From Thuidium tamariscinum (taxonomy: Eukaryota; Streptophyta; Bryopsida; Hypnales; Thuidiaceae): a DNA stretch of 64,000 nt. Under the pieces are notes generated by a model that was given only the letters and a program-made list of their open reading frames with translations, was not told the DNA's origin and did not search any database. The stretch is taken from contig OX344758.2 of NCBI GenBank assembly GCA_947034885.2, positions 22,037,067-22,101,066 of the forward strand, in the 5' to 3' direction. Shown in pieces: positions 1 to 64,000 of the stretch. Each line of letters begins with the position of its first letter. Position 1 is the stretch's first letter. The position numbers were made by a program, and so were the translations under genes.

Positions 1-1620
1 AACAAGATGAAAATAATCTTACAAAAATTAATAATATCTAAATTGCATTTGTATTTACATGAAAAGATTTGATTCATTCCATTTGTATTGGTGATGTAGA
101 AGTTATAAACAATTTTGGTTTGAGGGCAATCAAATCATCTTTTTGAAAAAAAAATTTAGCCTATGATTCATTTTTTAATTCAATTTCAACAATTTTTCAA
201 ACAAATAGTTCACAAGGTTAAGAGTCCCTTCTTAGAATAATCTCACCATTGAGATTAGTGTGTTTCAATTCTATTTTAGAGCTATTATTAGTGTTTTTGT
301 TTTGTTTTTCCTTCAATCTTGAACGTACTTCTACCTAACAATTTTTAATGAGTGAAAATTAAGGTTTTAAAAGAAAATTCTAGACTTTTGACCCAATTAT
401 TCAATATAATAAATTAGAAATTCAAATTAGTAGTGCAAAAATTTTAAGCTAAGAAGATTCAAAGTCAAAAAAATTTAGTTCGATAAAGAACAAAAAAAGA
501 ATTCTACTTTACTTTAAATGCAAATATCTTCAAAATTATAATGTCAGTTTGTAGAATTTCTTTTGTAAGCTCTTACATTATTCTAAAAAAAGATCTAGAG
601 GTTAGATATGCAAAAACAATCAATTCATTAATTATTTTGCACTTTGCTATAGAAATGATAGTTTTGAGTGGGTTTGGATGGAAAAAGCCATATATTAGAT
701 TTCAAAGATTTGGGTAGGAAAAATATTAGATCTATATGGATATAATTTTTATTTAAATCAATTCTCAAGAGAAAAATTTATGCCACTCAAAGTTCATAAT
801 AGATGTAATTTGGTAGCAAAATGAAACCACAAAAATTTGAAATAATTATTTTTGTAAATCTATTATGTAAATTTAGTGATTATCTAAATCCTAATAAAAA
901 TAAATTCTTGCTCTTAGCTTTGACAAATGGAAATAATATAAAAAGTATAAATTGGTTTGAGAACATGTGGAAAAAATTTCAGAGTTTTCTACTATGTAGA
1001 TTGCAAGATATTAGCATTTGAATGCTTGAAAATCATTTTTTTTACTCTGCAGAAAATAGGGTAGCTGCACTTCAGATGACAAAAATCATATAAAAAATGG
1101 TCCAAAATGGTTGTGACTTCTTGGATTCATTGTTGAGGTCAAGTAGTATACTTGCCTAAAAAATTTCAAATTGTTTAGAATTGTACAACATATAGGAAAA
1201 AAATAGTAAGTTAAAAGAAGTAGCAAATGATTCAAAATACAAAATTGTTAAGAATTTAGTTTTGGAACTCAAAAATGACAATCCCAATGCTTGGAATATT
1301 GTAATTAACAATCTTCACCCTATAGTTTTATTTTTTTCAAAAAATATTGAAAATTGAGTAAAATAAAGAACTTGAAAGTTACTTTTAGAAGAGAGAATCC
1401 ATAACTACTTGCAAACAAAAAAAAACTCATAATTTTTGACTCATTGATCAAAATGGAATGATTCAAAGCTTTCCATGGATACTTATAAGAAGAAAACTAA
1501 TTTAAAAATTAAAATAAAAGACTTTTTTCAATTTGCCCAAACTACCCAGTTACGAAAAAAAGTAATATATTAGGCCATATCTTTTTATTCATATTTCCAA
1601 ATGTCTTGATTTTTTGTACA
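1..1620. repeat. Degenerate inverted pair of the ~0.93 kb TTAA-type repeat family
   Basis: About 100-700 aligns directly with 49130-49690 (shared landmarks: CAAGGTTA, AATCTCACCATTG-GATTA, TTTCTTTCAATCTTG, GAAATG-CAGTTTTGAG). About 940-1560 aligns directly with 38210-38800 (GAACATGTGGAAAAAATTTC, ATGTAGATTGCAAGATATTA, GCAGCTGCACTTCA, ACTCATTGATCA-AATG). Since those two copies are themselves inverted, two old copies sit here head to head. The left end runs off the window, and no intact TTAA end remains. Confidence 0.6.
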
Positions 1621-1756
1621 TATAAGATATATTCCTTGTCCCCACCTTCTATTAAAATTTAGGCTTGAAATACAAAAATCTCCAATCACATGTACTTGCC
1701 CGAAATTGCTATGTTGCCAAATTAAGCAAGTTAGTTAACCTTCAAATGCTACAAGA

Positions 1757-1758
1757 GC

Positions 1759-1794
<36 letters not shown>
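1757..1794. repeat. (TTA)n microsatellite
   Basis: About 12 TTA/ATT units. It creates the poly-leucine run in the small frame at 1665-1898, which I do not regard as a gene. Confidence 0.9.
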
Positions 1795-1879
1795 GGCTTT
1801 TGGATGACAATACAATGATCTTTAGAGAAATTGAAAGCCACATTTTTTCACCCATTTTTTCCTTGTTGACTTTTCATAG

Positions 1880-2080
1880 CAACAACGCTAGTATGTGAGC
1901 ATAGAAGTGTGAGCCTATGAGCCTTGAGCCTAAGTATAAGTAAGTATCCTATACTCATTGAAGGTATTTATAATATAAACACCTATAATATAGGTGTTTA
2001 AAACATAAATATACTATAAGTGTATAGAATTCTAGGCTCATAGGCTCACACTTTTCTATACTCACATAGTAGCAACCGTG
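1880..2080. mobile_element. Mutator-like MITE, copy A
   Basis: 201 bp. Terminal inverted repeats of about 38 bp (GCTAGTATGTGAGCATAGAA from 1887; GCTACTATGTGAGTATAGAA reading inwards from 2073). Flanked by the 10-bp direct repeat CTTTTCATAG at 1870-1879 and 2081-2090. The middle holds the palindrome AAACACCTATAATATAGGTG. No coding frame. The clean duplication suggests recent insertion. Confidence 0.88.
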
Positions 2081-2090
2081 CTTTTCATAG

Positions 2091-3251
2091 GGCGTATGAA
2101 CTATGAAGAGTACCAAATCGAGTTTCTAGTCTTGCTAGAGCTTATCTTCACATGAATAAAAAGTTAATAAAAAAAAAACGGATCACAAAATATGCCATTT
2201 TAGTGTATTTTGAAAAGATTCCTATAATTAGATTTTTTATTGCAATTTGAACTTTGGATGTATTTTCAATTTCTATCAAAGTCTAATTATAGGAAGACAA
2301 GGAAATTGATTTTATACTATGATGTTTGTCATTGTAATATATACACATGGTGAAATTTTCAATTTTTTTGAAATAATTTTTCTATTTGATGTGTTTTTTC
2401 TTCACTTTTTCTTCAAAAATTCTCAAAAAAATCAATTTCCTACAAAAGTATTGAAATAATATTTGAAAAGTAAAGAAAAAATATAATTTGATCTTCGAAA
2501 AATGAATATAAATTTTTTTCATACATATCTAATTGCAAAATGTTAACTCAAATTGAATGATGGCTACTGAAGCTTGAAATCAATGGTTATGGATTTGTCC
2601 TTTAAAAATTATATAAATGTGTTCCTATAATAACTCTTCAACCCTCAAGAATGAAGTTTTATGGAGAACTTTTGGAAGTCAAAAGAAAAAATACACCCCT
2701 CATACATACAACACCAACCTTAGAGAATGGATTGAACTTCTTATTGTCATTGCACTTGTGCACATGCATCTTTTTCATCAACAATGTAAACCAAAGCCAT
2801 CAATGTTTGTAATAATGGAACTCACATATTAAGCTACAATAGGTAACCAACTTTTGCTTGATCAAGTACTTCACAACAATCAACCATAAATTTTCAAAAG
2901 AGGAAAACTTGACTTCAACCAAACATCAAGTTGGAACAAAATACAAACCATTAAATCTTTCATCACCTAGAGGACAAAAAGTGTCCTCACAATTCAATTC
3001 AAGGTGTTGTAACTTTTGCATCCAATGTCAAAATTCAATAAAACTTGGCTGGAAAGTTGTGCATACTAATCTAGTTTGCGTGGTAAAATTTTTAGATTGA
3101 TATAAGATGTTATGATTATTTCGGAGCTAATCAAAGTTCATAGGTTCAATTTGAATTTACCAAATTGCAGTTGATTGTTGCAACTTTGGGGGGCTTCTAT
3201 CTCCTTCATCCAATGTTGTTTTCAATAAAATTTGTTGGATTATGTTCCTAT
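2091..3251. other. AT-rich spacer
   Basis: No gene, repeat boundary or regulatory motif recognised; small frames at 2617-2832 and 2858-3100 look like chance. Confidence 0.5.
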
Positions 3252-3469
3252 AGAAGTCTAGTTATTATGGTGAAATTTTCATTGCAATCCAAGTTGATTT
3301 CAATGTTTGGAAGCAATTTTGAAGTTCAAAAACTACAATGAGCTTCAAAACATTACAATGACAATGAGCTTTGAATTGGAAGTCTAGTTATTATGGTAAA
3401 ATTTTCATGGAAATCTAAGTTGTTTTCAATGTTTGGGAACAAAAATGTTCAAAAATTACAATGAGCTTC
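3252..3469. repeat. 126-bp tandem duplication
   Basis: GAAGTCTAGTTATTATGGT at 3253 recurs at 3379 with period 126, followed in both copies by AAATTTTCAT, TCCAAGTTG/TCTAAGTTG, TTTCAATGTTTGG and ACTACAATGAGCTTC. The second copy is complete to about 3469. About 85% identical by eye; noncoding. Confidence 0.8.
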
Positions 3470-4500
3470 GGTAGCTTGTTTCTTCCTAAAACAATGTTTG
3501 TTTCTAGTTTTTTTTTTTGAAAAGTTGCTTATTCTAGTCTAGATTGTGATTCTAAAATTTCATAACAATCCAAGGAGTTATAAATGAATGAAAAGCATTT
3601 CAGTAGAAGAAGGTGCAATTATAGATGTGTTTTTTGAACCCTTTTTTGCTATTGTTTTGACATTTCAAAGTCATTTTGCAAACAATTGAAAGCATTTGAA
3701 TGAATTTTTTTTCCACCAATGTGTTTCTATGTTGGTTTTGAAGCACTTTTTAGTTTAAAGTTTTTTCATTTGAGTAGGTTTAGAAATCAAATTTCACCTC
3801 CAAATGTGTTTTCAAGAAAATTTTAGCATCTTTTTTCAACACTAAAATATTATGATCTTGCAATCTATATGGCCAAATAACTCCAAATCTGATCCTTGTC
3901 ATCTACAACATCCACACTACAAGATTGTATAGTTGAGATTTTCATAGCTTAGTGACATTTAGATTTATAAGGCTTGAAAACAAGAATTAGCTTTAGACAC
4001 TTTAATTAGACCCTACACGATGAAGGGTTAATCAAATTACAATGATCAAAGGAGTGTCAATCTACACTAGGTAGAGGGGCATATCAAAAGGAAGAATCAA
4101 CACAAATTATTAGGAGTTCATATTGAATTCTTGTTGATAATATCTAGCTAGTCTCAAATTTCCTTTTGTGAATGTAGTTGCAACATGTGTTTAAAATACC
4201 TATAAATAAATAAATATGAATAAACAAAATTAGTAACAAGTGTCAAATTTCAAAGTTCAGTGAGAAATTTGAGACTCACCGAGAATTAACACCAAGAACT
4301 GGATTTCAGCTCTTTGGAAAGCTTGGCTATGAAGATGGAGCCTATATGCTCAGAAGGCAATGAAGTTGGAGTTGTTGTAGAGCCCCAGACATAGAGCTAA
4401 AGTAACACTTGATTAGACAACTATTTTACTAATCTATCTAAATTTAGAAATTACTTTAAAAATCCCATCACACGGTGTTAAGGTATGTTTGCACAACTGA
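3470..4500. other. AT-rich spacer
   Basis: No gene or bounded repeat recognised. Confidence 0.5.
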
Positions 4501-4510
4501 TTCACATTGA

Positions 4511-4967
4511 GGTAAAACAACCCATTATAGACCAAATGAGGAGTTTGCCCTCATGTCACTGCTGAAATCTTCTAATTTTTTTCTCACAAGTGGACAACTG
4601 GACAAGTGATAGAAATGATGAGAGCAATTGAAACTAGTTTTTTTCGACAAAGTGTGAATTTGTTATGAATTTTTGAAGTGTTCCATTTCTAGACTACCCC
4701 AAAATCAACTAAAATTGTATCCATAATGGTCATCTTACTCACCTAGTGCAGTCAAAATATTTTCTAATACAAAAAGCTTGAAAGAGTCACTCCTACATTG
4801 AATTAACATTGAAAAGTTGAAAGTTCCTACTGTGGTCACTAATCACCCCATTTCAGTTAGCTAAGACTTTGGTTGTGGCCAAAATCTCATTCTCTGAAAG
4901 AGAATTGTAATGGGTTCATTCCTAAGTGTCCACAATGGGCAAAAAGTCCGTAATGGGTTGTTTTACC
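4511..4967. mobile_element. Putative TIR element
   Basis: GGTAAAACAACCCATTA at 4511-4527 and its exact complement TAATGGGTTGTTTTACC at 4951-4967, followed inward by partly matching sequence (TTTGCCC on the left, GGGCAAA on the right). The ~457 bp in between has no long open frame. No clear target duplication; could be a non-autonomous DNA transposon. Confidence 0.5.
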
Positions 4968-6355
4968 TTAGAGGTAGTCACACCTTCTTCACCACATACA
5001 ATTTCTTTGGAGAATTATCTGCTTTTGAAGGAAAGCAAGAGCCAATGGGCTACAAATTTATGTGAAGAAGGTATGACAACCCTTATTGAGTAAAAGAATG
5101 TAGAGAATCAAACTTTGGAGAATTGGTTACCCAAATTGATTGTGTAGGAATCTAGAAGCCTATCACTGCTACAAGCCTAGCCGAGGTCACTATAAACTTC
5201 TTCAAAGCCAAGGAAAAAAGTTGTTGTAATAGTGAAATTAGCACAGATGGTAGAGCGGAGGTGAAAACATTCTCTTGCAAACAATTCTTCATGCTCAATA
5301 TATACCTCTAGAGCATAACAACAAATGCGAAAAAAAGTTTGCAGAAAAAGAATATTCTACCTACGAGGGCCAACTTGAAGCCAATCCAAAACTGCCACCT
5401 CACAATTCTTCAGAGAAGACTTGGGAGGTGAAGAAGCTGACTACCCTTATCGCAAACATCACCCGACACCAAGTGCAAACATAACTTTTACCAAACCCTA
5501 AAGTCACCACCACAGCCAAGTCACAATTGCTCCGGAGAGCATTGTCGATGACTTCGATTTGCGATGCACGGCATCGAATTCGGAGTGGGTTTTTTCCAGA
5601 AGATATCATGGGTCTGATTCTTCGAGCTTCTCCTCCTCGGTACCTGCTTCAGGATTTCTTTTGCACTGCTTCTAGTGGTCAGTTTGGAGACTCTGGTTTT
5701 AGAGGCTTTGGAGAGACTCTTTGAACATGTTTCAACACAAATTCAATTGAAAATCAGAACGAAAATGCGCAGTCTACTAGCTACACGATTGCATTTTCGA
5801 ATCTGTAAGAGTAATGTGCATGGGATTGCACCAATTCATCTGTCAATTACCGAATTACACGTACGTTTCATTAATATCTGATTTTGATTTTTCCTCAAAC
5901 TGATACATCTACCGATCACTTGCAATAAATTGCCAACTTCCGACTACAATCTACTGTAAGTCTCGTACAGTTACTAGCACTCTTCGAGCTGACTTCGAAT
6001 TCTGCGTGTAAATCTTGTGAATCTGAAGCTAGAACTCTGTTCTCGGAGGGTGACAATCACTACATCTATGCGGAAGTAAGAGTGAAGGGTGAAAGCACTC
6101 TGCGGAGGTCATGAAAATGTGAAGCAGCCGCAAGAGTCTGAGATCGAATTCGATGCAAAATTAATGTGCACTTTCGATGGTCGTTTCTGGCCGGAAGTAA
6201 GTTATGATGAGTATCGACGTTTCGATTCTAAGATATCGATGGGGTTCAAGAGGGCTGGTTGAAATCCTTTGATTTCGTTCTTCCTGACTTGGGCACTGTT
6301 GCGAGAAATCGCTGTCTGTCCTCCCCTCGAAAATCGACAACCTGGGTTTTTACGC
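4968..6355. other. Mixed-composition spacer, moderately GC-rich from 5.4 to 6.3 kb
   Basis: GC rises between about 5380 and 6300, and several short frames overlap on both strands, as in a decayed gene or regulatory region. No domain recognised. TAGCACAGATGGTAGAGCGG at about 5238 resembles a tRNA A box, but no B box follows. Confidence 0.35.
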
Positions 6356-6422
6356 AAGTTGCACTGTGTGTCGATCGTTGCTCGATTTCTGTCAAAGCAA
6401 CGATCGACACATAGTGCAAGTT
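6356..6422. repeat. Near-perfect short hairpin
   Basis: Arms 6361-6382 (GCACTGTGTGTCGATCGTTG...) and 6396-6417 (complement, one mismatch) around a 13-nt loop; pairing extends outward to about 27 bp with two mismatches. The stem contains the palindrome CGATCG. It lies in a GC-richer island without a recognised gene. Confidence 0.75.
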
Positions 6423-6792
6423 TCTACAATTGTTTCAAAGATCACAGTTCGCGAACGTTCTACAAAACTAGGGTCAGTTTACGTTGCAGCTAGAGGCTCC
6501 GATCCTCCCCTACCACCCCCACCCACGCCACAAGGCTGCTCCCAAAGTCCAGCAAACTAAAATAGTAGTCAAACTTGAGAGTGACGTACTGTCGGTGAAG
6601 ACTAAACCCCCGCCCGCCCCCAGTTTGGAATGATAGCTTCTCCAGAGACGTCTTCAATAAAGAATTCTCAAGTAAGAGGTTCAGAGGAACGTGCGGTGAA
6701 GACTGAAGAAAAAAAAGACCTACTTGTCGTCGGATTTGAGGTCTTTCGGTAGACTGGTCCGTCGTGACAAAGTCCCCCATTACGCCCAGCTC
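6423..6792. other. GC-rich stretch without a recognised gene
   Basis: C-rich runs (CCCCTACCACCCCCACCCACG at about 6507, CCCCCGCCCGCCCCC at about 6607). A 120-codon minus-strand frame (6490-6852) covers it but shows no domain. Confidence 0.35.
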
Positions 6793-7510
6793 ACGTTCCC
6801 CAAAGTCTAGACCCTCTTGCACTAATTCCAATGAATCTATCATTAAATACAAAATTCACAAAAACTACCCATACCAATTGGTAGTAGAGCCCACCTTAGA
6901 ACAACAAAGAAATGCTAGATAAATGATTTGACTGTACTATTGAAAAGATTATATTGAAGAGGCAATATAGGACAACCTTTCGAATCAGAGAGGTCATATT
7001 TGAGGCGCTTGCCATCGGCGTTTAGGAGTTAACCCTTAAATGTTGAGGCGGATGTTTTGTGTTTGATGAATGACAAAGAATCTTTCCTTGTAGGACTGAA
7101 GTATAGCTTAGTATTCATCCTTGGTATTAGGGGTGGAGAGGGAGGATCTTCATGTTCACCAAAATCTAGACTCTCTTGCACTCATTCCAATCAAACTATC
7201 ATTAAATACAAAATTCACAAAAACTACCCATACCAATCGGTAGTAGAGTCCACCTTAGAGCAACAAAGAAATGCTAGATAAATGATTTGACCGTACTATT
7301 GAAAATATTATATTGAAGAGGCAATATAGGACAACCTTTCGAATTAGAGAGGTCATATTTGAGGCGCTTGCCATTGACGTTTAGGAGTTAACTTTTAAAT
7401 GTTGATGCGGATGTTTTGTGTTTGATGAATGACAAAGAATCTTTCCTTGTAGGACTAAAGTATAGCTTAGTATTCATCCTTGGTATTAAGGGTGGAGAGG
7501 GAGGATCTTC
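6793..7510. repeat. 359-bp tandem duplication containing part of a TTAA-type MITE
   Basis: Two units, about 6793-7151 and 7152-7510, offset 359 throughout: TCTAGAC at 6806 and 7165, TTAA at 7029 and 7388, GGAGGATCTTC at 7141 and 7500. Identity is above 90% by eye, so the duplication is recent. Both units include the left half of the small TTAA-flanked element that is complete only in the second unit. Confidence 0.9.
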
Positions 7511-7617
7511 TATAGTACTTTGACATTCAATGAGTATTTTTGGCTTATTCAGAGTAGATGATGTCACATGGTATCAAAATGCATGATTTCTACAACTACC
7601 AATCTTTCAAGGGTTAA
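7388..7617. mobile_element. Small TTAA-flanked MITE (piggyBac-like), copy 1
   Basis: TTAA (7388-7391) followed by CTTTTAAATG, and at the other end CTTTCAAGGG followed by TTAA (7614-7617). It aligns over its length with 50782-51000 read in reverse (GAATGACAAAGAATCTTTCC, CATCCTTGGTATT, TACTTTGACATTCAATG, GATGTCACA-GGTATCAAAATGCAT). TTAA target sites and CCC-starting ends are the hallmark of the piggyBac superfamily. Noncoding. Confidence 0.8.
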
Positions 7618-7629
7618 GAGGTGATTGTA

Positions 7630-7890
7630 TAGGGGAAAGCTAAACTCTTTGAACAAATTTTACTAAATTGTCCTACTCAAATTTTGGTAAGAAGAAAAAT
7701 GGAATTGGCATCTAATCCCAAGTTGTTTCATATTTTTTGGACCTTTATGAAATGAGTTACAAATTTTTGAAGTTGAAACATGGTAGTCACTAAGAGCAAC
7801 CACCTCTTGAAATGTACATTGTTGGTATGTTGAAGAAATTAAACAAAATGTACATCGATGTTATAGGTCTTTTTTTCTTTTAAAAAAGCC
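7630..7890 (+). repeat. Dispersed repeat, family R3, copy 1
   Basis: Shares GGGAAAGCTA, AAGTTGTTTC, AAATTTTTGAAGTTGAAAC, GCAACCACCTC and AAATGTACA in order with 22690-22990, and inverted with 28340-28700 and 50040-50320. Confidence 0.65.
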
Positions 7891-8001
7891 TACTTTATTT
7901 GCCTCTTCAAAATAATGAGGAGTAACATCTTGGAGTGGTATTGTATTTGTGCCATTTTTTGCCATTAATATAAATTTTCAACGTGTGCCAAAAATAAATA
8001 A

Positions 8002-8044
8002 CAATGAATAATAAATAATAAATAATAAATAAATAAATAAATAA
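8002..8044. repeat. (AATA)n / (AATAATA)n simple repeat
   Basis: Run of AATAATA followed by AATA units ending in AATAAGCGG. Confidence 0.85.
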
Positions 8045-8399
8045 GCGGTAACCTCTTGTAGTGGTCTTATACTAAGGTGACTCATCCAAGGTAAGGTAAG
8101 TGAGCCCTTTGTGGTCAAAATTATATTAATCAAATAAATTCTAGAACTTGAATTTACACCATTGTTACAATTTTGCATACTATGGCTTTGTTCCCATTTT
8201 GCCTACAATAGACTCATTTTCTTTAGACAAATCCATTATAGAACAAAATCCCATTCAATTTCTAAGTTATGGACTCAATTTTATTCTCTTACATCTTAAA
8301 GTAGTAGAAATTACATTTAGTCTAGAATTTGGGGTTCAAATAGGTTGCATAGGGTTGAAAAGGACATTACATGTTTTTTAGGCCTCTAAAAGAGTGTTT

Positions 8400-8640
8400 T
8401 GGGGTTCTTCCTCAAAATTGTTCCTTGTATAATAAACTAGCTACTACTAGTTTGAATTTTTTATTTAATTTTTTTTAATTTTCAAAATTTTCTGGGAGTA
8501 TAAGAAGATTTAAAATTTTGATTTTTTTCAAAAATTAAAATTTCAAGTTTTAAGAAAAAATTAATTAAAAAATTAACTAATTAGTATTATTTGACGTGGC
8601 ACTTTGTTGACCACGTCAGCTTGCCTAGTAGAATTCTAGG
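8400..8640. repeat. AT-rich repeat with an ACGT palindrome, copy 1
   Basis: TGACGTGG (8591) and CCACGTCA (8609) form an inverted repeat around 11 bp, next to an AATTAATT-rich run and the motif ACTACTAGTTTGAATT (8445). The same arrangement in reverse appears at 41030-41230 and, weaker, at 41455-41490. Confidence 0.5.
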
Positions 8641-8902
8641 AGTTCTCTTCAACATTTTCAAAGTTTACATAGTATTCTCACAGATTCTTGCATTATTTGA
8701 CAATGTCAAGGAATACTTTGAGATTATCATTAGACTTGTCTAGGGCATTGAAAGAACCACATTAGCATCCAAAAGGAAAAAAATAGACCCTATTACAAAT
8801 TACATTGTATGGTTTTTGAGGCTTTAAGTTCTTGACTATGGGAACTTTGTGCAAGCTCTATAAAATGTTCCATAAAAGTAATCTAATATGGTCAAAATAC
8901 CA

Positions 8903-9153
8903 ACGGTACTAGTATGTGAGAATGAAAGTATGAGCACGTGAGCATGAAAGCATGAGCATGTGAGCCTTGAGCATATTTATAAGTATGTACTATGAACCAT
9001 TGAAAGTATTTATAAAATAAATACTTATAATATAGGTATTTGTAGCACATATTCACTGTTAAGATAGAAAGTTGCTATAATATAGATACTTATATTATAG
9101 GTATATAGTCTTCTAGGCTCACATTTTATGTTTACATAATAACAATCCTAATA
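8903..9153. mobile_element. Mutator-like MITE, copy B
   Basis: 251 bp with ends like copy A (ACTAGTATGTGAG; TAGGCTCAC...TACATAATAAC). The flanking duplication AAAATACCA (8894-8902) and AAAATACTA (9154-9162) is 9 bp with one mismatch. The stretch GAGCACGTGAGCATGAAAGC is an internal duplication of the end sequence, which explains the greater length. Confidence 0.85.
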
Positions 9154-9169
9154 AAAATACTACCACATT

Positions 9170-11040
9170 AGACAATAATATTTAATTAATTTTTAAATAT
9201 TTTTTTGAAAAAGAATATTTTTTAAAATTTAAATTTTTTTTCTATAATTTATAATTTATTTTAATTAATTATTATTCTAGCTAACATTGGCTAGTTTATA
9301 GCAATGGAAATGGGCCTGAAACAATCTTTGAATGCCCTCAAAAAACATCTAAGGCAATAAAAAGCTAAGAGATTTTGCCTCAATAAACTATTAAATATAT
9401 TTCATAATTCAAAAATGACTTAACCAAAATACTTGTAGAATATTTCCTATTTTTTTATAATGTAGCTAATTTTTTTTGTGAATTCAATTAGTGCAACTAT
9501 GAGCAATGATCAATGAAACAATCTACAATTATAGGCTTCCTACACTTATATTTTCAATTTCTACTCATAATGGTTATGGTTGATTTTAGATCTATTTATT
9601 TTTAGCATTTTGGAAATCATAATTTACTCATATAGAGTCCAAAATTGTATGCAAGAGAATATAGTATTCTTTTTTTTATTTCCAACGAGATTTTACAATA
9701 ATTATATTAGGCATTTTGATAGTTGTAGCCATACTCAAATTCTTTTTTGGATAATTTTGTTATCTTTCAATGAGTTCAAGCATAACATCATTATTAAACA
9801 ATTTGAAGAAGGCCTTTTTGACTCTTATGAAATTGAGAACCTTATTAATCCCTAAAAGCCCAAGGGGTTTGTACAAAACAAAAATGTGTTATAAAATATT
9901 AGTTTTGCAAATCTTTTGTGGTTTGCATCAAAAAAGATAATATAGAGCACTATAAGTAGAAAGTATCTATATAGTCAAAATTATAAAATCATTTTAGATT
10001 TTCTTTAAATAAATCTTCAAGATAATCCTTCAAGAATTCATGAGAAATATAATTTCTATCTTTAGCATTTGAATTTTTTTTTATTAATCAAAATTCTTGA
10101 TTTGTCAAAAAATGTATAAGATCTAATAATGAGAGTACCAACACTTTTCCCAAAATAGTAAGCTTTTCAACACTAGGCAAATTATAAATATTTTGTGCTA
10201 TTTTTCTTATAATTTTTGTTTTGACAGTAGTGATCTTAGTTTTGAATATAAGTATTGAAAGGCAATCCAATCTTTTCAAAAAAGAAAAAAGAAATTGAAA
10301 GGAATTTTTTTTCTACTCGAAAATTCTACCCTAAATCACATAGTGACTAAAAAATAGTCGTTTGATCGTTTAGAGGTTAATAAAGTGCCCTAGAGTTTGT
10401 ATTTTGGATGATGAATAAAGTACTTCAAAGAATATTTTATCCAAATAACTTCATATGCATCCAAACTAATGTTCAAAATCTTTTAAACAAATTTTGTTTA
10501 TAAGCAAGTTGATTGTAAATTATTAACTTAATTAATCATGATCAACAAAGGATTTTGGGAGTCAAATTGGTCAAAAACTCTCTCTATGCAAGATTTTGTA
10601 AGAGGGATATTCTATCCAATGCATGCTTTAGTTGTCACAAAAGACCAAAGAAAGAAAATCTTAGCATGGCTAGAATTTATCCAACTTTATAGTATTTTTT
10701 TATCACATAGGGATGGAAAGGAAATAAATGTAAAAATTTTAGGTGTTGAGAAACTTGCCTACTATCATTCAACTAACTAATTTTGTTTTTTCCGACCTCT
10801 ATCAGAAGCTAATTTAGACTTTCATTTCCAATATGAATTCAAATTTTTGAAAGTTGACCATCTAGTGGTAAATAATAAGTTCTTTCTTTTTCATTACATA
10901 TAAAGAGACTATGAGACTTTTAGCTGTAGCCAAGAAACCTCTAAATTGGATGGAGGTAGGGATTTTCCAAAAGTGCCCTATTTTTTTATCAATACACAAA
11001 TTCTAATACAAGATCACTCAAACTATTTTCATATTTTCTT
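9170..11040. other. AT-rich spacer, no gene recognised
   Basis: 9170-9340 resembles the AT-rich repeat at 41060-41250 (CTAGTTTATAGCAATGGAAA; CTGAAACAATCT). The remainder shows only short AT-rich frames (for example 9580-9855) without motifs. Confidence 0.45.
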
Positions 11041-11044
11041 GTTG

Positions 11045-11735
11045 GAAAATAAAAGGCGGTTCTAAAGCTCAAAAGAACGCTACATTTAGATACCATGTGC
11101 AAAAATTACAAAGGTCAAAGTTCTTATTAGTAGGTATTTTAAAATTGTTTCTTCCACATAAATACATATATGGATTTTTGGAGCTATATGTAGAGTGATG
11201 ATGGCAATTTCTAGCAAATGAAAGGAGGTCCTAATGCTTAAAAGAACGCTACACTTAGATACCACGTGCAAAAGCTACAAAGATCAAAGTTCTTATTACT
11301 AGATGTTTTGAAATTGTTTCTTCCATATAAGTACATATTTGGATTTTGGAGATGTACTCAAAGTGATGATGGCAATTTTAGGCAAATGAAAGCTGAGGTT
11401 TTAAGGGTTTTAAAAGAACGCTGCATTTAGATACCACATGCAAAAGCTACAAAGATCAAAGTTCTTGTTGCTAGATGTTTTGAAATTGTTTCTTCCATAT
11501 AAATACATATTTGGATTTTGGAGATGTACTCAAAGTGATGATGGCAGTTTTAAGCACATGAAAGCTGAGTTCCAATGGTTTTAAAAGAATGCTGTTCACT
11601 TGGATACCTTGTGCCAAAGTAAGAAAGATCGAAGTTCTTGTTGGTAAATGTTTTGAAATTGTTTCTTCCACATAGATATATATTTATTGATTTTGGAGCC
11701 GTACACAAAGTAATGATGGCGGTTTCAGTTCCGGG
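11045..11735. repeat. Four-copy ~171 bp tandem array
   Basis: AAAAGAA(C/T)GC anchors at 11071, 11240, 11412 and 11583 (spacing 169, 172, 171). Each unit continues with TTAGATACCA-TGC, AAAG-TC-AAGTTCTT, GAAATTGTTTCTTCCA and GTGATGATGGC. The last unit is cut at about 11735. The unit size is close to that of many centromeric satellites, but four units make only a local array. The small minus-strand frames here are copies of one another because of the repeat. Confidence 0.9.
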
Positions 11736-12192
11736 GGTGCTTATGGATTTTTGTGTTATTTTTTGTATTTTTTGGTATTGGCACATGCGCAGCAAGTAAA
11801 ACGGCCACATGGCTCAGACAAAATTTGACCCTCCAGGTTTGACCGTTCCCAAGTCTAGTATGCCAAGGACGGTATGCCAAGCAGCCCGGTGTGCCAAGTC
11901 TTGGTCTGTCAACTCCGACTTGACCCGACGGTCCCAAGTCTTGGTCTATGCCAAGTCTCCAGTCCTTGCGAAATCCTTGTGCAGCTCGTCTCTTCAAATA
12001 CCGTGATTATCCCGTCAGCAGCAAATCAAGGAGCTCAAGCAGCACTTGCTTGCGTTACATGGTCTCGCATCGTCGCCACACCTCGAAGCTCTGTTGAAGT
12101 CGATCTTCCAGTGGATAGTCTTTCACTTGAGGACGCACGATACAGAGTTCCTTCGTAATTCGAGTTCAGGGGGAATTCGTTCATTCTCAGCC
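11720..12192 (+). promoter_or_regulatory. GC-rich promoter/5' leader of the P450, with repeated CCAAGTCTTGG palindromes
   Basis: Base composition changes sharply at about 11.72 kb, from the AT-rich tandem array to GC-rich sequence. The 11-bp perfect palindrome CCAAGTCTTGG occurs at 11894-11904 and 11934-11944, exactly 40 bp apart, and further CCAAG half sites lie at about 11849, 11862, 11877 and 11951. This could be a binding site for a dimeric regulator. Short open frames on both strands here have no recognisable product and I treat them as chance. No clear TATA box was found. Confidence 0.45.
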
Positions 12193-15100
12193 ATGGAGGT
12201 GGATCCCAAACTGGTTGGGGCGATCGCGGTCGGCGTGATCAGTTTTCTTGCACTGTGGTGGAGGAGGGCCACCTCCTTCAAGAGAGTGGCTGGATCGTAT
12301 TACAGCACGCTCCCGCCTGGCAAGTGGGGCTTCCCTATTGTCGGCGAATTCTTGGAGTTCATGTTCACCCAAAAGCACAAACACGGACAGTTTGTGGAGG
12401 CTCGCAAGGCCAAGTGAGAGTCCAATTCTCCCTGTCAAAGTTTGGCGGAATTGATGTGGGGAGTTTTTGGAATCATCGGATCAATTTGATCTAATGTTGA
12501 TATGGCAATTGAGAATGAGCAGAAAACTTTGCAGATTGGGTTTCTTTCAGTAGTAGATCATTCGCGGGTCAACAAACATTAAATGATTAAGATTCAAAGT
12601 TTGCGTGAGGCCTTTTTTGGGTTCTGTAGTGGATCAAGCACACCGAAATCCTTCAAAGATTTGTGCAGTGGTGAACTGAGATCGAGTTGGGGGTGGGTGG
12701 GTAAACTCTTTAAGCTGACATTTCGTTAATTAGTAACGCAGTCCATTTATGGTTGCTTACTAGATATTAAGCATAAAACTGTTTCTGATGTTGCGTCTTT
12801 TGCAGGTACGGAAATTTATTCTCCACACATTTGTTTGGAGAGCCCATCATCATTGCCGCCGGCACAGAGGAAGTGAAGAAGGTGCTGCAAAATGAGGGCA
12901 AGTTATTCCACGCCGCTTACCCAATTGAGCTCACTGGCAACACTAGTGCCCCTGCAATCCACGGCGAGCAGTGGAAGGATTGGAGGCGCTTTGCTCTTTC
13001 GAAAGTTGGTTTCCTTGCTCTCAAGGACCGCATCAATGCAGTGGAGGAATTCGCCGTCGGCGCTATGAGCACCTGGGAAGGACGCCGCGTGCGTGTGGGA
13101 GATGAAGCCCGAAGCGTAAGCAACCCAAACTGGGAGTCCATTGATTTGGGGGATCCTGGCCTATTGTTGTGCATCTCCAACACTTGCTTTGATTGAAGAT
13201 TTGAGTTTGTAGCGGCGCAATAATTCCAGTGGAGTAGGCTGCAATTCCTTGAAATAGCAATTACACTCACTTCGAAGAGGTCAGAATGAATGAATCTAAG
13301 TTAGAGGTGAAAAATAGGAGTGAGTGAGACTTCGGAATTGCCTCGAATTGCTTGACTTTTTACGATGTGTGACTGATACGCTACTCGGTGATGGTGAATT
13401 CATTTGTTACAGTTCACGTTTGAAATCGTGGCGGCAGCACTCTTCAGCGTGTTGAAGCCAGGCAAGGTGTTGAACGCTTTGAAGAAGGAGATGTACACTT
13501 ACACTGACGGCCTCTACACTGCACCCATTAGCATTGCTGGGTCCAAATTCCAGGAAGCCACGAAGGTGACACCACTGACATTCTCTTTTCTGCAATCCCA
13601 CTTCAAAAATTGGTCTAAAAAGAACGTAGAGTGCAGTGCATTTGGCTACAGAACTTACGCTTTCTGTTTATAGGTGTTAAGATATTGCCCCCAGAAAGTA
13701 TGGTTCTTCCTTGGTTCTATAGCTACTCATGCGCAACACTGCGCATCTTCATTGAAAAGTCAAATTAACGTGAAGGGTTTCAATTTATGCAGTAATTACT
13801 AAATTAATTTGCACTTCTAAGTCGCACCAAGCCCTTTGAGCTGATTTTTCAGTGTTCTTGGGGTGCCATGTACGCAGGCGAGGCAGAGAGCTCTGGACAT
13901 CGTTTACAAGGACATTTTACCCATCTGCGGGCCCAACGATATCAACCAGTACAAGGAGTTTCAAGAGTTCAAGAAGGCAGAGAACCCGGCTTACACCGAT
14001 GCCGAGTTGAAAGAGATGGCCGAGGATTACATTCACAGCATCCTCTTCGCAGGCCATGAATCCGCAACCACTACCCTTACATTTGCCATCAAGTACCTGT
14101 CCGAGAATCCTAAAATCCTCCAAGAAGTCAAGGTGAGTATAATCCTCAAATCCTACAACATAGAAAAGAAAATAGATATAATTTGGATTGTTAAAGCTAA
14201 TCTCAGGGAGCTGTAATTGACGTGATTGGTGTCAGAGGTCTCTTTCTTCGAAAATCTGAAACCCAGAATCTAAGAGATGTGTGTCAAAGAGGATTGCATC
14301 CTCTTCGGTACCTTGATTATTCTTTGATTCAGACGATGCCTGATGTGGGTTTTTCATGGATTTTTCTTGTTCATGTCGGCAGGCTGAGAATGACAAGATT
14401 CGTGAAAACAAGCCACCTGGTGAGAAGCTCTTATGGGACGAGTACAAGCGCATGACCTTCACTCAGCATGTAAGAGAGATAATTCGAATCAAAGCGAAGT
14501 AAAATGGTTTCTGTCTTGACTAGCAAACCGAAAACATGTTCGTGAGTTTGACAGTTTGAGAGGGCGAAAACACGATTCTAATGGAGAGTTTTGTCTCTTG
14601 CAGGTAATCACCGAATCTGTGAGAATGAGCACCCCTCTGAACCTCCTCATGCGTGAAGCCAAAGAAGATGTCAAAATCAACAGTAAGTGCTGAAGCTCTT
14701 TCTAATGTGTTGAACAAAGATATTTCCATAAAATTTGCAAGTTTCAGTTTAAATGGAAAAGTTTAAGACAATTCTACAAGCTTATTTCTATACATCTTCA
14801 ACCAAGTTAGTAAAGGAAAACCGCCTGTGCATCTCATTCGTGGCAGTCAGAAAAATTTGCCAATGTAATTGAAGTTGGGCACCTTGTTTTCTGACAGATT
14901 ACATTGTTCCCAAGAAGTGGAAGGTGTTCACTTCCATTCTGTCGGTGCACTACGACCCCATTGGCTTCAAAGAGCCTGAGAAGTTCAACCCTTACCGCTA
15001 CATCGTAAGATCCCTGCCACCTACTTACATTAACAAAGAAATTCAAACTTTGTAGCGGAGCTCAAGACTGTTGATTAGGTTTTTTCCAGTTATCAAGAAC

Positions 15101-15585
15101 CATGAGTGATTTTTTGTAACGGTAGTAACTTTGGGAGGCAATTATGCGTGGCATTATAAAACAGGGACCTGACGCTGGCAAAGTGCCATTCATGGGTTTC
15201 GGTAATGGACCTCGCATCTGCCCTGGTGCTGATTTGGCTCGCCTTGAAGTGGCTGTCTTCCTGCATCATTTCGTCACCAAGTACACGTAAGAAATTCGCA
15301 TCCCCATAATCCCATTAATTTGCTACTTTGGATTGAGTAAAACCATGAAAATATTAAACAAAGATTTTGATCTTGACCTCAAGATACTCTGCAAAAAGAA
15401 TCGAGATATGTTATGTGCTTGTTTCCTGCTTGGAGATTAAAACAGTCATGCTAAAGACGATTCAGTTTTAACAAGACGGGTGTCAATGCAGGTGGGAGGC
15501 GTTTGGCAAGCGGGAGCCCATATTTTTGCCTATGCCTCACATTGCGGACAGACTGCCCATTGAGGTCAAGAAAATTAAGGTCTAG
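12193..15585 (+). CDS. Cytochrome P450, CYP85-clan type, 9 exons, complete (475 aa)
   Basis: Exons by GT-AG and phase: 12193-12413, 12806-13115, 13413-13565, 13878-14132, 14383-14469, 14604-14682, 14898-15004, 15165-15286, 15492-15585; together 1428 nt, open throughout. The start has a good context and is followed by a membrane anchor (residues about 6-23) and a proline-rich hinge (LPPGKWGFPIVGE). I-helix AGHESATT at 286-293, ExxR (E346, R349), the FNPYRY segment, and the haem loop FGNGPRICPG with ligand Cys423 are all seen, so the enzyme should be active. Length and the haem-loop context (ARLEVAVFLHHFVTKY) fit the CYP85 clan, whose members oxidise sterols, brassinosteroids, gibberellin precursors, ABA or triterpenoids in the ER; the substrate cannot be named. 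Odd: the usual I-helix Asp-Thr is Glu-Ser. Convergent with the rubredoxin-like gene downstream. Confidence 0.93.
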
Positions 15586-16202
15586 ATCGGCGCCAAGTGG
15601 TGGATTTATACACGCTAAATTGCGTGTATTATGAGAGTAGGTTGCAATCTCCAGGAGTCCTGGGATTGGAACAGTATACTGAGTTCAACTTGCCTTCCCT
15701 ACATAGAAATATATTCATGACATTGTAGAATCACCTAGAGCAGAACTCGAACATTGATCTGCTTCCGTTGAGGACACGCATTTCAAATAGCAGAAACAGT
15801 AGTCAATATTGTATACTTAAACCCAATGAATAAACTTTGAATAAATCCCTTTAAATATTTAAAATAGCACTTCTCGTAAACAACAGAGCCAAACCTCACA
15901 GGATATAAAATGTCGAACGTCTCAATGCCAACAAGGAGTTTAATCAGGACAGTCTTCGGAAAAAAAAGGTCCTTGTTCCAAGAGATATTTTGCATTCATG
16001 GTCATTAAGCCTTTGGCTCAACGTTTGAAGTTCAGAGACTCAGACGCTGCTACAACAAGAACCTACCTATTGAGATAGAAAGAACAAATACGCAACCCTC
16101 AATTCAATTTACATAAAAGACATAATACAAACTAAAGGTCTCTCCTCCGCATCATACAGAGGCCAATCTAGATGTCACGCACCAAGTATCCATAGGCTAC
16201 CA
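15586..16202. other. Convergent intergenic spacer
   Basis: 617 bp between the stop codons of the P450 (+) and the rubredoxin-like gene (-). It must hold both 3' untranslated regions. No coding signal or repeat was recognised. Confidence 0.6.
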
Positions 16203-18760
16203 TTACTGTAAGAAGTAGCCAGAAAGGAAAAGAGCAAAGAATGCCAAGAGAGAACCATAGATCACAAGACTCTTCTGCCCCGCCGTCAACGTGTTCCCAC
16301 CCAGTCCATACTGTTGGTTTTGGGCAAATCCAGCGACTTCCACACTCTTCGTTTGGTAGTAACTCTTGGCAGCACCACATGTGGGGCACAGCCAATCTTC
16401 CGGAAGGTCTCGGAACAGAGTGCCAGCAGCCACAGGGAAAGTCTTGTCTCCTTTCTGTTCCTCGTACGTGTGACCGCATGAACGGCACTCATAGGCACCA
16501 GTGTTGATCACGGCAAACCTCTCCTCCAACCCTAAACACGTCCATTTAACATACACAAGTTTAAACTTTCTGATGAAATAGTAATGCATGATAAAAGCCA
16601 CAATCCCGTCTTCAAGTCAACGCCTCTCTTAAAACACAAGAAATTCTTAGACGGAAGACGAAAGTATTTGAATATTATGCTTCAGTTCTTATTGCAGAGA
16701 GGCATGGAAAAACCAATTTCTGTCCTACATGTTGGGGTAAAAGAGTTCCAGGTACAGGAAAAGTTAAATTATATAAGGAAGAGGATACCGGTTACCAACA
16801 ACAGCTCATCTATTAATACACTTGGTTGGCCTTCCACTAGCAAGTTGGAAGTAAGTAAGACTTGGTTAAATGCCTGTGCTTAGGAAATGCACTAAATAAC
16901 CAAACGAGCTGTGTCGCAACAAGTCGGATATCAGACATAACCTTCTCATACGAACTAGATCAAGACCATCAAGATCAAGTCTTGGATATCTACAACTTTC
17001 TCCGTCACAAAAATTGAGTGCTATAGGTAAAAGGCGCCCGCCCAATGGCCTTTTCAAAAATAAGGAGCCCGAAGTCTGAGGGCACCTTCTTTTAAAAAAG
17101 ACCTAAGAGCAGGGTGCCTTACGCAATGTAAGGTCCACGGTTGAGGGCAAATTTCGTAAGGGACAATTATGAATACCATGAGACCTCATTTTGCATGGGA
17201 AATCTGAAGCTAGATCCATAAGGAGAATGGAGTTATGATTCTAAACCATCCTCACTCTTTGCCTTGGGCCATGTAGCAATGAAAATGACACGAGAGGGTT
17301 CTGTCACTCATAGTGGTCTACAACCACCCACTTTGAATGTCTCCATATGAATTTATACCATGCATAGAGATTAAAATTTGATCTCAAGCGAGTTTAGCTC
17401 TTGTACTCCAAGTGATCCATTCACATATATCCCAATGTATGCACACTCCCAACATATGTTAACATGCTTAAAGTGACGCTAACAGCTACTCTGTACCCTA
17501 CACAGAATTCTGGTCCCGTCTGGTGTTCAAGGAGGAATCCGGATAATTAAGGTTCAATGATCCTCAGACACTACTTTTCTTTTGCACACTGCAAACACTC
17601 TTGATAGTAAACTTCTTGACTGATGAGTCCTTATGGTCCTCGAATTGCACTCTTAAATCATATGCCTCATAATTCTAAATTTTCAGTCTTGGAGCCACAT
17701 GAGTGATGACATAACTAGTTCTCATATTTGTTTATTTTTCTATTTGTGTTTAGTACTATCAACAATGTTATAAAGAATTCATGAACTACCTTCGCGAGTA
17801 GCGAGAGGATTCTTCTTAGGCTCTTCGAGCTCCTTGACATTCCGCAAGGCGTCCTCCAACGCTTCCTGTATGATCTCATTCTCTTTCTGCTCGGTCGGCT
17901 TCTCCTCCACATTATCCTGCTCGCTGTCAAACACAAACTCAGATCTAATTACTGTAAAACTAATTACCATCCACCAAAAGAACCAAACCCTAGCAAGGGA
18001 GGAATGCCCCAAATTTGCAGAAACCAGAAGCACCACTTGATTGCATTGAGCTAATGTACATTCCCTTAATCAACCAAAGAAGCTAATTCAAGAACAAATA
18101 CGAATCAAAATTCACATACGGTATTCAAATAACGCATTCTTCGGTGCGTTGGAATCCTCAAACAATTGTCAACAACACAATCTAAACATCTGACTCGGCA
18201 GCCATTGTGAGTGTCCGCAACATAATGCAATACCGGAACCCGAGATTTCACAAAGCTGGTTCACATTCTCTCAAATTCCCCTCGAATTTCACCACATTTT
18301 CTCACAATACGGTACATCACCAATGCAAGTCCAAAACTCCTACTGCCTAGTAGGAAAAAAGAAGTAAAGGACAAAAATCTTAGGTTGTACTTTACATATG
18401 AATAAATTTTATTCAGTTCGTATAAAAAGTGCCAAACATTGTGAACTATCGCAACAAAAGCGACAAAAAACACACACGAGAAGAAGCAAGGATTTGATAA
18501 CTTCAGTACTACTTAAGTAAAAGGATTTGATGTATTTCAAATTGCCATCGAAATCTCAAATCAACTGCGCTCACCCCAGTCGCAGCAACAACCCCTCGTC
18601 TTCTTCTGTGAGTCGAAGCAGCTTTAGTCAAGCTCAAGCCCGCCGGCAACACCCGATTCGAAACTCCCACGCTCCCATTGCGAGTCCCGAAGCTCCGAGG
18701 AAGAGACGCGGTCGACGCGGCCGTTGCCACTAGACTGGAAGCCGCTGCTGCAGAGGCCAT
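16203..18760 (-). CDS. RBD1: Rubredoxin-domain thylakoid membrane protein (RBD1-like), 3 exons, 213 aa
   Basis: Exons on the minus strand: 18760-18575, 17916-17790, 16531-16203 (642 nt, phases 0 and 1 close). Residues 1 to about 50 are Ala/Ser/Arg-rich, like a chloroplast transit peptide. An acidic coiled linker (EEKPTEQKENE region) leads to a rubredoxin fold with CRSC (C120, C123) and CPTC (C153, C156), all four iron ligands present. The segment AGFAQNQQYGLGG and a single C-terminal membrane span (192-213) follow. This order and length match plant and cyanobacterial RBD1/RubA, needed for photosystem II (and in some species PSI) assembly. An in-frame ATG at 18895 would add 45 residues; I prefer 18760 because the transit peptide starts there. 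The exact acceptor of exon 2 (17916 or 17919) is uncertain by one residue. Confidence 0.92.
16780..17490 (+). repeat. Copy 1 of an intron-loving dispersed repeat, split, in the RBD1-like gene intron 2
   Basis: About 16795-16880 matches the 5' part (ACCAACA-CTCATCT, then TTGGTTGGC, then CAAGTTGG) and about 17310-17480 matches the 3' part (GTGGTCTACAACC-CCCACTTTGAA... CTTAAAGTGACG) of a repeat also found at 24190-24450, 30500-30840 and 36190-36430. The middle, 16890-17300, is unrelated and separates the two halves. It lies antisense to the host gene. Confidence 0.6.
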
Positions 18761-19229
18761 TGTCGGGAGTTCAAGGTGAAATCTCGAGAGCAGAATTGGG
18801 GTCGCAATTGGGTTGCAGAAATTGGTGGATTTGAAGTTGGGTTCCGGAGGGTGCCACGCTTCATGAGGGATAGAGAGGAGAGAGACGAAGAGCACGGTGA
18901 CAGGGGGAGCGCGGTTGTAGGAGGCGCTCCACGTTCTACCGTCTAAATGTTATCCACAAGGGAGGGAAGGGGGAGTCCTGAAGAATATCGGTTTTGGAAT
19001 ATACCATCTCTACTTCAAGATGGTGAGGATTTACACCATAATTTTTGGGGCAATGTCATTGCTATAACTTGAAAGATGCATTTTTCAACACACATGTTGA
19101 ATCCCAAATGAAATAAACATTTTATATGGATGTGGAAAGTTTTGAATTATTATCTTAATGATTGGTGAAATGAAAGTTAATCCTCAAAATTCTTTCATTT
19201 TAGAGACCCAAAAGTGCTTTAAAATACTC
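18761..19229. other. 5' region of the RBD1-like gene and AT-rich spacer
   Basis: 18761-18950 is GC-rich and probably holds the promoter and leader of the minus-strand gene. From about 19000 the sequence becomes AT-rich with no coding signal. Confidence 0.5.
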
Positions 19230-19237
19230 CTTTCTAA

Positions 19238-19474
19238 AATAGAAATGCTAATATGAGCATAAAAATGTAAGCATGTGACCCTTGAGCATATGTATAAATA
19301 AATCTACCACAAATGAACGGGTGTTTATAATATAAATACTTATAATGTAGGTGTTTATAATACATAGTTACACAATAATCATAGAAGTTTTCTATGATAT
19401 AGACATCTATAACATAGGTGTATAGTCTTCTAGGTTTACTAGTTCAAGCTCCTATACTCACATAATTGCAACCC
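19238..19474. mobile_element. Mutator-like MITE, copy C
   Basis: ATGCTAATATGAGCATAAAA at the left, TAGGTTTACTAG...CTATACTCACATAATTGCAACC at the right, with the family's internal AATACTTATAATGTAGGTG. Flanks TTTCTAAAA and CTTCTTCAAA are only partly alike, so the target duplication is doubtful and this copy is older. Confidence 0.7.
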
Positions 19475-21363
19475 TCTTCTTCAAAGTATGGTCAAATTCT
19501 TCATCAGTATTTATTTTTGATCAAATCTAACTATAGAATCTTTTGGTTATCTTGTTGAAGTTAGCATATTGTTCCAAAATTTTAGAGTGGATATTTCTAC
19601 CAATTGCAAGTTCAATGTGTCTAAACTTCAAAATATTTTTCTAATCCTTTTAAAAGATAAAGAGTTGTTTTTTTCAATATAGTTTGAAAAAAAAATGTCC
19701 TAAACTTGTGCATTTTGATCAATAAGTTGAAAAATGGGTTGAGAATAAATTTGAGAAAATTAACCAAATCTTTGACATTCATTTTTTTCTTAAATTGTAA
19801 ATTGGAAGGTATTACTTAATAAAAGATAAAACTAATATGCTAGTAACTTTTAGAAGAATTTGAGAACTATTTATTCCAATCGTGAGAATCTCGTAGTGAA
19901 GACTCAATATCCTTTATTTGTATTTTTATTTGAAAATTTTGAAAATTGAGAATAAAAGACAACTTCACATATTTTTCCAACCTTTACTGCCTCCAAAATA
20001 ATACTTCTCATACCTTTTAACTCATTATTTGGAACTCAATGGTTCAAATGTTTTTGAATAGGTATCAATCATTAGGAAAAATTTGAATTGTAGAAGGCAT
20101 GATTTTTGGTCATATTGCATTTATAGAAAAAATTAAAAAATATTTATTTAATAAAATATATTTGAAATCACAAATTTGACACAGTACTAGTAGTGCTATA
20201 TCATTTCTAATTAAATTTTTTTTGTTATTGCACTACTATGGCAACAATGTACCAAAAATTGGCAACTAGCCCTGACCCTACTTGCCACCCCAAATCCCCT
20301 TGCTATTGATGTCAATATAAAAAAAAATTCAAACCCCTTCACCAACCACTGATAATGTGACATGGTTTCACAATGTGCAAGTAGCTTCAACTATCCAATT
20401 GACTAGCTCATTTAATTCTTCAATTCCCTTTTGAGTATAGTCATTTTGTGAAGTTGTCCTCTCATCTTCCATTCATAGTGCATAAGCTCTTGAATGTTAC
20501 ACTCCATTTTGAGCATTACAGTGTAACCAAAAAATTTCAAAGAATTATTTATGTAGATAATATGTTGTATAAAATATTCAATGAATTCCAAAATTCAGTA
20601 AATTATTGCAATTGGGAAACTCAAAAGACGCCATCAATATCATGTACTACATTTGCTTTTGAAATTGATACATGTAAGTCAAGCAATATATTTACAATCA
20701 TATGATGTATATGACATAGCAACCACTATCACCTTGTCAAATTCTTGATTTGTAAAGTAGGACAACCATCAATTCAAGCGACTAACCAAGTTGTGAATTG
20801 CTCATCTTAGTACATAGGTATGAATATGCAAATTCATGATGATGATCCCATTTTAATATCAACAACTATTGTAATTTTTTATTATTCAAGTTCTATTGAC
20901 ATTGGTAGAAATTTCAAGATTTTAGATGTGTTATTATTATCAAAGACCATTTCAATTCAAGATGTCTTATTGTTGGAGAATTTTCAATTTAGCTAATTAG
21001 GGTTATGTCTCCTCACAAGTCATATATTCTTTACTAATGTTGATTACATGTTTATTTTGAACAGAATTGGAAAATGCTGCCTACATTGCAAGTCTTCAAA
21101 GGTACAATTTGAAAATCAAGCAGGAAACATGATGGGAGGCTTAGTGTGACACCAACAATAATATGTGTTTTTGTTGAAATTGTCATACAGGTGTATATTT
21201 AGATGCTTAAACCTAACAAAAAAGCAAGAAAATGAGGATAACATCATTGTCATTGACAATACAAAAGAAGATGGGACATGTCTTGTTAACTTACAAGGAA
21301 GCAATGATAGCCAAGAACTTGAAGCCCATGTGCTCCTATGTATATTCTAGTTGCTTGTGAAGA
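19475..21363. other. AT-rich spacer
   Basis: No gene recognised. The frames at 20448-20705 and 21165-21350 lack motifs. Confidence 0.45.
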
Positions 21364-21372
21364 CCTTGATTT

Positions 21373-21589
21373 CCAACAATGCTAGTGTGTGAGCATGAAC
21401 ATGCGAACATGTGAGCTTCTAATATGTATATAAGTAGATATACTACCACCTTTGAAGGTGTTTATAGTAAAAATATATATAATATAGGTACCTATAATAT
21501 AAATACACTCTTATTATAGAAGGTTTCTATAGTATAAGCACCTATACTATAGGTGCATCATCTTCTATGCTCACATACTAGCAACCATG
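21373..21589. mobile_element. Mutator-like MITE, copy D
   Basis: 217 bp. AATGCTAGTGTGTGAGCATG at the left, CTATGCTCACATACTAGCAA at the right, flanked by CCTTGATTT (21364-21372) and CCTTGACTT (21590-21598), a 9-bp duplication with one mismatch. Confidence 0.85.
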
Positions 21590-22689
21590 CCTTGACTTCT
21601 ATAACAACTTGCTTCTCTAGATTACATCAGTCTAGTTTATAGCCATGTAGTCAAGACAAGGGAATCGTTGCCCCTTCAAAAGCATTAATAGCCATTGACA
21701 ATTTGCCTTGTGTATTATTTGTGATAATTAATAAAATAATACTTTGAAGTTGACATTTTCTCACAATAGGCTCAAACAATAGGCTCAAAATAGGCAATAC
21801 TTCCCTATCCCCCTATCTTACAACCTTTTGCACTGTTTAATTTTCCCTAATGCTTTATATTTCCTATAAAATAATTGATACTTTTTTAGGGTATGTATTT
21901 TTTGCTACCTGGTTTGACATTGACATTGTAAAAAACTTTTAACTTTTTCAAAATTTATTGGAATGATATGAAATAAAGCTTCACATATAGATTATGGTTA
22001 GTAGCATCCATCCTAAAAAATCCATGAAAAAATTATGAAGTCAATAAAGCCTATTTGAGTTTTCAAAAAGCCAAAAGTGAACTCTTTGGTCTTTAGAGGT
22101 TACATACATTTTCATTCTACAAGGCTTGTATTCATGACGTCCCCTTGAAAAATTCATATTTAAAGTTCTTTGTGGAATCAATTTTTTATAGTTTTAAAAA
22201 AATCAAGTATAGAATGCCTTATAAGTGTCAATGTGCAAAAGTCCTAAAAGCCACCTAAATTTTAAAATTGTCATTTATTTGGAAAAATAAAAATTTGAAA
22301 AGATGTAGATATAATATATGGATGAGGCTAAGCATGTTACCTACATCAATATTCTAACCTCACTAGTATAATAAAATGAAAAAAAATTGAATTATTCAGA
22401 TAAACCAAATTTTAGAAAAAAACTCAAGTGCACTGTTAAAAATAGTTTTTTCAAAGTTAGAAAGTTTGTTCAAAACCTTTCTCTTTTACCAACAACAAAT
22501 TCAACAAAGTTTGACCAACTTTTAAACATAGACATCTACACTTATCAATAGGAAAAGTACCCACTAGTGTGTACAATGATTTAACACTTGATAATTACCA
22601 CATGCTTTCAAATAGAGTTTGTCTGAGTGCATAGTTGTTTTAAGTTTATAAGTCACAATATATTGCCACATGCCATGGGAAAAGCTAGA
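21590..22689. other. AT-rich spacer
   Basis: Nothing recognised beyond low-complexity A/T runs. Confidence 0.45.
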
Positions 22690-22990
22690 TAAGGTAGTCT
22701 ATTCTTAAAGCAACCATTTGATAAATGATAGCCTTTTCACAAAAGCTAAAGTCCATGAAAAAATTTCAAAATTTTTTTAAAGAAAGAAAAGTGGAATTGA
22801 CATTTAACCCAAGTTGTTTCCAACCTTTGTGCAATTAATAACCAATATTTGAAATTGAAACACAACGGTCACTCAAAGCAACCACCTCCTAAAATGTACA
22901 CTTTTGGTACATTGAAGAAAACAAAACGTACCTCTATGTCATGTTTGTTTTTAGAAGATGGTCACTTTTAGAGCATACTACTTTAGACAC
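22690..22990 (+). repeat. Dispersed repeat, family R3, copy 2
   Basis: GGGAAAAGCTA, GTGGAATTGACAT, CAAGTTGTTTCC, GAAATTGAAACAC, GTCACTCAAAGCAACCACCT and AAAATGTACA match 7630-7890 in order. Confidence 0.65.
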
Positions 22991-23676
22991 TTTTTGTAGA
23001 ATAACACCACAAAAACATGAGGCTAAGCACAAAACAACAACCTTTGAAGAGCGGCATATGAACACAAGGAGGACATCCTAAACTACAGAAGTTCAAATCC
23101 CTAGGGATGTCAACTAAGCATAGTTACATCTCTTAGTCTTATCCTACACTTTCGCATACAATTCCCATTCACTATACACCAAGAAAACAAACCACAAACA
23201 GGAACACACAGATTGTATTATCACATGTTCAACAGATCACCAATAATGTTTAAACAGTAAAATTTCGGTGGAGTTGGTAAACTGTTTACAATCCATAATT
23301 ACAATTGATGTCAGTCTGCGTCAGGTTGAAGCCAAGAGAGAGGGTTGTCCTCAACTAGGTCAATTGGCTAGGGTGAGGCAGAAATAAAGAAAGCACGATG
23401 ACCCAGTGGGCCATAATCCTTAGAAAGAGAGAGGAGGATTCTAATTACATATAAACCTCTGGATAAACTTTCTGAGCTTTGGACACGTTCATTTGCCTGC
23501 TCTGAACACACGACGAGCTTAGCAAAAAATGAGAATATTCACAGTACCAAAGCTAGTTTAGACCTGAAAGCTTCCAGAAACAGGGGAGAGAAATGAAGTC
23601 AATGACAAGGCATGGCTGAGATGGGATATGTCCAGGATTACTGATAGAAAAGTCCACTCCCACTGTACAAGACCTG
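22991..23676. other. 3' flank of the F-box/kelch gene
   Basis: Holds the 3' untranslated region of the minus-strand gene near 23.3-23.67 kb. No other signal. Confidence 0.5.
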
Positions 23677-26264
23677 TCACAGAGCCACGACTTGACATGC
23701 CCCCCGAGGTAGTGGATCAGCGAACTCAATTTTGCCGGTAATGTCTTCATAAAATTGAAGTGAGGCAGAGGATTTGGAATCAGTCTTGGAATCGTTCACC
23801 TCCACAACGGCCACGGCTGCTCGGCCTGTTCCGTAGCGTGGTTGCAAACCTGTTCCAACAATGCAAAGTCTTCCACCCAGACTCACAAGCTCCGGGCCCC
23901 AGGCCAAAACAGGCGCTGAGTCTTCCAAGACACCCTTGATGGTTTCCCACGAGTCCTTCTTTCCATTATAGACTGAAATTTCATTCTTGCCTTCGAGTGA
24001 ATGAGAATCGCCCACAGCATACAGCTTGCCATTCATAGCAGCAGTTTTGGACTGCCAACCTGCATCAAACACGAAGGTTTTGTTAAATAACAGGGTTTGG
24101 TTGAGAGTGGCCTAAGCATTTTTGGTCTCAAGTTTAGGATCATCGAAGTGTAGAGTAAACTGATAGGGATCTGATCTCGTATCCTCTATTGACCCTGTTA
24201 CCAACAGCTCATTTCTTCCGATATTCTGGGTTGGCCTCCAAAGAGCAAGTTGGGCGAGAGTGCGACTTGCGTAAATGTCCATGGCCACTGATATTTGAGT
24301 GGAAATGGGGTGGTCTACTGTCCCTTCAATAGTGGTCTACAACCTCCCACTTTCAATCATTGCATAAGAAATTCATACATGTTGGTGGGAATAAAATCAC
24401 TTGCCTAAATTGAGGTGAAAATGCCTAAAGTGACGCAAATAGTGTTTACTAACTTACTGAATACATGTGAACTCAGCATTGGAAAGATTCAGACAAAACG
24501 CGAATTAAGGGGTGCCATTTACCTGTATTAAGGCCATGTGCCATGTACACCCATTCATCTTGCTTTGGGTCGTAAACCAGTCCAACCAGATTCTCACTCG
24601 AAGAATTCACGACGTAGAACTTGTTGTCGAGAACGGCAGAATCGTAAAGCTCCATGGAGATTTTCATTGAGGAAATTATGCGCCATTCATTCCTTACCGG
24701 GTTGTAAGCCTCGGCAGTGGGCCCTGCATCCTGGTCACGTTCTGTAAACCCTCCAACGACATACAGCTGGTTGTTGATAACACCTGCTCATGAAGATCAC
24801 GGAATATGTAATCACAACATAGTGTAGCACATAACAGGACGCCCCCATGGCCCACCCCACCCCACCCTTATAGTACTTTCAGATGAGATTATCAACAATA
24901 AAAAGAGAGCTCATATGTTTTTAAAATGTTCATTACAGACACATAAACTGCACTGATTTGTCCTATTAGTGAGGGTGCAAAGCTAGTGTTACTACAAAAT
25001 TTCATTATTGTGGAAATTGGTACAATGCAGTAGTATTTCAGCTTACACTAATTTTAAATGTTTTACAAAATGTGCGACAACGGTAAATTAGTGTCACACG
25101 GACTAATAGGGAAAATCAGTGTTCTTAGACAAGTGGACATTAAATCAAAAGGCCGGAGTGTTGTTCTCGACCTGCCATGCACTTGGCCCTCGGAATGTTC
25201 AGAGGGGCTGCAGATTTCCAGCAGTTGAGTTGCATGTCAAAGTATGAAACACAGCTGCATGCATTGCCATTGTCCAGCTGCCCCCCTACCACAAAGAGTT
25301 TGCCATCCACCACTGCAGATGCAGAGTTGCCAGCGGTGCGCTGTTCATTCGGCAAAGGTGGGAGTGCAAACCATCGATTGGATTGTGGGTCATACCCATG
25401 CCACACATTGGCTCTTTCCATGTCCTAATAGCAACATGAGAGGGCAGTTGTAGTAGTGTTGAGACATCACTCCATCCCACCACTCTCTACCTCTAAGCCC
25501 CCACAGCATCACATATTGAATAACTGACTCTTCCACCATGGCACAGCATTGCCCTCAATTTTCACATTTGGACATCTTCACAATATAATATGTGAATTAA
25601 GATGACAGTTTCTTAAATGATCCAACTACGTCAAATACACCATATAATGTGGACCACGGTAACCACAATATTACATATTCTTCAAATTTAGTGTGGCATT
25701 TTTACAACCTTGGATCCGCAAAGTAGTTTACAAACTCTTTAGACACTCTAATTGTTTTTACTTCAACAGTATATGGTGCGTTCGGCGGAGAGCTCGCAAG
25801 TGCTCAAAGAGACTTTTATTACCGTAAAATATAAATTAAAATTCTGAGAAACGAGCAAAAGAAATAAAGTTAATCATGCTGTGACATCGCACACCTTGAT
25901 CCTATCATCGCAGTCTTGGATCATATGAAATCGAAGAAATGGAAAAGAGTGCGAAGTGAAGCAGAAAGCTGGACCTGGTGCTCTCAGCTGGCAGGGAAAC
26001 ACAAGTAACAAGAGGTACCTGAGTCCATAAAAAGAGCCATTCTTCAGTGAGCAAAAGCTCCCGCCGGATGTCATACAAAACACGTCCTTGCAAGAGGCGT
26101 CGCCAGCTGCGACAAACGGCACTCAGAATCGCATGTTGAGCACGCGGTACTCGTGCCAAGCAAATCAGAGCCAGCTCGTCTGGAAGTGCCGGTATGAGAC
26201 CGACCCGGCATGGTTCTTCCGGCTTGGCTCCTCGACGTCTTCTGGAGCCATTCTCAGATGTCAT
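23677..26264 (-). CDS. F-box/kelch-repeat protein, 4 exons, 380 aa (At1g16250-like)
   Basis: Exons on the minus strand: 26264-26019, 25424-25172, 24783-24523, 24059-23677 (1143 nt; phases 0, 1, 1 close). The N-terminus is basic and is followed by an F-box at about residues 23-64 (LIPALPDELALICLARVP, then VCRSWRRLL), which would bind SKP1. Kelch blades follow, with the typical VVDGKLFVVGG, NNQLYVVGG and NGKLYAVG strands and Tyr/Trp pairs (WHGYDPQSNRW, VYDPKQDEW), forming the substrate-binding propeller of an SCF ubiquitin ligase. Length and order fit the plant family that includes At1g16250. An in-frame ATG at 26318 would add 18 residues; I chose 26264 from homology of the F-box spacing. The target protein is unknown. 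Intron 3 carries a dispersed repeat. Confidence 0.9.
24190..24450 (+). repeat. Copy 2 of the intron-loving dispersed repeat, in F-box/kelch intron 3
   Basis: Begins GTTACCAACAGCTCAT and continues through GGTTGGCCTCC, GCAAGTTGGGC, AAATGGGGTGGTCTACTGT and CCTCCCACTTTCAA to GATTGCATAAGAAA-like sequence. It aligns with 30500-30840. It lies antisense to the host gene and wholly inside the 463-bp intron. Confidence 0.75.
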
Positions 26265-27359
26265 TGTGGACCGTGACTGCAAAATTTCCACACTGCGAAT
26301 TAACCCTAAAAAGGCCAAGGATTCATGGTAATAAGAGGACCAATTCGGTTGACCATATTGTGAAAGTTATAATTCTAGATCACCAGAATCAGTGAAAAGT
26401 ATTGCATTATAAATTGGATTAAAAAGAGTCTCAAATGACCCAATCAAACCTGCTTAAAAAAAGTCAGCCTAATATGAGCTTCACGAGTCTTTAGGGGTTA
26501 AGGAGCAGCCCTCTTTCCTCTCTCCCGTAATCATGGAAATTATTTCCTCAAAGAATCGATCTGGAGAAAAAGCAATGTCCTAGCGCATTATTCAGGGTCC
26601 AGTGACCGCACCTGGACTTTCGTCCCCTTCTGTCTGGACGACATTCAGCTCCTCTTATATGGTGAACTTTCTTTCTTGCGGAACGCCTCATGCAGATGGA
26701 TCTCAGACGAAAATCACGAAAGTCTTCTAGCCTTCGTCATAGGTCATGCAATGTAATGCCAGTCAATGCCCCGCTTGAGCCTACAACCACATCATGCCAC
26801 AAATCCTCATTCACAACAGTATCTACAAGCTCCTACACATTGACGCGCAACTATTACAAAACACACCCTCCTAAACATACAGTGACAGCCTCCAATCAGA
26901 GCAAGCAAAATCGAAATTAATAAAACAGTCGGCTAATTATGCTCCTAAAGCTAAGAAAACATGGTAGGGCACTCTACCTTAACCCTAGCAGCCGGAACCC
27001 TAGAACACGACTCCCATCCCCTCGCATTCCATCATTCTGCGCATCCAACGAACACGGAACTCAATTGCAATTCAGAAAACCCTATCTCCTACATAGCATC
27101 TCCAACACCACAGCAAAGCTTGCAATTAACGTTTCTTAGTTCTCTTAAGTGCATATGTGACATAACATACCCCAATTGGCGACAACGACTTCAATGCAAG
27201 AAAGTGCTCCACACGCAACCATCGCCTGTCGCGCTTGTTCCCGTCTTGGCCTGCTTAACAAGACGATTCTCCTCGCACTCTTGTCTACCACAATTGAATG
27301 GAAACACGCAGTTGGAGATGCAATTGCGGACACGATTGCTGCACAGCGCTATAACTTAC
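26265..27359. other. Upstream region of the F-box gene; no convincing gene
   Basis: Mixed composition. Telobox-like AACCCTA motifs occur at about 26301 and 26980-27000, typical of plant promoters of growth-related genes. At 26498-26501 a TTTAGGGG-TTAA end resembles one terminus of the TTAA-flanked repeat family. Several open frames of 60-190 codons overlap on the plus strand at 26690-27527, but none shows recognisable motifs. Confidence 0.4.
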
Positions 27360-27559
27360 CTCGCTTGGATCGCAAGGAGTGTTGCGAGAATCCTCGTCAG
27401 AGAGCCAGCCAGGGCCCCCTGTTACCCGCACGGAGGGGTCCTTATTACCGGCGGTAGGTGGCGACGTCCTCTGGTAGGATTGTTCGTCCGATGGTCTGCG
27501 ACACCGACTGGAGGTCTCTCGCTTTGAGTCGGGAAGAGCGCATTCGTCGCCTCTTGTAA
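27360..27559 (-). CDS. Possible internal exon of an unrecognised gene
   Basis: Reading minus from 27559, after an acceptor-like CCAG, 66 codons are open and end at a consensus donor (GAG|GTAAGT at 27360). The composition is GC-rich and the inferred peptide is hydrophilic (segments GNKDPSVRV and GWLSDEDSRNTPCDPSE). No start, stop or partner exon was identified on either side, so it may be a fragment. Other frames are also open here, which lowers confidence. Confidence 0.25.
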
Positions 27560-28339
27560 CTGGTTTTCCTTTTCTTTATCTTTGGAGCATTATGGTACCA
27601 CACTAATGACATGAATAGTAAAGATATTCAGTGTGCTCTTGGTAAAAATATTCATCCAAGGTAAAAACCTACAGCATTTCTAAATCAATTAGTGTGGATT
27701 ACACAAAAGTTGGTGTATCAGAACTTTAGATATCACTTCTTTCTTTTCATTTACTACTCATTGTTTCTATGTAAAGTTTTGTTTTTTCACTTTTTGTAGT
27801 CAATGCAATTTGAATTTTAGTTTTGCAAGGTGATCATTTAAATCTAGACTCCTTTGTTTTGGTATATGTAACCCATGCTTAATCATTTTGTTTCATGGAA
27901 AAACTAGAATTCTTTTCACTCTTAGAGGTACACCAACAAAAAAATGTTTATATAACGTCAATTCACTACTGTCTTCATCTTATAGCTTGATAGTAAGAAA
28001 CTAATTTTTTTGTCATTTGGGAAGGTGTGTGTGCAAACAAGGTGAAAATGTAAGAACAAGATCAATCCAATGAAATCTTACTGCAGCTTGATCTATGCAA
28101 TAACCACTTGAATATATACAACATCAATAAAAACAACTAATAAGCTCTTTGAGTCCCAAAGTTAGTTTTACATGTACTCCAAGGCTATATAAAACATTGA
28201 TTGATTACCTTATAAATAAAAAAATGTCTAAATAAAACAACACTAAACAATGAAGAAGATTATTTAGATTCTCCAACATTTTTTGGATGCCTATATTATG
28301 ACATTTTTTTAGAGAGAAGAATTTCTTTATCATTGAGAT

Positions 28340-28700
28340 TAGCATGAATGAAGAACTTGTTGGGATTTTGTGGATTAAGATAGGTGGCTCTAAAAGCAAC
28401 CTAGCTCTAAAATTAACCTCTAATACAAAGGTACATTTTGGTCTCTTCTTAGTACAAATGTTGTACATTTGAGCAAGAGCTTGCTTTAAGAAATCATTGC
28501 ATTTCAACTTCAAAAATTTGTAACTAATCCCACAAAAGTCCAAACAATATGAAACGACTTGGGTTGGATGCAAATTCCATTTATCTTCCTATGAAAATTT
28601 ACTGAAATTTATTTCAAGGAGTTTAGCTTCTCCCAAATTGCAATCAGCTCTTAAAAGGTTACTTTACAAGCACACTACCTTATGCTACACCAATGTGAAT
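28340..28700 (-). repeat. Dispersed repeat, family R3, copy 3
   Basis: The segment around TATGAAACGACTTGGGTTGG (about 28547) with flanking AAAATTTGTAACTAAT and AAAATTTACTGAAAT aligns with 50040-50320 in the same orientation and, inverted, with 7630-7890 and 22690-22990. Neither clear termini nor a coding frame are visible. Confidence 0.6.
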
Positions 28701-28926
28701 AGAGAGTGCTACATTGGGTGCCTCTTGCATTTATTGTTGTAGAGTACTCTGTACATTTGATGTCCGTAAATGTAGGATACAAAGTACAATAGTTTTTTCA
28801 GATTTTATTGATACTTCCTTTACACTCATCTCTTTAACTTATGCTTCTTCATATTCCGTGCACAGGAATTCACGTAAAGAAATTGTGGAGATGATGACGT
28901 TAGTCTAAAAATGGTGCAAACTGAAA

Positions 28927-29292
28927 TCATGGGCAGAGACGCTGTCGATAATGTCCACGCAAATTGAGGGCTGGCTGAGGCTCCTTGGAACTGGCCTCCA
29001 GAGGCGGAGGTTGCTTGTTCATCCTACCATTACAAATGATTTCTTTATTCTTGCAAATTTGGTAGAAAGTGGAAAATAGTAGAATAAACTTGGCGTGAAG
29101 CAAATGTTTAACCAAAACTACACAAATCCGAGTAAACTTAGGTAGAAATCCAAGGTGAAGATCCACACACATCACGGCATAATAACTATTGAGTGAGAAA
29201 GAGGAACAATAATACATGCTTACAAAGCAATTAAAGAAAACTGTTTGACTTTCCATTGTCTGCACCACGAAGTTAATTGCGGGTGTGATCAC
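28927..29292 (-). CDS. Open frame or terminal exon, unrecognised
   Basis: A 121-codon frame whose last ~31 codons (about 29022-28927) are GC-rich and follow an acceptor-like TAG; they give a hydrophilic tail (MNKQPPPLEASSKEPQ, then LRGHYRQRLCP) that looks more like real coding sequence than the hydrophobic, AT-rich first part. No domain is recognised. It may be the end of a lost or unlinked minus-strand gene. Confidence 0.2.
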   Translation of the reverse strand: MITPAINFVVQTMESQTVFFNCFVSMYYCSSFSLNSYYAVMCVDLHLGFLPKFTRICVVLVKHLLHAKFILLFSTFYQICKNKEIICNGRMNKQPPPLEASSKEPQPALNLRGHYRQRLCP

Positions 29293-30036
29293 GAGCTTGT
29301 AAATCTTTCATGAGTTCGAGAGAAGGCAGAGAGAGAAATCGTAAGCAAGTGGAGAATCTTCCAAACGCCCTTTCTTGACAAAGAGAAGAAAATGCAATTA
29401 AAAAAGGTGAAAAGTGGTACCCTGCAAAGTTGGTACCTACAGGAAAGGATCACTACCGAATGCTTGCTGCCTTCTCTTCCACCACCGCAGATACTTGCGC
29501 ATCACCAGTACAGCAGCTGTGATCATAAACCCTCTCATTTTTAGCAAATACAAACGTCTCACTTCGAGAGAATTAAAAATTTTAAGCGAGTTCTAAGCAA
29601 ATTGAGAACCATCCAGATGACTTTATTGACGCAGTAAGCTGCAAAATGGTCACCGGCAAAGTCGGGCAAAGGTACACAAAAATCGTTACCGGTACTCTTA
29701 TCAGTAATAACTTCCTAAATTAAGGAATTTGAGAACCTGAAGCAAGCCAGAAGCAAATCGAGAGCCTTCGCAGAGGGTGACTTTATTGATGCAGAGAGCT
29801 GCAAATGGTCACCGGCAAAGTCGGGCGAAGTCGGGCGAAGGTACACAAAAACCGCTACCGGTAATATCAGTAATAACTTTCTAATTTGAAGAATTTGAGA
29901 ACCTGAAGCAAGCCATAAGCAAATCGAGAGCCTTTGCAGAAGATGACTTATTATTGACACAGAGATCTGCGAACAGAGTGAAAAACGGTCACCTGCAAAC
30001 TGGTACCTGTACAAAACACTCACTACTCTCGCAGCC

Positions 30037-32817
<2,781 letters not shown>

Positions 32818-35721
32818 ATGGCCTTGCAAATTGCGTCTGCAACCAAGCTTTCTAGTCTCTGTAGAACGCTCCTTCCATGTATTCACCATGGACAGGACTT
32901 CTTCTCAGGGAGAGAATGTGACGTTTTAGGGTCTTCTTCAAGAAATGATTATGGAACAGAGGTTTCAAGGACTTGGCGGCCTGTGATGGTGAGGGCAACC
33001 AGTTCGCAAAGGTAACCCAACATCCTCTCCTCTTGATAGAGTGCAATTTGCAGGATCAAAGCCATTCAGTCGTCAAGATAATGCAGTTTTCAGCATTCTG
33101 GGAGTTTCATTTGGTGCAGCGTAGTTTTTCATCTTTTGATTTTCGCTAGTGAATCTGAAGGGTCTCTGAAATCATGAAAGCCCTTGAAGGTGTTATCAAG
33201 CTAACTTAGGAGCAGCTAGATTGTGATCTTCTCAACCTGAGACGACTAATTTCAGTTTGATGTATGTAGACAAGACATCCTTGGTTTTTGAATGTTCATA
33301 AATTGAGCAATGTCTGCATTGTTACGCGAAGATAGGTGGACGCTGGATGACGTTGAGAGAATCTCGAAGGGTAAAGCCAGTAAAGCTAAGACGGGCAGTA
33401 GGAAAGTTCCCCATCGACTTCAAGCTGGCGAGAGGACGGTAAGAAGGCATACTTGTGGAATTGTTGTGTCCATTTCTCTCTTTGAAATATTTGCTCAAAC
33501 TGAGCTACAAAATGCAAGTTCAGAAGTGCACCACACAATGCACATGATTCGTGATTGCACAAATGGTGCATCATAGTAGAAAAATGCCGAATCCACTGAA
33601 TAGAATGAAGGAGAGACAATTTGAAACGCTTTCATTGGAACATATTAGGGTTGAACCAATAACATTGCGTCTCACTTGAGAACTGACCCTCTTATCCTCT
33701 TTCTAAGGTATGCCCACCTATAATTGAAACTAATTACAAATGAGCATACCAAACTATGATTAGACACACAATATTTTTATTAGATCTTATTGGGAATTGA
33801 AGAGGATTCCAATGCACTTTAGCATGTATTATGTGGACACCATATGAATAAGCTATGAATTTTCAAAATATTGTCTCTAGGTGTACCAAAAATCTAAACT
33901 CTCATAAACTTTCTTGTGTAATCAATATTTAAGAAAAATTGATGCTTTTTGATCCAAATGTAGGTGTTGCATTTGATGCAATGTTGATTACTGGTATACA
34001 TACCTTAATACAAATTTGCACTTTTGGGGTGCCTTGCCCATTTCCTGAGCACTCTTCATTTCATGTTTATCATATCCTTCGCCAAAACAGTCATCTTCTT
34101 GCCATGGTGCCGAGTACTACAATCATTTTTATCTAATCTTTATAGATGCAAGCTGGTTTGCGCTTCTGGTCATTCATGGCTTTCTTTAGCTTTCTATTGA
34201 ATTGTGGAACGCTTACTGGTGGATTCAATCTGTGCAGGCATATGATCTTGCTAAGAAGAAAGGCTATTTGGTCCAGCGTGCAGTGTCTCGAAAATACCCA
34301 TTGGTGAACACGTACCGGAATTTTTGTGACGCATCCTGCCGGTTATGTATTTTCATTCAGCAGGTAATTGAAATCTCTAAATTAGCATCGCAATTACTTA
34401 TGTGAGGTTGAACAGGATTGATGTGTTCAATAGATTATCATGTGGCTCCAATATTGCACCAGGCTTCTGGATTTTTTCCCTAATACCTTTCAAGCATAAT
34501 TATGCACAAAGAACTGAGGTTGTCCTCCCTCTGCTGGAGACCTCTTTTATTATCTGTTTATGCCTAGATTTCCTTAGCAATCACGAAGATTTATAAATTG
34601 GGACGGCAAAATTGATATGTTGTGCGGTTGTAGGTCAAGGGTATCTCAAGTGTGGATCCCTGCAAGATTTAAGAGGGCCTTATCTTACTCTAAGATATAT
34701 ACCAGTTTTTCGATGGGACTAGATTTTAGAGACCCTTAACCTGTACTGGCGCAGTGCTGATTTTAGCACTTAATTCCATGCATTTTGTTTTTTAATCGGA
34801 CCAACATTAGAAGAGAAATTTGCAAATTTGGTCCTGAATTCCAATCCCTTTTTAAGTAGTTGACAATCCTTGTCAAAATTCCATATACTTATGAATATAC
34901 GAAGTATATTTCAGGAAAGCCGTTTTTTTTCATACAGTACATTTTTCGTAATGCAAAACCGAAATTGTCTGAGCGAGAGGGATTGTGCAATAGTGAATAC
35001 AAGGAACAAACAGTATTGGGGGAAATGGTTATGAATTTTTCTTTCTTATGAGATAGAGGAACCTAATTGCAACATACCTAAATCAACACCCTTATTTCTT
35101 GCATGATGAATACATATTGATTTTAAGAATGTACACCTGCACATTTATACTTATATCAATTTTAAGGCAACTATCCACAAAAGCTTGAGCTCTTACAAAT
35201 TTTGCATACAATGCCTGAATGAAGCCTGTTTTAGTGCATTGGAAAACCCTTGCAATTGCCAACTAATATCAATAAAATTTTGGTCAATCTAATGGTAGGA
35301 AACGTTCTGCTTTAAGATGCGTTTACCTTGACCCTTTCGCAATTGTTGGCCACAGGGACCAACAGGAACTGATTCGGTCGTAATCGACCTCACGCCTCTT
35401 CGACTTAGTGGCGACGCTCTTGTCCAGATCCGAGAGCAAGTGGCGGAAGTCGTGCAATCGATGTTGCAAAGCTTTTCTGCAGAAGCACAACAACAGGCAG
35501 ACGGGTATTCCAGTGCCGAAGAATATAAAGAGGACGAGGGAAGGGACGAATTGAGCAGTAGGAGCGAGAATGAGGAAGAAGATGATGGAGCTGATGAGGA
35601 GAGTTTGAGTATCTTGCGTCTTGAAACGGGAAGGTCGGAGGCGAAAGCGGTGTGTCAAGCTGTTTGGGATTTCTGGCAGGCTCACACCAAAACTGGCAAA
35701 ATCGCGGTTGCAGAGGAATGA
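32818..35721 (+). CDS. Conserved plant protein of unknown function, probably plastid-targeted, 4 exons, 262 aa
   Basis: Exons 32818-33011, 33336-33438, 34238-34363, 35356-35721 (789 nt; phases 2, 0, 0 close). The N-terminal ~60 residues are Ser/Arg-rich and poor in acidic residues, like a transit peptide. The core runs WTLDDVERISKGKASKAKTG, SRKVPHRLQAGER, AYDLAKKKGYLVQRA and PLVNTYRNFCDASCRLCIFI, then SVVIDLTPLRLS. I recall this arrangement from an uncharacterised family of green plants, but cannot name a member with confidence. The C-terminal third (from about residue 170) is strongly acidic and Glu/Ser-rich. No catalytic motif is seen; two closely spaced Cys (DASCRLC) are notable. Exon 2's acceptor (GATAG|G) is the only one that keeps phase, but it is weak. 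Confidence 0.72.
33439..35355. other. Long introns 2 and 3 of the unknown plastid-type gene
   Basis: Introns of 799 bp and 992 bp, AT-rich, with only short chance frames. No repeat shared with other parts of the window was recognised. Confidence 0.5.
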
Positions 35722-36189
35722 AGAGTGGAATAGTCTTTTAGCAATTGAAAGAGATTTCCAGTGACAGCAAAGTCTAATGCATCATGAGGATCCTGTATGC
35801 AAAAGAATTGGATGGAGTTTCAAATTTTTAGCAGATGAAAGAGAATTTCCAATGCACCAAAAAATGCATTATACTGTAGATTCGGTGTGCAAAAGGTTTT
35901 CAAGGTTCAAATTTTTGCTAATAGATGAGTAATAAAACATATGCTTAAATTCTCTTAATCAAAGATGTACTCATCGTCAAAGGCTTGAGGGTGGCAATTT
36001 CGGGTGAATGTCAGCTTTGGGTATCCCTCTCTCACATCGCTCTCTTTTAAATGTGCATCTTTGTTGATTCAAACATAAACAACTTTGGGTGGGTGCTGAA
36101 ATCGTGTTATGCAATTCTTATGAGTGATGTTTTTTGAAAGCTAGAAGTCTGATGCTTATGAATATATTAAATTGGTACAAACTTAATCC

Positions 36190-36430
36190 TAACTCCTAAT
36201 ATTGATTCGTGTCAACACTAGCAACAACTCATCCATTTATACAGTTGGTTGGCTTTCAATTAGCAATTTGGGTGTAACCATGACTTGGCTAAATATCCAT
36301 GACCACTTCTCTTCAAATGGAACTGAGGCTGTCGCTTGTGATTTAAAACCTTCCACTTTGAAATTGCATAACAAGTGGTGCCTGATAGAGATTTTGACCG
36401 AAGATAGATCTGATGATGATGCAGGCTCGT
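36190..36430 (+). repeat. Copy 4 of the intron-loving dispersed repeat, intergenic
   Basis: AGCAACAACTCATCCATTTA, GTTGGTTGGCTTTCAATTAG, CTTCAAATGG and AACCTTCCACTTTGAAATTG align in order with 30500-30700. The plus-strand open frame across it is a by-product of the repeat. It lies outside the mapped genes. Confidence 0.7.
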
Positions 36431-36504
36431 AAGACTTAATTACTCGACATCAACAGCCTTGCTTTCTCAACAGTCTTATTCCTTTCTTCCAAACAGTCCT
36501 CCAC

Positions 36505-36798
36505 CTAAAAACTCCCGGCCCACTCCGTCCGAACCAAAAGTTCAAAGACCAAGTCTCTCATGTCGCCCCCTGAAATACGGCTGAATGATTGAGCTACAGT
36601 GACGGAGTAATCTCCGTCTCCGGTTTGCGTGCACACCACAGTCCCACATTCAGCGAATTCAACACCGACTCCAATACTCTCTTGAATCCAACATTCTGGG
36701 AGACCTCCGTCGTCATCGATCAGAGGAATTAAGTGCAGTTCAATTACTGCAAAGAAATTTCTGGACTCACTGGACCATTGATGACGATCTGCAGCCAC
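36505..36798 (-). CDS. Possible gene fragment or exon, unrecognised
   Basis: The minus-strand frame of 97 codons is GC-richer than its surroundings and has coding-like composition, with an upstream AG that could be an acceptor (CTGCAG at about 36790). The inferred peptide has alternating hydrophobic strands (NFFAVIELHLIPLIDDDGG, GVGVEFAECGTVVCTQTG) and ends MRDLVFELLVRTEWAGSF then stop. No family is recognised. Upstream sequence to 37.1 kb is AT-rich and offers no clear partner exon, so this may be a decayed gene end. Confidence 0.35.
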   Translation of the reverse strand: MAADRHQWSSESRNFFAVIELHLIPLIDDDGGLPECWIQESIGVGVEFAECGTVVCTQTGDGDYSVTVAQSFSRISGGDMRDLVFELLVRTEWAGSF

Positions 36799-36799
36799 G

Positions 36800-37559
36800 T
36801 CGTGAGAGTTTCAAGGAAATGAGGTCTCATTATCAGAAACTTGCATTCAAGAGGAGCTCTTGCAAATAAGTTTTGAGAGTTTGTTGAGTAGTTTCGTTGC
36901 CTGATGAGCCAACATTGGGAGTGTTATTAATATCCTGAATGCGTAATTATGTGCCTCTAGTGAGGCAGTGAGAGGTATCCACCCAAAAGACAGTGAGGCA
37001 GATTTTTTTATTTTATTACCCACCCAGACCCCAAAATGGTTACACGAGCATATTTGTATTTTAGATGAGCAGTTTCTCCACCAATCAATGTGGGATATAT
37101 CCAACATTAACTATGTATTTCATATTCAATATTAAATCAACAACATTAAAGGGGGGTTCAATTTATTTTTTATTTCAAATCAATGGCCTAGAAATATGTG
37201 GTGGTTGTGTACGTGTGTATGGGGTGGTGTGCATATGTGTGTGGGTGGTATGTGTGTGTGGGGGGGTTGGGGGTTGGGAGGGGTTAGTGTTATCTTTTCA
37301 ATGGATAGTTATATAGATGAACTTGATTTACAATAAATAACATGAAGGGTGGAATACCTAGTGTCCAATAAACAGAAACAAGTAACAAGAGGCTTGTACA
37401 AAACAATATATGTGCTAGTATGGTAGATGAGTGTTTTAGATACCCTGCTAAATGTGGGTACGTTGCATACAATTAACGTGGGTACTCCTAAAACCACTAC
37501 TTTTTGCTACTATGACTAGGGGCTATTATTAGACTTTTTAAATTTTTTTAAATTTTTTA
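36800..37559. other. AT-rich spacer with a GT-rich run
   Basis: 37195-37285 is a (G/T)-rich low-complexity run (GTGTGTGGGTGG, GGGGGGGTTGGGGGTTGGG). No gene recognised. Confidence 0.5.
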
Positions 37560-37740
37560 TTGGCAAGTGAAAGGAGGTTCTAACAAACCATAGAACACAA
37601 TAAATGTTTGGATATTATATGCAAAAGTTATGAAGGAAATTTTTTTGGTACTAAAATAGTTTTTTCTACATAAGTAATTGATTTAGGAGATGTATACAAG
37701 GAAAGATGGTGGTTTAGGGTAAGTAGTACATTTGGAGATG
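37560..37740. repeat. Solitary divergent copy of the 171-bp repeat
   Basis: GGCAAGTGAAAGGAGGTTCT, TTGGATATTATATGCAAAAG, TTTTTTCTACATAAGTA, TTAGGAGATGTATACAAGGA and GATGGTGG follow the order of a unit of the array at 11045-11735, about 26 kb away. Confidence 0.65.
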
Positions 37741-38089
37741 CATACCTCAACTTTTCTATACAGGCATCAATTGTTTTTCATTTGTGAGTATAAATGGCTT
37801 TTGTCAGTAAATCCATTGTAACTGGAGGAAACTAAATCTACTGTATAGAATACCTCACACATTAGAAATGCAAACAAGGAACTATTTTCAATCGCCCAAG
37901 GATTATTGAAGTTTATCTATGTTTATCTTGAATTCAAAGAAATTGTCTTTAGTAGGTGCGTATTTGATGGATGCAAGTAGGTGTAGAGGATGTGAGCCCT
38001 CAAATTCCAAGGCCTACTCAACCATGGAAAATACAAGCACTTTTTACATTACACATTTGCAATTGTTTTTTTATGAGTTTGAGCATATC

Positions 38090-39039
38090 TTAACCCCTAA
38101 AGGTTTTTGACTACGTTTTCACCAAAAATGCTCCAAAACTACCATTTCTAATACAAGTGCAATTTATTTTAAAACACATTTTTGACTCCTGTAACCGTAG
38201 GATCTTGTAGTAAAGTGGTTTGTAAACATGTGGAAAAAATTTCAAAAATTTCCACCATGTAGATTGCAAGATATAAGCATTTGAATTGACAAAAATTGTT
38301 CTTTTATCCCTACGAAAATCTGGGCAGCTGCACTTCACAAGGTCACATTTGTATGAAAAAAAATTCAAAATGGTGGTTACTCTTTGAATTCATATTTCAA
38401 TGCAAGTTGGCTACATTCTCAAAAAATTTCAAACCATTTGGAATTGTACAACATATAGGAAATAATAAGTAAGTAGAAAGAAATAAAAAATGAGCCAAAA
38501 TACTAAATTGTGAACATTTTATTCATGGAATTGAAAATTTTCAATCCCAATGGTTAAAATGTTGTAATAAACAATCTACATCTTCTATTTTTATTTTTTT
38601 CCAAAAATATAAAAAATTGAATTAAATGAAGAATTTTAAACTTTTTTTGTACTGTAGAGATTCTGTAACTAGCCACAAACTACCCCAAACTCAAAATCTT
38701 CATTACTTTTGACTCATTGATCAGAATGAATTGATTCAAAGCTTCCCATGTCTGTATAAACCTAAAGAACCAATTTGAAATTCCACTTCTTAAAAAAAAG
38801 TTTTTTTGAAGAAGTTTTTTCAGCTGCCTGGGCTGCCCGCCGAGTAAAGAAAACAACATATCTTGACATAACTTTTTAACCGTGAAGTCAAAAGTTATGA
38901 AAATTGTTGGTCTTTAAAGCTACTCTTTGGGCACACATTGTATCAAAATTTCAAAGAAACAAAATAAAAACTCCATCTGTAGTGAGCTACCCAAAAAATT
39001 TATAATCTCAAAAAATGTTGTTCAGGGCTTTAGGATTAA
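38090..39039. mobile_element. ~0.94 kb TTAA-flanked element (piggyBac-like family), copy 2
   Basis: TTAA (38090-38093) then CCCCTAAAGG; the other end GGGCTTTAGGA then TTAA (39036-39039), the latter slightly degraded. Internally it aligns with 48794-49724 read in reverse (AACCGTAGGATCTTGTA, ATGTAGATTGCAAGATATAA, ATCCCAATGG, CGGCGGGCAG). No transposase frame, so non-autonomous. Confidence 0.75.
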
Positions 39040-39550
39040 GTACTTATGGACCAAAGAGCATCCACTCACTAAATCACAAAGGGTCTAATACACATTAAAC
39101 TTCAATGACAAGTACTAGAGGCTTGGGAAAATATTCTCATGGCACTCAATCCTATCAAGTCAAGCAATGTCCATTAAAATCATTGTTCATCCAAAGTTTA
39201 GTGAGTTTTATACTATGTTTCCCAGTTGGTAATTGATCAATTGATTGTTTAAGACATACATTTGGTAATCTTGATTTTGTGGTTGGAATACAAGAATTTT
39301 GAAGACTCTTCAAAAAAACCATGTAAACTTTTAGCACATCAAATTTGGTGAATGCTAATGCAAATGTTCAAAGAGCATCTGTAATACAACCAACTTTCAA
39401 GATGCTATTGACATAATGAAGGGTGAACTCTAGAAATTAGTCCCCAATGTATTGGATATGGATCTTTTTATTTTTTATTAGGTTTGCCATTGTCCTTCTC
39501 TAACCTAATAAGTTGGTGAAATCTAAAGGGCTAGCAACTTGGTTCACAAT

Positions 39551-39708
39551 ATGGATGGATGTATGGTTTGGTGTCTCACTATTTGTCACTAGTTGATTCA
39601 CTAGTTTACAAAGAAAGCCATTTAAAGAGAGCCTTATACATATCTAAAGATAAACTATAAAAATAGTCAATTGAAAAACATGACACTTAGAACTTCAAAT
39701 ATACTATT

Positions 39709-39757
<49 letters not shown>

Positions 39758-40190
39758 AAAATTTTAATTCATAAGAAAATGACTTTCAAAAATTGGACCT
39801 AATTTCACTTCATAAACATTTGTAACCATATGAAATACAATGATATTGGCACCAAAGAATTAATTTTTAGATGAATAATGTTTTCATATACTCATACATT
39901 AGTTACTATAAACCATTTCTAAGTGTTTGTGTTTTTAAAAAAGTCCATATGTATACAATTAACTATTGTGATAGTCCATACATTTTTCTTTTAGAGTCAA
40001 TAATTGAATGTTGATAGACACTGGTTGTCAAATTAAATACATGAATGACTTTTAATCAAGTTATTATGTTTTTAATTCAAAAATAGCATTCAAAACTCTT
40101 ATACTTTGTGAGATATTTGCATTGAAATGCATGCACCTCCCTAAAATATACCTTGTGACATAGTTATTGAGACACCAAACCATGCATCCA
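39551..40190. repeat. Distant inverted repeat
   Basis: GGATGTATGGTTTGGTGTCTC at about 39556 is the complement of GAGACACCAAACCATGCATCC at about 40170. The spacer holds a long (TA)n run. It may be the ends of an old element or two copies of one. Confidence 0.45.
39711..39755. repeat. (TA)n microsatellite
   Basis: About 22 uninterrupted TA units; self-complementary and prone to cruciform. Confidence 0.95.
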
Positions 40191-41029
40191 CCAATATATA
40201 TGAAGTCATATTCACAATTTCCTTTCTCTCCAAATAGTATTGTTATGTGTGCCAATATATTCATGACCCTCCCTTTTTGCATGAAAAAGACATTTTTTTA
40301 AAGGTAGGATATTTTTTTTCACCTTCTCTTTTTAAACTTCAAAAATCAAAGTCTATTTGAGGTTGACAGTGAATTTCATTAAAATGGCATATTCCAAATG
40401 CTATTTTTTCAAAATGTCCTAGACTGCACATCCTAAACTATAAAAGTGTCATCTAGGACATATATCAATTTTTTTTAAAGTCGCTAAACCAAGGACATTT
40501 TGTTATTGTCCCTATTTCAAGTCAATCATGCACTTCGGATGTTCTCAGCTTCTCTAAGTCTCATCAAACCATCTACTAGAATAAACCAACTATTTACCAC
40601 ACAGATTCAAAAATTGCATAACAACTCTTCCAATCATCAAACATTAACTACACAAATCAACTATCAATTCAATTGCAATGAGGATAAAATTTTGTATCAC
40701 TACCTAATGATTGTATACTACACAATGAAGGGCTATAACAAATAATAAGCTAATTTCAAATTCATTGCCTTTAAATTGCAATAAAATTTGTAGAAAAAAA
40801 TCTTTTTTCATTTTGATTTTCAAAGGTGAATCTTAACATCACATTCAATAATCATGCCAAATTTCAAACCATACAAGTTTCAAAATTTGTGTAGAAAAGG
40901 ATTATTTGAATTTTGTTTGTATAGTGATCAATTAGCAAATACATTTACAATCAAGGAAGATTTGAGGCCCTTGGAACACTACAAGCTCTTCAATGATGGA
41001 ACTCAAAATGTCATGAACATTGCCACATC

Positions 41030-41260
41030 AACAATCTAACGTGGTTGAGTGATAGCTATGTTAGATAATAATTATTGATTAATTTAATTAATTAATTAGT
41101 ATTTCTGAAATGTTATTTGAAAATTGAATTTTTTTGAGATTTTTAATACATTTAAAAATTCTTGATTTTTTTTTTCATAAATTCAAAAATTCAAACAAGA
41201 TACTACTAGTTTGTAGTGATGGAAACAACTTCAAGGAATAACCTTGAAACAATCTACCAA
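41030..41260. repeat. AT-rich repeat with an ACGT palindrome, copy 2
   Basis: TAACGTGGTTGAGTGATAGC...ATGTTA, then an AATTAATTAATTAG run, then TACTACTAGTTTGTAGTGAT and TGAAACAATCTACC. The order is the reverse complement of 8430-8620. A third palindrome (TGACGTAGT...ACCACGTTA) lies at 41463-41492. Confidence 0.5.
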
Positions 41261-41837
41261 AGACCTAAACTCCTCTAATGCCTTATTTATTACAACTACA
41301 CTAGGGTTTTTCTTGGATTAGAGTCATTCCCTCTAGCCTCACTATACAAGCCAAATTTTGGAAAGTGAAACAAATATAAGCATTAGAAGGGGTTTGAAAA
41401 CATTCGGAGGTTGCAAATTATGTTTAGTTACCAAATTGTAGGAACATTCCACATCAAGAATCTGACGTAGTTAAGAGACTACCACGTTAAAAAATAGTAT
41501 TTGTAAGTTTTTTTAGTTATTTAAAATTACTTTTTTAAACACTTTTCTACAAATTGTGATCAAATTGAATTGGTATTAGATGCTTTTAGGCATCGATTCA
41601 CAGGTTTGTACCTGGTTTGCAACATGATTGGGGAATTGATCAATGGTAAATAAATAAGAAAATTTGCAAGAGTTGCAATTTGAAAGCTTGAATGCAACCA
41701 ATGCAAAGGCTACCTAGGCAAGTTAGGCAAGCTATTGATTTCAACAAAGATAAAACCTCATCAAATTAATGTCTGCCAATATAGTTGAGTGATCAATGCA
41801 CCATACAATATCTAACATGATCCCATGCTCTCTAGTC

Positions 41838-42061
41838 CAACAATGCTAGTATGTCAACATGAAAGTGCGAGCACATAAGCCATGAGTATGTATATAAGTA
41901 GATATATGGCAATAATCATTGATGATGATTATAACATAAACTCCTATAATTAAGATATTTACAATATACTTGCACTATAATTATAGAAAGTTTTTATACT
42001 AGAGACATCTACACTATAGGTATGTAGTCCTTTAGGCTCATGAGTTTACACCTTTAGGCAA
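41838..42061. mobile_element. Mutator-like MITE, copy E (right end decayed)
   Basis: Left end CAACAATGCTAGTATGTCAA; right end reduced to TTTAGGCTCATGAGTTTACA. Flanks GCTCTCTAGTC (41827-41837) and GCTCTATAGTC (42062-42072) still show the insertion duplication. Confidence 0.75.
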
Positions 42062-42527
42062 GCTCTATAGTCCAAAAAACTCAAATATTGTGAGAATCAA
42101 CATCATTTGTATTTTTGTCAAATTGTTGATATTTTAAATGGTATAAAATGGAAACTTCCTTCAATTTAAAAAAAAATAAAATTGAAATGATGTATACCAA
42201 CATACCAAGACACAAAAATTCATTTTGGAGTTCTAAGAAAAAATTGACAAAAGATAATGCAATTTCAATTCATAGTCAATAAAACCAAGTTTTAGACATG
42301 GCTAACTTTGAAATTAATTTTTTTTTCAAACTTCCATTGTAATATGTAGTAGGTCATACACTACCAACTCTTACATATATACTTTTGGACTTTACCCATT
42401 CATACTCATGGTATGGTTAGTTGAGTGAAAATATTTCAGATTTATACATAGTTTTGTTAGCAGTTGTAGTATAAAATTTCAAAAAAATTCAATCCAAATA
42501 TTAATAATTTAGAGACTATATGTATTT

Positions 42528-42776
42528 TTTAATAATGCTAGTGCATGAGCCCCAATAAATGAGCTTATGAGCCTTGAATTTCTTATTGTGTATATGTACT
42601 AACAACCATTTAAAGGTGTTTATAACATATTTACATATAAAATAGGTACACTATAATATGGAAAGAGCCTATGACAAAGATACCTATAACATTGACACCT
42701 ACAGCTATAGAAGGTCTCCATTACATATACTTCAAGGCTCTTAGGTTCATAGATTCTATAATCACATGCTAGCACT
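42528..42776. mobile_element. Mutator-like MITE, copy F (divergent)
   Basis: AATGCTAGTGCATGAGC at the left, ATAATCACATGCTAGCA at the right, with GAGCTTATGAGCCTTGA and CTTAGGTTCAT inside. Target duplication not clear. Confidence 0.65.
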
Positions 42777-45700
42777 CCTTTAAATTTGTTAATATCAAAA
42801 TTATATTTTCAACTTCAAGAAAGGATCCAAGAGAAATGAATTCACAAATTGATAAGTATAAAAAAAACTTTAAATATTTTTTATAGTTAAAAACTAAATG
42901 TTCCAAATTCAAAAAATAATTTTTTAGGTGAAAATCACTATTATTTAATCCACATCAATCTATAGCCAATTTAGAAGGAATTTATAAGTTTTGATTTCAA
43001 AATATAAAGAGAGAGAAAGTACTAAAAAGTAAATTCAACTTTGTGTGCACCTCTCTTAAAAAGAGAGCTTTTAATATAACAACAACCTAATTTAAAATAT
43101 AGAATAGTATATTTTAGCATTTTTGTCTTTCTTCTTCAAGAACTTGATTCTATCATTCAAAAGGATTTTTTTTGCTTTTGATTGAATGTACCAAATGGAG
43201 CTTCCAAAGTAAGTTTAATTTTTATTAGCAGCATACTTGAAAACTATATAAATTCCTAAAAATAAATATTTTATCGTAGTTTGAAGTTTATGATCTATAA
43301 CCATATTTTTAAATGTCAAATAATATACTTTGGTTAATGGTAATATATTTTGTACTACCTTCGTACCACATTTATGGCTATGCTTTTAGATTTTTTAGTG
43401 TCTTATGAAATTGGTATTGATTTCCTTCATTTTTCCTTAAAAAATTAATCCATAATGATTAATTGACTTCTTCACCAAAAAAATCTAGAAATTTTATTAT
43501 TATTTTTATTCGTGAACTAATTTCTCCGTGGGAGAAAGAATGGTTAAAAATGAATTTCAAAATTCAAAGTTGCTCCTTCATGACACTTTGATTTTTTTCA
43601 AGTCTCACCTTCTAAAATTCATGATATTTGTAAAAAAAACTTGGAAAATTAATTCTTTATCTGCAAGTTTATGATTTTCATATGTCTGTAAAAACAAAAG
43701 ATAATCTCGGAAGATAATTTCTTGAATCTATTGATATCACCAACTAAGATGAACGGTTTAGATCATTCCAGAACAGGGTGGGAACATGAATTGAAATCAT
43801 TAAGGTAGCGGCATCTATAACCGTTACTGCATCCATAACTCACAAGTAGAGTGCCTTTAAAACCTCTTCAAGAGTACTTCCAAATTGTCACTCACTCTTA
43901 ATTTTGATTGGTAAATTCTGAATTTTTAAAATTTTGTTGTGAGAATCAAGATAGATTTACTAGAGTGCGGTATAGGGTGCCCTAGTGAGTTCCACTTTTA
44001 AAATTCACAGAAATTAGATGACTTGTCCAAAAATTCTATTTTTTTTTTTCTAAATTCATGATTTTCAGTTGCTACAACACTGTAAAAATATTTTTTTTTA
44101 AGAAAAAGATACCTTCAACTCTATTGAATTGCTTATTTTGACGGTTATGAGTGTTCCTACCTTAGGACTTGAAATTCCATTTTATTTGAAAAAAAACATT
44201 TGGCCTTCCAAATAGCCATTGTACACCCCTACCGAGGTATGCTTTACAAGTCAAAGAAATGAGAGTCCTATTCTGCTTCCAAAAATTTAAAGTCTTAGAA
44301 ACTTTTCCTTTGTTTAAAAAAAAAGTTTTAGAAACTTATCTTCAATTATTTTTTCAAGAGCAATGTTGTCTTGGGATCAGCGTTCAGTGATTTTTCCAAG
44401 CTTCACCGACTGTCACCCTTCCGCCAATTCTCATATTCAATCAATTTTTGAAGTGCCTCCCATTTCTTTTCTCTATTCCTATCAGTGATCGTATAATAGA
44501 TTTAGGGTTTTTAGCCAAATGTTCATTTTTGGAAGATTTTTTTAAATTTATACAAAGGGCATGAAAAAATTAAGTAGAAAATGAGTGAAATTTAGTCATT
44601 TCTGGGATCATTGATTCCTATAGTCTTATCAAAATATAGTCTTATTAAAATATGACCATTCCTTATCTTATGCTTCCAAAATCCAATCAATTCTTTTAAT
44701 TTTTTTCTCTTTTTTTGGAATTCTCCTTTGATTTTCTAAAAATGTATTGTGATGAAGAATAATATGTAATTCAAGCAAATAATGATAATGAACAAAGGTA
44801 AAATATCTTTTAGCATTTAGAATAGTAAACAAGTAGAAACTTTTATGTAAGAAGAGTTTAATTCCCAAGTACTCAAATAAAAGGTAGTGAGATTTTTTTT
44901 CTATCACTATTATTATTTTTAAACAAATGGACAATTTCCATTGATAAAGGAAACAATACATCAAACTAAGGGAAAACCCCAACAAAGCAAATTTTGCAAT
45001 TTTTAAATGATAATTGAAACCTCTCAAAATATTTGTATTATAGATTCAAATAGAGTACTATTCTATTAGGCCCAAAATTGTATCTATTTTGCTAAATAAT
45101 AATGAGCGTTGGTGTTCTTAGGAAGTGGAGGAAGTTCTTTGCTAGAAGATACTATAGGAGGGATGGAACTTCTTCAAAAATCAATTGATTTGCTTAACCT
45201 CAAATGACATTTCTTTGCTTAGCAAACAAACTTATGGAGAATAAAAAATCTCCTTGAAGTGAAGGATGAATATTCTTGTCCAACATTTGTTCAATTAGGC
45301 TACACAAAAGTAAGTAGTTTATTGAATTTTGACTTTGCAACCTATATGTAGTGCTTGACAAACAATATTCATTAAAGAAGTGAATCCAATAAGTTGAAAC
45401 ATTCCAAATAAATGCAATAACCAAGTATTTTTTTATCAACAATTATCTTAAAATCAAGCACAAGGGGCTTGACTTGTCAGTGAACTCTACAACATGAGAC
45501 TAGTCAATGATGAAATCATCATTAGGGGTAACAAGTGAATAATTTGGTTAAAAAACCTTGAAAACACTCATTAGAGCACACATTACTATCTAGGATCTCT
45601 CCTTATCATACAAAATTTTAAGTATGAACATCTTTACTTCTTTCTTGTATAAAAGGTTCGTGTCATGTATTGCTTATTTAATGTCTACAATAACATTATA

Positions 45701-46085
45701 TGGTTAAAGATTGACCATTGATGACTAAAAAGGGGTACATTTTCAAAACGGGCTAAAATTTCCAAGAGCAAAATGAGCAATTTTTTTTGCTTATTTATTC
45801 TTGAAATGAGAGAGAATGTAATAATAGGATCTTGTAGTTCACATTAAGGGTAAGCACATAAAAAACTTGAAATGATTCGATTGTACAATTTAGTAGATAT
45901 TTAAGTTTCAAGTTTATTTGGATCAATGGAAAAATAGGGCAATGCACTTAGAAGGAATATATCTTAGTGAGAGTGTTTTGAAATGATGACCTTTTTGAAA
46001 TAAGTGAATGGGACCTAAGCTCTTGAATTTATACATGTTGTTGGAATTTTAACCTGGATGCAATTTTATTGTGTGCCCACTTTAT
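42777..46085. other. Long AT-rich gene desert
   Basis: 3.3 kb with only AT-rich chance frames (for example 44668-45027 and 45200-45442 on the minus strand). No bounded repeat recognised. Confidence 0.45.
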
Positions 46086-46195
46086 GAAACTTGTGTTTTA
46101 GATGACAAATTTTAGATGATGGATTTTAGGTGACATCCTATGTATCAACCTGTGTTTTTATGTCCAAAATAAATGTCTGCCATAACATCTTGATA
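46086..46195. mobile_element. Single arm of the fold-back family FB1
   Basis: TTGTGTTTTAGATGACAAAT, GATGGATTTTAGGTGACAT, GTGTTTTTATGTCCAAAATA and TCTGCCATAACATCTTGA align with the left arm of 47140-47312; the right arm is absent. Confidence 0.7.
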
Positions 46196-46345
46196 AAAAA
46201 ATAAAAACAAAACTCAATGTACAATGCTATGTAACTAGTTATTTGTCAAATTTATTGGTTGAATAGCAAGAAGATAAAATTGACATTGTTTAGTATAGTT
46301 GTTGATTGATGGTAATTTTGGTTTGGGAGATTTTCTCTAATTTAA

Positions 46346-46630
46346 GTGTGTAATAAGTATGGAGCAAATGAAGTTCATCAATTGCAATGGATGGATTTTC
46401 CACATTGTGGAGTAGAAAACAAGCTTCCACAACACTTTTCAAAGTTACCACGAGGGATTCTTGATTGTTGTGACAATTCTTTTTTGATTGGTGATCATTG
46501 TTTCAAGTGTTGGATTAATTGGGCCTTGTTGTTGTTGGGAGCTATACAAGGCCTAATTGAGGAGACAAGTCTATCAGATTCTAAGTTTTTTATGCATTTG
46601 CTTACATTGAGGATAAGTCGACCTTCCTAG
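46346..46630 (+). pseudogene. Remnant frame of an unrecognised repeated gene
   Basis: A 94-codon frame; its nucleotide sequence recurs, degraded and stop-ridden, at about 47520-47650 (shared: GTATGGAGCAAAT/GTATGGAACAAATC, CATCAATTG/TATCAATTG, GTGGAATAGGAA-like, AAGCTTC). It is followed by imperfect ~27 bp repeats (46700-46830: GGAGCAACAATCTATTG, AGAGCAACAACCTATTG). Probably part of an old transposon or multicopy gene; family not recognised. Confidence 0.35.
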
Positions 46631-47139
46631 GGTGATCCCTATTGCGACACCAATTTTTCCTCTAGTTGCTTCCCATTACTATTGAGGACCCACAGTGGCT
46701 ATTTGTCTTGACCTTTCAATTACTATTGTAGAGTAACTGCCTATGGCTACTGTGGAGCAACAATCTATTGTTATTATAGAGCAACAACCTATTGCTAAAT
46801 TGAAGAGCAGCAACCTATTACTATTATGGAGCATCCTATGCAGCAAGAGTATACTGAAGACCACCTTGCGAAGTAGGTGCATATTGACAAGCAATATCCA
46901 CATGTAATATTGAGAACCAAATTGCACTTTTGCCAACAACACAATATTGTGTATTAACTTAGCAGCTTTGGGTGTTTCCCTTCATCAACTTGAATACAAA
47001 ATATCATATACTTGTCAATAGGTGAAAATTATACCAATATGTTAGGACAATCTTGTCAAGGAAATTGGCAAATTTCAATTAAGAAACTAAAAAGAAATAA
47101 TATGAAGACCATCATGACCCAGTAGGCTTAAGAATAGGG

Positions 47140-47312
47140 ACTATGTTTTAGATGACGGATTTTAAATGACATTTAATATAGCAACCCATGTTTTTATGTC
47201 CAAACTAATGTCCGCCATAACATCTTGAATTTATGGCGGACTTTTTAGTTTGGATACAAAAACACAAATTGCTACATCGAATGTCATCTAAAATCTGTCA
47301 TCTAAAACATAA
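47140..47312. mobile_element. Complete fold-back element FB1
   Basis: 173 bp, nearly all palindromic: left arm CTATGTTTTAGATGACGGAT...GTCCGCCATAA, right arm TTATGGCGGACTTTTTAGTT...CTGTCATCTAAAACATAAA. Arms are about 80 bp with roughly 85% complementarity. No certain target duplication. A single arm occurs at 46086 and a core fragment at 48150-48182 (TTTTATGTCCAAACTAATGT). Confidence 0.8.
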
Positions 47313-48793
47313 ACTTTTTATAGTGGCCTTTCATAGCAAGTGCCATTTTCAATAGCTCTTTGGTTCTTTCTATATATTGTAGGTTTATTTTATTTTATTT
47401 TCTTATAAACATAGATCAAGGCTAAATTTGCAGTGTTGAAAAATTATTTTTGTAGCCTCAAAATATATACCAGACTAATTTACAACTTAAAAGTACTTGT
47501 GTAATTATGATCAAATGTGTATGGTGGTATGGAACAAATCAAGTTTATCAATTGTAGTCGCCAGATTTTCTAGCTTGTGGAATAGGAAGTAAGCTTCAAG
47601 GACCCTGAGGCAACCATGACCCTTCCAAGGTGATTCCCATAGGGATACCTATTTTGCCCCTAGGTTATTCCTTCCGAGGAGCCTATTGCAAAGCAACCTA
47701 TTGTGGCGTATTAGCCATAGGTGATAGGTTGACATTGTGATAGAAAGTAATGAACTAATAATGGAATCTAGAACAAAGTGTTTTTTTTCCAAATTCTTTG
47801 GCTAACTTTGTAGTTTGTACTAATTGCTGGGTTTTTTCAATCATTGCATAGGTTGACATTGTGATTGAGGGTAATGATGCACTTATTCAACAGCTTGGTT
47901 GTAGCATAGTTGACAATACAAGAAAAGAAAAAGGTTTGTTTTGCCTGACGGTATTGATGGTTGGTTGAAGCATTTGATTTAAGAGTGATGCTAGCACTCA
48001 AAGCCTTCACACAAACTAGAATTCAAAGAGATAATGGAAGAGTTTGAGAAGTATTGTCTGAAGTTCCAGAGTTAAAGAATATGATGAATAGATATTTGGA
48101 GGCATTTGCAAGTATATATGATGAGGATTGGCCTTCCCCTCCAGTTTGTTTTTATGTCCAAACTAATGTTGCCATAACATCTTTTGCATCTGTCTCTAGA
48201 GTTAAGGTACAAGTAGACTATATTTGTTTCCCGAATCTATTGATTTAAATTAAATTGACTAAATCAAGAACTAAGATTGACTAGATTGATTTGATGGTCA
48301 CCCAATACTATTGCTTGTATTGGATGAAGAGGTTGAAGGTTGTCCTTTAGAATTCCATTTCGACTATTAGTGTGATGAAATTGAAGAATCTTGTTTTTTA
48401 GGCAATTCAAGTCATCTTCTTGAGAAAATAACTCAAGAGGGTTTGATTTTGAGTATTTGAAAATAACTCAGCTTTCATAATTTCCATTTGAATAAAGGCA
48501 CGAGTATAATTAACAACCCTCCTACACTAGTCACAAATTGATAGAACAAGCTATGAGGAAATCAAATGAGTTCATCTTCTATTGCATCCAATATGCATCG
48601 ACTGCAAAAAAATTGAGAATGTTCATCTAAAATTTTACAACAATTTGGTCATTCTACAATTTTTGGTAGAGCTTGCAAATCATAGTAGGCCTTAAAATGA
48701 GAGTAGTGTTTGTAAAATAAATAAATAAATAAGTACACTTGTTTTTTCTTTGAGCTCCTTAAATCTATCCTTTTGAGGTGGGCAACAATCGCA
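47313..48793. other. AT-rich region with decayed coding-like stretches
   Basis: 47520-47720 is a degraded copy of the 46346 frame. 47840-48130 has short runs with coding flavour on the plus strand (for example GAGGGTAATGATGCACTTAT, AAAGAATATGATGAATAG), broken by stops. No family recognised. Confidence 0.35.
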
Positions 48794-49724
48794 TTAACCC
48801 CTAAAGGACCATTGTCCCCTCGGGGGACAATTTGGAGTTCGGGCAGGTTCCGTAGACCTCAATTTTTAATGAATCTTTTTGAAACTTTCTCATAAGATAG
48901 GAAAACTGATTAGCTTCATGGGAATGTAATTTTTATTTCAATTGGTGACCGGGAGCAAAAGTTATACCACAAAAAGCCCAAATTTTCATTTGGCGGGCAG
49001 AATTTTTTTTTTGCAAAAAGTCAAAATTTAATTTTTTAATTTTTTTTTCTAAAATAATATATTTTTGCCTACATGTGAAGCCTTGATTCACTCTCATTGG
49101 ACTTATAATGAGAAAGTTATGGACAATCTTGTTTTTCGGGCAATCTAAACAATTTCTTGAAAAAATAACTTATAGGATTCATTTTTGAATGCAATTTTCA
49201 CAATTTTTCAAAAAAAATTGTTGGACAAGGTTATGTTTACTTTCTAGAACAATCTCACCATTGGGATTATTGTATTTCAATCCCATCTTAGAGTTATTAA
49301 CCATTTAGTTTTTCTTTCAATCTTGGACCTACATCTACTTAACAATTTTTTAAAGAATGAAAATCAAGTGTTTTTTGTGTGAAATTTTTTTCCTAGACTC
49401 TCAACTCAATTTCTTAACACAAAAAATTATAAATTCAAAGTCTATAGTGCAATTTTTTAATACAAATTCCAGTCAAAGTCATCTGAAATTGCAAACCACA
49501 GTTCAAAAAAACTTGTATTTCCAACTTTGAATGCTCATATCTTCCAATCTGTACGGTCAAACTTCATGAAATTTTTACCACTTGATCTCAATCAAGTTAA
49601 GTACAAGATCCTACGGTTAGATTCTTAAAAAAAAAAAATTTTTGTTTTCTTGGATGAATGCAACAGAAATGGCAGTTTTGAGAGGTTTATGACAGAAAAA
49701 AGGCCTTGGTCCTTTAGGGGTTAA
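48794..49724. mobile_element. 0.93 kb TTAA-flanked element with intact 14-bp TIRs (piggyBac-like)
   Basis: TTAA (48794-48797), left TIR CCCCTAAAGGACCA (48798-48811), right TIR TGGTCCTTTAGGGG (49707-49720) as its exact complement, TTAA (49721-49724). Just inside the left end lies a perfect hairpin TTGTCCCC-TCG-GGGGACAA (48812-48830). The TTAA target and CCC-starting TIR are diagnostic of the piggyBac superfamily. No transposase frame, so it would need an autonomous relative. The perfect ends suggest recent movement. Confidence 0.85.
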
Positions 49725-50039
49725 TTGGTTGACTTTCAGTCCATGTCCAAATTGAACCAAAATATATGACCCATGAACTATACTAAGCCATTGAATTTTT
49801 AAAACTCCATAAAACAAAGTTTAAATTGGAATTTGATGAAACTACCACCATTGAATTTATAATGCATCCTACTCTACAAATATAACTTTTATCACCTAAA
49901 AAACTCTCAAAATTTAAGAATGGGAACCTCAAAAAGACGGACAACAACCCAAAAAATCGTCACTTGGGGTCATGAGGGCCATTAGGGGGTTAATAAAGTT
50001 CTCTCTATGTAATGCACTTTTTGCAACATTTCTCATCCA

Positions 50040-50320
50040 GTGAGTACTTGTACATGTTTCTTTTTCATAGCCTTCAGTAGTGTACTGATAGTGTACATTT
50101 TAGCTAGGGCACCATTTTAGAGTCCTATGTCCTTTCAACTTCAAAATTTGATAACTAATTCAAAAAAGCTCAGAAAAATATGAAACGACTTGGGTTAAAT
50201 GTCAATTCTACTTGTCTTTCAAGGAAAATTTACTGAAAAATATTTCTAGAAGTTTTACCTCCCTGAAATTCAGTTTCAGCCCTTAGATGGTCCATTATAG
50301 GACCTCTTACCTTAGATGAT
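50040..50320 (-). repeat. Dispersed repeat, family R3, copy 4
   Basis: ATGAAACGACTTGGGTTAAA, AAAATTTGATAACTAATTCA and AGGAAAATTTACTGAAA align with 28340-28700. A GGGGGTTAA end lies just before it (49985-49993). Confidence 0.65.
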
Positions 50321-50389
50321 TGAGCACTGGCTAAATAAAATAAAAATATTGGAAAATAGTAAAATACTGAAAATAGTTTAAAAAAATTG

Positions 50390-50720
50390 GCAGGGCTGAC
50401 AATAGGGCAAATCCCAGGGCCCTAAAGCGTAGAAAGAGCTGAAAGTGGGATCGCCAAGTCTAAAGGGCTCACTGCTCCTGCCGAATTCTCCACGTGGGGA
50501 CCCCCAATAATTTAATCTCCAAAAAAGTCCTCCACCCCCTGAAACCGTGCAGTGGGCTGTCCTCCCCCCAAATAAAATAAAATAAAAAAGTCCTCCCCCC
50601 GAAACCGTGTGCAGCCTGGGCCGCATCTTCGTCACGGAATCCGTTACCTTCCGTCAGAGCTGCCCGGCCGTCTCTGCCGTGGAGCGCCGGTAAAATTGCC
50701 GCTTTTGTTTTGCCGATTTA
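50390..50720. other. GC-rich island without a recognised gene
   Basis: Contains a direct repeat (AAAAAAGTCCTCC...GAAACCGTG at 50521 and 50587, separated by an (AAATA)n run) and TCCACGTGGGGA (50490), a G-box-like palindrome. The 85-codon minus-strand frame is broken into low-complexity pieces. It resembles promoter sequence of island 2 in composition; perhaps the relic of a gene's 5' end. Confidence 0.35.
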
Positions 50721-50781
50721 TTACCTTACGATAGGGTCAGATTCGTAAAAAGAATAATTTAAAAATAATTAAATATGGTGT

Positions 50782-51000
50782 TTAACCCTTGAATGGCCGT
50801 GGAAACCATGCATTTTGATACTGTGTGACATCACCTACTTTGAAAAAGCCAAATATATGCATTGGAAGTCAAAGTACTGTAGAAGATCTTTCCTTTTCAC
50901 CCCCAATACCAAGGATGAAAAGTTGCATTTCTGTCCCGGAAGGAAAGATTCTTTGTCATTCACCGGCCGCCAAACGTCCGCGGTGTTGTTCAAGGGTTAA
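50782..51000. mobile_element. Small TTAA-flanked MITE (piggyBac-like), copy 2
   Basis: 219 bp: TTAA-CCCTTGAA (50782) and TTCAAGGG-TTAA (51000) are exact complements. The interior is the reverse complement of 7388-7617. GC-richer and better preserved at its ends than copy 1. The two overlapping short frames inside it are by-products. Confidence 0.85.
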
Positions 51001-54000
51001 TGAATGTTTCAGATATTTTAGGGTGGCATTATTGAATAGTGTAGAAAGTACTAATGAAAATAATCTAAATTAAAAAAAGAAATTGCAAAAACATTCCCTC
51101 GTACAAATTACAACATTGTTTATTAGAAAAATTCATCACAAATTGTAAAAAGTAGAGGGTGTAACCATTTTATGTCATATTGATGTTCAAGATTCTTAAA
51201 AATAAAAAGCTCAATGACATATAAAAAATAAAGATTAGAATCAAAAGTCACATTGAAATATTAGATATGACAAAAATGAATTTGAAATAAAATAAAATAT
51301 CACATAAAAATAATAAATATCCCTATATATAAATGATTTTGTATAGGTCCTAGTGAATTTGACCCAAGGATATCGTACTGCTAAACTTTTACTTGATCCA
51401 TACTTTAGTAATAATGGAGTAGGAACTTTTTTTAAATATATTTTTGGATTTTAAGCAATTGGTTAGGAATTTACTAATTGCGAAAAAACATTCTTACAAT
51501 AGCTCTATCACAAATGCCAAGTGAAACATGATTGCAACTACAACAAAAGTATAGAATCAGTCTTAGGGATCCATTGTCTCACTACTATGATTTTCCAATT
51601 TTTTTGACCAATGCTACAATGATCCTTCGTCCAATGCACTAGAGCTCTTCCAACAACTAAGACTTTTTGATTGTGGAGGAGTTTGATTCTCTTTCATGAC
51701 ATTTGTAATGATGTAAAACAAATTGGAGAAGATGTTGCCAAACAATGAAGTATATATTGCAGTGTGATTGTTTTGAAAAAAATAGAGATGCTACTAGCCT
51801 AAGGCTTTACTTTGTGAAAATCACTATACATTCTTTTTTACATCAAGGTGGTAGGCTTGCCCTTACACAATAACCTATGTAATTCAATTTGATAAATATA
51901 GTTTAAAATAGTGAAAATAGACATCTTCATATTGTACTTGATAGCTACATGTGGTACCCCCGAAAGCTTCTTGGACAAGTTTTTTGTCAAATATTTTAAA
52001 ATTTAGGTAGTTGTAACAAATGTCATAAGCCATCTAGTGAGGTCCTATTGATCCATATTTGTCACATTGTTAACCAAGACTGATTAATGTCTTGACATAG
52101 TTTGGTTTCTTACTATATTGGTCAAACCTTGTATAATGCTTGTTGTAATGCATTACCTTGCAAACCAATTAGTAGAGTGTTGTGGAAGATATAGCTTAGT
52201 TTATGTTGCTAGTATAGATTTGAAGTAGATTCCATCTTATTTGTATGTTTGGATGTAATAATGATAGGGTTTAGCTACTCATAGAAGTTGTTGCATCATT
52301 GTTGTTACTACTTATACTTTGTTTATGTGTTGGTACAATTTACAAGCTTTGTACAATGTGTTTGTCTACAAGGGTGATTGCAAGAAACACTTGTTGATTT
52401 GGTTGCATTTTCATTATTATTTTGGGAGTACTTTAAAATTTAAAAAAAAATATAAATATGACTAATGTATGCTCCTTTAAGACAAAGGTAACCATTGAAG
52501 GAATTGTTCAGAAAAATTCTCTAAGTAGGAGAACTAGAAAAGTGCCACATCCCAAGAAAATATATATTTTGATGTTTTTAATTAGGAAAAAGTAGGAAAA
52601 TTAAAAAAAAATTGGACATTTGCAACAACTTCATGGAGATGGACATTCACCAAAAAATTCTCCAAATTCGTTTTGTACATGTTTCAAAATGCAAGTAGAA
52701 AGAAACTTACTTAGACTTCTATACTACATAAAAATAATTATTTAAAAAATTCTTTTGGCCATTAGCTACAAGTGTACTAGCCCGTGTACTAGAAGACAAT
52801 CTCTTCCAAATAATAGCTCAAAATTTGTTTTTTTGGGTGCTAAATAGTACTAAAAAACTTTAAATTGGCAAGTGTGACATTAAACTGGGGTCTATTTTTT
52901 GATAGTTAATTATTTTAAAAACTACAAAAAATTAGGTGAAGTGTATGATAGTCATGAGTATCTTTCCTATAAATTGTGAATCATATAGAGACAAAAGACA
53001 AAAGTTATGGCCAAAAAATAAACTAGAATGCATTGTAGCATTGTGTGATGCAAATTAGTATAAGTGTTTCTTGCAATTATCGATGATAGAAATCAACGCA
53101 TGTATTTTGTTTTCTAAATTTCACTAAATGATATAAGATTAACATCACAAGAAATATAGGCCCTATTGAAGGCCATTCTAGTTTCAACAAATTTGTAAAT
53201 ACAACAAAATAAAAAATAATTATATATATATATATATATAATATTTATAAATTATAAATTTTAATTGAGATAGCACAAAATGACCATTGACTTTCATTGA
53301 CGGGCTTTAGTGTGAGCTAATTTTTGCCAGTTTGGATTGATATTTTTTAGATTCATACATTTTCATACAAGAAAGCAATCCTCCTCTGGCATGGATTTTT
53401 TTCTTATGCATTCTTATTATTCTTATTACCAAGTGAATCCGCTATCTAGATACATTGGAGAGGAGTTGTTTTTCAATTCACACATTTTTCAAAGATTGGA
53501 AAGTTTGACATAAATCATTTACAACTAGATTCAAACCATTTCAGTAGCAAGAAATGGATTTTATTTTATTTATTTACAAAAAGAATTCAATGGAATCGTC
53601 CATTTGTTTAAAAAGAAAAAAAAGACTTTTTATTTATTTTCATTGAACTTAGTTGAGACTTAATTGGTAAAGTGTAGATAGACTCATGCTAAACCACACA
53701 CTCAATGTGTCCTTTAAAAATGCAACGGCATGATGCTAAAGAGATACCAAGCTTGTTGTAATGTGAATGAGAATGGGAATATCTTGAAGGTGGCACCAAT
53801 GTGTGATTTGTCGAATTAGGCCACCTACATTAAAAATGTTTGCTATGTCATTATCTAATACTAATCTTACTCTAGAAAAAAATCAATCAAAATTAATAAT
53901 CCTCAATATAGCCCTATATTGTTGGCCCATAATTCAAAATTTACAACTTTTACAGTATATGTCCAAATGTCACAAAACAAAGTCCATACACCCTTTTAGC

Positions 54001-54042
54001 AAATAGCTTTCTCACTGTACCAAAAATCCCATTGACTAATGC
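51001..54042. other. AT-rich gene desert
   Basis: 3 kb with no recognised gene. (TA)10 microsatellite at about 53220-53240. The frame 53803-54006 has no motif. Confidence 0.45.
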
Positions 54043-54268
54043 ATAAGGGAGAGGCACTTAATGGCGTCCTTGTACCAAATGGCGTCCGTTTCTAATTTAG
54101 TCATTCATTCTAGAACAAAAATGTAGTGGGATTGTAGACTGCTTACTGTTTTAGGTCAAAAGCAATAAGCCATGTACTGCCTACCTACATTCATAGCCTG
54201 AAATGATTGTGTGCTGTAGAAATGGACGGCATTGGGTACATGAACGCCATTGGGTGCCTCTCCCTTAG
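54043..54268. mobile_element. Complete fold-back element FB2
   Basis: 225 bp. The left end TAAGGGAGAGGCACTTAATG pairs with the right end (CATTGGGTGCCTCTCCCTTA), and ATGGCGTCC / GGACGGCAT-type blocks repeat inside each arm. Pairing runs through the whole element, so a transcript would form one ~110-bp hairpin. No clear target duplication. It lies directly upstream of gene island 2. Confidence 0.8.
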
Positions 54269-54499
54269 TTCTTAAGATCTTACGGAAACAACCAAACCAA
54301 AGTATCAAACCCACAAATCCTAAGGACAAAGAAAAATATCCTATAGCTAACAAATAATAATATATACAAAGAAAAGTATACTATAGCTAACAAATAATAA
54401 TATACTTTCGATTCCTTGTAAAATTAGTAGAAATTAGTAGAAAAATTTATCATTTTCAATCAGTCAATTTTCATAAAATTTGAACTGGGATTTCACAGT

Positions 54500-55723
54500 G
54501 GGCCTGGACAAATCTGCACCTGGATCCAAAATTTGGCTGCACATGCCCCCCCTGACAAGCTGACTTTTCCCAAAACCTTTAGTAACGCCTGCCCCTCATT
54601 TCTAGCCGGTGGCGAAATTTTCAACCGTTAGAAAATAAGTTTCCGCCCATTTTCTGGGCATTATTTCCAGCCCCGGAGTCTTAAAAAAACCCCACAAATA
54701 GTTCCCCCTTCCCAAGACCGACACGTGGCGACTGGCGATTGCATCGGGCAGGGTCCAAACCTGTACCGGGCAGGGTCCAAACCCGAAACTCCCATCTCCC
54801 AGTGAGAATCGGGCCCTCCACTTCGCCTCCGAAGTCAGGCGGGTCCCGTCCGGCCAGTCCAGTCCAGTCCAGCTACGCTTAGCTGCCAGTAGTGACGGTA
54901 ATTGCTTGCGCTTCCTTGCGCACGCATGCGCCACTTGCAGTCCCTGGAAGTTAAGCCTGCATCCCACCTCATTGATGATTGTCAACACAAGATCCCCTGG
55001 TGATGAATGAGGAGCATTTCAAGGTCTCAACTCATCAGACGTGCAGAGATTGAAGCGGACAGGAATCCCGAAACCAGTCAACCAGCTTGTGTCGTAAAGT
55101 CTAGCGCGCGCTCGATCACCTGTCAGGTGGTTCCATTAGAAAAAAATGGGAATTTAAGCACGGCGCCACTAGCGATGGGTTTCAATATGTTTTAGACTGT
55201 AATTCAAGGAGAAGGAAGTGTGTCCCGTGAATTCGAACACTGGGGAAGCGCGTGTTGCGGTTTGAATGTTGAAATCTCTTCAGTGGATTCTAGGTAGTGA
55301 AGAGCGGTATTCGTGGGGGTGATGAGACCCATGCACAGACAAAAGCGGAAGAGAAGTGTGTGTCTCAAGCGCACGAAATGTATCCCGAAGTGGAACAGAA
55401 GTATGGACCCCAGGTGCAGGAAATGTATCCCGAACTGTGCGTGCTCAAGTTGCGATCGTACAAATGGAGGGAGAAGCTGCGTAGTCCTGAGTTGTTGCCG
55501 TCTGCAATCTAGCTTTAGGGACATCCGGATGTTTGGGCTTCAGGTAGTTCAGGATTACAGAAGCATGGCTTAACGAGCATTCATCAATTGTAATGGACGA
55601 CAGAGTGCATTTCGACTGGAGAGGCAACGCGGCCTTGTGACAGGGACAGGTGATTATTGTAGGAAACTCCATTCAATCAATAGAGGCATGACAGAGAGAA
55701 TTCCGCCGCGTGCGCAGGGATGC
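54500..55723 (+). promoter_or_regulatory. GC-rich upstream/leader region of the large membrane-protein gene
   Basis: Sharp switch from AT-rich to about 50-55% GC at 54.5 kb. It contains GACACGTGGC (54719-54728; G-box/ABRE core ACGTGGC), a direct repeat of CGGGCAGGGTCCAAACC (about 54747 and 54768), and the alternating-purine TTGCGCACGCATGCGCCA. A short frame at 55297-55512 could be an upstream ORF if the leader extends this far; it contains two copies of a short repeat (EMYPEVEQKYGPQVQEMYPE). A minus-strand 128-codon frame at 54602-54988 has no recognisable product. Confidence 0.45.
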
Positions 55724-58700
55724 ATGGGCGCCACTGTGAGGGACTCACGAGTAGCGCTTGTCCTGTGGATTGTCTCGTTTGTTGCGGTCGCTGCGGAAGC
55801 ACAGAGTATTGACTTCACGGAGAAACCAGCGGGATTTTCGTCGGATGCGAATCCAACGTTTGCGTTTGAGGTGGTCGCGGGTGCGAATGGCGTGGATCCT
55901 TGCGCTACGTCGCAATGCGCATTCCAGTGCAAGGTACGTGTGTTGGCGGCTTGGCGCCATTCAAACAAAATTTACAGTCGTCTCCGAAGTTACAGTCGGT
56001 GGGATTACTTGTTTTGAGGGTGTCAGGGGTGTGTTTTCCGAACATTAACACGAGATTTGTAGCTGGCGCGCGCAACATGAAGTCATGCAATAGTGACGGT
56101 GAACTGGGTTCCGACAATTTTGAATTGTGAGAAGATTTTAAGCTTGTGAATAAAGGAGAGCGGTAGAATAATCTCGAAAAACAATGTGAGTAATGCGAAC
56201 TAGTAAGGGTACCTGATAGAGAAATCTATACCCCGGAAAAGATTCAACTCTCTTGGGCAACAGTCTCAGAAAGCATTAGAAAAGTGGTCCAGGGTGCTCT
56301 GAGTTGCGTAAAACGGCAAATATGTCGGGACGGTTGATCCGTAAACTACAAGCTCAAGAACAGAGTTACACAATTGCGGAAATGAGAACCGCGCAAGTGT
56401 ACCGAATTTCGCATTTCGTAACTACAGAGCTACAAATCCGCAGGGAATGTAGTGTTGCCCTCATTCGCCAAGCTTACTTTACAATACCGTTTGCAGACTG
56501 CAACATCCAGAAAATTAAATTACGTGCGCAGGAAGGTTCACCCGCGAGTACGAACGATCACTTAGACCCAAGTGCGAATTAACTTGGATATTAGACATGG
56601 AATCCGGAACCTACGCTGCTAGTCGTCTCTAATAGAAGCGTCTCGAACAGGATACATCTTGGGGCGCCTGTGCGTGTAGTGCAGGTGGGGTTCACGGTTC
56701 TACATATGTAGCCTAGACTTTCAGTTTCAGTGCCGACAGGTTTCGCAGCTAATGTGGTCAACCATGTCAACGATGCTCTCTCATTTGACCTCAGCAATTT
56801 TATATTATTTTTCCTCATTTCTCTTTTTTTCTGCATGGTGGCTCTAAGAATTCGATCGAGGCTACCAATTCTGGCAAAGTTTCGTATAATATCTTTGTGG
56901 GTTTGGTTGCTAAGTACAGTTTCTGTCGATTCACAATACTCAGATGTTTGTCTACAGATTTGGGTTTCCAATTTCTGTTAGACGCCCGTGTGTTCCGAAC
57001 CCATAAATTTACCTCAAGGTTGCCACCAGAGTCATGAATGCTTGTACCGGATTCTGAAGACTGTGATAAACGGCATGGTTTCTTCTTGCGCAGCTGGATC
57101 AGGGCGTGGCGCAAGATTGCTCAGGTCGCACATTCACCGCGTCCGATCTCGCCGATGGTTCTCACATGCTCACTGTCTCGGGAAGCACGTCGAACGGGAC
57201 TTTGTTGGCACCGAGCGTTTACTTGTGGACTGTAGATACGGTCCCGCCAACGGCTTCGGTGGTGACGAGCCCACTCTTCACGAGTGCGATCAACATCACG
57301 GTCAATGTCACCTTCTCCGAGGATTGTCCGACCTTCGAATGCTCCAATGTCAGCTCCTGCGACGTAAGTTCTGTGCTGCAAGTTTGTTTGGTCCACGGAG
57401 GAAGTTGGCATTAATTAGGGCTTGGAGTTTGATTATGATACGTTGTGTTCCAGTTGGTGTGGGGTTTCGGAAATTTCTAATGTCCAACTCTTAATTGGCA
57501 CATATTGGCACAGTGAAACTTGCCACAATTACGACATTGATGAGTCAATTGACTTGTGAAATGTTGTATTGCAGTTGTTGGTCCGAGGCCCAGCAATAGT
57601 GCTCCCTTCCACACTGGTAACGCTATCTCCAGGACGCGCGTACTCCCTCCAAGTCAGCCTGTCGACGCAAGTTCTCACGGGGAGGGTGGTCCTCACCACG
57701 GTCCGAAACATCTGCAGCGATGCAGCCGGCAACCGCTATCAACGCTCCAACGACTCCAGCAAGGTCGTCCACTTCAGTCGCTCCCAGCCGACGCTCAACC
57801 TATGGACGCCGCTTCAGAATTGGCAAGTGGAGACCGGCGCCCTCTTCTGGACAGCGCAGGCCACCAACGCCTCTGATGGCGTGCCCATCTATTTGGACTT
57901 CAGTGAACCCATGCTCGGGACAGCTGAGAACATTCAAGGTTTTCTCAATGCTAGTCACGGCGTGCTTCTTCCTCGCGAGCGAAAGAGTCGCGGCAATCGC
58001 CGATTTGCGTTCTCGGTAAACACCTATTCTTTTTTCTCGGCGAATTTTAGGGTTTAGAGTTTTGATTCGTCTTCCCTGTTTTGTGATTTCTCAAATCATT
58101 GGGGTAAGGTGTAGAGCTTGAAGATATTGTTTTCTATGTTTCGCTTGTGGCAGTTGTTGTTGAATGGTACTGGAACAGCTGCGGTGACCGTAGTGCTGCC
58201 GGGGAACACGACCGCTAGTCGCTATGGTGTTCCAGTGGCAGAAACCGCGACAGTCTCCTTCCTACATGGTTTGTGAACTCATTTTTACATGCTTTTTCAT
58301 GCTTGCTTTGTGCTCTCGAAAGGTCATTGGAAGACCTTTGTGCTAGGCCAAGATGATTTGATCCTCTGATTGTGTATTTATAAACTTGGATTGACAAGAA
58401 ATATTTACAAAGAAGTTGGCAGAAGTTTTATGCTGTTGCACACCTTTCTCATTCAATGGATTGAATGTAAACTATGTCCTGCGCATTTTTACATATTGTC
58501 AGAGAAGAATAAAGCTGAGTGCTCACTGAACAATCTAAGAATGTCGTCCCATTGAATTCTCATAATCAATGGCACTATTTTTTTAGATGAGAATCATGTG
58601 TACGATTTGAATATAAATTTTATTGTTTTTCTTTTATAACATTAATTACCAAGGCAAAAGACTCCCTTCAATTGTAGAAAAGGACGAAAAATACTCATCC

Positions 58701-61700
58701 TTCTTCAAAGCTTGAATCTTAGTGCTGAAGGAATGAGAAAGCGGGATCATGCATCTGAAACAAGTTTCTTTAGTGGAAAGACATTGACACCAGTGCGAGA
58801 GCTCTTTCTCCATGAGTTTCTAAACTTATTTTTTTTGCATGAAGCTCAAAGTCTCTCACTCAGCTATGTTTCTTCGCAGATGTCGACTCCCCCAAAGTTC
58901 TGTTGAGCACAAACTCTCGAGCACATACACGCGACCGTCTTCTTCCCGTCATTGTACAATTTACAAAGCCTGTGTTCTCGTTTAACAACTCGGGTGTCAC
59001 CCTCGCCGGCGGAGTATTGCAAAGGTTAGCTTTGAATTCTTACGGTGAATTTCGTTAAAATGGCAATACTCCTGCAGAATGGCGCAGCATTTCATTAAAA
59101 TGTCGCTGAATATGTCCGAAATGACACGACATTCCATTAAAATGACGCGGAATGTGGCAAAATGGAAAAAATAAACACCGCCATTTAAATGGAATTCACC
59201 ATCCTTTTCCGTGGGTTCATGTCCATGTGCCATGGTGATGTAATTGAACTGATTGACAGTTTGTGGTTACAGTTTCAGGGAGATTTCAAAGACGACCTAC
59301 GCTCTTGTGGTGTTGGCGTCAACAGATAGTAGCAGGGTTTCAGTTTCCGTGGCTGGAGGTCGAATTCTAGATGTTGCTGGAAATTCGAACGTCGCTTCTT
59401 CAATGCTGCACATCAAACATTGTGAGTTTTCAAGAACTTATTTTGGCTTTGCTTGAGTTTGATAAGATGAGTGCTCCATTTTACATGGCTTCTTCAACCA
59501 TACATTTACGATTTCGTTCGATTCCTTTTCACCGAATACCATGTTAAACCAATGAAACCGGCTACGATTCCACTTTGTGAAAGTGCATTGTTTTCAACCT
59601 CCGCATGTGGAGTTTTAGGGCTATAATTTTTTTAGGGTTTAGGGTTTAGGATTAGGTCAGAATTAGCATAGTCTACTGCATGTTTTTTGGAATTCGAAAG
59701 CTACGAAAATGACGAAAAATCTGTGTTGAGTTGTGTCCATTAAGCTGTTGGCGACAACAAAAAGAATTCAAGATCAATTCTCAGATGGGCTACGACCTTA
59801 TTTGCTTGTTTTTGTGGACCTTTCCTTGTTTTGCTTTCTGGTTTTGCAGATTCTTCAACACCGGGCATCGCAGTGGCCTTGTACTCCTTCATCACGGCAG
59901 GTTTACTGGGCACGGCGTTGTTTTCCGGCGCGCTAGCCATCTCCTCCGCCAATTTGGCCGCTGCAGGCGCGGTCCTCGGTCGATCTACGAGCTGTGCGGG
60001 TGCCGATGCGTCAAGGAACCTCTTGGGCATGGCAGGCCACTTGCAAGTGCTGGCGCTCTCGAGCTTCCTGGCCGTGAGCTTGCCCGTGGGGTACACCGAG
60101 ACGGCGAATGGCTTGCAGTGGTTGATTCCGCATGTCAACACTCCCTGGCAGAAGAGCGTTGAAACGAACTATACGAGAAGCTTTGATTCCAGTGTGCCAA
60201 CCAATTTCACATTCAATGTTCGCCGAAACTTGGTTTCGGTACCTCATGACCCTGTTGGAGAGCAAGCTCTGTCTTCGGCGTGCAGGATGTTGCACCACTG
60301 GTCTACTCAATACGTATGTTCCGATCCTAAACCCCTTCCCTGACGTTCCTGTGATTGTAAGTCTCAAATTTTAGGTTGTGTTTGTGTCTATGGAATCATC
60401 GTCCTCGTGGCTAAACTGTTCAGTGACATTGGCATTGTGGGCATAGTTGCAGGGGAATCTGAATTGCTCACTGTACAGTGAAAACTTAGCTACAACTTAT
60501 TTGCCCGGGACTTCCATGGGAAATTTTCTGTCCCAGGATCGAGAACCACATAAGCAGAGTCGACGGCGTTTGGGTGCCAATGGGACCGAATTCGGACCAC
60601 CCATGGTCGCAGCAGCATACGAAACTTACTTTCTCGTAAGTGCTAAATCCTAACTCCTTGGTAGTTAGCTTGCAAGATGACGCTGATGGTTCGTTACTGA
60701 TGGGTTCGTTTTTGCATTACAGAATCAAGCTGCGAGTCTTAGTAAATGGAAGCAGGAGTTGCTTGCGAAGAAATACACCGGGTGGAGAGATTTCCAGCGT
60801 AACATTTTCTGGCTGGCAGTAGTCTTCGGCGGTTTGATACTCCTGCACATTCTTTTGCTGTTCTTCTTGCGCTGGAGATTCAGGACGCCACTTCATAGCG
60901 CGTTAAGCTTCCCCCGCTTCGAGCTTTTCCTGCTCATTCTCGCTCTGCCTGCCATTTGCCAAGCGTCTGCGTTCATCATCAGAGGTAATTATAACAATTT
61001 CATTCCTCAGAGGCTTTAGGTTTCACATTGCATAATTCGACCTCCAAACTCTCTCCATTTGAAAAGCTCGAGCCACGACTGGTACTGTATAGAATGGAGT
61101 TATTCCATGTCACCCCTTGGAGTCCAGTGACAGATTTGGCTATGCCGTTGGTGCAGGCGGTACGAAAGCTGGAATCGCTGTAGGGGTCGTGCTTTTGACC
61201 ATTCCGGCGTTGCTTCTCCTCGTGACAACGCTGTTGATCATCTTCGGAATCTTTCGCGGCAAGCGCGTCCGGTACACTGAACTTCGGCCTCAATTGAAAC
61301 CAGACGACACACTTACTCCTACACCACCACTGTCGCTTCTCACCGGAGCTGGTCACCTCGGCAATTGGACATCCACCAGTGCTTCATTCATTCCACGCTT
61401 CGGCATCTTGTTCGAGGATCGAAAGGGCCCTCCAAAGCTCGTCGACGCGAATTCTAACACAACTGACGGCGAGCACGAGGAGCGAGCCGTGTCACGGGCC
61501 TACACAGCATTAGGGTGCTTCCAATCCGCGTACATTCTGATCGATCTTTCGAGAAGGATTTCCTTGGGAGTGATCTTTGGTGCATTTCCAGTGACAGACA
61601 AGTCATGGACGGAACTCTCTCTGGTACTCGCCATCACTGCAACACAGCTTCTCTACCTCGTCACCACCAAGCCATTCCAGCGTCGTTTCGTGCAAGTCGT

Positions 61701-62451
61701 GGAGACCGTCTCCCTTCTCTGCGAGATCGGCATCTTCATAGCAGCGATGGCGATCCTATCCCAAGACCAACCCTACGAGCCTTACTGGGGTTTGGGTGTT
61801 TTCATGCTTCTTCTCTTCGTGTTGAGCTTCGTCGCACAGATTACGAGCGAATGGTTCGCTCTAATCCGCCAGCTGCTTTGGTTTTCCAACACGGAGGAGA
61901 TTGCACCCAAGGCTAGTTTGAAAGCGTTTGCGCTTGGGCTCGTGTTGCCGTTTCTTCCTCGAAACCGATGGCCACAGTTCAATACAGCAGCAACGACACA
62001 AGAAAGGCCTCCAACACCACCCATTGCTAGAGTCTCTGAGGTTGGTCACCGCAGAGCAAGCAGCTCCGGGGGGCAATCCCAAAGCAGCCCTCTTCGTTCT
62101 CCTGTGCGAGTAGTTGGAGGCGTTTCCAAATCTGCAAAGCCTGTTATTTCACCACCAGAAAATTGGCCAGGGGAAGATCTCCAAGAATGGGCACGTCAAA
62201 ACTCTTTAGAAAGAAGACACCAGCAATCAGAGCTCGTTTTGAATCCCATGGTGCACGAGATTTTGCCTGCAGATGCTTTGAAGTTTCACTATGAAGCTCC
62301 CACAGCGACTGTCGTGACCAAGTCTCGCCATCGACTTGTTCACAGTGATTCTCTTTCTGATACTCTCTCATCACAAGGAGAGTTCAGCCTAGAATCGCCG
62401 GAGCGCACGTTGTCAAGGCAGCACTCCATTGACGTTGGACCTGTATCTTAG
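55724..62451 (+). CDS. Large polytopic membrane protein with Ig-like ectodomain, TRP-like, 10 exons, 1177 aa
   Basis: Exons 55724-55933, 57094-57363, 57575-58015, 58154-58268, 58880-59024, 59273-59421, 59850-60313, 60453-60635, 60723-60984, 61157-62451 (3534 nt; every phase closes). A signal peptide (1-27, cleavage AEA|QS) begins at the third of three in-frame ATGs (55637, 55688, 55724). The ectodomain to about residue 445 is Thr/Ser/Val-rich with repeated strand pairs: DVDSPKVLLSTN, VDTVPPTASVVTSPLFTSA and DFSEPMLG / FTKPVFSFNNSG / VTFSEDCPTF, typical of bacterial-type Ig-like folds. Membrane spans: about 450-474, 505-525, 687-709, 725-745, 752-782 and four more to about 950. A Ser/Pro-rich cytoplasmic tail of over 200 residues ends the protein. 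Overall order resembles TRP-like or polycystin-like sensors, but no channel signature is certain. Confidence 0.82.
59044..59200. mobile_element. Short TIR element (MITE) in intron 5 of the large membrane gene
   Basis: 157 bp. The left end GGTGAATTTCGTTAAAATGG pairs with the right end CCATTTAAATGGAATTCACC. Inside, CATTTCATTAAAATGTCGC and CATTCCATTAAAATGACGC form direct repeats of the same core. The end motif GTGAATTTCATTAAAATGGC also occurs alone at about 40370. No coding capacity. Confidence 0.65.
59629..59650 (+). repeat. Interstitial telomere-like motif in intron 6
   Basis: TTTAGGGTTTAGGGTTTAGG, nearly three units of the Arabidopsis-type telomere repeat, within the intron between exons 6 and 7 of the large membrane gene. 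Too short to mark an old chromosome end; it may act as a telobox. Confidence 0.7.
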
Positions 62452-64000
62452 TTCCTTAAGGTTTGATCTTCGTGATTTTGTTTTGTTTTTCAGAGTTTAT
62501 CTTCGCTTTGCGATCTGCAGGTGAAGGTGAAAGCAGGGTTTTTTTTGTGTTATCATGGATTGATTCACAAGAAGGCAGATTGCTGCTTCATGTAACATGC
62601 GGTTCCAGTTCGATGTAGATTGATCAACAATGACATGATTTAGAGCGAAGATTTGGTGATTGGTTGAGTTTTGAGAGGCCATTGATGGCGTTGGACTCAA
62701 CCAGTGGCCGAGGTTCGTCATGTACAACATTTTGTGTAGAGATGGGTGGGTGGGTGTACCATGTAGTGGTTTGAATGCCAAGCTGTTTGGCAGATACTGT
62801 AGCTCTTGAAATTACTCTCTCGAATTTGTACAATAAAATTGGTAGAGTCCATTTATCGACACTCTTCACCTGTGATTGCTCCACTCGGTGTATAGTTTTG
62901 TGATCAAGGTTTATTTTTCCAATTTGCTCAGAGTGACGCCCTGATTTTTGTTATGGAAAGGGCTGTTGGTAAGGGACTAGTAGTGGTTTTCATTCGTAGG
63001 ATTCATGCTCTGTTAATTAAACTATCTTCGAGGGATTAAATTGGGGGATTGTTTGATAACATCTCCCTATGTAGCGCGTGAACCATTTTTCTTCTTCAAT
63101 TGTTGATGACTGTCCTTGCTCCTTGTCATCATCTACTGAACACTGCCTTCTTTACACAAGCTGGACCCTTTCGTAAGCTTTTTGCAACCAATTTTTCTCC
63201 ATTCATGCTTGGAGGTTTCACTAACAACTTACATGAACATGTACTGAATGTGTATGCATTTTAATTATGATATTTTTTTGGTTCAAATAACTTATAAAAT
63301 CATATTGCACCCTTCAAGAAGTTTTCAAAAAATAAGAATCAAGAATTGATGCAATATCATACTGATTTTGAGACCCACATTACCGGCCCAATTATGGGTC
63401 ATTTTCATTGACATCCACGAATGATTTGTCACAAGCTACGGGATTAAATACCCTGTCCAATAATCTTGAGGCTGGTTTTTAATTGAAGCAGCCACTGACA
63501 GACATCTCACTAGCATGGTCTCTATTTTTGTGAAAATACAAGAATTTTGGCTGAAACTACTCGAAACTGCAATGTGGTTGTGACAAACCAGGATCTACCA
63601 TATTTCTATGGGTTTGCAGAAGAACGGTAAATCCGGTTTAAAAGACCAGCATGGATGAAGCTCTTGTTGGGAATGGCTCAACTATCTAAGCCTCATGGAC
63701 TTAGATGGCAAGTTTCATCCTTGATGTCTGTTAGGAAGCACATCTGATGGCAAAGGACTATAATCTGTCTTTTGAGAAATTCTTGGTTCTCCATATGACA
63801 AGGTAATTTTTGCACCACACACCATAGTTGGATGGACAATGGTTGTAAGCAACTCACCAAACCTTGAGTTTGAACTGATGGCCACCTCGCCATTGTGCCA
63901 AGGCCAAACCTGCTAAACCAAGGCCATAGGTTCCTATGGATTTGCAATGACTATAGGTGGAGGTGGAGGCATGACTACCATTTTTGGTTGTTCCAACGGA
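62452..64000. other. 3' flank of the large membrane gene; no gene recognised
   Basis: The first few hundred bases are probably 3' untranslated region (an AATAAAA-type signal lies at about 62831). The rest is moderately AT-rich. A minus-strand 84-codon frame at 63693-63947 has no recognisable domain and includes no splice or start context that convinces me. Confidence 0.4.

Follow-up and report, generated by a model that had tools for sequence, protein, structure and literature searches.

A 931-bp non-autonomous piggyBac element in a plant genome with abundant and diverse piggyBac

Locus and host

The window, that is, the whole stretch of 64,000 nucleotides analysed here, corresponds to C10:22037067-22101066 in a genome of 363,211,507 bases on 19 contigs. 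It carries genes for a cytochrome P450 (closest solved structure, CYP90B1), a rubredoxin, an F-box protein and a dephospho-CoA kinase, together with weak kelch matches. In addition, a plus-strand run of long open frames at 55574-62451 resembles one multi-exon gene; the three of its frames that were tested gave no Pfam match. At 48794-49724, on the plus strand, lies a 931-bp non-autonomous piggyBac element, hereafter called E49. It encodes no protein (the longest open stretch has 78 codons), and Pfam searches of ten unannotated open frames in the window revealed no transposase.

Auxin response factors mark the streptophytes, while the presence of dyneins excludes the flowering plants and the Zygnematophyceae. 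In the genome, PF06507 (auxin response factor) has 10 matches and PF03028 (dynein heavy chain) has 9, each matching exon being counted separately. The host is therefore probably a streptophyte with flagellated cells, which backs the streptophyte setting suggested by the first-pass annotation of this DNA.

Ends of E49

E49 has the layout TTAA / CCCCTAAAGGACCA ... TGGTCCTTTAGGGG / TTAA. The left TTAA target-site duplication occupies 48794-48797 and the right one 49721-49724. Directly inside them, the left terminal inverted repeat (CCCCTAAAGGACCA, 48798-48811, plus strand) is perfectly complemented by the right one (49707-49720, minus strand), and this perfect length of 14 bp falls within the range of about 12-19 bp that is typical of piggyBac. 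An intact-ended element of 0.93 kb had been proposed at exactly this position, and its coordinates, TTAA flanks and perfect ends are all confirmed.

Of all TTAA-flanked pairs spaced 100-3000 bp apart in the window, E49 alone matches at 10 of 10 end bases, and no such pair was found with AATT, ATAT or TATA as flanks. A flank-blind scan of the window for convergent CCC ends, 80-1500 bp apart, likewise returned a single independent pair in which at least 12 of the 14 bases agree, namely E49 (the second row of the scan is the E49 pair displaced by one base), and the flanks of this pair are TTAA.

According to PMC2872659 and PMC10175614, piggyBac elements follow a TTAA/CCYT rule, and bee piggyBac elements are described as starting with CAC (PMC10140906). 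E49 starts with CCCCT, which is the CC[C/T]T motif displaced by one base and not a strict CCYT. In the autonomous elements of the same genome, described below, the start is CCCT in L041-L044 and at one end of L040, and CCCCT in L045 and L046. Since L045 and L046 start with CCCCT and yet encode PF13843 transposases, the strict CC[C/T]T motif does not discriminate here.

Subterminal palindrome

The left end of E49 contains a 21-bp palindrome at bp 14-34 (48811-48831), with 9-bp arms and a 3-base centre. This is the subterminal perfect hairpin noticed at first pass, and nowhere else in the window does a perfect inverted repeat combine arms of at least 8, a loop of 0-6 and a G+C content of at least 50%. 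Its core, GTCCCCTCGGGGGAC, recurs in the autonomous L046 at bp 17-31. Moreover, palindromes with arms of at least 5 occur at one end of five of the seven autonomous elements, each starting at bp 17 or 18, against a background of 13.6% (P 8e-4), in a post hoc test that was made after the palindromes had been seen and that scanned only bp 13-40. The E49-type copy L050 has A-T as the first base pair beyond the core, versus T-A in E49, which means that both sides have changed.

The palindrome is absent from E38 (a relative of E49 in the window), from L060 and from the autonomous L045, and is decayed in L053, L055, L057 and L058. Palindromes are not generally enriched at the ends of the window's TTAA elements; among 12 ends, only the left end of E49 is conspicuous. 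In the left end of T. ni piggyBac, the cysteine-rich domain of the transposase is described as binding an internal repeat of 19 bp, which is palindromic and located at bp 17-33 (PMC7351741). By analogy, the E49 palindrome may be a binding site for the cysteine-rich domain of its own transposase. A palindrome at one end near bp 17-33, which is one mark of piggyBac, is thus present in E49, and it is absent or decayed in some of the subfamilies.

Relatives of E49 in the window

E38 (38090-39039, minus strand) is a 950-bp relative from another subfamily, with the ends TTAACCCCTAAAGG and TTAATCCTAAAG and partial matches to the autonomous L045 and L046. Its alignment with E49, in inverted orientation, runs from one end to the other (E 2e-28, 54% identity), and the suggestion that a relative lies here thus holds over the full length. 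Two old copies lie on opposite strands at the left edge of the window: copy A (about 1-712, plus strand), which is truncated by the window edge, and copy B (about 822-1738, minus strand), which has a TTAA at 1735-1738 at its aligned end. A degraded inverted pair had been reported at 1-1620; the pair is real, but its extent has to be corrected, as it reaches 1738. Copy C (about 19485-20073, minus strand), which is partial and old, had been overlooked, and a short fragment of the family (48334-48465, plus strand, E 6e-5) is located just upstream of E49. The reversed window gave no match to the same family profile. The identities among copies A, B, E38 and E49 are 49-66%.

Genome-wide copies and empty sites

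The 18-mer end TTAACCCCTAAAGGACCA occurs, with at most two mismatches, at 17,099 sites in the genome (8,560 + 8,539), as compared to 17 (7 + 10) for the reversed pattern. The genome search for TTAA-flanked ends that had been proposed as a check thus yields a strong excess. The TTAACCCCTAAAGGACCA sites listed (100, all exact) include 13 convergent pairs with spans of 897-934 bp. All 13 were fetched, and since they were chosen by exact 18-bp ends on both sides, TTAA included, the conservation of their ends is by construction. The TTAA-free pattern CCCCTAAAGGACCATTGTCC has 597 exact sites in the genome, and its control has none. On contig C1 below 9.8 Mb, an exact TTAA precedes 15 of 18 CCCCTAAAGGACCATTGTCC sites (chance, about 0.6% each) and is missing from the other 3, a count that presumes that the TTAACCCCTAAAGGACCA listing includes every exact site to 9.8 Mb of C1. 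A scan of viral contigs gave no match. The lone match in a collection of genome contigs, in a Denitrovibrio MAG, was judged from its surrounding sequence to be a chance match of the 18-mer and was rejected.

One of the fetched copies, L059, sits within another copy of its own family. When its flanks are rejoined, with the insert and one TTAA removed, the junction is found uninterrupted, with a single TTAA, in L003, L053, L055, L056 and L048. These are five of the six related copies viewed from a longer list of aligning copies; the sixth is E49 itself, which is alignable at the junction and has a diverged TTAA. In L003, the junction is covered by positions 59-369, in a copy beside L003's own element. 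Similarly, L008 is inserted in a relative of window positions 3454-3958, where the window is continuous and the TTAA is diverged. These empty sites are paralogous, within the same genome. A TTAA target-site duplication, as expected of piggyBac, is accordingly seen in the E49 flanks, at the 15 of 18 sites and in the single-TTAA junctions. A further nested insertion is found at position 217 of L023, where an autonomous piggyBac element with a 1023-aa frame is inserted at the TTAA of an E49-like end, one TTAA being common to both.

These results bear on whether E49 might instead be a MITE of the Tc1/mariner (TA) or PIF/Harbinger (TAA/TTA) type, with a target that lay by chance within TTAA. Both superfamilies belong to the usual five of plant MITEs (PMC12550479), and TA, TTA and TAA are all contained in TTAA. 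However, the full TTAA is present at 15 of 18 sites where a TA or TAA/TTA duplication would be expected, the related empty sites retain one TTAA, and the ends of E49 match those of an element with a piggyBac transposase (see below). We therefore regard a mariner or Harbinger origin as extremely unlikely, and assign the TTAA duplications to piggyBac.

The copy number could also derive mostly from segmental or tandem duplication. On C1, the E49-type elements L057 and L058, separated by 66 kb, have their flanks in common and represent a segmental duplication, which leaves one duplicate among the 13 fetched copies. Nevertheless, the 13 copies have 12 distinct flank pairs, and L059 is inserted inside another copy; duplication as the main source is thus very improbable, and transposition is the preferred explanation.

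piggyBac transposases and autonomous elements

A first look at the genome with PF13843, the piggyBac transposase domain, gave 659 candidates. Of these, 116 were scored and all 116 were above the cut-off, 74 of them without an internal stop, while none of 14 control genomes had a match. At seven of seven loci examined with enough flank, convergent TTAA-flanked inverted ends enclose the transposase frame. A piggyBac-type transposase, for which the first-pass annotation had proposed a search, is therefore encoded in the same genome. The seven loci are a non-random set: L040-L042 were picked for their intact or repeated frames, and L043-L046 because their ends lay outside the first fetch.

The ends match at 12 of 12 bases in L041 (7,936 bp), L042 (5,396 bp), L043 (5,616 bp) and L044 (5,390 bp), at 11 of 12 in L045 (7,121 bp), which has TTAACCCCTAAAGGACCA on one side and TTAACCCCTAAAGG on the other, and at 10 of 12 in L046 (5,143 bp, with an open 774-aa frame) and L040 (5,096 bp). 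L040 has two possible left ends (11/12 at 964 and 10/12 at 1939), and we adopted 1939 because all 11 copies have this same end at an equal distance.

The open frames of the seven elements are 625-1023 aa long. Over 488 shared columns, the seven transposases are 33-55% identical, with L045 and L046 as the closest pair (55%), and 81 columns are invariant; the D-E and G-V-D..D blocks contribute their acidic residues to these. The last 70 residues contain 6-8 cysteines in five of the seven proteins, 2 in L042 and 3 in L044. The best match of the L046 protein among solved structures is T. ni piggyBac (PDB 6x67, 9e-33), and in the alignment the acidic residues of three blocks, ..IDE.., ..DN.. and ..GVD..D.., coincide. 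We take these to be the catalytic (DDD) residues of piggyBac, and as judged from this alignment the predicted L046 protein keeps them.

Relationship between the small elements and the transposases

Both ends of E49 are homologous to L046, with order and orientation preserved: positions 1-95 and 679-931 of E49 match positions 1-95 and 4892-5143 of L046, and the two elements thus run in the same direction. The left 95 bp (48794-48888, plus strand) are 77% identical to the left end of L046 (E 1e-14), and the right 253 bp (49472-49724, plus strand) are 71.6% identical to its right end (E 1e-33). Ends shared with a PF13843-coding element of the same genome, a further mark of piggyBac, are accordingly found in E49. 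The middle of E49 has no match in L046, and E49 therefore resembles a relative whose interior was deleted or replaced. At the termini, 12 of 14 bases on the left and 10 of 14 on the right are identical. Because the ends are not identical and the homology is only 72-77%, L046 is to be considered a relative of the true helper and not a proven helper.

The copies related to E38 are closer to L045. One end of L045 is matched by L007 (1-142) and L060 (1-53), while L005 and L008 match this same end at both of their sides. However, E38 and L007 match the right-end region of L046 as well, so the pairing of small elements and helpers is not clean. The two branches of small elements thus pair, if imperfectly, with the two related transposase lineages L045 and L046.

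TTAA is also duplicated by Sola3, which has a Sola transposase, and by Kolobok, the other well-known TTAA-duplicating superfamily. A non-autonomous Kolobok would explain the TTAA duplications of E49, and Kolobok has been reported in chlorophytes and rhodophytes (PMC9587614). Kolobok and the T2-MITEs, however, differ from E49 in their transposase and in their ends, which are given as 5'-RR..YY-3' (PMC9587614, PMC6004289); E49 reads YY..RR, with CCCC...GGGG, and the element to which both of its ends are homologous codes for a PF13843 transposase. A Kolobok identity is therefore vanishingly improbable. The piggyBac assignment made at first pass, in turn, is borne out by the genome-wide excess of ends, the PF13843 transposases and the existence of an autonomous element that is homologous to E49 at both ends.

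We are accordingly highly confident that E49 is a non-autonomous (MITE-like) piggyBac element, now or formerly mobilised in trans by a transposase of the same genome, most likely of the L046 type, and that at least one autonomous lineage here has been recently mobile. As a piggyBac MITE, E49 is an ordinary kind of element; the setting, a plant genome with abundant and diverse piggyBac, is unusual.

Age and recent activity

E49 is 97-98% identical to L049, L052 and L054, 92% to L051, 70-81% to L048, L050, L053 and L055-L059, and 49-57% to L060, E38, L007, L005 and L008. This comparison covers all 18 copies, and the conservation profile was made without L058 (the duplicate locus), L005 and L008. 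Among the autonomous elements, the 11 loci L021-L031, with the 1023-aa frame, have 0-2 differences over the 3,984 bp fetched, and 36 of 55 pairs are identical, while their flanks, seen on one side, are different in all eleven. Near-identical elements with different flanks imply that this lineage, which is not the E49 lineage, has probably moved very recently.

E49 itself may belong to a piggyBac family that spread long ago, with no helper moving it today. Copies A, B and E38 are old, as their identities among themselves and with E49 indicate, and the recent lineage L021-L031 is a different one. On the other hand, three other copies are 97-98% identical to E49, and open transposase frames are present, including that of the related L046. 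We consider a dead E49 family possible but not the likelier case, and retain the reading of E49 as an element mobilised in trans, now or formerly.

Taken more broadly, and with moderate confidence, we propose that the piggyBac population of this streptophyte plant is large and diverse and is moving at present. It would comprise at least seven autonomous lineages (with 33-55% identical transposases), one of them near-identical among its copies, together with non-autonomous swarms and a one-end palindrome at bp 17-36 that has been kept since the ancestor shared with insect piggyBac.

Proposed mechanism and comparison with known systems

Transposition of E49 would proceed as follows. First, the transposase would bind the CCCCTAAAGG end of E49 together with the palindrome at bp 14-34, the latter at a single end. 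Second, it would cut the element out and form a 4-base TTAA hairpin intermediate, as in T. ni piggyBac. Finally, E49 would leave without a scar and reinsert at another TTAA, again as in T. ni piggyBac. Several such element subfamilies and several transposase lineages coexist in the genome.

piggyBac is an insect transposon that has become a standard in genome engineering, and the group is best known from animals. The elements of the present genome share with T. ni piggyBac (IFP2) the TTAA duplication, the CCC-type ends, the DDD transposase and the cysteine-rich tail, here that of L046. They differ from it in that E49 is non-coding and the host is a plant. The palindromes are similarly placed, at bp 14-34 in E49 and bp 17-31 in L046, as compared to the reported bp 17-33 (PMC7351741), while T. 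ni piggyBac, given as 2.5 kb and 594 aa (PMC10140906), is shorter than the seven autonomous relatives (5.1-7.9 kb, 625-1023 aa). The coral (Acropora) CMITEs are likewise described as non-coding TTAA elements that have their ends in common with an autonomous piggyBac-like element of their own genome (PMC2872659); sequences, host and length differ, and the one-end palindrome and the thousands of end copies distinguish the present case.

In plants, a 2008 survey lists only five other cut-and-paste superfamilies as described (PMC2528002), and the superfamilies given in a 2025 survey of 207 plant genomes, namely five plus one special group of MITEs, do not include piggyBac (PMC12550479). In contrast, PiggyBac is among the angiosperm MITE superfamilies of one review (PMC10004981), and the repeat table of the fern Ceratopteris has 1,230 copies under the same superfamily name, an entry that is a table line only, its description giving no ends, transposase or activity (PMC6890710). 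The statement that the superfamily is rare and poorly described in plants thus stands in part: a large piggyBac expansion in a plant is absent from the literature matches listed, which cover subscription journals thinly and are weak evidence of novelty, but the fern table and the angiosperm review do name PiggyBac.

The thousands of piggyBac-type ends in a plant genome suggest that TTAA elements of early-diverging plants may be misfiled or overlooked. They also point to candidate transposases that work, now or recently, in plant cells. If the broader reading of a moving piggyBac population is correct, L045, L046 and the small elements that look like them, with their partly parallel branching, would constitute a natural system of helper-passenger co-evolution, and could provide a native plant source for a scar-free integration tool.

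Other TTAA/CCC-ended elements in the window

The window contains four strict convergent TTAACCC pairs (three of them independent), against a shuffle mean of 0.04. Lone TTAA+CCC ends are in no clear excess (14 in the window, against a shuffle mean of 8.6 and a maximum of 19), nor are matches to TTAACCCTT with at most one mismatch (23 against 25), whereas near-matches to TTAACCCCTAAAGG are enriched in the window (17 against 6.2).

Four further TTAA elements or candidates, absent from the first-pass annotation, were found, and F2, F3 and F4 gave no match to the seven autonomous elements. F2a (50782-51000, plus strand) is a 219-bp element, TTAACCCTTGAA...TTCAAGGGTTAA, of a family other than that of E49. 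F2b (7388-7617, minus strand) is its 230-bp relative, with its left part tandemly duplicated at 7029. F3 (26300-26501, no strand assigned) is a 202-bp candidate, TTAACCCTAAAAAG...TCTTTAGGGGTTAA, on the 5′ side of the minus-strand F-box open frame, and F4 (9845-10380) is a 536-bp candidate with weaker ends. F3 and F4 are supported by fewer matching end bases than F2a and F2b. The region 2952-4031 was dropped as a TTAA element; it is partly a relative of the sequence that hosts the L008 insertion.

F2b offers an empty-site case on one side: its right breakpoint falls on a TTAA of an interspersed repeat, which has four copies in the window (7614-7860, 22660-22960, 28400-28760 and 50080-50380), one of them broken at the TTAA by F2b. 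A search next to F2b for the other, left half of this repeat did not find it; one of three queries, L22, scored 23 against a shuffle 95% level of 22 and was not counted. TTAA/CCC-type ends without a recognised partner lie at 49979-49993, 7019-7032 and 7378-7391, and the one at 7391 abuts F2b with a TTAA in common. A 359-bp unit at 6791-7510, in two tandem copies that are 94% alike, includes the left part of F2b and its flank. In addition, a tandem array with a 172-bp unit in 3.8 copies occupies 11071-11720. Finally, blocks resembling TATAATATAGGTG and GTGAGCATG characterise a family of interspersed repeats at 1876-2041, 8897-9122, 19248-19439, 21370-21576 and 41834-42649, and relatives of this family flank the L053 element too.
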